A stretch of 64,000 nucleotides of DNA, taken from NCBI GenBank assembly GCA_015956445.1, contig WIUZ02000018.1:558001-622000 (forward strand), written 5' to 3'. The first letter of the stretch is position 1. Each line of letters opens with the position of its first letter. The notes beneath the pieces are model-generated. The model worked only from the letters and a program-made list of their open reading frames with translations, was not told the DNA's origin and did no database searches. The stretch comes from Thelephora terrestris (taxonomy: Eukaryota > Basidiomycota > Agaricomycetes > Thelephorales > Thelephoraceae). Below are positions 1 through 64,000 of the stretch, one piece after another. The position numbers and the translations under genes are program-made.

Positions 1-831
1 GATCACCCAACCTAACCTAAAGTGGTCTACCTGACCTAGACTGATGCAACTTGAGTTTATCTCTTCTAATCAGCTGTTATCCTATCTGGCCTTAATCTAA
101 ATACCGTAGCTAACCAACATCTAACCCAACCTCACCTGGCTCACCAGCAAGTAACTGGGCTACAGGAACACACCGTGAGCTGCACCATCCCATATCCTAT
201 ATCCAACTGTCACTCAAACACAAGAACTGTGGTGGACCTACAAGTTAAGTGGACCCATAAGCCCACAGACCCACAAGTATAGGCTGTTCACTCAGTGGAA
301 ACATCTGTTATCCATCCTCACTCACGTACCACCCTCACCCTGTGTTCTGTGCCAGACTGCAACTTCACCACAGCTCATGTTCAGCCACCTACTTGTTATG
401 GATCCATGGATTTGTAGACCTGATTGTACATGGGTTTAGCTAGGTGGCTGAACATGAGCTGTGGTGAAGTTGCAGTCTGGCACAGAACACAGGGTGAGGG
501 TGGTACGTGAGTGAGGATGGATAACAGATGTTTCCACTGAGTGAACAGCCTATACTTGTGGGTCTGTGGGCTTATGGGTCCACTTAACTTGTAGGTCCAC
601 CACAGTTCTTGTGTTTGAGTGACAGTTGGATATAGGATATGGGATGGTGCAGCTCACGGTGTGTTCCTGTAGCCCAGTTACTTGCTGGTGAGCCAGGTGA
701 GGTTGGGTTAGATGTTGGTTAGCTACGGTATTTAGATTAAGGCCAGATAGGATAACAGCTGATTAGAAGAGATAAACTCAAGTTGCATCAGTCTAGGTCA
801 GGTAGACCACTTTAGGTTAGGTTGGGTGATC
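1..831. repeat. Perfect 391-bp inverted repeat (large palindrome)
   Basis: Bases 1-391 and 441-831 are reverse complements with no mismatch or indel seen by eye; the spacer is 49 bp (392-440). The outer end of the left arm coincides exactly with base 1 of the window. No coding potential was seen. The arm contains CCTAACCTAA near base 10, matching TTAGGTTAGG near base 820. It could be a genuine fold-back end or satellite, or an assembly or read fold-back artefact at a contig end. The flush left boundary favours the artefact. Confidence 0.95.
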
Positions 832-900
832 TGTGGTGGACCAGGTTAAGTTGACTATGTCAGGTTAGGTTGGGTCTAGGGTAGGTAAGACAGAATAAGA

Positions 901-931
<31 letters not shown>

Positions 932-1237
932 AGATAAGGCTGAACTAGGCCAGGTCAGAGTTAGGTTTAGGGCAGGTTAGGTTTAGGTTTAGGTTTAGGT
1001 TTGGTGCTAGGATAGGTTTGGGGCAGGCTGGGTTTAGGGCAGGTTAGGTTAGGTTAGGTTTAGGTTAGGTTAGGTTAGGTTTAGGTTAGGTTAGGTTAGG
1101 TTAGGTTAGGTTAGGTTAGGTTAGGTTAGGTTAGGTCAGGTTAGGTTAGGTTTAGGTCTAGGTTAGGGTTAGGGTTAGGGTTAGGCTAGGTTAGGTTAGG
1201 TTAGGTCCAGGACTAGGTTTAGGGCTAGTTTACGACC
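832..1237. repeat. TTAGGT / TTTAGGT telomere-like tract with an AAGAT microsatellite
   Basis: The tract is dominated by TTAGGT and TTTAGGT units, with three exact TTAGGG-type units near 1166-1185. An (AAGAT)n microsatellite of about eight units sits at 899-937. The G-rich strand is the + strand and points into the window, the wrong polarity for a telomere at the left end. It is therefore interstitial or subtelomeric satellite, or an inverted terminal block. No gene was seen. Confidence 0.85.
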
Positions 1238-2208
1238 ACAAACTGGTCTGTACTTCATGATATAATGAATATTACAGATGTATTTGTATTTTCCTATTTT
1301 TATCTATTTTTTGGGCAAAAAATATATTAATATTGAAATTATGAGCTATTCAATGGACCAAAAAAATTGGAATAATTTTTATAAAATATTTATCTATACT
1401 CTGGAATTTTTGGAATTTTTTTGGAATTTTTTCCTGATTTTTCCAGCCAGAAAAACAATTTTTTGAATATTTCTGGGAATAATTTACCATTTTGGGCACT
1501 TTCTAGACGTGTGGGAATTTTTTCAGTATTTTTTAGGATTTTTCTGGCATTTTTCCGAATTTTCTAGCATATAATTTCTCTTTTAGGAAATTTCCTTTTT
1601 TGGTAATTTTTGCCAGAATCATTTTTGAGTTGCTTATGTAAGCCATCAAAATTTCCTTTTTAGGAAAGACCCCTCCAAAAGCATTTTTGAGATGCTTATG
1701 TAAGCCATCAAAACTTTCCTTTTTTGGTCGGTCACATGACCTGATTACATAAGCAACACCCACTTTTTTCAGTCACATGACCTGCTTATGTCAGCCATCA
1801 AAATTTCCCAAAAAGGAAATTCAATATCAAAATCATTTTTGAGTTGCTTATGTAAGCCATCAAAAATATCCTTTTTGGGAAATTTGATCGGAAATTCCCA
1901 CAGTCAATTTTTCATTTTCTGCCCTCCCTGACACCCGTGGGAATTTTCTAATAATTTTTGGAATTTTTCCAGAATTTTCCAGAATTTCCCTGAATTTTTT
2001 AATTTTTATTATATAAGCAATCCACTCTCCCGGGCCACCCACACTGTCGGCACCTGCCTAATTGGGAGCACCAGTGCCCAGTAAGCTGGGTCCCAGTCCC
2101 CCCCATAATTTCCATTAAAACTTTATGAGTAAAATATCCCCCCTCAGGCCATTCAAAAACTCATGAGAAAAATCATTCAAATTTGCGACAAAAACTCCTA
2201 AAACATTA
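1238..2208. repeat. AT-rich subtelomere-like stretch with dispersed 30-bp repeats
   Basis: Very AT-rich sequence. A motif containing GCTTATGTAAGCCATCAAAA recurs at about 1630-1651, 1692-1713 and 1844-1865, with a diverged copy near 1783-1802. Each copy is followed by a TTTCCTTTTT-like tract or its complement. Open frames here are short and composed of K, N, F and I, so they look like chance frames. No gene is called. Confidence 0.6.
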
Positions 2209-2583
2209 ATGTTTTTAATAAGGACTACTGCTGACGGATCCGACTCGACCCCAACATCGTCTATTCGGGATGGAGGATCTCCCGCCGCCGGCTTTGCCGA
2301 AGGATCCCATACCATTTCCAACCGAGCTGGGGGACCGCGATTCCGCACCGTGAACAGTGAAAGTGGCGAGGAGTCCATTCCCGAGAGCGTCGAGACAATC
2401 GGCTCGGTTGCTGCATTCCTGAGGGACAGGCCCAACATACCGGCTGACGAGGTAAAGTCCACTTTGTGCGCAGGAGTCGATGCGTTGCAGGGAGGAATGA
2501 ACAGGGTCTCGGTCGAAGAAGACGATGACATGAAGGACGCGGAGGGGGAGCCTGCCAGCGAGACCGAAGAAGAAAAGAACTAG
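2209..2583 (+). CDS. Possible small acidic hypothetical protein, perhaps a gene fragment
   Basis: A 124-codon frame lies in a GC-richer island between AT-rich repeat DNA and a MITE. The product is Ser/Pro/Gly-rich in its first half and ends in a run of Asp and Glu, with a Lys-Asn end. No domain was recognised. Its ATG sits at the edge of the AT-rich region, and its stop overlaps the site where the adjacent MITE begins, so it may be the remaining 3' exon of a captured or cut gene. It could also be non-coding. Confidence 0.25.
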   Translation: MFLIRTTADGSDSTPTSSIRDGGSPAAGFAEGSHTISNRAGGPRFRTVNSESGEESIPESVETIGSVAAFLRDRPNIPADEVKSTLCAGVDALQGGMNRVSVEEDDDMKDAEGEPASETEEEKN

Positions 2584-2584
2584 G

Positions 2585-2871
2585 CACTGGGTCCAGGGTA
2601 GAATAGGTTTTTGAGGATTATTCTAAACAATATTTTGAATATAATTAAAATAATAGATGTGTTATTTTTTAAACAGATTCTGCCCACATCCAAGGAATAT
2701 CCAAATGCGAATAAACTCTCAGCAGGGTTGGCTCTGGGCATTGGATTTGAATAAAATAATCTTAGGATATGGCAAGAATAAGTTTAAAATAAGAAATGTT
2801 TATCATTCTAATTATATTCAGAATATTATTCAAAATAATCCCCAAAAACCTATTCTACCCTGGACCCAGTG
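2585..2871. mobile_element. 287-bp CACTA-type MITE
   Basis: The ends are CACTGGGTCCAGGG and the exact complement CCCTGGACCCAGTG. The inverted similarity continues for about 85 bp on each side (2585-2672 and 2786-2871) with scattered mismatches. Both flanks carry AGG, consistent with the 3-bp target duplication of CACTA (EnSpm/CMC) elements. No coding sequence is inside. It is most likely a non-autonomous element mobilised by a CACTA transposase such as the family represented at 3230-4592. Confidence 0.8.
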
Positions 2872-3229
2872 AGGGGAGGGTATCGGACTGATTTTCACAA
2901 AAATTTTCTCTAACTACCCTACGGTGTTGGTCAGTAGCGCCGGACACTACTGGGAGGGCATGTGTAAGCGTAGCGCCACCCCGAAGGCGGCTAATCGCCC
3001 CGTAGATAGTTACGACTCAAAAACCCTTTTCCCCTCTAAGTTATATTTTGAATCTGTAGTGTACCCGGATCCCACTATTACATAATCTACCCTACAGTAT
3101 ATAAGGAGTCTAGGTAGAATGGGAAACGAGGACACTTTCAAACGGTTCTACTCTGTGTGTTTACCTCGCTCGACTCAACTCACGTGATCTGGGAAGTCCA
3201 GCATCACTCCCGAGTTACGCTCGAGGCCG
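2872..3229 (+). other. 5' flank of the CACTA transposase remnant, possible terminal CACTA repeat and TATA box
   Basis: CACTACTGGGAGGG starts at 2945 and may be the 5' terminus of the CACTA element. TAGCGCC-like words recur around it (about 2935 and 2971), as subterminal repeats of this class often do. A TATATAAGG box lies near 3097, upstream of the first recognisable transposase codons. No matching right-hand terminus was found, because the Copia element starts at 4593. Confidence 0.4.
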
Positions 3230-4592
3230 AGAGTTCACAACCAGGCTCCTACCCAGACAGCTGCTGATGCCCTAGCAAAGGAGTATGGAATCAAGGGTAC
3301 ACCTATCCTGTCTTTTCTTGACTCTATTGCCCTCCCTCAGTCCTTCCCTTTTGACTTCATGCACATCGCCTGGGAGAATGTCATCAAGGCTCTCATTGCC
3401 CACTGGACAGGTGAGTTCAAGGGACTCGGCCAAGGGATTGAATGCTATGAGCTGGGCAAGGCTTGGAAGACAATTGGTGCACTTGGAGCAAGTTCAAACC
3501 CAACAATCCCTTCAGCATATGGACCATGGATTCCAGATGTTTCCCAAAAAGGATCTTTTATGTCTGCTGATATGTGGACCTTCTGGACAAAGTTTCTGGC
3601 CCCTGTTCTATTGCGGAAGGCTTTCCAGAAGTCGGAATATTTCGAACACTTCATTGACCTTGTGGAACTTTTCAACATCTGCCTTCAATTTGAGATCTCC
3701 CAGGCAGAGGTTGAAAAACTCCATGAGGGCTTTGAAAAATGGGTTCAAGGTTATGAGCGGTCAGTTTCTCTGGTCCCTCAGATATCCATTAGTCATAACT
3801 CCCTCATAGGATCTGCTACCAGAACAACCCAAAGCGCCTACCTACTTGCACACTGCCAATCCATACCCTCCTTCACCTTGCTGATTGCATTGAATCCTGG
3901 GGACCAGTTTGGTGTTACTGGTCATTTCCTATGGAGCGCTTCTGTGGATTCCTCAAACCTGGTGTGTCAAGTATGCGCCATCCCTATGCCAGCATGGGTC
4001 GGTATCTCCTGGACTGGGTTATGCTGTGGCACATTGGGACCATCTACAACATCAAGGATATGCTTCAACTCAAAGCACCAAAGAAAGAATCAGAGGGGTT
4101 CTCATTCCATGGCTGTAGGTCTCAAGCATTGCATTTAGATCTCACCTGTTAACTTGATGCCTAAATAGATGACACATGCAAGCTTATATCTCTCTGTAAT
4201 CCCACACCCCCAGTAGGGCCTGAGTTCTGGAAGAAGATTATCTCCCACTTTCGTATCCGCTTCTCTGAACTCCACCCCACTGGCAAGCAGGTTGAACAAC
4301 ACCTCCAGCAGGAAGCAGAGATCTATGGATGGGAGAAGGTTAAGCGAACTGACTCTGAAGCAGGTGACACAACGAAGGCTGCTGCTTTTGCTGGGCAGCA
4401 AGCAGACTCACGAAGCACATCTTACATCAGAGTATGTCTGCACTGTCATTCTTTTTTTTCATTCTCATGTCAGTTCTAGTATGAAATTCTTGAGCACATT
4501 GGAGGTGGATACCGATCTAAGACTTTTTATGGACGACTGGAGCACATCTACACCATCACCTCCCCAAATGGATGTCAAGGTCTTCAATTGTT
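3230..4592 (+). pseudogene. CACTA (EnSpm/CMC) transposase remnant, tnp2 family
   Basis: The conceptual protein matches fungal tnp2-type transposases as I recall them: a segment starting FPFDFMHIAWEN, then SADMWTFWTKFLAPVLL, a conserved MERFCGFLKPG and RYLLDWVMLW, and a C-terminal part containing EFWKKIISHFRIRF. Introns are plausible at about 3760-3810 and 4432-4478. Only the C-terminal portion is present: the first few hundred residues of a usual transposase of about 900-1000 residues are missing, and the 3' end is cut by the Copia LTR. The frame must pass through several introns, so the number of true disablements is unclear. This is a plain DNA transposon relic; autonomous activity is excluded by the missing N-terminus. 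Confidence 0.8.
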
Positions 4593-4632
4593 TGATGAAC
4601 CAGAGGTCTGTGCCCGGCAACGGGTCAACCGG

Positions 4633-5688
4633 TGAACAGGGGCTATGTGGGCTAAGGTCCGATGGGGAGAAGATGGGGTGCCCTGTCAACGTCGATGAAG
4701 GTGGTCCTTGGTCGTACGATGCCTCCTAGCTCCGTAGGGACACGTAGGGAACTGTAGGGAAATGTAGTGAAACGTCGGGAACGTCGGGAACGTCGGGATG
4801 TGTAAGGAGAAGTAGATATCAAGAGGGAACTAAAGATAACTAAAGATAACAGAAGGGGATCAATGAAACAGACAAAGGAACGACGAGGGAAAACTTCGGG
4901 ACGACGACGAGAACTTCGGGAGGTCGGGATCTTCGGGATGACGACAGGACGCTAGAGACGACGACGAGAACGCAGGGACGCAGGTATGACGACGAGAACG
5001 ATAGGGAAGACGCAGGAGACTATAGGGAGACGACGACGACGAGAGGAGAACGATAGGGAGAGGAAAACATGGGAATCAGTCCCCTGGATTGGTCTCTGGT
5101 GAGTCTATCGAATACAGAGGCTTATATACTAATCTAGGAGGCTCTGAGAACGTAGGAAGCAAGAGGGAATGAACCAAATGATGTCAAAAGACCTAATGAC
5201 GAGTCTATGACATAGGGAGGGCGAGGGATCGAAGGGAACGACCAAGGAAAGAGATGTGGTTGAGAAATGAACCAAAAGGGAATGATCGAGCATAGGGATC
5301 GAGAGATCGAGGGGAATGGTGTAGGGAGATATCGCGAAGGTATAGGGAAGTCGGGAGAAGGTATAGGGAGGGGTCGCGAATGGTGTAGTGTTGGGAGGGA
5401 TATAGGGAGGTCGGGGGGGGGGGGGGGTAGCGAGAGATAGGGAGAATACTAAAACATCGGGAAGGTCGCGAAGCATCGGGACGAGTAGGTTAGTATAGGG
5501 AAGGGAGTAGTGAGGTAAAGGGAGATATATGGGTATGTAGGGAAGTATAGGGATGCATAGGGGGGGGGTAGGAAGGTATAGAGAGTATAGAAACGTCGCG
5601 AAACGTCGCGAAACGTCGCGAAGCATCCCGAGGGAAAGGGACGTAGGGAATGTCGCCGACGAGTACTCCAGAGAATGGAGGCATGTCA
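4633..5688 (-). repeat. LTR of the gag-only element (downstream copy)
   Basis: It is 1056 bp and appears identical to 8322-9377, including the length of a G homopolymer near 5412-5427. The + strand is built of GGGA-, TCGGGA- and TAGGGA-like words, so the minus strand reads as Pro/Ser/Leu-rich low-complexity frames. Confidence 0.92.
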
Positions 5689-6072
5689 TCTCCTTGGGAC
5701 TTCAGAATACAACCGTCCTCGGTTGTCCAAAGAATAGGGAGGACTCCTTGGGACTTCTGATACCAACTGGCTCGTCCCAATGTGATCCCGAAGAAAATGG
5801 GAGTAAGGGAATGGAGGGGAGCAATATAGGGTGAGAGGATGGGCAAAGGGAGACCTCGGGAGCCAAAAGCAAGCGGTAGGGAGATGTCGAAAATTGGAGG
5901 AAGGGTGTAGGGAAACTTCGGGATGAGTGAAGATGCGGTGAATAAATGAAGGGGGCAGCTGTAGGGAAGCCTCGTGAATGGGAGGGAAACCATAGGGAAG
6001 CTTCGGGAATCAAAGGGGTGTGGTCGGGAGAGGAAGGGAGACGTCCAGATGACTTGCCACTGAGAAGGGAGA

Positions 6073-6843
6073 TCAGAGGAGTGGAACATCGCGATGGTCT
6101 GCTGGGGGAATAGGGAACTGGGGAGTAGGACTACGAACAGATGCAATAGATGAAGAGCTGCTCGAAAACAATAACGGAGGAAGAGAAGCAGAAAAGGGAG
6201 AAAAGTCGGGAAGTGAAAGAGATAGATCGGGAGGGGGATAACATGAATCGTGAAGAGGACTAGATAAATCGTGTGGGAAACAACGGGGAGTAGAACCAGA
6301 ACAAGAGTAGGGAGAAGATTCGTGGTGTAGGGAAGTGGGGGAAGTAGATAGGGAAAGATAATCATCACAGGGATGGGCTAGAGGCGGAGAACCGCAAACA
6401 GAAGGAGGTAGCGAACTCGAATCCTGAAGGGAATGAAATAGGGAAGGAGAACTATGAAGGGAAGTGAATAGCGAAGGGGAATTGTAATGGAAATGTGAAA
6501 ATGGCTTGTGGAGTGAGGAAGATAGGGAAGGGGAGGCTACGAGTGTAAAGGGAGACTGAAGTAATGAGGGAGACTTGAATAGCGAAGGAGAAGGCATGTA
6601 TGATAGTGGGGAAGAGATAGAGGAAGTGTAGGGAGAGGCGAAAGAGGTAGTAGGGAGGCTGTTGGACGAAGATTCGGAACAAGGAGAGGAGAAGGGAGGA
6701 GGGATGGAGACAACCTCAAGCAAAGTTGTAGGGATGGGAGGGTCGCAACTCGCGACTGTAGGGATGTCAGGAGAAGCGTCTTCCGGCCCGAAGAAGGTGG
6801 AAAGGTAGGAATCGAGAAGATCGTCTTCTTCCTCAATGTTCAC
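6073..6843 (-). CDS. Second low-complexity frame of the gag-only element
   Basis: A 256-codon frame starts within the last codons of the Gag frame (the two overlap by a few bases) and runs on to 6073. The product starts with an acidic segment (NIEEEDDLLDS) and is then almost entirely Ser/Pro/Leu/Phe. No domain was recognised. It may be translated by re-initiation or frameshift after Gag, as many LTR elements do, or it may simply be an open frame produced by the biased composition of this element. Confidence 0.35.
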   Translation of the reverse strand: MNIEEEDDLLDSYLSTFFGPEDASPDIPTVASCDPPIPTTLLEVVSIPPPFSSPCSESSSNSLPTTSFASPYTSSISSPLSYMPSPSLFKSPSLLQSPFTLVASPSLSSSLHKPFSHFHYNSPSLFTSLHSSPSLFHSLQDSSSLPPSVCGSPPLAHPCDDYLSLSTSPTSLHHESSPYSCSGSTPRCFPHDLSSPLHDSCYPPPDLSLSLPDFSPFSASLPPLLFSSSSSSIASVRSPTPQFPIPPADHRDVPLL

Positions 6844-8231
6844 GATGGGCTCCTCGCTATCAAAAGAATGATCGCGATGATAGGGAGGCTGTAGCGGTGG
6901 GGAGGCTGGGACAATGTGTAGGGAGGCTCAGGTGCGTAGACAGGCTGAGGGGATGTGTAAAACTGAGAGGAAACATAGGAGAGCTCGGGAGACACGTCGC
7001 GAAGCCGAGCGAAGGTGTGAGAAGGCTGGGGAGGTACTAGGGGGTTTTGGCAATGGATAGGACTGGTCTGGGAATCAGGCTCAGCTTCCCAGGCTCGTTC
7101 TTGTCTTCTCCGTTGGATATCAGCATAGACAGCGTCGAGTTGCGTCGGCGCCAGCTGAAATGGAGAGGGAGACTGAGTAGATGGGCAGGGAGACTGAGGG
7201 GGTGAGTAGGGATGCTGGGGAGATCGGTCGGGAGACTGAGGGAATAGATCGTGAGGCTGAGGAGATAGGTAGGGATGCTGAGGAGATGGGTAGGGAGGTT
7301 CGGGAGGTGGATAGGAACGCTGAGGGGATGGATCGCGAGGCTGAGGGGATGCTGGAGGGGTCTGGTGACGAGGAGGACTAATCTGAGGACTAGTCTCAGC
7401 TTTCCTGCGCAGTTCTTCTCTTCTCTTCGTGAGAACCTCAATACGAGCTTGCCAAAACTCCATCTGCTCCTGCTCAGGGTCGACTCCGCTGTTGTGGTTA
7501 GAACCTGCAGGGGAGTCTGTCCCAAAAGCGTCGCGATGGTTCTGTTCTTCGTCGCGAAGACGTCGAGAGTCCCAATACTTGATGACAAGGTCCTGCAAGG
7601 TTGTTCCAGGAACACTCCGAGGAATCGAGTGTCCAGTGGGAAAAGCGAGTTTCCCAGAGCTGTTGCGGATTATCCATCCCTGCTCAAGGTAGTGAGCAGC
7701 TGTTGGACAACTGCGAACAAGATGTTCGTGCGAATCGCAGAAGACACAGGCTAGGCTCCACCGGGGGGGATTTTGAACTACTCCTCCTGGAGTAGGAGAA
7801 GGAAGACGCTGAGAGTAGGGATGAGCGACCGGATTTAGCGCATTGGTAGCAAGGAGTTCAGCAAACATAGCAAGAAATTCCTCGAATTGTCTATCACGGC
7901 GCTGATGATCGGGAGGATCGCGACCGTCGCGAGGCCTGCTAGCGAAGATAAAGAGTGCAGCTTCATGAACATCATCAAGATGATATACTTTATCATAGGG
8001 CCTTGTTTTCGAGAGCCTCTGACAAATCTCTACCCGGATTGGGTGAGGGAAACCTTGAAGATAGAAAGTGCCACATCGGGAATCACAGAGGTCGTCATTG
8101 TCAACAAGATAGTCGCTCATGGAGAGGAATCGCTCGTAATAGGTGTGGAGCTGTTCGCGATTCATATCCCGATAGTCCGCAGTGTGCTCGATAAGGCGGT
8201 TGAGATCATAGAGGGAATATCCAGTGGGCAT
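6840..8231 (-). CDS. Gag-like protein with CCHC zinc knuckle (Ty3/Gypsy-type)
   Basis: A 463-codon frame. Residues about 20-110 resemble the basidiomycete Ty3-type Gag core (YYERFLSMSDYLVDND, then FYLQGFPHPIRVEICQRL, then DDVHEAALFIF). A CX2CX4HX4C zinc knuckle (CVFCDSHEHLVRSC) follows near residue 175 and would bind element RNA. The C-terminal third is a Pro/Ser/Gln-rich tail of short repeats of the SPQ-P-Y type. Protease and polymerase are absent, so particle maturation and reverse transcription would need a partner element. The family match is from memory of such Gags, not from a search. Confidence 0.75.
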   Translation of the reverse strand: MPTGYSLYDLNRLIEHTADYRDMNREQLHTYYERFLSMSDYLVDNDDLCDSRCGTFYLQGFPHPIRVEICQRLSKTRPYDKVYHLDDVHEAALFIFASRPRDGRDPPDHQRRDRQFEEFLAMFAELLATNALNPVAHPYSQRLPSPTPGGVVQNPPRWSLACVFCDSHEHLVRSCPTAAHYLEQGWIIRNSSGKLAFPTGHSIPRSVPGTTLQDLVIKYWDSRRLRDEEQNHRDAFGTDSPAGSNHNSGVDPEQEQMEFWQARIEVLTKRREELRRKAETSPQISPPRHQTPPASPQPRDPSPQRSYPPPEPPYPSPQHPYLSPQPHDLFPQSPDRSPQHPYSPPQSPCPSTQSPSPFQLAPTQLDAVYADIQRRRQERAWEAEPDSQTSPIHCQNPLVPPQPSHTFARLRDVSPELSYVSSQFYTSPQPVYAPEPPYTLSQPPHRYSLPIIAIILLIARSPS

Positions 8232-8321
8232 GGTAGGTGGCTTTAGTGGGAAGGGGGGAAAGTCGCGAGGGTTAGGGAGCTAATAGGGAGGCAGGGAGAC
8301 TAACACGGTGTGGGTTCCAGG

Positions 8322-9377
8322 TGAACAGGGGCTATGTGGGCTAAGGTCCGATGGGGAGAAGATGGGGTGCCCTGTCAACGTCGATGAAGGTGGTCCTTGG
8401 TCGTACGATGCCTCCTAGCTCCGTAGGGACACGTAGGGAACTGTAGGGAAATGTAGTGAAACGTCGGGAACGTCGGGAACGTCGGGATGTGTAAGGAGAA
8501 GTAGATATCAAGAGGGAACTAAAGATAACTAAAGATAACAGAAGGGGATCAATGAAACAGACAAAGGAACGACGAGGGAAAACTTCGGGACGACGACGAG
8601 AACTTCGGGAGGTCGGGATCTTCGGGATGACGACAGGACGCTAGAGACGACGACGAGAACGCAGGGACGCAGGTATGACGACGAGAACGATAGGGAAGAC
8701 GCAGGAGACTATAGGGAGACGACGACGACGAGAGGAGAACGATAGGGAGAGGAAAACATGGGAATCAGTCCCCTGGATTGGTCTCTGGTGAGTCTATCGA
8801 ATACAGAGGCTTATATACTAATCTAGGAGGCTCTGAGAACGTAGGAAGCAAGAGGGAATGAACCAAATGATGTCAAAAGACCTAATGACGAGTCTATGAC
8901 ATAGGGAGGGCGAGGGATCGAAGGGAACGACCAAGGAAAGAGATGTGGTTGAGAAATGAACCAAAAGGGAATGATCGAGCATAGGGATCGAGAGATCGAG
9001 GGGAATGGTGTAGGGAGATATCGCGAAGGTATAGGGAAGTCGGGAGAAGGTATAGGGAGGGGTCGCGAATGGTGTAGTGTTGGGAGGGATATAGGGAGGT
9101 CGGGGGGGGGGGGGGGTAGCGAGAGATAGGGAGAATACTAAAACATCGGGAAGGTCGCGAAGCATCGGGACGAGTAGGTTAGTATAGGGAAGGGAGTAGT
9201 GAGGTAAAGGGAGATATATGGGTATGTAGGGAAGTATAGGGATGCATAGGGGGGGGGTAGGAAGGTATAGAGAGTATAGAAACGTCGCGAAACGTCGCGA
9301 AACGTCGCGAAGCATCCCGAGGGAAAGGGACGTAGGGAATGTCGCCGACGAGTACTCCAGAGAATGGAGGCATGTCA
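8322..9377 (-). repeat. LTR of the gag-only element (upstream copy, promoter side)
   Basis: This copy is upstream of gag in the direction of transcription (minus). It appears identical to 4633-5688 and ends at the host Copia LTR sequence CCGGCTCCACTGC. Confidence 0.92.
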
Positions 9378-9696
9378 CCGGCTCCACTGCTTCGAGCGAG
9401 AGCCGATGCCGGAGAGCGCTGAATAAGCGACCTGAAGGGACGGTATCACATCAGTGATCCAATTGATTGGTATGACGCGCATGTGCCTTAAGCCACCGCA
9501 TGGACCCTGCATCAGTCACACTATACAGTTGTGATGCCAATAGAGTAGATAGATATATATACCCCACATGTGTAGATAGATCAATCAATCACTTCTCTCT
9601 CTCTCTCCCCCACTAGTAACTATAAGACTCTCCCCTTCAGGTAAGACTTAGAGTACGCCATGTAGTAGTATAATATTATGCTCTACCTGCTCAACA

Positions 9697-9712
9697 GGTT
9701 ATGAGCCCAGGC
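9697..9712 (+). other. Copia primer-binding site using the anticodon arm of initiator tRNA-Met
   Basis: GGTTATGAGCCCAGGC follows the 5' LTR directly. It is complementary to the anticodon stem-loop of tRNA-iMet (GGGCTCATAACC), not to the tRNA 3' end. Half-tRNA priming from this site is known for Copia-type elements. Confidence 0.8.
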
Positions 9713-10113
9713 TATGCCCTGTGTTCCAAGCTGTGCCTCTATGGCTGCGCTGTGAACAGGCTCTAATCTTACCTCAGTGCGCCTTAAAGGCTGCCACTGC
9801 GCTACCCATTGCGCAGAAAGGAGACTTAGAAAGATTGACCCTTCAAAGGGGATGAACCAGTGATTGGCTACGCTGAGCACAACTCATATTTGTGGACCCT
9901 ACACTAAGTTGCTAGCCAACTTGAAGGGGTGGGTAGTCGATTAACATCTACCGGCGGTATGGACAGAGGCGATAAAGCAACAAACTTTTCACTGGATGAT
10001 CCTCAAAGAAGAAAAATCACTTTCCCCCCTTTTTCGTTGCTTGCATCCAAAAAGCGTACATTAACTAACGACTCCTGCTTTGGGCGTAGGCACTTCCACC
10101 CCCCAAACCAAAT

Positions 10114-11267
10114 ATGTCGTCCCAACTTACCTCTCTCGTCCCCGTCCTCGAAGGCCCCAATTTTCAGCGTTGGGCCCCTGCCATGAGGAGCTTCCTTATG
10201 GCGCAAGGACAGTGGAGATTGATGAAGAAGGGAAAGCCCACCAAAACAGTGCGACCATCTATAGCAGCTATCCCTGCCACCGATGAAGCTGATGAAATTC
10301 CGGTGCAGGAGTGAGCTACCGTTGATGTTGATGAAGACATCCTCGACACATGGGAGGAAAACAACATCAAAGCCTTAGGAAACATCTTCCTTAGGCTAAG
10401 CCCTGACATCCAGGCAAAACACAAGTCCCAAGATGATGCTTGGGCCCTATACCAGGCAATTGAGACGGAGTACGGGAAACCCGGAGTAATGGGGATCTAT
10501 TCAGAGTTTAAAAGTGCTCTGGATATACAGATCCCGGGAATGTGGACCCTGTCCCAGCAATTGACAAAATTATGGCCCATTTCAGCCGTCTTGCTGAAGC
10601 CCAGGCTCCAGTCCCAGAGTTTATCAAGGCCATGATGGTCATATCCTGGATGCCCCCCTCCTACGACTACCTCGCCCAGATCATCTGCCAGGCCAACAGT
10701 ATCAATGATGTTAGCATCATCGACTTAAGGAAAATGGTCAAGCTGGCCTGGGAACAAAAAGCTAGCTCCCGTTGTCCCAGACAACAAGCCCAAAAGTTGT
10801 CCAACATACAGCGCGCCCCTGGAAACCAAAATTTCCAGCAGCAACAGCAGCAGCATGACGGGAGCCAGCCCCAGGGCCAGGGAGGCCGCAGACACAACTG
10901 TCGAGGACAAAGAGGTGGACGAGGAAGGTTCCAACAACAAGCACAGCAGATGGAGGAGCCATTCACACCTCCCCCTGGGCTCCCCTTCTCCCCTCAACCT
11001 CCGGTCCCGTCCGGCTCCGGCATGTCAGCCACGGACTACGGCTTTGCCTCTATGGCAGCGTTCCCTCAACGCTCCCTCCCCATCCATCCATCGTGAAGGT
11101 GTGGGGACCCCCTCCTTCTACCCCTCCATACAGAAGGCAAGGGATCTCTCGACACAAATAGGCATCAAGCCCACAATCAAGACCCTCAAAAGACTGGAGC
11201 GCTCCCATGAGCAGACAGTCGACCCTCGCCCCTGTAAAAGGCGCGTACCCCGCCGGGTGAGGATGAG
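10114..11267 (+). pseudogene. Copia Gag region (fossil)
   Basis: Starts with MSSQLTSLVPVLEGPNFQRW, the typical N-terminus of a Copia Gag (UBN2-like core), followed by a helical core and a Gln/Gly/Pro-rich basic stretch near 10800-11050. It is not continuous with the protease-integrase region in this copy. Confidence 0.75.
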
Positions 11268-13054
11268 GTGAGTCTGGGATGGTCAGACAATGAGATGGAT
11301 GTTGTGTTCCCCGTGTCGGTTGCTGGCCCGTCTGGCCTTGGCGGAAGGTACAAAACAAGAATTCAAGTGTTGAGTAACGATGCTAACGATTCCACAGCGG
11401 CTGAAGATAAATGTAATTCTTCAGTAGTAGCTTCCAAATACACTTGTTTGACCTTGTCCGCCCTGAGTGAAACTGAAGCTGTGTGGATGCTTGACTCTGG
11501 AGCATCCCAGCACTTTACCTTTAACATAAATGATTTCATGGAGTATGAGGCTATTGAGTCCATTCCTCTAAGGACTGCGACCAACTTCACAACAATTGTC
11601 AGTAAAGGAACGGTGATCCTCTACATAGATGAAAAGGCCGTCAGACTGAGCCCTGTTTATCACGTCCCGGATATCTCCCACAGACTGCTATCCCTTGGTC
11701 AGTTCCTAAAAAGCAGACTCTTCTCGAGGGGGAGTGCTCGCGAAATCTCGCTTTACGAAGAAGATGTGGAATTCCTTACCTTCCACCCTCAAACCGAGGA
11801 TGACAGTATTTACATCATCAGGACTCTCCTCGAAGCACAACTCACTGCTGCTAAAATTGAGACCATTTACAGTGCTGATTTTGAAATCATGCACCACCGG
11901 CTGGCCCACCCCTCCAAAGAAGTGATCCAAAGGGCCGGGAAACATGTCAAGGATTTTCCTCATGTCGAAATCCCAAAAGAGCACCTCTGCCCCGGATGTG
12001 CACAAGGAAAGATGACAAATAAAACCTTTCCTCCATCCAACACCAGAGCAAGCGTCCCTTTCGAGCTGATCCATTCAGACTTAAAAACCTTCCCCATTGA
12101 ATCCTACCACAAGTACAAGTACTCAATCGTCTTCCATGACGATTACACCTCCCATGCCTGGACCATGAATCTGCGCACCAAAGATGCCGCACTTCCAGCC
12201 ACTAGGCAATTTCTGGCAATGGTTGAGAACAAATACCAAAAAAGAGTACAGCGTTGGATGACTGATGGGGGAGGAGAATACACGTTGGTAGCATACACAA
12301 CAATGCTCAAGGAAAAGGGGATTCAGATCCTCCAATCTATCCCACACACGCACCAACAAAACGGAAGCGCAGAAAGGATCATTCGAACTTTGATGGAAAA
12401 AGCAGAATCCATGAGACTGCAGGCTTGTTTCCCTCAGTCTTGGTGGGAATTCACCCTTGACCACACAACTCACATTTACAACTGAACGCCAAATCATCGC
12501 CTAAATTGGCAGACTCCATTTCAACTATTAAATAGAAGCAAGCCTTCAGTTGATCATCTTCGGGTTCTTGGCTGCGGAGCCTACGTCTTCATCCCGGAAG
12601 AAGTACGGTTGAATAAACTTGCGCCTTGATCGGAATTGATGACCTACCTGGGTAGTCACCCAGGAGGAAAAGGATGGATCTTTATGCGCAGACCTAATAA
12701 TATCATCTTCTCCGCTGCTCAGGCCACCTTTGATGAGTTGCACTTTCCCAAGTGCCCAACTGCCAGTACACAGTGCAACACACAGCTGCAATCTACTGTG
12801 CCACCCCTACCCAGTCATCACTGTCACAAGGACGGTGACTGCTAGTGTCCCCTTCCAGGAGGACAAGAGAGAGATGATGCAGCACCCTCAGCGCGTCCAA
12901 AACCTACCCCCAAGCCTTCCTCAAAAAGCAAGGAACGTGCTGTTGAGCCCGCACCACAGCCACAGATGGCGGTGCAACCTGGAGCGCCCAGTTTGGAGCC
13001 GCCAAGGTCCCCTACCCCCAGCTCTAGCTCCGATTCCGGCCCTGAGGATGCACC
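11268..13054 (+). pseudogene. Copia protease and integrase region (fossil)
   Basis: An aspartic protease motif (LDSGASQHFT) near 11490 is followed by a pre-integrase zinc region (HHRLAHPS ... CPGCAQGK) and the integrase catalytic core (HSDLKTFP, DDYTSHAW, MTDGGGEY, HQQNGSAERIIRTLMEKAE). A C-terminal integrase extension continues to the insertion at 13055. The region is broken in this copy. Confidence 0.85.
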
Positions 13055-13528
13055 TGTCAGGAACATGGTATTTTTAAACTTTTTATAACACGCTCTTTCT
13101 TGAAACTCTTCTTACCATTTCTTATGTTTGAATGCTTCACATTCCTTATCCTTCACTCAAATCATTTAAACACACACAACGTGCAATTCATTCGCAGCGA
13201 ATCGGAACAACATGGCTATATACGGTGCTATCAACGTCCTTTCAAAAGTCCACTCTATCTATGGCGGGCCTCATCATCATCAGTGTTCCATCCCGGAGAT
13301 CGAAGAATTGGCCCCTCCTCGCATGGATCTCCCCGAACATGGCGTCCCCATCCTCCGCGCTCAACTGAACTTCTAGTTCAAGCCGATATGAAGAGACTCC
13401 TTTGAGCGGACCGATCAGCCTCCCAGATGTCACCGAACTGCGGAACACCTGGTCCCACATCTCCATCACCGGGTGACTGTTCGGCAGCACTGTTGACGTA
13501 GTCGAAGAGCGACCCTCTGTCTCCCTCA

Positions 13529-14481
13529 CACTGGGGACAAGGGCACAAATACCCAGTGGGTACATGCTGAACACATTGAGATTACAGTCAACAAGTGATC
13601 ACAATGTACCCAGTGGGGAAAATTTGAATACATTCAAAATGTGCCAGGCTATGTGAATCCATTGTGCCCACTGGGTACATTTTGATTGTGATCACAATGT
13701 ACTCAGCAATGTGATCTCGATGTGCCCAGTGGGCACATTTTGATTGCAATCACAATGTACACATCAATGTGAACTCAATGTGCCTGCTGCGCACATTTTA
13801 ATTTCTTTCACAATGTTCCCATCAATGTGTTCCCAATGTACCCAGCTCATTACATAATAGTTTCTTTCACAATGTTGTCCACAATGTGTCCAGCATGTGG
13901 CTGAGCCACTCATTCAAAATTCTTTCAAAGATTACCCAGTGATGTGTCCATAATGTCCCCAGGGGGTTCTTTTTGAAGTAATCACAATGTAATCTCAATA
14001 TTGTTCAATTTCATCATGAACTTTCAAAGAAATCACTATGTGTATGGCTGTACACATTCTAGACACATCACTGGATACTTTGTGAAAGAAGTTTGAATGA
14101 GTGGCTCAGCCACATGCTGGACACATTGTGGACAACATTATGAAAGAAACTATTATGTAATGAGCTGGGTACATTGGGAACACATTGATGGGAACATTGT
14201 GAAAGAAATTAAAATGTGCACAGCAGGCACATTGAGATCACATTGATGTGTACATTGTGATCGCAATCAAAATGTGCCCAGTGGGCACATTGAGATAACA
14301 TTGATGGGTACATTGTGATTGCAATCAAAATGTGCCCACTGGGCACATTGGATTCACATGGCCAGGCACATTTTGAATGTATTCAAATTTCCCCCACTGG
14401 GCACATTGTGATCACTTGTTGACTGTGATCACAATGTGTTCAGCATGTACCCACTGGGTATTTGACCCCTTGTCCCCAGTG
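13529..14481. mobile_element. 953-bp fold-back MITE of CACTA type
   Basis: Termini are CACTGGGGACAAGGG and its exact complement, flanked by TCA on both sides (3-bp target duplication). Almost the whole element is two inverted arms of about 430 bp, roughly 90 percent alike. Within each arm a unit of about 55 bp (ATGTGCCCAGTGGGCACAT plus a CAATCACAATG segment) recurs several times, resembling CACTA subterminal repeats. No coding sequence was seen. Confidence 0.9.
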
Positions 14482-16656
14482 TCATTGGAGGCCTGGACGG
14501 GATCCTGTACTGCGAGTCGAGTGAGGTGCCTGAGCTGGACCTCCGACTCGACCTGTCGGTTGGGACGGTTGACCCGGTATTGGAAGGGTCGTCCCTCATC
14601 TCAACCAGACTGGTCACCATCCGACTCAACTGGACGTGGATAAGGGTAAGCCAAGGGAGCAATACGATGAGCCAGAGGGCGTCGAGAACGTTTGCAACAC
14701 ACCCCTTAATCACCGGACGTACCTCGGCAACCCTCGGAGCATCTTCAGCCCGGTCAACGACCATGACCTCATCCTCGATCTTCACCAACTGGTGGATCGG
14801 CTGCAGCAGGCAACACTGACAGTTCTCCTTGTCAGACTCGGCCAGAGTGGAAGCCGGACCCAGAGTCGGGATGGGAGCCTCATTCTCTACCGGAGGAGTG
14901 GCGTAGGACAATGGGTTAGGCGATGGGAGTACCACCTTGTCGGCGTACTCCAGCTCGAACGGAAAATCGGCTGTCCCCTGACCAATCAACGCCGGACCTT
15001 CCTTACAGTTGCAGGTCTTGTCCTGCAAGGACTCGACCCGCGCCGTCAACATGGACACCAGATCCTCAAGCTCTTCGATCTAGAAGAAGTCTCTCAGTCA
15101 TTGCATAAACCTGCAAAGGCTGAAAGAACCTTAGCGCTTTCATCCCTGATCTTCTTCGAGTGCCTATCCAGGCGATCATCCCTCGTATCCAAAGCCTTTC
15201 GGATGTTGACGTCCCGAACCTTTAGTCCGGCGACGAGCTCCTGATGGTTGGCAACCATCACTGCCAACGCCTCATTCGTCCCCTGCTGGAAGGTGGCCAT
15301 AGTCTCCTTCATCAAGAGACCCTCTGCAGACAGATGAAGGATGTCTGCCTTCGCCTCCTTCACCTCACGCTCCAACCGTTCAACCTAGGCAGTTTGGTTA
15401 GTCGAGAGTCATACTCGAATATCCAAACGGAAAACCTACCTGGCTTTCCCCCTCTCGAACGAGCGACCACAACAGCGTGGTAGAAGTGGTGGCATGGTGA
15501 ACGGCCCGAGGAACAGTTGCCCCATGCTCCAACAGGTCCTGATCATAGATCCCCCTTTGCAGGGTGTACCAGAGCTCCTTCTTGATCAGATGCTCCAATT
15601 CTCCGAACCTACCCCTCATCTGGAAGATCACCTTCTCGGTGATCATGGACCGGACCCAGAGCTCATCGTCCCAGGTCAACCCCATCAAATGAGGAATTGT
15701 CTCCCTGAGATGTTTGGTGTCCACCTGCTTGACGACCTCCAAGATCTAGAAGACGTTAGCCCAGCATTCTGCCAAAGAACGTACGACCTCTACCTAAGGG
15801 GAAGAGTCAGTGCAAACACAAGAAGCTCTAGCTCCACCTCATACCTGTTCATCCGTGGTATAGGGAACCCCCGCCTCATTGGCATAGGTCTTGCGGTTGG
15901 CGGCACGGCGATCGATGCAAGAGATGGTGGAGATGCTGTTGGCGACCTTGTAGGTATGGTTGTTGGGAAAAGACATTTTGGTAGGATGATGGGGAAGTTG
16001 CTGGTGTTGCTGATCAAGGATGGCTCCAAGAAGACGTCCTTCTTATAGCCTAGATCGGTGATCCTTCACGTGACCTACCTTGACGAACCTCATTGGTCCG
16101 GGTCACATCAACTTCTGCCCCTGTACCATCATTGTTGGCTTACTACATCAAGCTGACACCTCGGCCTGCGGGACGGCCTTGGAAGAACTTCGTTCCAGAA
16201 CACCTAGAACACGCGCGCACTAAAAATAGGTCTCATGACCTTGACGACCCCTTTACGAACCCCTTTACGACTCTGATGACTCACTTATGACATCACAATA
16301 ACAACCAACCCTGGACCCTGATCACACACGTGGACAGTCACATCACAGTCTTCCTAATGGAAGGAAGGAATTGCCGTTAATCGCTAGGAGTGCCTTAGAC
16401 TCCTTTTGGTTAGCCAAGCAAAGGTGGAAGTAGACGTTAGCGTGAAACACTGGTGAATCTGTAATCCCTCATGTCCCATGAGTCTAGGCCCGACCTCCTC
16501 ATGTTCGGACGTACATTGAGGTTGCCACTAGTCCGTGATGCTGTTGCCGCCTACAGACAACAAGGGATGATGCATGGTCCCTTATCTCGGAGCCGCTCGA
16601 AAATTGCACGAAGCAATGAGAGGTTTCCACCTGACCCTTGGGTGTGATCCCCAGGT

Positions 16657-16875
16657 ATGAACTTTCATGACCCCATGCCCCTTTTTCTTTTAGGACTAGT
16701 GTTATCTTTACCCCCATGTTTCATGCGGACATTCGTTATCTCTTATGCAATCCTTCACACGCTAGTAAGGCCCTTTGTCCTTTATTCTCCCACACGTCAT
16801 ATTTGTTTGCTTTCCTTACTTAGTGTTCTCACACTCCTTATCTCCCTTTGTTCTGTCTTGATAAGGGTATATTAG
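16657..16875 (+). CDS. Short hydrophobic frame conserved in both TG...CA copies
   Basis: A frame of about 72 codons, rich in Leu, Ile, Val and Phe (for example MPLFLLGLVLSLPPCFMRTF). The same frame is open, with few changes, in copy 2 at 21160-21360 on the opposite strand of the window, so the orientation relative to the element is the same. It could encode a small membrane peptide, or stay open by chance in a pyrimidine-rich promoter region just upstream of the TATA-like site at 16911. Confidence 0.25.
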   Translation: MNFHDPMPLFLLGLVLSLPPCFMRTFVISYAILHTLVRPFVLYSPTRHICLLSLLSVLTLLISLCSVLIRVY

Positions 16876-17496
16876 GGTATTGACGTCATGGCCACTCCTT
16901 TAGTATAAGTAGCAACTGTGGCTGTATCGTAGTACCTTAGTTTTGTTACCTCAGGAAATCCTCTGCCCTTCTCAGCCCAGTTGCAGTTAAGGCCAAGTCA
17001 GAGTTTTCTGTTTGAACCAAGACATCCCCCATCTGCTCTCCCTCCCGCTCTGCGTGTCAACTGCGCCTCGTAACTATAGAACCCCAGTGTTCATATTAGA
17101 ACACCTCAAGCGTCCAGTCGATCACCTGGTGGAGTCATCAATCCTGTTGTAGGGATAAACCCTTGCTTGTTAAACCGAACGAAGTACGGTTTAGGTTGGG
17201 TTTCCCTTTAGGATTTCGACCTGACTTGTAGTGACCTCGGACAACCTACCGGAAGAATAGAGACGTGATCGTTCTCTCACAGCTAGTTGGACTAGTGAGT
17301 ACTCTGCAGAGTCGGCTCAGTGCACTGGTAGTTGTTGGGGTAGAGTGGCCCTGACAGCACCACCCACTCTGCCAACAATTATGCCTCTGTCACCCATCAA
17401 ACAACGGAAGTCTGGGCGTGAGCAGAAAGTACCGGCCAAGCCCGCAATGTTTACGGCAGTAAACATCCGGTAGAAATAATAAAGTCTACTCGGCGT

Positions 17497-19324
17497 ATGA
17501 AGGACTGGAAGAAGGTTGTTGGAGATTTCTCTGTAGCACCTAGGCGTGGACAAAGTTCAGGAGCAATACCAGTTCCCGGACCTAGCTCTCAGCCCCTTCC
17601 AGAGAGAGAATCCTCTGCTGAAAAAGAGATAGCAGAAGTGTCAGAGTCTGAAGACAAAGTGGAGCAATCCATTGAGCCGTTGGGGTTTACCACCCCTGAG
17701 GAAGACACAAACGCACTTCTGGCTAGGCTATGCCGGGAAGGGGGAGTAGAGCTCCAAAACATCTTAATTTTGAAGGCCATCTCACCAACCGCCAATGGGA
17801 AAACTCCAAAAGAATGGAAATACCGAGATATCGCCACACTACCACAGGCTGAACTCGAGGAATGGAGGACAGCTTGCAACAAAGAGTTGGAAGCTCTTCG
17901 CAAGCGCAAAGTATACAACCTGGTAGAGCGCCCTTGAGGCCGCAAGGTTATCAAAAACTGCTGGGTATTTGACCAGAAACCAGATGGTCGCAAGAAAGCC
18001 TGCTTAGTAGCAAAAGGCTTCTCACAGGTTGAGGGAATGGACTACGATGCTGTGTTCTCCCCTGTTGTCCAATTCAAGACAGTGCGCCTAATATTTGCAA
18101 TGGCTGCTCTCGGAGGATGGGTCCTTAAAGGACTTGATGTTCAAAATGCATATCTATATGGTGAACTCGACGAGGAAATCTACATGGAGCAACCAGAGGG
18201 GTTCGTAGCTCCAGGAAAAGAGACCCATGTTCTCTGCTTAAAGTGTGCCCTCTACGGACTGAAACAAGCCGGACTCGCATGGTGGCAAGCCCTGAAACGG
18301 TCTATGGAAAAGCTCGGATTCAAATCCTTGAGCTCAGATGCTGGGATCTTCATTTACCAGGACAAGGATGGAAGATTCGTAATCGCGTTAATCTACATAG
18401 ATGACGCCATCTTTACCGGACCCCACACAGCGCTTACGGAGCAGCTCAAGGGGGAGTTCATGAAGATATGGGAAACCAGGGATTTAGGGGACTCAACTGA
18501 TTTCCTCCGCATGAGGATCACCAGACATGGCAGCAAGATTTCTATAGATCAATGCGCCTATCTCCAAACGGTCCTTGAGCGATGTGGAATGCAGAATGCA
18601 AAGGTTGCAGCAACCCCTCTCCCAGCCGGGTATGTGCCGACTCCATCGACAGAGGTAGCATGCCCGGAAAGACGAAGCAGGTTCCTTACTATACTTCATG
18701 CTGGGTACCTGACCTGATATCGCCTTCACGGTCACCAAACTTGCGCAATATGCTGCAAACCCGTCGAAAGAGCACGTCGAAAAAGTGCTGTATATCTGCC
18801 GCTACCTAATTGGGACCTCAAAATACCAATTAACCTACGACGGAGACTCTCAGGAAGGTATCTCAGCCTGTACCAACTCAGACTGGGCTTCAGACCCCAC
18901 TCAGAGACAATCCCAAAGCAGATATTTTGTCCGGATGGCAAAAGGACTCATCTCATGGACCTCAAGGGCACAGAAAACTATCGCCCTGTCATCCACCGAA
19001 GCTGAGTACATGGCGCTCTCCGATTGTAGCCGCCAAGTAGTCTGGATGCATACCCTTCTGGGGGAGCTCGGCTACGAACTCAAAGCTATCCCAATCTGTG
19101 GAGATAATCAAGGCTCGATCTTCATCGCCTCAAACCCAGTCACTGAAAAAAGGTCGAAACATATCGACATCCGCTACCATTACATTTGCGAAGTCATCAA
19201 TGACGGACACGTGGTAGTGTACTTCATTCCCAGAGACGACAATCCTGCGGATCTTCTGACAAAAAACCTTGGGGTCGTTAAACTCAGAAAATTCAGAGAT
19301 GCCCTTGGCCTCGAATTCTTCTGA
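17497..19324 (+). pseudogene. Copia reverse transcriptase and RNase H (fossil)
   Basis: RVT_2-type reverse transcriptase: KACLVAKGFSQVEGMDYDAV, GLDVQNAYLYGELDEEIYM, LYGLKQAGLAWW and the catalytic YIDD box near 18400. RNase H follows with NSDWASD, LSSTEAEYMA and KHIDIRYHYI, ending at 19324. It is broken in this copy. Confidence 0.9.
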
Positions 19325-19389
19325 GCACATACCTCCAACTTACTACAGTCCAGTTCCCACCAATGAAGTTATACAGGGACCTGTACTTA

Positions 19390-19400
19390 GTAAGGGGGAG
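19390..19400 (+). other. Copia polypurine tract
   Basis: GTAAGGGGGAG lies directly before the TG of the 3' LTR, as expected for the plus-strand primer. Confidence 0.75.
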
Positions 19401-20222
19401 TGTTGAACCGGAGGTCTGTGCCCAGCAACGGGTCAACCAGCTCCACCGCTTCGAGTGAGAGCTGATGCCAGAGAGTGCTGAATAAGCGACCCGAAGGGAC
19501 GGTATCACATCAGTGATCCGATCGATCAGTATGACGCGCGCGTGCCTTAAGCTGCCACACGGACCCTGCATCAGTCACGCTATACAGTTGTGACGCCAAT
19601 AGAGTACAGTCGAATAGTTCTAATTGCATAGTATCTTATTGCATAAATCCTAAAATGCATTGGATTTCGGCCAGAACAATGGTGGTACAGGGGGGCGCTT
19701 AAGAATAATGCATAGACCTTGGGATGTCCTCCGTCAGCCATTTATGCAAGTAGGCCACCTCGCTTATACCCATCCGACGTCAGGCCATGTGGTAATTGTT
19801 CCGGTGGACGAGATAGCCAATGACCGGGACTGACCAGGCAAGCAGGAATAATGCAAAAGGGACTATGCAAGTGATTGAACAACAACAATCCTGATACTTT
19901 CCAGCTCATAATGTGAAATTCTGGCAGACAATGCTAGACGGCTGGTTTGTTGGTCACGTGTTTGAGTCAGTCACAACATGTTACATATTGTCACATGTGT
20001 TGCACCTGCATAAATTGTCTAAATACATAGGATTTTCGTGCAACCGATGTCATGCATTTAGAGCTATTTGACTGTAGATAGATATATACCTCACATGTGT
20101 AGATAGATCAATCAATCGCTTCTCTCTCTCTCACTCCCACTTGCACTCTTATACTCTCCCCTCTTAGGTAAGGACTAGAGTACGCCATGTAGTAGTATAG
20201 AATATACTCTACCTGCTCAACA
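19401..20222 (+). repeat. 3' LTR of the Copia element, split by a MITE
   Basis: TGTTGAACCGG...CTGCTCAACA, about 352 bp once the 468-bp insert and its TA duplication are removed. It aligns with 4593-4632 plus 9378-9696. Confidence 0.9.
19607..20074. mobile_element. 468-bp Tc1/mariner-like MITE
   Basis: Ends are CAGTCGAATAG and (reverse complement of the right end) CAGTCAAATAG. Weaker inverted similarity continues to about 45 bp. The uninterrupted 5' LTR reads GAGTAGATAG, so the insert duplicated TA. A TA target and CAGT terminus fit Tc1/mariner (pogo/Fot1 side). No coding sequence was seen. Confidence 0.8.
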
Positions 20223-20675
20223 GAGACAATCGCTGGTTGATGGCGAGGTCAGTTGGTTTTGGAGGATCGTGAGGGGGTGTGGTGGTGAGTTGAGTATATG
20301 TACCTGCGAAGGAGTGAATGACTAATGCACCCGTGAGACCTCCGTTCGCAGCATCCCTGAGTGCTGAAGGGTGTCCGGTGCTACTCGCTGTCGCACTCAG
20401 TAACTGAGCCTCCATAGCAACAAAGAACATCGTCTGTAAAGCATGCGCAGGCCAATTCAGCTCCACAGTGGAGGGGGGAAGGTCAAAAACCCCACGATTA
20501 AGTGATTGCTGACAACCTATCCTTCCACGACTGGATCAGGTTTTCCCTCGCTTGGTGCCATGCCTCCTCGTCGAAATGGTCCTGGTCGTCCTGGGCCCCT
20601 TGAACACAGAAGAGGGAGAGTATATTAGGTTAGAATGGGGGAACCCATTCGTTTTCGCACACGGACCTACATTGG
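20223..20675 (-). pseudogene. Remnant of a host gene, possibly a fungal membrane-associated protein
   Basis: Read on the minus strand, this stretch continues the sequence at 23978-24120 once the TG...CA element at 20676-23977 is removed. It contains a segment with AWHQARENLIQSWKDRL and then HALQTMFFVAMEAQLLSATA and LTGALVIHSFAG, which look like the membrane-proximal part of proteins common in Agaricomycetes, recalled only in outline. The copy is cut by the Copia 3' LTR at 20222. A host gene interrupted twice is the simplest reading. Confidence 0.35.
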
Positions 20676-23600
20676 TGTCAGGGCCACTCTACCCCAACAA
20701 CTACCAGTGCACTGAGCCGACTCCACAGAGTACTCACTAGTCCAACTAGCTTGTGAGAGAACGATCACGTCTCTATTCTTCCGGTAGGTTGTCCGAGGTC
20801 ACTACAAGTCAGGTCGAAATCCTAAAGAGAAACCCAACCTAAACCGTACTTCGTTCGGTTTAACAGACAAGGGTTGATCCCTACAACAGGATTGATGACT
20901 CCACCAGGTGATCGACTGGACGCTCGAGGTGTTCTACAAGGTGAACGCTGAGGTTCTATAGTTACGAGGCGCAGTTGACGCGCAGAGCGGGAGGGAGAGC
21001 AGATGGGGGATGTCTTGGATCAAACAAGAAACTCTGACTTGTCCTTAACTGCAACTGGGCTGAGAAGGGCAGAGGATTTCCTGAGGTAACAAAACTAAGG
21101 TACTACGATACAGCCACAGTTGCTACTTATACTAAAGGAGTGGCCATGACGTCAATACCCTAATATACCCTTATCAAGTCCGAACAAAGGGAGATAAGGA
21201 GTGTGAGAACGCTAAGTAAGGGAAGCGAACAAATATGACGCGTGGGAGAATAAAGGACAAAGGGCCTTACTAGCGTGTGAAGGATTGCATAAAAGATAAC
21301 GAATGTCCGCATGAAACATAGGGGTAAAGATAACACTAGTCCTAAAAGAAAGAGGGGCATGGGGTCATGAAAGTTCGTACCTGGGGATCACACCCAAGGG
21401 TTAGGTGAGAATCTTCTTGGATGCTTCCTTTGGAGAGGCCAAAGATAGAGACCATGCAGCATCCCTTGTTGTCTGTAGGCGGTAACAGCATCACGGACTA
21501 GTGGCAACCTTATCGTGCGTCCAAACATGAGGAGCGAGGGCCTAGACTCATGGGACATAAGGGATTACAGATTCGCCGGCGTTTCACGCTAACGGCTACT
21601 CCACATTCGCTTGGCTAACCAGAAAGAGTCTAAGGCACTCTTTCTGACTAACGGCGATTCCTTCCTCCGGTTAGGAGACTGTGATGTGACTGTCCACGTG
21701 TGTGATCAGGGTCCAGGGTTGATCGTAATCGTAAAGTCATGAGGGGTCGTAAAAGGGGTTCGTGATGTCATAAAGGGGTCATCAGGGTCTTGAGACCTAT
21801 TTTTAGTGCGCGCGCATTCTAGGCGTTCCGGAACGAAGTTCTTCCAAGGCCGTCCCGCAGGCCGAGGTGTCAGCTTGATGTAGTAAGCCAACGATGATGG
21901 TACAGTGGCGGAAGTTGATGTGACCCGGACCAATGAGGTTCATCGAGGTAGGTCACGTGAAGGATCACCGATCTAGGCTATAAGAAGGACGTCTTCTTGG
22001 AGCCATCCTTGATCAGCAACACCAGCAACTTCCCCATCATCTTACCAAAACATGTCTTTCCCCAACAACCATACCTACAAAGTCGCCAACGGCATCTCCA
22101 CCATCTCCCGTATCGACCGTCGTGTCGCTGCCCGCAAGTCCTACGCCTGTGCAGCGGGGACTCCCTATACCACGGATGATCAGGTATGGGGGAGGTCTAG
22201 AGCTTCTTGTGTTCGCACTAACGCCTTCCTCTAGGTAGAGGTTACGTTCTTTTGGGCGATGATGTCCAGCTAACGACTTCTAGATCTTGGAGGTTGTCAC
22301 GGAAGTGGACGCCGAACGTCTCAGGGAGACGATCCCTCACTTGATGGGATTGACCTGGGACGACGAGCTCTGGGTCCGTACGATGATCGCTGAGAAGGTG
22401 ATCTTCCAGATGAGGGGTAGGTTCGGGGAGTTGGAGCATCCGATCAAGAAGGAGCTCTGGTACACCCTTCAGAGGGGGATCTACGATCAGGACCTGTTGG
22501 AGCACGGGGCGACCGTTCCTCGGGCCGTCCGCCATGCCACTGCCGCCACCTCGTTATTGTGGTCGCTCGTTTGGGAGGGAGAGAGCCGGGTAGGTTCTCT
22601 GTTTGAATATTCGAGTATGACTCTCGACTAATCAAACTGCCTAGGTTGAACGTTTGGAGCGCGAGGTGAAGGAAGCGAAGGCCGACGTCCTTCGTTTGTC
22701 GGCGGAGGGTCTACAGATGAAAGAGACTCTGGCCGCCTTCCAGCAGGGGACGAACGAGGCATTGGAGGCGATGGTTGCCAACCATCAAGAGTTGATCGCC
22801 GGGCTGAAGGTCCGGGACAACAACATCAAGGGGGTGTTGGCCAGGAGGGATGAAAAGGTAGCTTTTCTCATCTCGAAAGACGAAATGAGAAAAGCTGACA
22901 CTTCTTCTAGACTGAACAGCTCGAGGACGTGGTGGCGGTGTTGACAGCGCAGATCGCATCCCTGCAGGATAAGACCTGCAACTGCAAGGAGGGTCCGAAG
23001 TTGGTTGGTCAGGGGACTGCCGACGTTCCGTTTGAGTTGGAGTACGCCGACGAGGTGGTACTCCCATCGCCTAACCCGTCGTCCTATGCGACGCCTCCGA
23101 TCGAGAACGCGGTTCCCGTTCCGACTCCGGCTCCGGCTTCTACGTTGGCCGAGTCCGACAAGGAGAACTGTCGGCGTTGCCCGCTGCAGCCAATCAGTCA
23201 GCTGGTCAAGATCGAGGACGAGGTCATGGAAGTGGACCGGGCCGAAGATGTTCCGAGGGCCGTTGAGGTACGTCCGGTGACAACAGGGCAGCGTTGTAAA
23301 CGCTCTCGACGCCATGTTGCTCATCGCATGGCTCCATCGGCTAACCCATACCCACGTCCAGTTGAGTCGGATGGTGACCAGTCTGGTCGAGGTGGGGGAC
23401 GAGAGTTCCGCTATCGGGTCCACCGTTCCTACCGACAGGTCGAGTCGGAGATCCAGCTTCGCCACCAGCTTCGACTCGCAAGAGAGGATCCCACCCAGGG
23501 GTGTGACGAGGGAGACGGAGGGTCGCTCGCCGACTACGTCGATAGTGCTGTCGAGCAGTCACCCGGTGATGGAGATGTGGGACCAGGTGTTCCAGAGTTC

Positions 23601-23977
23601 GGTGACATCTGGGAGGCTGATCGGTCCGCTCGAAGGCATCTCTTCCTATCGGCTTGAACTAGTCGTTCAGCTGAGTGCTGAAGATGGTGACACCATGTTC
23701 GGGGAGGTCCTTGCGAGGAGGGGCCAGCACTACGATCTCCGGGATGGAAGGGTGATGACCATGAGGCCTGCCGTAGATCGAGTCGACTTTTGAGGACGTT
23801 GTATAAGCATTGTATAGCCAGTTGTTCCGTATTGCCGTGAATGTATGCGCGTTTGTGTGTTTTTGAATGATGGTGTGAAGGATAAGGAATGTGAAGCATT
23901 CAAAACATAAGAAGTGGTAAGAAGAGTTCGAAGAAAGAGTGTGTTATAAAAAGTTTAAAAATACCATGTTCCTGACA
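20676..23977 (+). mobile_element. TG...CA element, copy 2, with 5-bp target duplication ATTGG; looks whole
   Basis: 3302 bp, reverse orientation to copy 1. It starts TGTCAGGGCCACTC and ends ACCATGTTCCTGACA; ATTGG flanks both ends. Layout: about 1.37 kb without a clear gene on the coding strand, then a spliced gene (22052-23793) and a 180-bp tail. The two ends share only TGTCAGG as an inverted repeat and there are no terminal direct repeats. The two copies are clearly diverged, so neither is new, although the target duplications are still exact. Confidence 0.82.
22052..23793 (+). CDS. Unrecognised multi-exon gene carried by the TG...CA element
   Basis: Starts MSFPNNHTYKVANG and ends AVDRVDF. 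About five exons joined by four short GT-AG introns (roughly 22184-22283, 22590-22644, 22858-22910 and 23268-23361), each with a CTAAC- or CTAAT-like branch point or pyrimidine tract; the phases agree and give roughly 480 residues. The second exon is a globular helical part (GLTWDDELWV, GRFGELEHPIKKELWY). The third is a heptad-rich coiled coil (ERLEREVKEAKADVLRL). Two Cys pairs (CNC and CRRC) with Pro-rich and acidic linkers follow, then a basic linker and a conserved C-terminal segment around VMEMWDQVF and ARRGQ. Copy 1 carries a diverged version of every part. Function unknown: a Gag-like or regulatory protein of the element, or a captured host gene. Confidence 0.6.
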
Positions 23978-24724
23978 ATTGGCTCGAGGGTCAGAGGTGA
24001 TATGAGGCTTGAGAGCGGTGTACGGCGGCTTCCGGGACTTTTCCTTCGGGCGGGATGTCTGCGAGAGGGTCGACGCTAGCGGGGCCCTATTTCGTTGGAT
24101 TTCTAATGCCCTGAAAGCCTCTTAGAACTACAAAACCATGCCAATCAGTGTCCGTCACCGCAGTGAGGCCGAGGGATGGCTCACAGGTTAGCATGGACCG
24201 GAAGGGTAAGAATGTTCTGAGGAGATCTTGCGACACCGTACGAGCCATACCGACCGGTTCCCGGAGCTTTCAACCCGCTATACCTGTTATTCGATGCTGT
24301 CGTCGTAGTCAGCCTTGATGCTGTCATCAATATTACCAGTATTGATGGCCCACTCACACAAACGGGGTACGCAAACCCAGGCCAGAATCGGCTCATCCAA
24401 ATCGCCTTCCGGATCCCTTTCCAACACTTGTTGGCCTCGTGCTTGCATTCCCCGTATTGATCGCAAATGGTGGCGGAGACAGCGGGTCAAAGCGTTCCCG
24501 AACTCCGAGCCCAAATCGACCAAACGTTGACCGGTTCGGCAACCGGAAAAATTCAAATCACTCCAGTCGACCAAAGTTTGGTCGGAATTGGTCGGAACGA
24601 AAGTGGCAGGTGTAATTACAAATCACGAAGTACCCGAAACCGACCGAACTTTGGTCGAAAACCGACCTAATCTTTTCCTACAGTGTTATAATCAAATATT
24701 CAAGAACCAAAACTCTGCAGGTCA
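23978..24724. other. No gene called; gene remnant, then a short palindromic segment
   Basis: 23978-24120 continues the remnant described at 20223-20675 on the minus strand. 24120-24540 shows nothing recognisable. 24540-24690 is rich in GGTCGG/CCGACC words, including the 17-base palindrome CGACCAAAGTTTGGTCG near 24572. It may be a hairpin or a worn MITE. Confidence 0.4.
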
Positions 24725-25215
24725 ACTGCGGCGGGCACGAAATTAACCCTGGATTTTCATGAACCACCAGTATCTATGTCAGCTTGGAGAAATTCTCCGA
24801 GGCTAATCATGGCGCCCAGAATCATCTCGTCACCATCGGCGCCGGGTTGATCTGGGATGATGTGTACGCGGCCCTCGATCACCTTGCTGTACTACGAGCT
24901 GTGTGGGTGGACGTGTCGACGGGTACGTAACTGTCTTTTAGCCTTCGGATCGACTTGAAAGTGATTGAACTGCGTCTTTAGGCTGTTCTTCAGGTTATTC
25001 GTACGGGAACAATCAATATGGACTCGTTGTGGATAATGTCCTCGCACATAACTTGCCCGATGGTACCATTGTGACCGCCTTCGAAGACGAATCTCCGGAA
25101 CTCTTTTGGGCTCTCAAGGTACAGTTATCATGCAACCGCCTTGAATGAATCGTTGATCTAATTACGACTGAACGGACAGGGCAAAGGCAGCAACTTTGTG
25201 CGCCATTAACCTTCA
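24725..25215 (+). pseudogene. FAD-linked oxidase (PCMH / berberine-bridge type) relic
   Basis: Fragments in order match the FAD-binding PCMH fold: GGHEINPGFS, SLEKFSEANHGAQNHLVTIG, AGLIWDDVYAALD, then after a likely intron (about 24928-24992) YGNNQYGLVVDNV, LPDGTIVT and ELFWALKGKGSNFV, with another intron near 25118-25180. A stop lies in the FS-TTSIY part. The usual GGRVSGVGVAGFTLGGG segment is missing, and the frame closes right after SNFV where the substrate domain should begin. Intact relatives (about 480 residues) are secreted flavoenzymes oxidising sugars or alkaloid-like substrates. This is a decayed N-terminal half. Confidence 0.75.
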
Positions 25216-26958
25216 TCGCGGAAGTAGGATGCCGCGCTTACCGGAGACAGGAAATCGTCACCTCGTTTGTAATCAGGACTAATCCGCAGGTGGGCTGTCA
25301 TTGTTTTTTTGGTCCGACCCATGGGGCTTACTTCAGTTGCAATCCACAATTGGACATTGAGCTTATCGAACAAGAGCCCTCTGTCGCTTGAAATGTTTGC
25401 GCAGTACTGGGGAACGACCCTGGCCTGAGATCGGCGTCTTTTTCTCTTACAGGGTCGAACCGTTCCTCCGGAATCGTCTCTCATATAACGCGTTGTCATC
25501 TACCTGCCGCCTGGTGTCCAGAATCAGCTCGCATCCCCGCCGTCGTAGTCGACTGGATGGATGTCTTTGGGGGGGAGAAACCGACATACGGTCCATGCTA
25601 TATCACTGCCATCATCGAAACCGTAACTCTTGCTGGGAACGTCGTCGGTGACGAGCAAGGTTTCATTGTACAAGAAGCTCCCGAGGTATAACAACTGCGT
25701 GGAGTTCAATACTCCATCTGTCGACATGTGCGGCGAGAATCCGTCCGTTCTCCGGAAATCGAAGAGGAAGTATGTGATCCTGAGGGAGTGATGAACCTGC
25801 TTGGAGGGGGGGTAGAAGTTTTGAATCTGTCAAACTCCTACGAGTACATTCGTCAAACACGAGTCATCGTTGTGAGTATGGTTTGATCTCATAAATTCCG
25901 TGCTGGGAGGATTCCTCCGATATGTGGGTTTCGCTCAAACTGCGGCTTCACCTCTTGGTGGGATCGCTGGAGATTCCAAATTGTGCGCCCAACAGGGGAT
26001 TATTTCGTATCTGAGAGGGCTAGAAAGTAGGATATCAACGACTGGGTACACAGACAGCACCCGAGGGAGCTACGCACCTGGGCGGCCGCGACCCAAAAGC
26101 AATCCAAGGAGACGACCGAGTCTCACCCTCTTCGTTCTTCGAGCTAAGCAAACGGGCGTTCCCGTATCCTTTTGGGGAGCATATCTGTCGACCGCAGGGA
26201 GCCTTCAAAGAAACCTTGGCCATAGTTGCGAACCCATGTCCATGAAGAAGCGATTGAGAACCCGATTAGCCAGGGCGATAGACCTTCGAGACAGCGGGGA
26301 AATCTTCCTACGGGCATATATTGGTAATTACAATCTTCGTTTCTGTCGGCGAGTGGACGTGGGTGGGGAGGGCTTGGAGCTTGGCTGTGGGCTGGGAGTG
26401 AACGCCTAGTTGTCAGCGCAATGGCCTCCGTCCCCTCCAACGCGCGCGAGGGGTTCTTACAGGTTGGCTGCCTATTGGAAGCATCCCACAAACATAAAAC
26501 GCACTGCATCAGGATGTGGAGGCTGGCGGCCGCGTACGAACGTGCCTCGAGCCCAGCTGCAGCGACTGCTGTGAACGTGAGCGAGAACATTTCTCGACTG
26601 ACGATAGGGATAGACTTACTCTCTTGAGGCCGTTTTATATGAGGGTGTTACCCAGTATCTCCCTGTTGGTACTCCATTTCTGCAGCTGGTACATAGCTGG
26701 TATCCAAAGGTCGCAAGAGGGATAAAGAAGAAGCACAGGATAAATTGGTCGGTTCGTGGTTTGCGGGAAACCTGGGGGCGTTGTTGAAGGGTAAGAAGGG
26801 GTGTGCGAGTACACCACAGGGTCGGTAATTTCCACGCCAGAGCGGAGAGTGGATTCAACTCCGCTCTTATTTTCAGAAGACATCTTTCCTTCAACGGTGC
26901 TCCCTTGTTGGTCCTAACCGTTACGTTCTCTGTCTGTACAGATGATGTGTATCCTCGT
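25216..26958. other. No recognised gene
   Basis: Several frames of 60-170 codons on both strands overlap one another and show no domain I recognise. A + strand stretch near 25520-25700 could be worn coding sequence from the FAD oxidase gene, but the match is too weak to call. A minus-strand frame at 26144-26590 starts with a hydrophobic segment (MFSLTFTAVAAAG) but has no further support. Confidence 0.4.
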
Positions 26959-28327
26959 CTATTCCTCGCCCTTCCTACCTGAGCCTACGAGTTCCTGGTC
27001 CCATTTTCTACACAACGACTTGCGGACAGCCTTGAGCGACAGGTGGAGGAGATATTGGAGTGAGGCCTTACCTCTAACGCTACCAAATGGGAATCTTCGG
27101 ATTCTGGTGCCAAATCCCGGATTGCGGATCCCAGATTATACAAGTATTCCTACGAAAATGCGCCAATGAATTTTCCGGGCGCAGAACGCCACGACCGCGA
27201 ACCAGATCACCTCGTTTGTCCCGGACGGGCCGACCGAACGCCAAATCACCCCAGCGATTTCTTCCAAGGATTCGTTCGCCACTGGCCAAAGTTTTCGACT
27301 ACCGTTGTTCTTGTCATATCACCAAACGCTTACCAAACGCGGGGTTATCTTTTCGGGCGACGTACACCTTGCCCGGGCTCAGCCATCGCCTTGGGGACTT
27401 CAATCAAATATTGGAACGTTACCTGTGCCTACGAACAACCAGTCAGATCGATTTTATCGCAAAAAAGAGCCCCATTATACCCTCTGAACAACCACAACCT
27501 CCCCACCGTCTGGCCCTACGCCATACACGTTTATCTCTTCTAGGGTATACCCCGCCTGCAACCAAACCAGCATCAATCAAGGCTCAAGTCGGGGTTGTGT
27601 GTCGGGGGCTTACTATTTCTCGTAGATCTAAGACACACGTCAAGATTCGGTATGAGAAAGGTATACCTAGAATTATCCTTATTACCTAGAAGGTCCCGGA
27701 CCTCCGCCGCATACGCTGGATTTATGGTGAACGCAACACCTTGATCCAAATATCACTACAACTGTGAGAACAAAATCAAAAAAGGTTACCCCATACGACG
27801 TCTGTGTCTGGGAACGAATCCTGAAAACCCCCAAAGGATGATCGATGAATGCTTAAATTACACCGACATTTGGCGCCCCAAAGGAGAGGTTAACGAGCGG
27901 GACTCACCGACGGGGAGAACTCGTGCCATTCCTCCTGGTGGACTAAAGTGACGACTCGACCGGGGCTCTAGCGCGCGGGGGACCGTTGTTGGAAAACGAA
28001 ATCGCACCTCGGGAGCCACAACGGAATCCTCACCTCCTCCGTACCACGGTGATCGGGAGATTTCTGTGCAAACCGACGCACGTAGCCTTTGAGGTATCCT
28101 GGTACTAACGGGTAGAACCACATGTTGGAACCCAACGATCCTCTGGGGTTTCCCCTCTCGATAGTTTACCGATTACACTTTACCTTGGGAGATAACGTGG
28201 GGTGGAGGCTATGGATCACAGAAGAATCCACCCTCAGTCGTTGGGTTCCACGGTCGGTCATCGCCATATATCTAACCTTGAAAATTAGAGACCCGTACCC
28301 AAAAACCACAAACGCAGGTTCATCCAT
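26959..28327 (-). CDS. ChaC-type gamma-glutamylcyclotransferase, 13 exons
   Basis: A continuous splice model gives 206 residues. Exons (minus): 28327-28277, 28208-28184, 28104-28034, 27967-27908, 27820-27790, 27739-27686, 27627-27614, 27555-27481, 27428-27423 (6 nt), 27367-27334, 27260-27211, 27149-27072, 27030-26959. All junctions are GT-AG and all phases agree. The protein starts MDEPAFVVFGYGSLIFK with the YGSL substrate loop, then PPPHVI, GYLKGYVRRFAQKS, PGRVVTLVHQEEWHEF, DVVWGVAFTINP, AGYTLEEINVYG, QVYVARKDNPAF and WRSVGPSGTNEEYLYNL, the usual order of ChaC/GCG proteins. Known role: cytosolic cleavage of glutathione to 5-oxoproline and Cys-Gly. Length and motifs are normal, so it looks functional. 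The family is known; the assignment is from motif recall. Confidence 0.92.
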
Positions 28328-28904
28328 AACGTGATCGAAAAATGTCCGACGTTGTTGATCGGCGAGAAAGCACGGAAGGCGATTGCCGATCGGGTCCAGA
28401 AGCCAAACACGCCACAATATTGGTCTGTGCGCAACGCATCGGCGAGGTTAAATTCCGCGCTGAGGTCGTACCACGGGCTTTTCCCTTATCTCTTGTGCTC
28501 GGGCATGTACTGTCGCCTGTGAGGTTTCTACCGAGGCACAGTTTTTTGCTGATTGCAAATTACACATCCTGACACGTCCGATGCGCTTCGGCCATCGGCA
28601 ATTTTTGGAAAATTCCCCTCACCTTTTGCGGCTTCCTTGTATTCTCCTCGTGATTACCCCTCTCAAATGGGTTTGAAGGAGTTTCGAGGCGAACGTTAGT
28701 TAGTTGCTCTGTAGCTTCATGAAATAAACTTGATTCCTCTCTCACAAAGTATGACTCTCGAATTTCTACTTTTGTGCTTGCTTATGCGGTTCCACCGAGT
28801 GTCCATTCCATAAAATCCTATGATTGCAACAGAGGGAGAAACACAGAACACGTCGATATGCACATGTAAGGTATATACGGTACCGTCTAAAGTAGTTGTC
28901 GGAT
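28328..28904. other. ChaC promoter side and unrelated sequence at the dynein breakpoint
   Basis: 28328-28560 is upstream of ChaC. From 28905 downward the minus strand no longer matches dynein. No gene was recognised between. Confidence 0.4.
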
Positions 28905-31900
28905 GATCAAAACCTCGGTCCACCCACCAATCCTTCAATAGAATGATGCTCGAGCTCGTTCCTCGCCTTGAGAATCGCCGCATGCATCTCCTTCATCGCC
29001 ACGCTCAACTTGGCCCCAAACCTGTTCATGATATCCCGCTGCCACGCGTCATACTTCGCGTTAACCCTCGACTGGACCTGCTCGTAGTCGATGATACACA
29101 CGCCGAAGCTCTTCTGCGTCTCGGACGTGTCGAACGTCGACCGAGCCTTCTTGATCTCGGTCAGGAGTTGTTGCCAGTTCGCGAGCGAGTCTCCGAGGCG
29201 ATTGAAAACGTATTCGGCTTCGAGATCCCAGAGGGACTGGAACTGCAACCACTTGCCGACGTACTCCTTGAGCTGCTGAACCTTGTTCTCGATCAACGCA
29301 AACGGATGTTGGAGGGTGTTATCCGTAAACCGCGTAAGCTGTGGGGCGTCAGTCCTAGGAAGAACGAAGAACCAAGTCACCGCCCCATACCAATGAAGTA
29401 TAGGTCGTTTCCGATACTGTAGCACTCTGCATCTGCAACCCGATCTCGTACCTCGAACTCTGGATCCGACGTAATCGACAAACAACACCTAGATGCCTCG
29501 TCAGGTGCCGTGTCACATCGCACTTTATATCTCTCCACTTCACCTATCCAATCGTGTAGTTGTCTGACCCATGACTGTCGCGCATACTCGATGGGTGGGT
29601 CAAGGAAGATGACCTGGTTCTGGATCCTGATTTCATGTATGATCGGCTTGACGGCCATATGTCCCTCGAGAAACTAAACCGCCAACGTTCGGTCGACAAC
29701 ATATCTAAACATGGGGACCACACACCTTCTCGTCCTTGGGCCTCTTGTCGGACCGACGTTTACTGGACACCTCTCGTGTATGATCCCGCCGAGTATCCGC
29801 GTCGTCCGTCCTGTCAAACTCGGCGCACCATACCAGGATGATCTGCGTGAGGCGCTTGAGAAGGATCAATTCGATCTTCTTGTCCAGTTCCGCAACCCAA
29901 TGTTCGAGGTTGGCGTAGCCCTCCAGATTCAGGCGATCGATCTGACAAAGGCATTCAGCCAAGACTCGTCAACCAAAAAGCCTCTTACGCACAGCAGCTT
30001 GGATCTGATTCAGCAGTTCCGTGAACGCTTCGGTGGTATACGAACAAGTCGAAAGATCATCCACCGCCCGTGATATCTCTTTGTAAAGATCAATGACGTT
30101 GTTGGTTTTGTCCTACCCGTCGCGTTCGTAAATCGTTTGCGGCACATCGGGGACGTGAACCCTTACCTGTAACACAGAGACGACAGACGCAAACTCCCTG
30201 ACGAATTGGATGTGTCGATTGTCCCGAGCCTCAGAGCTTGGAATGTATCTCGATCCATCGTATTGACTGACGAAATGATCCCACCGGATGTTCATCCCTG
30301 CCCTTGGGTCAGCGCCGTCTCGCCCCGAGTTTCAAAAGGCTTACCTCTCGAAACCATTCTCTGAGATTCGTTCCTATACTCGGCGACGAGCCACTCGATA
30401 TCCTTGTTATTCTCCACGAGGTCCAGCGTCTGACCGTACATCCTGACCGTCTCCATCAAACTGACGGCGTGCGGGTATACCCTCTTCGCGTCCTTCGCCA
30501 TATTCGTTATGCCATGCGGCACCTGGAACCCCAACCACAGCAAGTTCCGGACTTCCTTGAACAACGTGATGATCTGGGGGTCAAAGTTCACCGCAAGCTG
30601 GTACCCCCCACCACGGAGCCTAACGATCTCAAACAGCCGTCCATTGACACCCATCCCTCTCCGATTGATGTCCTGGAGCCAAGCATCGAAAACGGGCCGA
30701 GTATCCAGCTTCCTGACAAATGCGGTTGATTCGGCTTGAAGTTTTTGACCTTCGGCGTACAGTTCCCATCCCTTCCCGAGGACGTCTTCCACTCGCTTCA
30801 TGTATGTGAGTAGCTGGTTTTCGATCTGACGCGCCCAGATGATCGCTCCTGCAAGCGGGGGAAGGTCTCGCATTTGTGCCATATGATACGCCTCAGAAGA
30901 CCGATACTGCGTCTTGAACTTTAATTCAGAAAACGAAAAATCAGCGCTTATACCGGGTTAGACCATGAAAGGTAAAACCTTATCGTGCAAACGCTTGATA
31001 TCCTCCTTGACAGTATCGATGAGCTGGGTCTGGTACTCTTGGATGGCTCCACGGATCTGAAGGACCATTCAGCGACGCGACGTTAGCGTTGCAGATTTTG
31101 GTCTTACCTTTGGACGAACAAAAAGGGCGTTGAACTTTGAGAACACCCTAAACATCTCGTTCGCGTTCCTGGCTGTTCCCAGTCGATCCCTGAGGCGGGC
31201 AATGATCTGGTTTTCCACCCTAGCTACGCGCTCGTTGTATGCGTTCTCGGCGGTGACCCATATCTCGGTTCCCTCTATCGTAGGACCTGATCAGCTGCCA
31301 AAACGCGGTCAAGGGTTGCAAGGGGACGCACCAACTGATACGTCAAGGACGTCGATCCTCTTCATGACTTCATACGCCTCCTTCACCTCTTCCTCCATAT
31401 CGATTCCTCCAACCTCGATCCCCACTACTCCCAACCCTTTCGTGGGACCCGTCATCACCGCCAATTGCTCGTGCTGCTTCCTCCACTCCTTCAGATACCT
31501 CGTCCGTTCCTGCAATTTGTCGTGAGCGGGCACGACCTTGATCGGAATGAACTTTTCCGATCGTTTCCTGCTCAGTTCACGAGCGACGTCCGTGAAACCT
31601 TTCATCGAGTCGTCCCAGGTACGGAAGATATTCATCACTTGTGTCAGAAGGCGTTCAAAAGTGTCGTAGGGGGTATAGAGGAGTCGGTGGGAGGTGAGTA
31701 CGCGTGTGAGTTGTTCGTTGAAATCCCGCGAGATGGCCTCGACGAGTGGGAGGGCACGGCGGATGGGGTATGGGGCGACGCGAAGCTTTCGATTGATGTG
31801 ACCGAAAATGAGCACCAAGGATTCTTGGATCTTGTCAAGGTCCGTGGCAGACAGCAGTTCATTCAGAGGGAAATCTTTCATCAGTTGGTTGTACTTGTGC

Positions 31901-33084
31901 ACTGGAACGGATCTAAGATTAGTTCCCGGAGCACGACTTGGACAGACGCGTTGAATGTACCAATGTCTGTTGCCTCCTTCAGACCGGTGTCGGCTATGAA
32001 ACTGACCGTAGCGTGATACCGTTTCGCGTTCCGAAGACAGTCCATAATCATGAGAACGTCCTCGCTACGAAGTTGAGTTTCGATGCCTTCGAGAGCTCTC
32101 TCCAGACTGAGCCAAAAGTTGATTTCTTGCGAGGCCGTCCCAGAAGACACGTCTCTGCTCAGTTTGGTCACTGCTTGGATGGACTTGATCCACTGGTTCA
32201 CGTGAGAGTGCAGGGCATTCAGGAAACTGCTGTCGCTCAGCAGTTTCGGAGGGATGTCGTTGATGCTCGGTCGCGATCCTTTGGCCTGGGCCTGTTCGAC
32301 GGCTTTCTGGATTACGGGGTGGATGATTAGGTGTGTTTCTGGAATCTCGACATTTTGCTGAAGGTGAAGCAGCGATAACTCAAGTTCCGCAAACTTCTTC
32401 TTCGTCATCGGAATACCTAAGCAACGACTCAGCCATCCTTCCCACCGCTACTTCAATGAGTACAACTTACCCATTTTGCTGTCGTTGTCTTTCACACCTC
32501 CTCGTGAGCCGACGAAAGCATCAAACCATGGCTTCACCCCACAGCTGACAACCGCGTGCAAACTCTCGTACGGCGTCTCTTCTCCGCCGAAGAGGTTCAG
32601 GAAATGGAGTTGGGAGGATAAGGGTGCAGTGGGGTCCAGGATCGGTGTTCGTTTGATTAAAGCCAGAGTGGTCGCGTTCGAGACATGGTAAGCGAGCTGG
32701 GTGGTAAGCTGGTACTTGAAAGTCGACACTCCTTCGTCTGCAGCCAAGAACCGCAACATAACAAATTTGGATCAAAAAAGAAAAGAAAGGTAACTCTTAA
32801 CTGAGAGGAATGTCGCGGAAAGACGAACCTTCGAGGTCATCCCGCCGTTTCACGACGTAGATCACGTCGGAGCCTTCACCCGCGAACTTTGACACGGTTT
32901 CGTCAAAGTCTTCCGACTCAAACAGATCGTCCAACTCTTCGGGCAACGCTCCTATCACGGGTGGAAGTAAGGCGGATAAGTAGGATCGAAAGAGAGAAAC
33001 GTCGAATTGAGTGGTGGGTTCGAGGAGCCCATCGTGGTGTCCGTTTGTCCCGTTTACCGGCACTGGTGTCAAAGGGAGTTCCAT
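28905..33084 (-). pseudogene. dyn1: Cytoplasmic dynein heavy chain, tail part only, 3'-truncated
   Basis: Starts MELPLTPVPVNGTNG at 33084 and follows fungal dynein-1 heavy chain tails closely through many exons: [152 protein letters not shown] and 'KARNELEHHSIEG'. This covers the N-terminal tail (DHC_N1) and the start of the linker region, about 1,100-1,200 residues. Similarity stops at HSIEG near 28930; the next conserved segment (around AVTFI) and the whole AAA+ motor are absent. A full heavy chain exceeds 4,000 residues, so this locus cannot make a motor. It is either a partial duplicate or a gene cut by rearrangement. The frames retained look well conserved, so the break may be recent. 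Confidence 0.85.
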
Positions 33085-33477
33085 GACCGAGACCGACGGC
33101 GGATGAGCGAACTTGGTCGAGGGAGGTCACGATGGTCGTTGAGATACCTCCGATGGAGAAGTGGGGGGGATTGTCCTTCGCGACGTAGCTTCGCTGTCCG
33201 GTTGTGCGCCGATCGCCAACTCCTAGATCCCGACGTTTGCCTTTAAATGGAAACAAGTTCCCATCTCACAAACAAGCATCACGAGCAGACGACATCATTA
33301 TTCATCAGGGTAAGAGATGCGCCAATTATACCCTACAGGACCTGTCGTTCGGGCCACCACCAGTTGCGGGCTCCCTTGACCAGCGCCCCAACGAACCCGT
33401 CAACTCTCTCATCTACATTTTCTGGACCTCTTCTGCAGGGAAGACACGAGTTTGCAGTTTGCGCGCAGTTGCCAGCC
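33085..33477. other. Upstream of the dynein tail gene; no gene called
   Basis: Probable 5' flank of the dynein tail. The frames on either strand are short and unsupported. Confidence 0.4.
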
Positions 33478-33720
33478 GGCGAAAGATTCCCCTCTGAACG
33501 AGCTACTTTCTGCCACGGACCTTAAGGCAAGATCTGCGAGTTCCCAGTGGCGCTCGTTTTTAGTCGTATCATTCGAAAGCTGCTCGTCACCCCATAGGCT
33601 ACCCCATCCGCCGCGCCCTCCCACTTCTCACCGACCCCATATCCGCTGTGACACCTTTGACGCAAGCGGTGGATATCTTCCGGAACATCATAAGCTCTCT
33701 GCCGTCTTTAATTTGCGCGA
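33478..33720 (+). pseudogene. Decayed inverted duplicate of a dynein tail segment
   Basis: The + strand reads LNELLSATDL, then in other frames GYPIRRALPLL and TQAVDIFRNI, aligning with NELLSATDLDKIQ, PYPIRRALPL and TQVMNIFRTW of the minus-strand dynein gene at about 31880-31610. Nucleotide similarity is high (for example CTGCCACGGACCTT in both). It is inverted relative to the gene and contains frameshifts, so it is a fossil fragment. Confidence 0.8.
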
Positions 33721-33847
33721 TGATGACTGGTCGCCGGTCGTGATCGAAAACGACCATGAAAGTGAGGAGGTTTACCCTGTCCCGTGTAGAGGGTTCATCA
33801 GGAGTGGCCTGCAAGACGAGGTAGAAGGTGAAGGAACTTTCGACCAT
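33715..33847 (-). pseudogene. Fragment of a nuclease-like fungal hypothetical protein
   Basis: The minus strand encodes TRDRVNLLTFMVVFDHDRRP and IIAQIKD. This resembles a basidiomycete-expanded family with a 'RPVLIAEIKDD' core, which looks like a PD-(D/E)XK nuclease fold. Only about 45 residues remain and they run into the dynein fragment. Family naming is inference. Confidence 0.35.
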
Positions 33848-35437
33848 ATGTTCTGGGCAGCGAAGAGGCCGAAGTCGGAAGTGGAAGTGAGAAGGTTTGG
33901 ATGTCGGAGGTTAGATCATCGAGGGGAATTATATTCAATTTGCATGGCTGGGGACTGCCAACAGCTCCGCACTAACGGCGTTTAACTTACCCCCTTCCTC
34001 CATCTTCGCGACCTTATCCAGAAAGCAGGATTCCCACCGGCGTCTTAAACGTGGATAATGGGTACAGGTCTGTCGCCGTGAAGGTCACCTCTGAGGCTCT
34101 GAGCACATGGACACCAGCGTTTCGATTCACTGGCAGTTCAAGTACGGGAAGTCTCGAGGCTAAAGCCACAGCGGATAGCAACTTGAAGACGTCTCCACTT
34201 GAACTTGGAGGGTAGAGTCCGAATATCATCTTGGACCACCTAACCTTTCAGCTGGGCTTGTCTTGAGCGCGTCCTCGGATACATCGGGCCCCAGCACAAC
34301 GGAGCATCTGTCGAGGTCAACGTTGCCCGAGGAGAAACCTTGAGGCCGGTTGTCGCCACTGTAATCAAGTTCAAGACCGACGAGGGTACGTCATAGAAAC
34401 CGAGAAAAGCCCGGATGAGATACTTTCTGCGGATTCGCTTCGGCAACCTTCACGCAGAATATCTCTCGATTCTACAGGCCGGCTCTGCGTGGGCGGTATT
34501 CGTGGACTAGAACGCGACGGAGGCTTCGATGACGTTTGGTGGGTAAGATGTGTATGGGTGGAGAGAGAAGACGTGTTGGCTGCGTGGCATGAGCTCGTTC
34601 TTTTCTTCTTTGTTCTCTGCGCGGTGGGTTCTGACTGTGAACGATACCCATATCAAGGCGGTTCACGTCAACTTCGGAATGGACGTGTGATCACGAAGGC
34701 AGCCTGAGGTGTATCTTGGGATGTACAGTAGACTTGTCACCTCCAGTTGGGTGCAGATCTCGTATCTGAGAAATAACGCACCTCGCCACGCACGTTTATT
34801 TTTGTCTTCACCCGACCCTCTCCATAACGGGGGACTATCCCGCCGACAGGGCGCGGGGAAAAGACGTTCTACCCATCCTTTGTTTCGGTCGTCATGTGGA
34901 CTTTTTGGTTGGCGGAGGATCCGGATATCGACGTTTCGGTTCGGCCGACAGTCGAAACGGCACGTTGAGCGCTACCGACGATTTACAAATCCAGAACTTC
35001 GGGACGAAGCAAGCTGTGTGCGGGGTCGAGCTTTTTTCTAGGCTGTTTTCCCCTCTCTCGAGACCGCTTCTCTTCATCCTCAGATAACGAAAAGGGGGTA
35101 GGGGGCACCGTACCCTGCGATGACTTGAATGGGAAAAGCGATCATGATCAGAGATAATTAATGTGAAGTTCGAGGGTTGTGACTGTCAGTCGAGCGCTAG
35201 TAAGCCTCTTCGGGTCTCGACCTTGGTAGACTCTTGGTCTTACACCGGATCTCATGCCGACCCTCACATTTAATCCGAAAGCGCCGTACGTTTGCACCGC
35301 ATCTTCCCCCTCCCACTCCCGAGGACCGATCTTTCCAGTTCTTATATAACACCACCCACGCTCCTTTCATAATCGTCACTTCACCTTCCCCCACAACACC
35401 AGCACAAAGCCACCACTCGCTCTCCATCCTCGCCATC
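33848..35437. other. No recognised gene; worn coding-like pieces on the + strand
   Basis: Pieces at about 34030-34215 and 34265-34390 (+) read as plausible protein (VAVKVTSEALSTW, IGPQHNGASVEVNVARGE) separated by a possible intron, but I do not recognise a family. 35100-35437 is likely the promoter of the next gene; the last 100 bp before its ATG is a C-rich, pyrimidine-rich leader, as is common in fungi. Confidence 0.35.
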
Positions 35438-36070
35438 ATGGTCACTTTCCTCCTTCCTCGCACTCAGACCGTAGAGATCGCAGAGTGTCCCGAACGTCTC
35501 GTCGTGGTACGTATCCGCCGTTCCTCAACGGGTCATTTACTGAGAGATCCCGCAGGCTCACAACGAGAAGGAGCCCCTGAGGATCGGCTTTCACCGGACT
35601 TCATCCAAGTCTCCTGAACGCGTCCGTCCCAGGACAGATCCTGAAGAGAAATCCTCCAAGGCTGTACGTCATTCTCACCTTCTTATCTCCCCCTCCGTCG
35701 CAAGCACCATATCAATCGCCGTTGTATTCGCTTTCAGAAACCATCAAACTCCAATTCATGGTTCAAATCCATCACATCATCTCTTATCAACGGTGGTAGC
35801 AATAGTCCCCGTACTGAATCCTCCCCAACTCGCCCACAACTCGATGTTCCAACCCACGTTCGTCCACGGTCGCGGTCACCAGTCGATTCTCGCAAGGTTT
35901 ACGCATCGCAAGCTGTAGATGTAGAAACGCATCTGCCAGTTCACATGAGACGCAAGGAGCTGCAGCTTCGACGGATCCAGGGACGAGAGCTTCCCTCACC
36001 TACATCCCATACCAGTCGCTCTAGCCCCGTAGAGCAGGCTCAGAAACATACCCTCTGGTGGCCAGCTTGA
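35438..36070 (+). CDS. Hypothetical basic protein, 169 residues, three exons
   Basis: Exons 35438-35506, 35556-35663 and 35738-36070 with GT-AG introns of 49 and 74 bp; phases agree. The protein starts MVTFLLPRTQTVEIAECPER and ends KHTLWWPA. Residues 24-60 are rich in Lys, Arg, Ser and Pro. The third exon has Ser/Pro clusters (SSPTRPQLDVP, RPRSRSPVDSRK) and a basic stretch MRRKELQLRRIQGRE, so it is probably largely disordered and perhaps nuclear. No domain was recognised. The splice model and pyrimidine-rich leader support it being real. Confidence 0.65.
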
Positions 36071-37583
36071 AGCCCCACTCGCCATCCCTTTGGTGATTTC
36101 CGAGTCAAGGGAATTTGGAGGCCCTCTCCCCTCCACCCGAAAAGTAGGGCCATGCGCTTATGCCAAGACTTTTACAGCGCTCGCCGTTTTGTCATGGTGG
36201 CGCTTGGGTCCGATGTGTCCTCTCCCACTTTCTCTTCGAGCACCGCATTGGTCACGAGTCTCTGAACGACCCTCTCTCCTTTTACGTCGGCTTACTCCCG
36301 TTCTCCAGTCGTGAACGACATACCAAAGGACTTCTATCAAAGTCACCGTCTATCTATCCTACCGACTCTTACGACGTATCATTCTATGTACGCCTTTCCG
36401 TGTCTGCTTTCTAGATCCTCCAAAAACGCTTTCCTCTCCGAACACACACCCCCCCTCCTTCGTCTTTTGTATCAGCAGTAATCAGTGGTCATTCCTTCCC
36501 TTCCGGGTCTGTGACGAGTCCACACGACTTGTGTAGCATCACCTCTCTTTCGTTATCTTCCCCCCTTGTATCGAACTTACCACATCCTTTGTCTCCCTTA
36601 TGTATATGTTTCCACTCAACAAATCAAAGCTACAAAGCTACGTTCTGACCCGAATCTTTGGCGGGTACTCGGGGTGCTGTAAATTTCAAAAAACCCCACA
36701 ATGGTACCTTACTTTCGTACCCCCTTTTATCGGTGGCACCGCCACCCAATTATCGGAGGGTAACCCCAGTCGTTCCACGTTTCCGACATCCCGGAACCCA
36801 CCGAAGACCTTGGTCTCCCACCCCACGCCTATGGGACCAGCAACCCTTCGGTTTTGTTTTGACTATGTAAACGTTTGGCTGTGGATGATGATGTGACGTA
36901 TGCCCCAACCGGTTACTTGACAAGATTTCTGAAGGGGTGTAGGGGCGCCCTGACCATGCGTAAGCATCACTAACGCTAACCCGACATCTCAATCTTCTGA
37001 AATGAACTTCCAGACCCCTCCCCCCTCTCGCCCAACTAGTACGTACAAGCTATACTACTAACTTAGCACTGTTGATGTTGATGAAAGCCCCACTCAACCA
37101 CGTGTGTATGAGCGTAATTTGCCATGCCGAGAGGGAACCCCCTTCGCGTCGACAGAAGTGTGTGTGCGGGGGTAAGCTTCAATCCGACGTTCCGTTCGAG
37201 CCAATATCGCGAGACAGCCTGCTGTGTCCAGGCTCCAGAAGGCTTTGCATCATGCACATGGCACTCTCGGCCTTTTTCATTCTTTCGAAAGAGTTCCGAA
37301 TTTCGCTCGGTTCGGATCCCCGGGACGACTACCCGGGCACGTGTTTACCAATCAGTCGCGCGGGACCGGTGTTGATAGTTCCCTGACCATTGAAGGACTT
37401 GTCCAACTCGTCCAGATAAGCTGGTCGGTTACGTGTATTGAATGTAGATTTGACGAATGACGTCGGGTCGTGCACCGGAAAATAAGCATCGTTCCTCGAG
37501 GACACCTTTCGGCCGTCCACCCCCCGCGTCATACATATCGAATCCAGGTACATACTGGTCAAACCGCGAATGAGTCGTTCTGT
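36071..37583. other. No recognised gene
   Basis: 3' flank of the hypothetical gene followed by sequence with only short overlapping frames on both strands. Confidence 0.4.
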
Positions 37584-38600
37584 TCAACGTGGCACCTTTC
37601 CTTCCTCGCAGCGGCATAGCATCCGATCCGCACTAGATAGGTTTCTCAACGTGAGAGCGAACGAGCTGTCGTTCTCTCGCTCTCGCCCCATTTTCAAGGC
37701 GCGGTTCAGGAGCGACTTCTGTAGTGCGTGATTTCCCGCGGCTGCGGATAATGACGCGAGCTTGAATAGGCTCCTAGGCTCGGAGCGATAACCATAAGGA
37801 AACCCATCGGTCTTCTCCCTCTGCACGGCCTTCCGAGGTCTGTACCACCTGACGTGATCAATAAAGCTGATGCATGCGTCCTAGATGTTGTTCGAATCTG
37901 AATCAATAGATGCGATGACGTCCAGCAAATGTTCAATGTTGAGAACTTCTGACACGATTCATCGCGCTTTGTTTAATCCGGGATTGTTGGAATGGAGTTT
38001 GACTGACATCCGGGTGAAAGAAGACAGGGATAGTCGGAGGGGTGCCGGGTCCTCTATGTTTTCGACGCCTAGACCGATGGACCTTGGAGTGTCTGACACA
38101 TGGAGCTGGGAACTGGTCGCAACGAATGAATCATCAGCTAGCCCCAAAACGTTCCTGGATGCCATCGTGGTGGAAGATAGCTAGGGCGACAGATTTTTCC
38201 CCAATTCCACCGGCACCAATAAAACCCATTGGCGGAGTGAGGCTTTCAGTGAGACCGACGATCTTCCCAATCGGTTCGTCACAACTGGAACAGGCCCTCA
38301 GCGGCGGGGTGAGTGATTCTCCGTGTAACTTGTGTTGGATTCAAATGTAAGGTACGGATTTATTCGTGGTTGTAATTGCGAGCCTGGTTCCAGTCTAAAT
38401 GACAATGAGGATCAATTCAGTCATCAGTGGGGTATGATGATAATTCACTGAGCAATTATGGTCTTCAGTCCCTTCCTGACGTTCCAATATGGTGCGATGA
38501 ATGTTGGAGACGGCGATTTGGGTGTTCGTGATGTCATGACGAACGTCTAATACTGCTACATGCGTGTTCACGGCAAGTTCGGTCTAAAAACGGATGGCGG
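37584..38600 (-). pseudogene. NB-ARC/NACHT-TPR (NLR-like) gene relic
   Basis: On the minus strand, in order: a linker with LDVRHDITNTQIAVSNIHR (about 38570-38480), the P-loop region GFIGAGGIGEKSVALAIFHH (about 38240-38165), a worn nucleotide-binding part with GVENIEDPAPLR (about 38080), then YRSEPRSLFKLASLSAAAGN and a TPR-like end SSFALTLRNLSSADRM (about 37790-37610). These match the NTPase-TPR proteins expanded in Agaricomycetes. The P-loop has GEKS in place of GKTS, the pieces lie in different frames, and the sensor and most TPRs are missing. Such proteins are thought to act in non-self recognition. This copy is dead. Confidence 0.7.
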
Positions 38601-41600
38601 GAAGTCTGCATGGAGAGATGACAGAACGCACTCTGCAGATGCGGAGGATCTCGTCGAGGTCTCATCTCCATTTTGTTCCTCGCGCGGAGAGACTTGCTCG
38701 TTCAGCTTGATGACGTTCTCAGTCCTGTGATCGAAGCCATGGTAAGCAATTCGGGCTCAATATGCCGGGCTCAGTAACGTTGCTAGCTATTCAATCGCCC
38801 ATAATACAGACTGAATGAACTGATCCGCTTGTAGGCCTCATTTACCGGTCGAGGGCAGCCCAGACATCAGCGCAGGCCAGCCCTAGTTTGACGTAGATGG
38901 TTTTAATGGTCATAAAGTCCTATTAATATCAGCCGGCAGCAGACCAACATAGACTGAGATGAAACGCACTCTGACTGTCGTGGGAAGGGCACTGATGGAG
39001 CTTAAAGCACCCTGCGCTGGTGTGAGGCTCGAGGTCTCCGGATGGAGGTGGTTGGGTGAAGACTGGGTGCAAATGTATTGAGAAAAAGGCTGGACCCTAC
39101 AAAGGATGGGCGGTCATTTTGTTGCGGCAATGCACGCCCCCATCAAACCAAGGTAAATTCAGCATCTTGGCAAGGATTTTGGACCACTTGGGATTGACTA
39201 ATTCCCTGGATCCTTCGCCCTTTGAGCCCCCGTTGTTGATACCGAGCCATAGCCTACAGGGGGTCGCGACACGGTTCGATTGCGTTATTGGTGCCTAAGA
39301 CTCGGATACCTCGGTAAACCGCTGAACCCGCCTCCGTCGGCGGTCAGACGGCCAGACTATGGGTACCGTGAGTTCCCCGCCACCGCCTACCGGAGTTCGC
39401 CATTACAATGGTTCAGGTTAGAAGTGTCGATTTGAGATAGGGATGACGCGCGAATTTGGAGGTGAGGGCCGACCTACTGAGCTGAGGGTACGATGAAATG
39501 AGGATATGTGGGTTTCCCCAGCCGTCGGGAAATGTGTAACCGCCAGCCTCTGGAGTGATAAAGGGGGGGATTCTTGGGAATCTTCTGTAGAAACTCTAGA
39601 AGCGAAAGTCGTCACCGCCAAGAGTAAGGATGCCTCTGCTCGGACGAACAGGTCGTCTAAGAGTGTTGATGAATGTGGAAGATTCGAGGGGAGTAAGGGT
39701 ACCACTCATCCAGGGGCGTTTCAAAGAAGCACGGTACAGAATAGAGGTAAACTTGGCTGAGGAGAGGTGCGTTCTCGAGTAGAAGTCGTGTAACCGATAG
39801 TTTCTCTCTTGGGACCTGGTGGGGGATGTATCGGGCGAGGTTCGAGAACTTCCGGGATATATGCGGGATGGCTCCGGCCAAAATCAACGCGCGCAATGAC
39901 GATTAATCGCCATTGAAGAGCGCACAAGGGGGGGGGGGCGAGGTTGATGTACGTGTCTGAGAATGAGGAACGGGAGAGGATTATGCGGAAGGAATACACC
40001 CCGGGGGAACTGTGGTAGCGCGAGACTCCGTGGCCCACGAGGTCAATCTCCAAACGCGATGATTCCGAGCGTTCGAAATAAACACGTGTTTTTTCGACGT
40101 CCAGAGTGGGATGGGGACCATCCCCACGTGATCCATGGCGATCCTCGGAGAAACGGTTCAAATATTGCGGAACGAGAGAGAAGAGTCCGGGAAGAATCCG
40201 ACTGAACCAAGCAGAGCACTTCCGACAGTCCTGCTCATTGAAGGTAGCAAACCCAAGGAAGATCGGCGCACCAACGCCAACGAAGTTTCAGTTCTTTTCG
40301 CCTCACCTCAAACAAGGCCGGGGTCATGGCGCGGGATTCGGGTTTCATTGTTCCTTGGTTGCGGTCTTGAAACACGCCCTCCGCCAAAGATAGAGCTTTT
40401 TCAGTGGCAGACAAGAGAACGACTCTGGAATACAATTCCTGGCCGTCAATGGGGAGGGACACGGCGACACAAGAGGAGGGTGCGTCATCGGTGACAAGCG
40501 TCCGATCAAGCTCAAGCTCTGGCATGCCCGTGTGGGCGCTTCGATCTACGCCGGCGCTACTCAGGGTATCTTCGTTGATACGTTTTGTTTTAAATCATTT
40601 CTTACGGTTCTCGAGTCACGGTTGGCAACGTTGGAACCGGAGACGTTGAACCGGTCTTGTCTTTTTCCGTTGTGGAACCTACAGTGGATCTGAAACATGG
40701 GACGCTCAAGCCAAAAACCACACGCCAATTGTCACGTTCCGAAACCTCAACGTCGAACATTGAACAAGGGGAAGTCTAGACAGTCACGCCGCTCGCATTG
40801 GGGATAAAACCAGCTGCGACTTTTGCTGAATCCCCCACTTCTTTCTTCCATTCCCAGACCTAGAATCTCCCAGAAGCAGCGACGCTTCACGCCTATGCTG
40901 CGTCCTTGTAACTACCATGTAGGATGCACAAACCTCGTCGCTGTGCCTTAGGACACGACTCTCCACCCTCTAGTAAGAATGTTCTTCACAAGTCGCGTTT
41001 GGACGACTCCTGACGGGCATTCTCTAGATTTGACTCTGTTGTCCTTGCGCCAGGCTCAGCGATATAACGAAGGACACCATATGTCGAGGGCCACGAAGCC
41101 TCTGGGCAGTTCGCCCACTGCGTATCCAGGCAAGTCGTGATCCCGTACCCTAGTAGGTGTATCCGCCACAACCTTGGCACGCCACTCAACAACCTCGCAA
41201 ATTGCCTCTCCGTCGCGTATTTGCAAGGTACTTCAGCCGCAGAATAGCCTATATGAAGGCCCTAAATTGAAGCCTTCATTATCTATTACGACGACGTCCT
41301 GTACCTGTATACCCGAGCAAATATAATATATCCTCCCGCCGGTGTACAGTTACTCTCACCGTGAACCGGCTCCCGGGCGTGTAGAAACCCTGATTGCTTG
41401 ATTTTCCCTCGCTTAGAAGTACAGGAGGAAGCCGTTTTATGAGCTCAACGTGTTCTTGGGTGAGGAATCACCGTCTTCTGCGGCGTATCTTGCTCCTGAG
41501 CTTGAGGACGGACTCCAGCTAGCATGAAAGTTCTTGTTGGCTCACCCGCACTCTCCACCACAGCCCCAAGTGGCACGATCTTCGTGACCAACACAACTCC

Positions 41601-42244
41601 GAGTTGCCCACGATGCACAACGTTCGGCGGGGGTGGAAAGAGTTTACAGGGTAGAAATTGTAGGAGCTAATAAGGCCCAAAACAAGCTCAGATGGGGATC
41701 ACCGACCACCTGAATCTCTTGAAGACGTTAACCTTCGCGAGTGCACTGGCAGGTCGATTCATTTCATCATCTCTTCTGGCAACATTTTCCCAAACCAAAG
41801 CAAGACCACAGTCCGTCCTTCTTCCTTCTCACCTTCCTGCCTGAGGGACTGCATTATGGAGTGCGGCTCGAGCGCCATGCACGCTCAAGAGGTACCCTCC
41901 AACGCAATGAAGACTTCAGCCCTGGCGACTTGCGGTCATGTGGTTGACCCTCAAGGCCACGGTATACTGAGGGAATGTCAACCTTGTTCGCCGCCCTGTC
42001 CACCAGTTAGCTGCTGAACCCGGGTAATACCTAAGTGAAGCTACTGTCCGTGCAGAGTTTTATTTTTCACCAATCCCTGGGCCTGGAGGAAGCCGCGATC
42101 GGCGTTCGGATTTTGAACAAAAAGTGATCGGCATGCGACAAGCGCCGCCGGAACTATTCGAATCCCTTGGCAAAGTCATCGCTCTGGTTCCAAAACTTAT
42201 CTTATCTATACGCGCCGCGATAACTAGCTTATGTTGACGCGCCC
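38601..42244. other. No intact gene; possible worn F-box/LRR protein near 39420-40160
   Basis: On the minus strand, pieces such as ENAPLLSQVYLYS (about 39760) and SSRLEIDLVGHGVSRY (about 40050) resemble the F-box proteins common in mushrooms, but they lie in several frames. 40960-42244 shows no recognised coding sequence. A frame near 41430-41530 (+) reads FYELNVFLGEESPSSAAYL and may be another remnant. Confidence 0.35.
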
Positions 42245-42954
42245 CTACTTAGGAGGGGCGATAGTACCGCATTCACCGCATTTCCTTAGCTTCTCGTCTG
42301 CCATCCACGCGCCGATAAACGGCTTAAGTTGCAATCCCAAATTTTCAACGTGGAAGGCGTCCTCGCGAATGATCGTAGGCTCCGCATGTACCGGGTTTCT
42401 ACAGTACCATCGGAGGCGGTCTAAACAAATTCATTGAACCAAAGGTCTCAAATGGCCGGGGCAATCAAGCGTACCCTCCGAACCTTGGGGGCGTACCCTT
42501 TCAACCACAATACCGACAGTGTTTGGGAATCGAACGGGACAATGCGGAGTTTTGCCTAGGGAAACAGGCACATCCAAGATCAGAAAGTGGACCAGCACCC
42601 AGAGAAGAGTGGATAGTCGCACCCGGAAGTAGGAAGAGAGAGCCTTCTGGGATCGGAATGTCTCGGAACTCGTTACCGTCTACGACTTTGAGAAGCATAT
42701 CCCCTTTCCACTGGTAGAACCATTCCTAACGCGACCAGCGTGGTAAGATCGCTTCTCAGGGCGTCAAATGCTTTTGGGTAAATGCACACCTCTGTCTCGT
42801 TAATATGGTAGTCGTTCCTTTCATTAGGACCACCGACCAACATGACGGTGAAATCCTTTCCGTCGTAGATGATTTGATTACCGACCGGAGGTCGGAGGAG
42901 GTGATGGTTTTCCTCGAGCCACTTGGGAATGTTTATGGGTGGTAGAAGGCTCAT
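42245..42954 (-). CDS. BNA1: 3-hydroxyanthranilate 3,4-dioxygenase
   Basis: Exons (minus) 42954-42790, 42725-42623, 42555-42475 and 42420-42245; all GT-AG, phases agree, 174 residues, normal for the family. It starts [20 protein letters not shown]; the cupin core has [35 protein letters not shown] and [10 protein letters not shown]. By alignment from memory, Fe(II) ligands are His50, Glu56 and His94, with substrate arginines Arg46 and Arg98. The C-terminal part ends [12 protein letters not shown]; of the two Cys pairs seen in some bacterial enzymes, the second (CGEC) is present and the first has one Cys only. Role: cytosolic ring opening of 3-hydroxyanthranilate in the kynurenine route to quinolinate and NAD. 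No pathway neighbour is in the window. Confidence 0.95.
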
Positions 42955-44867
42955 CTTACGAGCCCGTAAGGTTAAAGTAGGAAGATGAAGAGGTAGAGAG
43001 GATGCTTGGTAATTGACTTTTCTGGCGGCAAGCCTCGACCCATCATGATCACGATCGAGTCGGACCCAATCAATTTTGTGCAGCACGCGACGCTCCATAA
43101 TCTGATGAACCTGCCCTTCGGCCTTGAATTCGTGGTGTAGTAAGTTGAGTTCTGCATTCTAATATCGCTGGCCTTCCCGACTCTCTAAAATTACATCACG
43201 TAGCGCAGGTCACTCAAAGTTGGAGCTGAGCATATCAACGGCCCGGATTCAAGACCGAGCTCAGTATACAACCTAAGATGCCGACTCGTTCAGTGCCTTC
43301 TGGTTGTCCAGCATTTTGTCGCCGGAAAACTAGTCGGCGGTGATTTCCGATAGTTCTGCCGAAAGCCCTGTGGGTAGGTTTTTTGTACAAGGAATTTCGA
43401 TGTCGTCCCTCTCTATTGTACTTAGCACAAAAAGGAGGTGAAACGCCGGACGAACGGTTCCCCAAAGATAGCGGATCGCGAATACGGATGCAGGTAGCCT
43501 TGCAGGAAGTATTGATGATAGGATCGTCCTCGCTGGTAACCCGAGCGTGGTGCAGGTGCATGGTCCGCCCCACATAGACTCTCGACATCGGGCCTCTTCA
43601 AGTAAACTCCAACCGACGGTATCAGGGTCCTGTTTATGGAAAAAGACGTAAAAATAGGCGAACCCCAAACCACAAAAACAGCAGAACCTGCAGGGCGAGT
43701 GCGAATAGCCCTGCAGATACGATTTTGCCTCCCTATGGTGTCTCAGGCTCCTCTTGTCGAACAAAGAAGAGATATCCGCGAAAAGGAAGCTGGGACGAAG
43801 GAAACGCCTCATGTAAGCACAGTCGCCGAGATGACGTCCCCTGCTAGGGTGACGGAAATTTATGCGTGCACGAGATCGTGTTCTTGCCAAGCCATTCGGA
43901 GAGACCGCTCAACAGTTTAGAGCCAAGAACTTGTGAAATAGGGACCAAAATACGCTCACATTGAGGATACCACAACACCCGAACGTGACCCTGCAGAAAT
44001 GTCTCCACACTGGAAACCGCGTATTATCCCTCATTCAGCTTCTACATCACTAAAGCAGCACGCGATGAAACCGGTCTATTGACGATAGAATCGTGCCGTT
44101 GAACATTGGGGTCAGAGGGATGCATGTGGCAAGGGATTCTGAAAGGACGTTGTCCTAACCGAGTAGCCGCGTGAATGGCTCTCCTTATTGTCTGATCATG
44201 TGGGAACTGCATCGACGCGTGATACATAAGCTGGTGAGTAGCGGGAGTGGTTAAAGGCAGAGGGAACAAGCTGATGGTTCCCAACGGTGAACGCGTTGTT
44301 CATTCTCGATCGATCGCGTCGGGGCTTCGGAACCAGCCGCCGCGTTCGGGTCTGCCTTGGCCTCAACTCCACCTCCTAGGTCCAGGCGAAAGGTATATCC
44401 AAGCTTGGATAACAACGTCGTTTGCCCGAAGCGGTGTCTGTCCAACTTCCTCGGTTCAAACGTGGGGCGAGGGTTCTGCGAAGATTCTGTGCTATTGAAA
44501 AGTATCGAAGTCGAGCCTGTGACTAAATCTTTACACAATTGCGCAAACTCGGGTAGGGTAGTCTACATACAACAACGTATCGGTGAACAACAGTGAGTGG
44601 GGTTTAACGACCAGCGAAGAGATGCCCAGGATCGGAGGCTGAATAAGCGATGAAAAATGTCATGAAAAGCGTTCAGATGAAGCCGGGGTACGGCATAGTA
44701 AAGCGGAGTTGTGCACGCCAAGTGACGGAAGAGAACAATTAATGTGAGAATAACGGTCCGTGATAGAGGGTGTGGTATCGCTCCTAGAAGAGAAGTGGTG
44801 GTAAGGACCGGGAAAATCGAGATAGTGGGATATATGCGTACCACATGTTATGATGGCAGGAAAACGC
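42955..44867. other. 5' flank of BNA1 and unrecognised sequence
   Basis: 42955-43150 is the likely BNA1 leader and promoter. A minus-strand stretch near 43750-43680 reads as a hydrophobic segment (LFALALQVLLFLWFGVRLFL) that could be a membrane helix, but no receptor or transporter motifs surround it. The duplicated pheromone block begins near 44240. Confidence 0.35.
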
Positions 44868-44987
44868 TCAAGCAATGATGCATTGGTTGCTTCCACTACC
44901 TCCACAAGTCTCGAGGTCGACAGGGAAATCCTGCTTCTCGGTAGAGGTAGTCTCGGAGGGGGTGAAGAAGGCGAAGAAGGAGTCCAT
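44868..44987 (-). CDS. Mating pheromone precursor 1 (CaaX lipopeptide, CIIA)
   Basis: A 39-residue single-exon gene: MDSFFAFFTPSETT at the start, DFPVDLET in the middle, GGSGSNQCIIA at the end. The MDSF start, a short acidic pro-region and a C-terminal Cys-aliphatic-aliphatic-Ala box are hallmarks of basidiomycete pheromone precursors. The known pathway is farnesylation of the Cys, removal of IIA, carboxymethylation, and cleavage near the charged residues in the middle. The mature peptide is secreted and sensed by a STE3-type receptor. A TATATAAG box lies about 110 bp upstream. The paralogue at 47282-47401 differs at 6 or 7 positions. No receptor gene was recognised nearby. Confidence 0.88.
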   Translation of the reverse strand: MDSFFAFFTPSETTSTEKQDFPVDLETCGGSGSNQCIIA

Positions 44988-45093
44988 TTCAGCTGAGTTT
45001 CGCAGAGTTTACGGGGCTCGAGAAACGGCGGGGAGTAGTGTGCGAGATGCGGTGGGATGAGCTGGTTAGAGAACCTCCTCTACTTTGACTCAG

Positions 45094-45101
45094 CTTATAT
45101 A
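45094..45101 (-). promoter_or_regulatory. TATA box of pheromone gene 1
   Basis: TATATAAG on the minus strand, 107-114 bp before the ATG. It is conserved in sequence and spacing in the duplicate. Confidence 0.65.
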
Positions 45102-47281
45102 TGCTGGGGGGGAGGGCCCCTGCCTGTCAGGTGATATGAAAGGTCCGCGACAAAATACAGCTGACGGGTCATCGCAATACATGGCGCGCTCTCGGGCTGA
45201 ATCCAGGTCCAGTGTGCGCACGCGTCCAGTAACAATAAGAGCGACACCCAGAGTCGCTAAGGTGATTCAGATTGAGTACACCGGGAGCGGGAGGGTCCAC
45301 CCTACAGAAGAATTGGTCTCGTTCGCATCAATGAACGAAACAATAAGCAGAGAGGGCTGGCCGACGACAACATCAGGGCAACACGATAGTTTATTGTTCC
45401 TTCACGTAGTTCCTGCCCGCAGTTTATGCGGAACTGGATGAAGCTCCAGCAAGCTGCCATCTTCACAATCGCCCAGCCGATTGTTTCTTAACCGTCGGCA
45501 CACCAGGAGGGGAAAATCGGCGCGACAAAACAGTCGGGGCCTAGGACAAAATCGAACCATCAGGTGTTTTTGTGAGCGAGTTCATTCGGCATTGCCCGGG
45601 CCACCCCGCCGGCGCTATTGTCATGAATGACTTGTTCTCACGGTCACAACAAATTTCGAACGCCGCAGTTTTCTCATTCTTATGCTTACCGCGGGCAGGT
45701 CATCCAAAACTCACCCACGAGAGAGCAAGCAAACAAACGCGTGGATGGCGAACGTGAGAGACGAGTAACAGATCTTTTGTTGATTATGCAAAGGCGAAAC
45801 GCGCGTAAGGTAAGTATAGAATGAACGTCCTCCATGGAGACGTGTACGATCCCACCAGTCCTTTTTCCGCAGTAGAACTCACAAAGACGGGCGAAAAATA
45901 TCTACGTCTGTTCACAATTTTGCCGCAGTCAGTCAGTCCACGAACCCATCGACAATAGTAAATTTCCTGCTTTTGTGGTTGCCACAAATTACCGGACAGG
46001 TCAGAAGATTGGCAATGCACTGGGATCTCCCCACTTGGCAGGATCCTCTGGTTTCAATCGGCCAGTCGCAGCCGGAACTCCCCCAGCCTGGTTGCGCATG
46101 GAGGGCTGGCGTCGATCATCTCGGTTTCTACAGTGAGTGTCGTGTGCTCGCGATGCGGTCTGGAACAACCCAAATGGATCTTGTCCACCAAAGGCCTATG
46201 ACGGGATTGTGTGAGATGCTGTTCGAGGTGACCAGCACATCAAGGGTATGAAAACGCGCCAGGGTCTTGGAACAGCTGATAAGCAGGCGTGGAAAAACGG
46301 AGCACCCGAGTTGGGGGAGGAAAGGGGGAGGATGGGGAATAAGAAGAGGGAAAGGAAATGCGGAAAGGGTTCCGGAACCATTAACACGAGAGGATGGGTC
46401 ACAGATCTCTTCCGACACACATATCACCATCCCCATTTGTGATGTGTAACACAGGCAAGCGCACCTCTGCTCAATAAACCAGAAACGAAAAAAAGCACAC
46501 GCAGAAGCAGAAGCGAGAGAACTCTGGGATCGGTATGGAGTCTTGAACTTGCTACTGTCGACGCCAGGAGGTCTCCGACTCCCCCGACCAAAGGGGCGCA
46601 TAAATGTTGGGTCGGTGTCAAAGCGGAGGGTACCAACTCCCACAAGAGGGAATAACCTGACGGTTCCCAACAGTGAACTATGGAAAGACCCGGCCCTGCA
46701 TTCTTGATCGATGACGTTGCGTCCTAACTGGCGCTCGCGCACATGTCGTCCTCGATTCCCCTTCCCAGGTCCAGACGAATTCAATTGTATTGATCTTGGA
46801 TAGGGACATCTTCAACCTGGCAAGGCGTCTACCCAATCTCAATTTTCTCAGTCAAAACATGTGGCAAGGTCGACCTGGGAAAACCCCGAGCAATTGAAAA
46901 TTGAAAAACGGAGCCCGTGACAGAACTTTTACACACAATTGCCCAGAAATCAGGGTAGTGTAGTTTACATACAACAAAATGGTGGTGAACAACAACAAGT
47001 GGGTTTTAATGAAATGCGAAGAGAAACCCAAGAACGAAAGCCGAATAAGTGATGATGGAGAATGTTACGAAAAAGGTTCGGATGGAGCCGGAGTCCGGCA
47101 ATAATCGAGCGGAGTTGTGCACGCCGAGTAGCGGAAGAAATGAGGTGATGTGAGGGTGATAGTTCGTGATAGAGTGTGGGGTATCGCTCTCTAGAGGATA
47201 GGTAGCAGGTTAGGGCCAGCAGAATCGGATGGTGAAGCACATGCGTACCAAATCCAAATGTGATGATGGTATGGAATGCAC

Positions 47282-47401
47282 TCAAGCAATGACGCATTGG
47301 TTGCTTCCGCTGCCTCCGCTGGTCTCAAGGTCAACAGGGAAGTCCTGCTGCTCGGCGGAGGTGGTCTCGGATGGGGCGAAGAAGGTGAAGAAGGAGTCCA
47401 T
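47282..47401 (-). CDS. Mating pheromone precursor 2 (CaaX lipopeptide, CVIA)
   Basis: 39 residues: MDSFFTFFAPSETT, DFPVDLETSGG and GSGSNQCVIA. Same architecture as precursor 1. The predicted mature ends differ (SGG...CVIA here, CGG...CIIA in the other), which could change receptor specificity; precursor 1 has an extra Cys at residue 28. A TATATAAG box lies 105-112 bp upstream. Two pheromone genes side by side are usual in B mating-type loci of tetrapolar fungi, but non-mating pheromone-like genes also occur. Confidence 0.88.
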   Translation of the reverse strand: MDSFFTFFAPSETTSAEQQDFPVDLETSGGSGSNQCVIA

Positions 47402-47505
47402 TTCGGTTGGGTTTGTAGAGTGGAGGGGGGTCGAAAAATGGAGGAGAGTAGTGTGGAAGAGATGGTAGGATGACCTGTTGGAGGACTTTACCTTCTGCAA
47501 CTCGA

Positions 47506-47513
47506 CTTATATA
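47506..47513 (-). promoter_or_regulatory. TATA box of pheromone gene 2
   Basis: TATATAAG on the minus strand, same position relative to the ATG as in gene 1. Confidence 0.65.
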
Positions 47514-48510
47514 TGCTGAAGATGTGGGACCGTATTGAAGTTCATCAGGCCCCATGGGAGATCCGCGACAAAAAGAAAGGTGATAGGGTTCGTCGTGATA
47601 GTGCATGGTGCGCTCGCTCCAAGGTCACGATGATTTCGGGTCTTCAAACAATAAGAGTAACACTCAGTGTTGCCAAGGAGATTCAGATCTGGCGCATCGG
47701 GGGCGGGAGGGTCCATCCTACACAGAAGAATTGCTCTCGCTCGCATCAGTGGACACAACAATAAAGAGAGGGGAGGGCTGACCGACAGCTAAATCAGGAG
47801 AACACCCAAGTTTATTGTTCACTCACGCAGTTCCCTCCCGCTGTTTATGCGGTCTGGAATCCAGACTGCGCAAACTTGGATGAACCTCGAGCGCTCGAGC
47901 TCATGTTCACTTTGCTCAGCCCATATAGCTCCGTCCGTGAACATCGATACACCAAGGAGAGGAGAGCGGCGAGACGATGCAGAGCGTAGAGCAAAGATTG
48001 AACCACTAGAATTTTTTGCTGGCAAGTTCGTTCGGTATTACGACAGAATCGGGAGGAGGGCGTGAGGCAAAGACAATAAGGTCAGGCACGGATCAGCTTC
48101 AGAAAAGGCGCCCATATTCCGCTTTGATTATTTGTTCCCACGATCACAACAAATTTCTTGATAGCCTCGCATCCGCTTTGCTTATTCTTATGCACACTAC
48201 GGACCGACCCCAAAGCTCGGCCCCGAAGAGCAAGTAGACAATTGAAAGGATAGATGATGAACGTAAGTAAGGGTGAGTAACGAAGATCTTGTTGATTATG
48301 CAGAAGCGAAAAGCAAATACACAACAGATAGGTGACAATCCATACATGATCTCACCGACCCCTTTTCTGGAGGGGAACTCGTGCAAACGGGTGAGCTCAA
48401 TCTGTGCCTGTTGATCACCCATCTGTCGTCAAATCCATGGACAATGGTAAACCGTCGCTTGTGTGGTTGACTCCAGCGACCGGACGGGTCAGAAAATCTG
48501 CAGCGCGCTG

Positions 48511-50891
48511 CAAAACCCTCCCCCGCTCGGTTATGTACCCTGAGTAAAACTTTTGGGGGACTGCTTTCGGGCCATACCCCTCCATACCCGCACAAGATTC
48601 ATACTCGCGACTGGTCGCAGCCACAAGATCACCCAGCCATGTTATCGGGTCGAAAGTCACACACAGCCCGTGTGTCTCTCCCTCAGCAGCTGGTCTGTCG
48701 GCCGGAATGCTGCCTCTTTTAGCCCGGTCGCCACGGATATGTTTATCGGCTACGGCCAAGCCCAAGGAACCAGCTTCAGTCGACTGGGGTTGCGGGTAAA
48801 TTCTCTAGGCCCACGTCAGGTAACAATTTCTTCGAAGGAGACGGGGACGTATAACTTACCAGTGATCCGGTGATTGACATCAATGCGTTTGGGGGTGGCC
48901 TCTCCAGCGACGCGATCTTCATTGTAGGTCTTTGTCCGCAGACGGTATGAGTCCCGGAAGCAATGATCTTTCTGAAAGGGCAATGACTAGTGTGTAGAAT
49001 GATCTATGCCTTGATAAAGAGGAAGTATAACTGGTAAGTCCTCGCGAAGGAATCGGTTACGAGTCGTGGAAGGGGTCGAAAAGCTCTTCTCTTGCGGCCA
49101 CTGACACCACTCCGAGGTCCGGATCGTATGGCATCACAAACGGTCCAATCCGACCACCCTTCTCCACATCTGCAGCGGTAATTGCTTGTAGGCGACCAAC
49201 GAGCTGAGAACTGGCACGGTATGCATGGCAAGTTTGTAGACTCCAGAGAAGTCTTCTTCCACGGCATAGAGGCACGAGGTCTCCGACTTGGTGCCATTGA
49301 AACTTTCGAGAACCTGGAGCACACAACCTGGAGACGATGCAGCACTTCCCGAGGGCGCGTATGATGTCGATGATGGAATCGAGGAGAGAGCTATGAGGGC
49401 TGATGAAATGGGTTTCAGACTTTCAGTTCGGTTCGGACTCGGCATTCCGGCACGCGGCCTTGTTTCCCACGGTTGCAACGGAAAACAGGAAAAATCGCAC
49501 CGCCTGAGTGGGATACGTCTGCGGCTGCACCCAGAAATTCATCGCTCAAAGGGTCCAATACCGCGGCTGATTTGATATGTTACTTGAGATGTCCACTCGC
49601 AACTCAATCGCCGGGAATGCCCCACAGCGAGGCATTATTTGTACGCCGAAGACAGCCCGACGTGAATTTGCGTGAATGTTGTTTATCTGTCGTTTCTCAA
49701 GGTGACTGGGCCAGCAGCCGCTTGGTGCCACGTGAAGTCTCTGTCGGAAGGAAGCTTGTTCCCAGCGGCTGTGTTCCGTCACACACACAACTACCCTTCC
49801 CTTCTGGACTTTTGGATGACCCGCGTTCATCAAATCTGTGGACTTCCGGCTTCGCTGGTCTTTGAAATCCGAAGACCTGAAGCTGGAAGCCCGAAAATAA
49901 ACTCACACCAGAACCCAACGCTATACTGTGGCGCTGAAAACCGGACGCGCTTGATGGCACTCGTTTTGCCCACAACCTAATCTTCATCCTCTTTACTTCC
50001 GAACCATTTCCGCACGCTCGTGTTCTTTGTCGTCACACAGCAGAGAGGTTTACACACCTTGCCCCCGCTTTCATGCAGCGACAACCATCAGTAGTGTCGC
50101 TGCATCCGGCGTTTTGTCCTCTACCTTTGTCCCCAATCGATGTAGTTCCTGCGCAGCCGTAGAGAAACGGGCGGAAACCTCATGTGAATTCTCAGGTTGT
50201 CCGCCTCTGGACTGCTGGCATTCAATAAATGTACTCAAACCATCTACAAGGGGCTCGCTGAAAAGCTATAACAAATGAGCTTCAATTACCCAATTAAATG
50301 GGGTTCAGTGGATCCTTTCAGACAGTTGCACCCTTGTTCAATAGCCCGCACCAACTGGACTTGTAATTTCAGCCACGAATCACTGAAGTTGAAACGTGCC
50401 CTTTCACCAGTGGGCCCACTGCAGCCCCCGCACCCCTTTCCTGCACAATCACAATTCGTGGCGGTCCCGGAGGTCGTTTGTAAAACTAAAACTTTAAAAT
50501 AAAAGTCAAGGTTTTCCTGCGCACGTGACTTCTGCCCACTCCTTCGAGTTTTGTTTTAAATTTGGCTTGTTTCGGCGGCTTGAAAATTGAAAGGGGACTA
50601 TTCTCTGATGACTGGCCTCGATCACCTAGGCTTTACTTGTTCATCCAGCTCGAACTCGTAAACCAACAACTGCGGGCGAGTTTTTATCCTATCCCATCCA
50701 TTATCCCCCTTCAAGTCAACCTTCCCGATGGCGCGTGTATTTCACCCAGGGTGGGCGATATACAAAGAGTATGTGTCTGAGCTCGCCACTCGCCCGCAAC
50801 GCCTTATCAACTATCCACAGACAATTGGACTTCCTTGGTCATGGTGATGCTCTATGGTAACACTTCGCTTTATCGATCATGATCATCGCAG
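48511..50891. other. No recognised gene
   Basis: A minus-strand stretch near 49330-49070 reads like a conserved protein in part (ITAADVEKGGRIGPFVMPYD) with a possible secretion-like serine-rich lead near 49440, but I cannot assign it. 50728-50772 (+) could be a 5' exon (MARVFHPGWAIYKEY) of the next gene. Confidence 0.35.
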
Positions 50892-52056
50892 GATCTGAAG
50901 ATTTTGAACCCTTCAACCTCTAGGGAACCCTCCCCCACGTCACAATACTCGCGTGTCAAGATCGGAGATGTGGGATTTCTCCGTCGTGGAAGGCTCTTTT
51001 TACTGTACTCTGCTGCTTCCCCTTTGGGGGAACGGCGATTAGGAGAAGATGTTCCCAACACATTCGAACAATTGGACGTCGGAACTCCGGAAGTCACCCT
51101 AGTTCGACAACCCGGTTGCCTTCGTACGAACAGCGTCAAACAGGTCTACACCGACCACGGCGGTGATGCCACATCCATAACATCGTACGATCACTCCTTT
51201 GCATCATCCTTCGCTGTTCTCAACCTCGTCCCATCTAGCTCCCGAGGAGCGGGTTCAGGTTTCTCATTCGAGCTCAAGGAGAATCGCAGCGGCGCAGCAT
51301 TAGTAACCAATTACGAGACATACAGGGTGGATGCAACGATCCAAGCGCCGTTCGAAGAATACACCAAGCGCCACTACGACTCGTGGGTTGCGCTGGGTCA
51401 TGACAAGGGATATTCAGAAGACGTTCGCCCAGTCCTCGTGACCGGTTTTGACGTCACCAGGGACTTTGAAATGGTCGCGTACTCGGATGAGGACACCACT
51501 GTCAGAGCCGACGTGGTTACCGATGATTCTGGGGTCGCCGTATCTCACTCGTTCACAGAACGCACGAGATCTTCACCCCACATTCAAAAGGGGCCGTGGG
51601 GTCAGGCCCCCCTTCCACGCGACCGAGTTGTGGAATTTCCTTCGAAATCGACGAACGATGCGGACATCCCCGAGGACTTCAATCGATGCGTCTTTGTTCG
51701 GTATTACACTATGCGAAAATCGCCGGAACGGGCTCGGAGGATGAGTCGGGCTGGCCAAGGACCACGCGATCTCGGTGCAGACGAGGACGGACCACTTGTC
51801 GACCCGGATTCACCGGGACAGCTCGATGATGAAATCGGGGAGGATGGCGAAGAGGACTCGGATAAATATGGATCAGACAACGAGGATTATGATCTAGGCT
51901 GTGTCGTTCACAACGTACCATCTGTATGCCTCTTAATATGTTCTTTCGATTGCACCCTGACTTTTGCCCAAGGACGAGGACTACGACAACTGGGCCACCG
52001 TCGCAGATTACGTGTTCAAGGTACTTAATCCCCTTCTCCGCACCGCCGCTAGGTGA
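50892..52056 (+). CDS. Agaricomycete-expanded hypothetical protein ('GDVGF' family)
   Basis: Exon 50892-51923 joins exon 51973-52056 through a 49-bp GT-AG intron, in phase, giving about 370 residues. The start is uncertain: there is no ATG at the acceptor, and a possible 5' exon is 50728-50772. Features: VKIGDVGFLRRGRLFLLYSA near the N-terminus, a beta-rich middle with VLVTGFDVTRDF, RCVFVRYYTMRK, then a long Asp/Glu-rich tail and DEDYDNWATVADYVF at the end. The same order (GDVGF, 'VLVTG', 'FVRYY', acidic tail) occurs in a large mushroom family of unknown function, as I recall it. There is no catalytic motif. It is probably expressed and lineage-specific. Confidence 0.7.
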
Positions 52057-52781
52057 CTGAACCATGTTCGATGGAAGAATTCCGATGCAGTCTCCGTGTT
52101 GATGCACCACCGTGACTTGGCGGGAATTCGTACGGTAAGACATACAAACGCGAGGAATTCCGGGGACTCACCTCTGATCAGGCGGGGGATACGAACGACC
52201 TCTCCATACTGTTGGATAAGCATAAGCCACGTATCGTGGTAGACGAAAGCGGAGGTAAGAATTGATCCTCATAACGAATGGACGCGTAGCGTCTAACTCT
52301 TGCCAGTGGGGAGGATAATTCCTCGAGACAACCAACAACCGGAAGGGCAAGTCGCACAATCAAACGCCCCGAATGGGCTGGAGTGAGGATGCGGCCGTGT
52401 TTCTAACCAGCAGCCTCTAATCAACGTATCGCCGGCGGGCTTTTTGACGACTATTTTGCTTGTTATTAACCACTCTGTCAGAGCCCGTTTCCTGTGTCTA
52501 GAAATTCAACAATAAATCTTAACAGTGAATGCTACTGCTCTCGCCGTCGGTCTTCTACGACGGAGATACCATTTGCGATCCACCACACGATTTTTCTTCC
52601 ACGTGAAATAGAGCCACAATCGGATTTCATTTGGGTCGATCCGTCCCACAGCAGAACACATACAAGTGATTTACAATCGTTGGGAAAGTAACTAGCGGGT
52701 CTAACCTGCCATGAGCCTGGAACAGACTCGCCGTTGAGAACACTCACGTTTCTGATTGCAACCCAACGGAGAGAGGAGAGC
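52057..52781. other. Convergent intergenic region, no gene
   Basis: Lies between two genes pointing at each other. The last 300 bp are AT-richer. Only short unsupported frames are present. Confidence 0.5.
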
Positions 52782-53836
52782 CTACGAGATGTACTCCAAC
52801 ACCTTTTTGGGGTTCCACCCTGGATAAATGTCGTTATCTAAGGGCTCCCCCACTACCCCTTCGCCCCGCTCCCAGCGGAGGGATATCGTAGAAACAAAGT
52901 CCGTTCGTTTCTCCAACTCTGAGGGAGGGATGTAGTTAATTGATAAGGCCTTTCCCGCCTTTTCCTGATAAGACTTCAATACCGCGTTGAACGACTATCA
53001 CGTTAAAAAGTCGGTTTCAGCTGTCACTGGGCAACACGAAGCCGCGGGTTTGTGTCACTAACTGTGCGTTCGCCCTCCACGTGGAACACCTTCCATTCGA
53101 GTTTCTCCGCTGGCAGGTTAGTGAACACGAACCCGACGTAGCGCGCGATATCCGGTCTGCCGGTGAAGCTGATTGGGGTGTCGCCGAGTCCGGGAACGGT
53201 CACCTTTCCGTTTGCAAAGTCGAACCCGAAAAACCTTCAAGCAAAAAAATAACCCGAGTAAACGTCCCCCCCCCCACGGCCCAGGTTACAGGCGAGAGCG
53301 AACGAAGACTCACGGGCAGAAGAGCATATCCGGACAAGGACCGGTGTAGAAGATTGAGTAGGGCAGCCCGATTTCCCGGAGGTGTTCGTGGATCTGTTTT
53401 TTCAACAACACGTAACCACCTGAACCTCCGGGCGTTCCAAACTCAGATGGAGCGAAGATCTTTACTCCCGATAACTTCGCGGCGTGTGCTAGAGCTTTTT
53501 GGCCCTGAAGCCCTTCCGGGGTGCTCCTGACCGCGCTGATCGCGACCTCGACGCCTTCAAATGCCGCCTGAAGTGTGGACTGGTCGTTATAGTCGATGGT
53601 AGCGAACTTGGCACCTTGAGTGGCCCACTCAGGATGAGAAGTACTTGCATCCTTGATATCCAACCGTGCGCATCAGGCTCACAGAAGTGATCACAAGGAC
53701 AGCGAGAGGTGCCCACCGATCTGGAGACAACGGTGACCGATGATACCGTTCCAGCAGCTTTCAACCTCAGCAACTCGTCGACGATGAAACTCCCAATGTG
53801 CCCGGCCCCGATCACAGCGAAAGAGCGGAAGACCAT
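52782..53836 (-). CDS. NmrA-like NAD(P)-binding protein (isoflavone-reductase-like)
   Basis: Exons (minus) 53836-53717, 53651-53314, 53234-53063 and 52994-52782; GT-AG, phases agree, 280 residues. The N-terminus MVFRSFAVIGAGHIGSFIVD has the Rossmann GxGxxG loop and reaches VTVVSRS. Then come SHPEWATQGAKFATIDYND, VEVAISAVRS, KIFAPSEFGTP, a Tyr/Lys region YVLLKKQIHEHLREIGLPYS, FFGFDFANGKVTVPG, SFTGRPDIARYVGFV and YPGWNPKKVLEYIS at the end. This is the usual order of fungal NmrA-like (PF05368-type) proteins. Such proteins act as redox sensors or NADPH-dependent reductases; the substrate cannot be told here. Length is normal and no defect was seen. Cytosolic, with no signal peptide. Confidence 0.92.
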
Positions 53837-54080
53837 GTCGTCGTTCGTGAGAGAAGGTGTTTCCGTTGGGGTTGTTTAATTGTTGCCGACGCGCAGTGAC
53901 TCACGGCGGCGACTGCGCGATTTTGGTCAGCGATTGCAATACATTTGAGGCATAGATTCGCGGACCCCCGAGGGACGTCCAGGTTCCAGCCATGGCCACA
54001 AATAGAATCGTAGAAATTGTTGTGTATTAGTATTACCAAGTATGGAGTGGGGTCGGATATTACGATAGCGAGGGCACACG

Positions 54081-56100
54081 TCACCTCCTCAAGGCCTCGA
54101 CCTGCTTCTTCTTTTCTTGTTCACCCCCGGTCCCTCTTCCCTTCGACCTCATGAACACGACGACCTTTCCAGCCTGGCCAGCCCTCGCAGAGCGCCCAGC
54201 ACGGTGCAGGAAGTCAACCATATTCCTCGGCATGTCAACGATGAATACGTGCCGGACGTCCGGTGAGAAATCCAATCCCCTGGAAAGCATGGAGGTGGTG
54301 ATCATAACGTGCGGCTTCTTGTCCTCGCTCAGAGAGGGTGACCTCGGTTTCAATCTGGAATTGGTCACCCGAAGGAACCCATCCAAGTGGTGATTGTTGC
54401 CGAAATTCCTGGCGTCGCTGTCCTTGGTCAAAGCGACGTTGGGGATTCCTTTTCCCTCCAGGAAAGCTCCGAGACTTAGGACCTTCGTCCGCTCGTTGCA
54501 AAAGATCAGTATTTTAGATCGCTTGCCATCGAAGTCGGAACGAATGGAGTCTTCTGCCCAGACTTTTGTGATCCTGCGTTCGATATCCGCGTCTTTGTTC
54601 CCACTTGTCCAACTCGCGTATTCGGTTTTCATGTTGGGGGGAAGGCGATGCAAGGCAGGTGAGGCGAGCCTGGTTAAGGACGGATGGTAGGTGTCGAGAT
54701 ATAACGCGAGTGATGGAGGGATAGTGGCGGTGGCTAAAATTAAATTGAATGGGTAGTTTATGGGAGTAGTCTGGGATAAAGTAGGGGTAGTTGAGGTTTC
54801 CGATGGAGGAGGGAAAAGATCCAGGGTATTTTGAACGGGTTGACCACGGGCAGCGGCGATGTCCGCCAAGAGCGTCCGAGTGCTCTCATGGAAGTCCGGA
54901 TCTAGGATATGCGCGATCAGTTTCGTCGATCGTTGGAATGAGGATGTGAGTAGATACCGAAAAGGATGTCCGCTTCATCAATGATGACCCATTCGACATT
55001 TTGAAGTCCCATTGCGGGCTCGGCGCCCCTAAAGGATGTCTCATTGCGCGACCCAGACAGTTCTGCAGCAAGCTGCTTGTCCGATTCATACTTTTCCGGT
55101 TCCTGCTTTTCCGGTTCGTCCTGACGGTGATTCCACCGTTTACCTGTTGCCATTTCTAACAGCTTGTTTGGAGTACCCACAAGGACGTCGACCGGGCGAG
55201 AAACTCCCGGGTGAGACGCACCGAGCTCCACAGCAGCGTCGTCGGTAAATTGTGAGGCCATCTTTGAAGCTGTGAATGTCGTACGGGGCGCGCTCCTCGT
55301 GTTCGCCCTCGAAGCACAGAGGACTTTCAGTTTGATGTTATGGGAAAGATTCTTGGCAAACGAAGACAGTTGTCGTGATAATTCATGGGTGGGAGCCAAG
55401 ATCAAAGCCCTGGGGTTCACCGCGCGTCGTGGATGGGATGAAATCGCTGGTGAGGTAGACTCCGAAGCGGCCAGCTCGGACTTTTTGAGATGGTGGAGTA
55501 GAGGGAGAAGGTACGCGATGGATTTACCAGAACCCGTCTCGGAGGCTAGGAGATACTGTCGCCATTCTGGGGTGTCCGAAAAGAGATGCTTCAGAGACAA
55601 TGCTTGGATGAGTGTAGGGGGCGCGGGTGGTCCGAGGATCCGGTGTACAGAGTCGCGAAGCCCGTCGAGCAGGGGAGGCGAAGAAAACGACGCGGGCAGG
55701 GGTCCCGAACTCCCAGATTTTGACGCGGGGAGGTCAAATTCTTGGGCCAGAGGGTTGACCCCCTTCCGCTCCATCCTTTTTGCCTGTCGGTATCGTCTCC
55801 TGGCCAATCTATCTACGCTAGGGTTTGGAGGAGATACGGATGGAGACGTTTCTTGTTTCCTTTGCCGTCCGGCGTGTGGGGGTGAATCTCGAGAGACCGC
55901 TGGCGCTGCGACCTCCAGTCTTCCGCCATTTTTTGATCGAGGTGTCAGGTCCTTGACAAGACGCGTACGAGATGGTTCTGGAAGATGGGTGACAGTGAGT
56001 TTCTCGTCCCACAAGAGCCTCGCTACCACGTACTTGTGTGTAAAGAACGGAACAGAGGCAGGCAGACGGTCAGGCTCCTACGACATGGCAGAAGAGACAT
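54081..56100 (-). CDS. MRH4: Mitochondrial DEAD-box RNA helicase MRH4
   Basis: Exons (minus) 56100-56034, 55977-54958 and 54901-54081; GT-AG, phases agree, 635 residues. Exon 1 encodes an Arg-rich, acid-free presequence (MSLLPCRRSLTVCLPLFRSL), consistent with mitochondrial import. Helicase motifs in order: SETGSGKS (I), PTHELSRQ (Ia), GTPNKLLE (Ib), DEAD (II), ATATIPP (III), LIFCNERTK (IV), SRGLDF (V) and HRAGRSARAG (VI). The TAT in motif III and the divergent Ib are as in MRH4 proteins. Known role: assembly of the mitochondrial large ribosomal subunit. It shares a 360-bp head-to-head promoter with the BTB gene at 56461. Its 5' end is duplicated at 62541-62835. It looks intact. Confidence 0.9.
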
Positions 56101-57280
56101 CAGAGTGAGCGGATCAAATGCGTGAGAAGCTGCTTGCCGCTACGGCTTCGGTCGTACCCGTGGCCAACTCCCATTCGCAAACCGCACTGCAAACTCTTAG
56201 ATTCTCCCGCAGTCTTCGGTACCATCCCAGCGCAAGTGCGACAACTCCGAGCACGAAATCTGTTGCTGGCTTGGGGATGACAGTGATCAGCCCAACGCCA
56301 AACTGTCACGGGCGTGTTCCTGTGGATATGCGGGCCGGCGAGCGTGAATTGAATACGCCATAAATCTTAAGTAAGTTAAGACGGAAACCCTGTTGCGGGA
56401 TATATATGCTGATCTATCTTTCAGGGTCAAGCGGAAACCTACCCCCGAACCTCTACTTCGATGGCCCCGCCACACCTTTTGCTGGATGCCCTAAGCGACT
56501 CTATCGCTTCTGGGACCTTCATCGATACCAAGTTCTACGCATTCACTCGTAGAGATGCTCATAGACGTGTTTGTGCCCCGCGAGCGCTGTACGGTAACAG
56601 CCATATCTTGGGCACGATCCCCTACTTTTCAACTTGTGCGTGACTTCGCCCCACCCAATATCCTAGTATCCATTCACACCACCTTGAAGTGTTCTCAGAG
56701 GGATTTTCGGAAGGAAATTTGAGGCACATCAATGATGGATTTCCCTCCGACTCCCACCCCTACACCGAGGACTATGACTACCTATCTGACAGTGATCTTG
56801 AGGATGGATCTTCTTGCTTGGGGGAGGACCCCGAAGAAGCCGATGATGTCAACTCTCAGCAGATACTCGAGAACGCAGAGGTCGCGCAACCCGCCGTCTC
56901 CAATAGTCTGCCGCCAGCTCCATTGGAACTAAACAAGGCTCAGGACCATAACAGGTCAACCCCGCTCCCTGTTCGCTGTTTTTCCACGTTCGTCAACTTA
57001 GGTCACAGTGCTTCTGATGACCCCCCAAGGATGGGCAAGGTCGCCATCGTCCGCGACACAGGAGCCGTTACGTACGTGTAGTGGAGTCTCACGTTTACCA
57101 ATCCTCACAACTCACTGGCCGATCGCAGCTTTGAAGCATTGCTGTATTTCTTATTCACTGACGAGATAAACTTTGCTCCGCTCAGTTCGGACCCCCGTCA
57201 TGAGCCCGCGCAGGCAAGGGTCGGGGATTGGAGTGCAGGGAAACCGCCGTCTCCGTCGGCAAAATCGATTTATAGACTTG
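55803..57280. repeat. Source copy of a segmental duplication (MRH4 5' end, promoter, BTB gene 5' part)
   Basis: Matches 62541-64000 at an offset of about 6.74 kb with high identity over coding and intergenic parts. The duplicate continues past the window, so the right limit is unknown. Confidence 0.9.
56101..56460. promoter_or_regulatory. Bidirectional promoter between MRH4 and BTB gene A
   Basis: 360 bp separate the two divergent start codons. It contains GATATATATGC about 60 bp before the BTB ATG. The whole interval is duplicated upstream of BTB gene C. Confidence 0.6.
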
Positions 57281-59069
57281 CGGACATGGTAACTGTCCTT
57301 CCTTTTGTTCGGCTCTCACCTCTCTCACGGGTTTCAGTACGACATTCCAACCCTAAAAGAACGAGCTATGGCACATATTCGCAACAATCTAGGCTACTGC
57401 GACATTATAGGAGAGATATTTTCTAGTTTCACCTATTTGTGAGTTACCCCTTGATCGAATTACAAGAAAATATTTAGTCTTGCCGCGGTAGCTTTCCGGA
57501 AATTCTGTCGATGCAAGTGTCGTTTCTCGTCAACAAAATGAATGAGGAATCCAAAGGTGGCGCCGAAGGCCCCACAAGGACACGGCTTCGGACTCAAATC
57601 GCATCTTTATCACGGTCTGAAATGAGACGTGCGACGGACGCTCTGGTGATGATTTGGAATTGTATAAAGGAACCCCTGAAACCACCCACGACGCAGCCCA
57701 AGGCTGACGTCTCCGTGGCATCTGCAAATCTTCCAAACTGGCAACGCGTACAGCTCGCCCTCCTCAAATCAATAACCACTGGAATTTTCATCGACGTGCA
57801 GTTCTATGCGTGCAATAAGGTTTTCGATGATTTGCCGGTGGATCCGAAGCCGTTGTTCATATCAAGCATCGTGATTGAGCAATGGGGTCCTGCCATCACG
57901 ACACGTAAGCCGGATGTATCCCTTTACTCCACCCCATCCTGACATGCAACCAAAGAGACTGTGGGGACAGCTTGCCTAGTGGATGGACCAATTGATGATT
58001 ATGAAAAAGGGGATGGGAAGCCTCTATCAGAGACCCACGGAGACGAGACGGCCCTGTCAGTTCCCGGTTTATGGGTTTTGTTTTGACTCTCATATCCTGT
58101 GCAGAACGTACAGGACCGAAGCACCTCCCGCTGAAAATCGTGAGGTAGTGTTACTAAATTCAGGCGCATGGAAAACGTAAGCGAAGTCCAACCCCTGCAT
58201 GGACCGACGCTGATGTGGCTATAGGTGGCTATCGTTCTTCTCCTACGCCTATAGGAATGAGATGATGTTTTTGCCCCTGCAGACTCCGGCCAATGTTAGT
58301 AATTCGGGGGCGCCCACGTGTTCTCCTCGTTCGGCGTATTCTTTGGCGACAACGGTGGGTATCTCCCGTGAGAAAGACTATTTCAGCTGACAAGATGAAT
58401 AGCTTGGAATCGTGGGCATAAAGGAGGTCGCATCAAAGGACATTCAGTCCCAGCTCTCGGCTTCCAACATCATGCAAGAACTCTTTTCCTCGTTTTCTGT
58501 AAGGTGGGCATACTGCGATTGTGCCTGCTCGCCATTCTTTTCACACGTCACCCCCCTTCAGCAACGAGGCAATCATGGAAATGGAAATCGACTTTCTCCA
58601 TAACAACGTTATTGAAAAGAATCCCAAGTTACTGACGGACTACATCCGAAGCATGGCGTCTGGGGAATCTCCGTTCTTCCCTACCGCACTGAGCTTGGTA
58701 TACGACGGGCTCGTTGGGAAGACGTTCTCAAAGCAGCACACCTTCACTTTTGGCTCCAATAGCTTTCCTGGGGCTCAGAGTGTCACCACCCCGACTCCCC
58801 TCCAACCATCAACTTGGACCTCCACCACCGCTTCGTCCTCCACCTCCAACGTAAGCTCTTTCATCACGCCCACCGTTGCCGGACCTTCTACTTCCACCCA
58901 TACAAGTTCACCTTCTGTTTCGAAACTTCCTGCCCCCGCTCCTAAGATCGGTACCCCGAAACATGAGGAACTGATATGTGCCCGGTGCAGTAGACGCACG
59001 CGGTCAGGGTTGACTCTTTACGGTGGTTTGTATTGCTCTGGAAAACACGGCGCAAGAGTAAAAGGATGA
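56461..59069 (+). CDS. Double BTB/POZ-like protein, gene A (reading frame possibly damaged)
   Basis: Exons follow gene B: 56461-56635, 56690-57071, 57129-57288, 57338-57438, 57492-57904, 57956-58059 and on to 59069. First BTB module: SGTFIDTKFYAFTRR, RALYGNSHILGTIPYFST, LFSEGFSEG, an acidic insert (DYDYLSDSDLED), then TFEALLYFLFTDEINFAPL and KSIYRLADMYDIPTLKERAM. A second, similar module starts near KSITTGIFIDVQFYAC. Unlike gene B, no canonical splice joins the exon ending near 58059 to the next conserved exon in frame. The Cys-rich tail is also cut by a TGA at 59067, with its second half (CVGC...EYC) in another frame at about 59075-59158. So this copy may be decaying, or sequencing errors are present. 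BTB proteins mediate dimerisation; the partner is unknown. Confidence 0.7.
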
Positions 59070-59683
59070 CATAGATGCGCTGCGTTGGTTGCAACCAATT
59101 GCACACCATATATATAGAATATTGCCCCACGGTTAAGTGTGATGCAAAGTATTTCTAGCTGAGGTCCCACCACTGCACCTGAAATGAATCATAAACGCCC
59201 TTTTCAAACACACCCCACTGGTTTCAAACTGAGGATGTGCGACCGCACTCAAGGCAGCCTGCAACAAAAGGTGTACTTTATCTGTCCCGCTTGTATAAGT
59301 GTCATCCCTAGCGGTCATGCATTCCTTACACAGACAGTTTCTTCCGCAAAACTCAAGAGGCTGCAAGAAGGCGGTCTGGCGACGAAGATCGACGATAAGC
59401 ATAAGCGGATCAAACGCGGGAGTATTCTTTTTACCCGAACGGCCGGACCACTTCCTCCCCGCACCTTCAGAAGACTCTTGGACTACCTTAATAAGGGCGC
59501 CATTACCGATACGTTTATTCCTGGTCTTACTCGGGCAGAACATGGTACTTAAGAACTGGAACCTCCCAAACGCCTGTCGCCGTGGGGACGCGGGCCGACG
59601 AAAGCCGGTGACGTGGGCAGTTTGAATCCGTCCTTCAGCCACGCTTTGGGACATAACGCAGGTGATCCCGAACCAGAACGAAA
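59070..59683. other. Intergenic region between BTB genes A and B
   Basis: 59075-59158 holds the displaced Cys-rich end of gene A. The rest has overlapping frames on both strands without support. Confidence 0.45.
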
Positions 59684-62440
59684 ATGGACTCCCCGCCAGA
59701 CTTTCTACTCGATGCCCTGAATGACTCCATCACTTCCGGAACGTTCATCGACACCAAGCTCTATGTCTTCTCTCGCAGAGAAGCTTCGGGGCGCGTCAGC
59801 TCACCCAAACCGATGTACTGTAACAGTCGTGTCCTAAACACGGTGCCTTACTTTTCCGCATGTGAGTGGTGGGAGCATCTGCAACGTTGCGGAGAGAATG
59901 ATATGGTCTTGAAGTGTTCTCAGACAGGTTCTCGGAAGGACAGGCGAGAGACATCAATGAGGGATTCCCTTCCGATGCAGTCCCTCACACCGAATATTAC
60001 GACTACTCGTCCGATAGTGACCTAGAAGACGACCTATCCTGCTCCGAGGACGAAGAGAAGCCTCGCGAAGATGGCGCTACCAAAAGCCCCCTCATCAAGG
60101 ATAAACCGGAGCTACCACAGTGTCCCGAAGGCCCAAGCTCACAAGCTCCTCCAACATCCTCCGAAGATCTGCGACAGCCATTGCAAGACACCAACGAGGG
60201 CGAAGTTGATCACCAGTTAGCCCCAAATTCTGTCAAGCGGCTCAACCATCCCGGCTAATTTACAATGCAGGCCTAGCAGCGGTTTGATCAGGATGGGGAA
60301 AGTTGCTGTCATTCGTGACATGGCAGCATTAACGTACGTAAACCCTGCCGCTGGCTGAATTTCACGCCTGACCCAATGCAGCTTCGAGGCGATGATATAT
60401 TTCTTATACACCGGCAAGATAACGTTTGCCCCGTTCAGTTCAGACTCATGCTACGGAATCCCTGCCGAGTCAAAACCTGGGGACTGGCGTATTCCAAGGT
60501 TACCATCTCCATCAGCGAAGTCGATTTACCGACTCGCAGACAAGGTGGAGGTTCTTTTTGTTCATACGTTTGACTAGCTCACAGGTTTTAGTACGATATC
60601 CCGACCCTCAAAGAGCAGGCGAAGGCCTACATCTATGAAAGCGTGACACGTTGTGATATAATAAATGAGGTTTTTTCCAGTTTCTCCCTTTCGTGAGTCA
60701 CTACTCCCTCGTTGAAGCGATTGACAGGTACCCATTCTCATGACCTAGCTTTCCGGATATACTTTCTATGCAAGTCTCGCAACTCATCAACAAGATAAAA
60801 GCGGAATCGGCAGGGGGTTCCGAGAGCGGTACAAGAAGACAGCTTCGGTACAAAATCACTGCTTTATCCCAGTCGCAGTTGGCACGTGCAACAGATGCAC
60901 TTGCAATGATCTGGGGTGGTGTAACGGGGTTACTGGATCTGTCTATGCCAGAACCCGAGTCCACTTCCTGTGCAAGATCTACCCAACTTTCCAAGCGGCA
61001 AGGGGTAGTATTTCCCCCACCTGCAAACTGGCAGAGCATGAAAATCGCCCTCCTAAAATCCATACCCACGGGGACTTTTGTTGACACCCAGTTTTATGCA
61101 TATAATGCAATCGGCGACAGCCTACCGTTTGACCTGAAACCACTGTTTATCTCGAGCATGGTTATCGAGGAATGGGTACCTGCTATCGAGTCATGTAAGT
61201 TGGAATGTTTTGCTCAATTTATTCCACTCTAATGCGTCACAAAGTAACTGTGGGGATAGAATCCGGGGCCCTTCCCCCAATGGACGGGCTCACAGATGAT
61301 TATGAATATTGGGATGAAGAACTTACGGGGGTACCGCACAAGGTCAAGCCAATCCCGTAAGCGCCTCGTTCGCGGAATTAAAACACGGAACGAGTTTATG
61401 TTTTGTTCAGAAAGTACCAAATTGAGGCTTCCACTACTGCCGAAAGTCGTGAGGTTGCGGTGCTGGGATCGGGGGCGTGGAAAACGTGGGCTGTTCGCAA
61501 CCCATTGTATGACGAGTGACTGATGTGTTCGTAGGTGGACGTCGCTCCTTTCCTACGCTTACACGAACAAGATGACATTTGCGCCACTGCAAACTTCCAC
61601 TCGTGAAGGCGGTGACCCGGTGGACAACACCAATATGCAGCGGCAACAACATTGCTCTCCTCGTTCAATGTATTCCTTGACAACAGTAGTGAGTGTTCAC
61701 TATGGGTGTATCCTCCCAAGCCCTGATAGGTTGGAAGCTCGGGATCGAGGATATCAGGGAGGACGCATTGAAGGACATCCGATCTAAACTCACCGCGTTG
61801 AACGTGGCACGGGAACTGTTTACCTCATTTGCTGCAAAGTTGGTATCAAAAAAATTGCTCCGTTCGTTCTTGCTCACACTTGGACTCCTCCAGCCATTCA
61901 GCGGTCATGGATTTAGAGATCCAGTCCCTCTTCAAAAGCTTCACCGAGAGGAATGCCAAACTGTTGATGGAACACATCCAAAAAATGGCGTCTGGGGGAA
62001 CACCCTTCCTCCCTACAACCTTGGGTTTGGTTTACGACAGGTTGCTTGAAAAAGTTTTCGTACCGCCAATCGCCACCAGCTCTACCCCCGTAAAGCCAAC
62101 CGAAACCAGGGGGGCTCAGAGCGTCGCAGGGCCTGCTCCCGCCACACAAACCTCAAGTTCTACCTCCAGCGTTGGCCCAGCCACTCCCGTTCCCCCGCCT
62201 TCCACCCAGCAAAGCAAACCTGGGCCCGAACCTGTTCCGCTGGGCGCAGTGTGGTTGGGATGTTCTAAATGCGGTGAACGTGCAAGGTTGCAAGACCTTT
62301 ACGAAGGTAGGTGTTGCCCCCGATGTCCAAAAGTCGCGAGAAAGGGGCGGCCCTTCATGCAGTGTCCAGCATGCAATCTCATACTGGTAGCTCCTCGGGA
62401 GTATTGCGTCAGGTCTGCCTGCCGAGCCAGATTTGTATAG
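59684..62440 (+). CDS. Double BTB/POZ-like protein with Cys-rich zinc-ribbon tail, gene B
   Basis: Eleven exons, all GT-AG and in phase, 745 residues: 59684-59861, 59915-60215, 60271-60333, 60382-60544, 60592-60692, 60749-61194, 61245-61356, 61411-61485, 61535-61685, 61738-61838, 61894-62440. Module 1: SGTFIDTKLYVFSRR, an acidic DYSSDSDLED insert, TFEAMIYFLYTGKITFAPF, KSIYRLADKYDIPTLKEQAK. Module 2: PTGTFVDTQFYAYN, KPLFISSMVIEEWVPAIE, DDYEYWDEEL, WTSLLSYAYTNKMTFAPL, CSPRSMYSLTT, GIEDIREDALKDIRSKL. Then a Ser/Thr/Pro linker and a tail with CSKCGERARL, CCPRCPKVARK, CPACNLI and EYCVRSAC, probably binding zinc. BTB domains dimerise or recruit cullin-3; no DNA-binding domain was seen. It is the best-preserved member of the tandem family. 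Confidence 0.88.
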
Positions 62441-62540
62441 TATATATGAATGTGTAGTGTAGGGCTATGTCATTTACTGATCTATTCTGTCGTGTTTCCT
62501 TCCAACTCTATATACTCCTGAAGAAGCGGAGGGGGGTATG

Positions 62541-62835
62541 GGCCAATCTCTCTACGCTAGGGTTTGGAAGAGATATGGATGGGGACGTTTCTTGCTTCCT
62601 TTCCCGTCCGGCGTGTGGAGGTGAATCTCGAGAGACCGCTGGCGCTGCGATCTCCAGTCTTCCGCCATTTTTTGATCGAGGCGTCAGGTCCACAAGACGC
62701 GTACGAGATGGTTTTGGAAGATATGTGACAGTGAAATTCTCGCCAACAAGAGCCTCGCTACCACATACTCGTGTGTAAGAAACGGAACAGAGGCAGGCAG
62801 ACGGTCAGGTTTCTACGACATGGCAGAAGAGACAT
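62541..62835 (-). pseudogene. Duplicated 5' fragment of MRH4
   Basis: Near-copy of 55803-56100: presequence exon, first intron and the first part of exon 2, with small indels. It stops abruptly near 62541 at SVERLA in the conceptual protein; no helicase motif is included. It came along with BTB gene C. Confidence 0.88.
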
Positions 62836-63201
62836 CAGAGTGAGCGGATCAAATGCGTGAGAAGCTGCCTGCCGCTACGGCTTCGGTCGTACCCGTGGTC
62901 TGCAACGCCCGTTCGCAAAACGCACACACTCTTAGATTCTCCCGCAGTCTTCGGTACCATCTCAGCGCGGATGCGACAATTCCGAGGACGAAACCTATTG
63001 CTGGCTTTGAGATGACACGAACAGTGATCAGCCCAACGGCAAACTGTCACGGGCGTGTTCCTGTGGATATGCGGGCCGGCGAGCGTGAATTGAATACACC
63101 ATAAATCTTAAGTAAGTTAAGACGGAAATTCTGTTGCGGGATATATATGCTGATCTATCTTTCAGGGTCAAGCGGAATCCTACCCCCGAACCTCTACTTC
63201 G

Positions 63202-64000
63202 ATGGCCCCGCCACACTTTTTGCTGGATGCCCTGAGCGACTCTATCGCTTCTGGGACTTTCATCGATACCAAGTTCTACGCATTCACTCGCAGAGATGCT
63301 CATGGACGTGTTTGTTCCCCGCGAGCGCTGTACGGTAACAGCCGTATCTTGGGCACGGTCCCCTACTTTTCAACTTGTGCGTGACTCCGCCCCACCCAGT
63401 ATCCTATCTATTCACACTACCTTGAAGTGTTCTCAGAGGGATTTTCGAAAGGAAGATTGAGGGACATCAATGATGGATTTCCCTCCGACTCCCACCCCTA
63501 CACCGAGGACTACGACTACTTATCTGACAGTGATCTCGAGGAGGGATCTTCTTGCTTAGGGGAGGACGAGGGGGAACCCCAAGAAGCCGAAGATGACAAC
63601 TCTCACCAGATACTCGAGAATGCGGAGGTCACGCAACCCGCCGTCTCCGATAGTCCGCCGCCAGCCCCATTGATAATAGAGGCTCAGGGCGATAACAGGT
63701 CAATTCCGCTTCTTGTTCGCTGTTTTTCCACGTTCGTCAACTTAGGTCACAGTGCTTCTGATGACCCCCCAAGGATGGGCAAGGTCGCCATCGTCCGCGA
63801 CACAGGAGCCGTTACGTACGTGTAGTGGAGTCTCACGTTTACCAAACCTCACAACTCACTGGCCGATCGCAGCTTTGAAGCATTGCTGTATTTCTTATTC
63901 ACTGACGAGATAAACTTTGCTCCGCTCAGTTCAGACTCCCGTCACGAACTGCCCGCGCAGGCAAGAGTCGGGGATTGGAGTGCAGGGAAACCACCGTCTC
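63202..64000 (+). CDS. Double BTB/POZ-like protein, gene C (partial, window edge)
   Basis: Exons 63202-63376, 63428-63815 and 63873 to the window end, matching gene A exon for exon. Exon 1 differs from gene A in about five residues (for example HFLLDALSDSIASGTF). The acidic insert is slightly longer (EDEGEPQEAEDD). Frame and splice sites are intact so far as seen. Confidence 0.85.

Follow-up and report, generated by a model that had tools for sequence, protein, structure and literature searches.

Two solo LTRs with an antisense gene

The two related elements in the window, the 64,000-nt stretch of Thelephora terrestris DNA analyzed here (contig WIUZ02000018.1, positions 558,001 to 622,000), are very probably solo LTRs left by a Ty3/gypsy chromovirus that is Tf1-like and self-primed, in which a U3 region of approximately 2.9 kb appears from sequence comparison to hold a complete antisense gene. 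Element B (20676–23977, 3,302 bp; the minus strand corresponds to the gag-pol strand of full elements) is flanked by the target site duplication (TSD) ATTGG at 20671–20675 and 23978–23982. Element A (13055–17356, gag-pol strand plus) is flanked by GCACC at 13050–13054 and 17357–17361 and belongs to another subfamily, as seen from the sequence and from blastn. The boundaries, the TGTCAGG and CCTGACA ends and the two exact 5-bp duplications were all as given in the preliminary description, and its view of A and B as diverged copies agrees with their identity of approximately 86% when A is taken on the reverse strand. A is approximately 1 kb longer than B due to a 953-bp fold-back (MITE-like) insert at 13529–14481, with 429-bp arms that are 93% complementary and a TSD of its own, TCA. 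Blastn identified no internal direct repeat in either copy outside this insert.

Two readings had been put forward, an oversized solo LTR that bears a gene in antisense and a new non-autonomous, integrase-dependent element, along with a search for a full element. Such an element is present at C1:546891–559509, where gag-pol lies between two 3.3-kb repeats. Its 3,301-bp LTRs differ at 2 sites, surround an interior of 6,017 bp and are bordered by the 5-bp TSD GATTA. Over its full length, B is 92% identical to each of these LTRs, and it is 93–94% identical to two further LTRs. Thus, A and B each consist of a single LTR that matches those of a full element and is flanked by a TSD, and the full element found by the suggested search proves the first reading. 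The alternative of a DNA transposon or an integrase-dependent element of a new kind was dropped as unnecessary, since the full LTR element exists and the unit equals its LTR, with the PBS and PPT outside. Neither a PBS and PPT of its own nor a lack of LTR identity was found in the A/B unit.

The pol reading frame of the C1 element encodes protease, RT, RNase H, integrase and a chromodomain in the order of Ty3/gypsy chromoviruses, together with an SH3_Tf2-1 domain (Pfam). Its gag contains a zinc knuckle, both gag and pol run opposite in direction to the LTR gene, and the interior 3' of pol amounts to only about 20 nt. The PBS at interior positions 3–14 is the exact 12-nt complement of LTR positions 2881–2892, located 34 nt past the TATA box. 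In B, the putative TATA box of the gag-pol promoter, assigned by position, lies at 21127–21131 on the minus strand (counterpart at position 2847 of the C1 LTR), and the predicted 5' end of the gag-pol RNA, the start of R, lies at 21086–21097 on the same strand, as the exact complement of the self-PBS just inside the C1 5' LTR. A second family showed a corresponding PBS of 11 nt, 35 nt past the TATA box, and a TG...CA LTR pair around gag-pol with the TSD AACTG. Judging from this layout, both families look Tf1-like and self-primed.

Abundance in the genome

The host genome comprises 40.6 Mb and has short introns. The U5-side end pattern matched 578 places in the genome at no more than 2 mismatches and its reversed control 1; for the U3-side pattern the numbers were 416 and 0, far above what chance would give. 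The RT counts were 8 for family 1 and 3 for family 2. With approximately 416 LTR ends to 8 RTs, most family-1 copies are solo LTRs. Besides A and B, an exact 5-bp TSD was present at 8 of the 12 LTRs examined with both flanks, and the other 4 had no matching TSD. A pair of LTRs located 9.4 kb apart on C3 was considered as a full element and rejected; each of the two is a solo LTR with a TSD of its own, AGCAG in one case and CTAAT in the other. The sampled LTRs mostly differ by approximately 5–9% from their nearest sampled neighbour, which, given the few full elements, suggests that most parent lineages are unseen as full copies.

Alternatively, the TG...CA unit could itself be mobile, a non-autonomous element of LTR size that is moved by the integrase of full elements and helped by its gene. 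LTR ends outnumber RT copies by roughly fifty to one, TSDs and ends of the integrase type mark the unit, and for many lineages the sample contains no full copy, as such mobility would predict. However, the unit corresponds exactly to the LTR of a full element, it could not be reverse-transcribed by the known route without a PBS and PPT, and LTR–LTR recombination accounts for the TSDs and the abundance alike. We consider independent mobility highly improbable and treat the units as solo LTRs.

Structure of the antisense gene

The gene of B is open from the ATG at 22052 to the TGA at 23793 on the plus strand, with exons at 22052–22183, 22284–22589, 22645–22857, 22911–23267 and 23362–23793. It occupies positions 185–1926 of the LTR, wholly inside U3 and antisense to gag-pol. 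A putative TATA-like box at 21979–21984 (plus strand), approximately 70 nt before the ATG, is present also in copy A. The four introns, of 100, 55, 53 and 94 nt, are all in phase 0 with GT-AG borders. The product is 479 amino acids long with a single 100-nt intron 1, or 481 if a 6-nt microexon at 22235–22240 is used. This microexon is possible, but some copies lack its intron donor, and each of the 31 sequences is compatible with one 100-nt intron. Three of the four introns vary in length among copies while exon lengths are fixed, and GT/AG borders are retained in all 31 sequences (some of which are duplicates), which supports the predicted splicing of the four introns.

The gene of A, at 13242–15976 on the minus strand, has the same exon order (tblastn identity 62–82% by piece), with its last exon broken by the insert at 13529–14481. 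Thus, the gene of about 480 codons that had been ascribed to each copy is open in B but not intact in A. For the coiled coil described in its product, statistical support comes from the second family (0 of 2,000 shuffles), whereas that from B itself is weak (P 0.08). No significant match to Pfam or PDB families was obtained for the LTR-gene protein; a bZIP signal (bZIP_1, E 0.32) stayed below threshold, with 11.6 bits against a cut-off of 27.6. Pfam gave no match to the TRP28 domain of Retand, and a search of IMG/VR viral contigs gave 24 pattern matches with no relative among them.

The same layout in a second family

The RT of family 2 is 78% identical to that of family 1, whereas the LTR DNA is nearly unalignable. 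The layout is nevertheless the same, with a homologous antisense gene in the LTR and introns at corresponding places. Identity between the family genes is 38% in exon 3, the main exon, and the shuffle z-scores for four exons were 4.8, 11.2, 10.5 and 5.1. In 5 of 8 family-1 and 3 of 3 family-2 elements, RT has a gene exon on either side, lying on the strand opposite to it, and the C23 array, which holds 2 more family-1 RT elements, also has a gene exon opposite RT. Among the matches listed, the gene adjoins RT, in opposite orientation to it, in 10 of the 11 elements that bear an RT; the eleventh, at C56, falls outside that list. The comparison of the two families shows that the gene, its strand and its place, with corresponding introns, are conserved in the second family.

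Purifying selection on the encoded protein

A comparison of synonymous and non-synonymous changes, as suggested in the preliminary description, gave a mean dN of 0.036, a mean dS of 0.264 and a mean dN/dS of 0.14 (351 pairs, 27 copies). The ratio was 0.07–0.16 for B versus each other copy, and pN/pS was 0.03–0.055 among three family-2 copies. Variable sites numbered 124, 86 and 289 at the first, second and third codon positions. These substitution patterns show that the antisense LTR gene is under purifying selection as a protein. They bear also on the idea that the antisense transcript is the functional product, regulating the element as dsRNA or lncRNA, which has been raised for antisense ORFs of other elements in a review (PMC7264820). 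Such a role is contradicted by the excess of third-position changes, by the low ratios within both families, by exon lengths that stay fixed while the introns vary and by a protein that is conserved where the DNA diverges; we judge it very improbable as compared to a functional protein.

The gene was intact at 26 of the 30 top-match loci, a set that is ranked by similarity, favours young copies, includes three loci from one tandem array and begins approximately 25 bases past the ATG, which places most start codons outside the view. Exon 6 (the last exon) was stop-free at 150 of 150 scored places out of 464 candidates, and exon 3 of family 2 at 139 of 150 out of 568 candidates, in samples that are also similarity-ranked and biased to young copies. 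In a 25-copy sample, whose private variants may recur elsewhere in the genome and from which 88 sites showing three or more bases were omitted, variants seen once had an N:S of 97:89 as compared to a neutral 2.37:1, and variants at frequency 4 or more an N:S of 35:75. Because once-seen variants still show fewer amino-acid changes than neutral, selection may act also after insertion.

This depletion, together with the hundreds of copies and the stop-free exons, would suit a host-selected gene, that is, a domesticated, dispersed multigene family merely sitting in LTRs. However, place, strand and corresponding introns are common to two element families, the gene adjoins RT in nearly all of the RT-bearing elements listed, and the stronger constraint on shared than on single variants fits selection that operates mostly ahead of insertion. 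Among the matches listed, no copy away from an LTR stood out. A host gene is thus an improbable explanation, although less so than a functional transcript, and we favour an element gene that encodes a protein.

Proposed mechanism and function

The U3 would have reached its length of approximately 2.9 kb by housing an entire gene cassette, with a promoter of TATA-like type, all five exons and the 3' end in antisense orientation. Because the gene runs opposite to the genomic RNA, the introns in it would stay in place and survive each round of replication. The single U3 in the RNA would then be copied into both LTRs, giving two gene copies per new insertion. Recombination between the LTRs, helped by 3.3 kb of homology, would soon delete gag-pol and leave one intact gene. 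Since the gene sits inside the LTR, it would be spared when gag-pol is lost, and the genome would fill with gene-bearing solo LTRs. In all likelihood, these three steps, intron persistence, gene doubling and recombination to gene-bearing solo LTRs, take place. Solo LTRs are usually treated as promoter debris; most of those sampled here carry a complete protein gene bearing marks of selection.

The protein may act in trans for the element, and a benefit to the element of this kind seems rather likely from the sequence comparisons. Within families it is conserved, but from one family to the other it changes much more rapidly than RT and in parallel with the LTR DNA, a pattern for which an LTR-specific regulator would be the best fit. 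Our leading guess is anti-silencing or activation, by analogy with VANC, ranked ahead of repression as by HTLV HBZ; anti-silencing in particular is a tentative suggestion. VANC, of the Arabidopsis VANDALs, is an element-coded anti-silencing trans factor tied to the fast-diverging noncoding DNA of its own family (PMC10398659), and serves here as a model for function only, by analogy and not by sequence comparison.

VANDALs are DNA transposons. Ty1 self-limitation is an example of copy-number control, and the protein could likewise be a repressor of its own family, with solo LTRs as an accumulating brake. HBZ and the APH proteins, which are antisense-coded and spliced, reduce sense transcription from the LTR or replication of the virus (PMC10186651), and few full copies are found here beside hundreds of gene copies. 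The scarcity of full copies is, however, also explained by recombination between long LTRs, and element-level selection would retain a brake less easily. We regard a brake as unlikely and continue to favour a protein that benefits the element. More speculatively, and with considerable doubt, the LTR may have become a self-contained gene cassette, the hundreds of solo LTRs forming a scattered, expressed store of a single trans-acting protein, under whose control the few remaining full elements, and perhaps host chromatin, would stand. If so, solo LTRs would be active gene carriers rather than dead remains. The system opens three questions to test: why retroelements retain antisense genes, by what means introns outlast reverse transcription, and whether silencing or copy number is controlled by proteins encoded in LTRs. 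Large families of "hypothetical proteins" in such genomes may, by caution, be LTR genes.

Comparison with known systems

Antisense accessory genes are already known; the apparent novelty is a gene wholly inside the LTR that survives in solo LTRs, and our literature search listed no other antisense accessory gene of this kind. Grande (gene23), RIRE2, Retand (TRP28) and PvRetro13 are described as carrying conserved genes of unknown function antisense to gag-pol, in Grande with a reported promoter of its own (PMC7264820, PMC11963269). These plant ORFs are internal, placed after pol and before the 3' LTR, whereas the gene described here is inside U3; because of the interior location, one copy per element and none in solo LTRs would be expected for the plant ORFs. 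Boty-like elements of Botrytis are fungal Gypsy elements with an additional antisense gene, brtn (PMC7264820, PMC8365987). This gene is a figure example of an additional ORF in PMC7264820, where the consulted text does not state an LTR location, and the likeness is by description and not by sequence. Similarly, the available text on Podospora crapaud describes variable LTR halves and mentions no antisense gene.

In animal retroviruses, HTLV-1 HBZ, a nuclear bZIP protein, and APH-2/3/4, described as lacking a bZIP, are expressed from spliced antisense genes driven from the LTR (PMC10186651). These are driven from the 3' LTR, whereas the gene in T. terrestris lies wholly in the LTR.

The MMTV sag gene is a protein gene in U3, and hence in both LTRs, in the sense direction; the gene described here shares the U3 location but is antisense and contains introns. 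Tf1 has a self-complementary PBS, an SH3_Tf2-1 domain, a chromodomain and a 5-bp TSD, all of which are shared by the elements described here as Tf1/Tf2-type chromoviruses. The LTRs of Tf1 are short and are not known to carry a gene, unlike the LTRs of approximately 3 kb in T. terrestris, which do.

The full element and the window copies

The window contains two solo LTRs of a Ty3/gypsy chromovirus family (family 1). Copy B (20676-23977, + strand) starts with TGTCAGGGCC and finishes with TTCCTGACA, with ATTGG repeated on either side; copy A (13055-17356), about 86% identical to B, lies on the reverse strand with GCACC on either side. Both the boundaries and the 5-bp duplications agree with the preliminary description. 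Within copy A, positions 13529-14481 are a fold-back insert of 953 bp flanked by a TCA duplication, with arms of 429 bp that are 93% complementary and ends CACTGGGGACAAGGG; it is MITE-like, and perhaps of CACTA type judging from its ends.

The copies had been described as either giant solo LTRs or non-autonomous integrase-dependent elements. A search for a full element with two repeats of about 3.3 kb around gag-pol identified one at C1:546891-559509 (contig C1 of the same genome), with two 3,301-bp LTRs differing at 2 sites, 6,017 bp between them and GATTA on both sides. The gag frame (681 aa) contains a zinc knuckle and the pol frame (1,322 aa) encodes protease, RT, RNase H, integrase, SH3_Tf2-1 and a chromodomain; both run in the opposite direction to the putatively spliced gene carried by the LTR (the LTR gene). 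Interior bases 3-14, the PBS, are exactly complementary to LTR 2881-2892 (gag-pol sense), 34 nt past a TATA box, which we take to be the Tf1-type self-priming layout. This complementarity sets U3 at approximately 2.88 kb and thus places the LTR gene (LTR 185-1926) entirely within U3. Only about 20 nt of interior separate pol from the 3' LTR. A tandem array, LTR-interior-LTR-interior-LTR, was found on contig C23 (G000:C23:1029462-1051374, loci L072-L074), with a period of 9,310 bp, an outer TSD of CATCA and a difference of at most 0.1% in the LTR parts compared.

Copy number and solo status

The pol DNA search of the genome gave 8 close and 3 diverged copies. Of 96 matches to RT, 8 were 99-100% identical and 3, representing a diverged family 2, were 78% identical; the others were 28-50% identical, over the whole query or portions of it. 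Whole-genome searches with the two ends of B returned 95-100% identity in the best 40 of 443 and the best 40 of 442 first-look candidates. Allowing at most 2 mismatches, the exact-end patterns occurred at 578 places (U5 side) and 416 places (U3 side), as compared to 1 and 0 for the reversed controls; the U5 pattern is only 2 bases from the family-2 end, so that 578 spans both families and 416 is the better count for the family of B. With 416 ends to 8 RTs in family 1, and an estimated 160 or so (578 minus 416) to 3 RTs in family 2, most copies are solo LTRs or fragments. Recombination of the 3-kb LTRs with each other would be the plain cause.

Among the 100 places listed per pattern (contigs C1-C8), 49 LTRs of 3,243-3,335 bp were paired from end matches. 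Among 12 LTRs for which both flanking sequences were available, 8 had an exact 5-bp duplication; no matching TSD was found for the other four (L012/L049, L015/L046, L018/L062 and L021/L048). Five neighbour LTR pairs lay 5-9.5 kb apart among the matches listed on C1-C8, one of which, on C3, consists of two solo LTRs. A near-full, same-strand pair at G000:C4:1357558-1366052, spaced by only 5,195 bp, is perhaps a short-interior (non-autonomous) element, or else two solo LTRs. Another such pair (G000:C1:3256854-3269295), spaced by 9,194 bp and with no RT match found in between, is either two solo LTRs or an element whose interior differs. At L079:357-987, the terminal 630 bp or so of a family-1 LTR immediately adjoin a family-2 LTR start, perhaps through nested insertion.

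Structure and conservation of the LTR gene

In copy B, the LTR gene extends from an ATG at 22052 to a TGA at 23793, with a TATA-like box about 70 nt 5' of the ATG and four phase-0 GT-AG introns of 100, 55, 53 and 94 nt; a 6-nt microexon within the first intron is optional. It matched no polymerase or integrase family, as the preliminary description had stated. Beyond roughly coding base 25, frame and splice sites were intact in 26 of 30 loci (the exceptions being L051, L054, L056 and L058), B itself and three loci of one tandem array included. Exon 6, the last exon, was free of stops at 150 of the 150 places scored (best 150 of 464 candidates). These samples were ranked by similarity, for the 30 loci on the last 400 bp, and are thereby biased towards well-kept copies. 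Across 31 intact sequences (duplicates included; whole exon 1 in 7), exon lengths were constant, three of the four introns varied in length and all GT/AG splice sites were retained.

Exon matches were placed against the list of RT matches to judge side and strand. Five of 8 family-1 elements (C1, C4, C11 and two on C12) have exon 6 on both sides of RT and antisense to it, and the C23 array (2 RTs) likewise has the LTR gene; for the eighth element, on C56, exon 6 was not among the matches listed. In family 2, exon 3 flanks RT on the opposite strand in all three elements (C5, C12 and C23). The LTR gene accompanies RT in at least 10 of the 11 RT-bearing elements of both families, among the matches listed.

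Selection on the LTR gene

The comparison of synonymous and non-synonymous changes that had been proposed as a test of selection gave a mean dN of 0.036 and dS of 0.264 (ratio 0.137; 351 pairs among 27 family-1 copies). This set retains the near-identical pairs L069/L071 and L072/L074; B itself, disrupted copies and duplicates were dropped (L039, L051, L054, L056, L058, L063-L065, L073, L075 and L076). Copy A was treated separately, and its comparison with B over every exon except the last gave 0.102 and 0.562 (ratio 0.18). Ratios climb to 0.3-0.6 in codons 301-420. Variable sites numbered 124, 86 and 289 at codon positions 1, 2 and 3, out of 480 each.

In 25 intact copies, N:S was 97:89 for variants seen once, 40:74 for those in 2-3 copies and 35:75 for those in at least 4, the expectation under no selection being 2.37:1. 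Older variants are more constrained, which fits selection acting during element replication. Once-seen variants are likewise poor in amino-acid changes relative to that expectation, which makes selection on resident copies possible; in a sample of 25, such variants may be older than the insertion. Taken at the sequence level, survival of the LTR gene in many solo LTRs, bearing marks of protein-level selection, appears well established. Towards the C-terminus, pS falls to 0.08-0.09 (B codons 361-479) from 0.20-0.32 upstream, which partly reflects the ranking by the 400-bp query and may also be due to recombination or an overlapping U3 function.

The LTR gene in a second family

In a family-2 element on C5, the two LTRs are each 2,932 bp long (1119263-1122194 and 1128062-1130993) and identical over the 383 bp compared; the TSD is AACTG, and the self-complementary PBS of 11 nt lies 35 nt past the TATA box. 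As DNA, the family-2 LTR matches B in pieces of 23-62 bp only. Using tblastn, the LTR gene was detected in the same place and on the same strand in three family-2 elements (29-33%, E 2e-18 to 5e-20). Between-family homology was shown for four aligned exons (shuffle z-scores 4.8, 11.2, 10.5 and 5.1) and not for the C-terminal parts; in exon 3, identity is 38% and 26 columns are invariant. Both families share a CxC motif and three phase-0 introns at matching places, the third less certain because the preceding exon has 89 versus 71 codons. Family-2 exon 3 was free of stops at 139 of 150 places scored (best 150 of 568 candidates), and pN/pS was 0.03-0.055 in three pairs.

Possible function and comparison with known systems

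No significant match to the LTR-gene protein was found in Pfam or PDB, and no relative in IMG/VR. The middle of the protein is helix-like; by a home-made heptad score, the coiled coil claimed earlier was supported in family 2 (0 of 2,000 shuffles) and weakly supported in B itself (P 0.08). The gene is constrained within families and diverges between them far more than RT does (exon 3 38% versus RT 78% identity), tracking the divergence of LTR DNA, a pattern that would suit a trans factor working on its own LTRs. The VANC proteins of Arabidopsis (PMC10398659) are a model for a trans factor acting on the DNA of its own family. HBZ provides the opposite model, reducing sense LTR transcription (PMC10186651). 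We lean, weakly, towards activation or anti-silencing.

In plant elements, antisense accessory ORFs are mostly sited between pol and the 3' LTR (PMC7264820, PMC11963269), whereas the LTR gene lies wholly within U3. The brtn gene of Boty appears in the literature on additional antisense ORFs (PMC7264820, PMC8365987). A retrotransposon antisense gene wholly inside an LTR was not found described in the titles and abstract openings listed by searches of open-licence papers for genes inside LTRs. In MMTV, sag is a sense gene located in U3. The element is of a known kind, a Ty3/gypsy chromovirus carrying an antisense accessory gene; its arrangement, well supported by the sequence, appears to be new, with the gene as part of the LTR, in two copies per provirus and with introns retained.

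Surroundings of the window copies

Copy A is seemingly inserted in a Ty1/copia gag-pol (window 11238-19324), with integrase at 11238-12485 and RVT_2 at 17938-18717. Overlapping long frames rich in proline and serine at 5490-8279 (- strand), one of them showing a CCHC-like motif on visual inspection, are perhaps a retroelement gag. Host genes at 30292-32064 and 54917-56077 (both - strand) correspond to a dynein heavy chain N-terminal region and a DEAD-box helicase, respectively.
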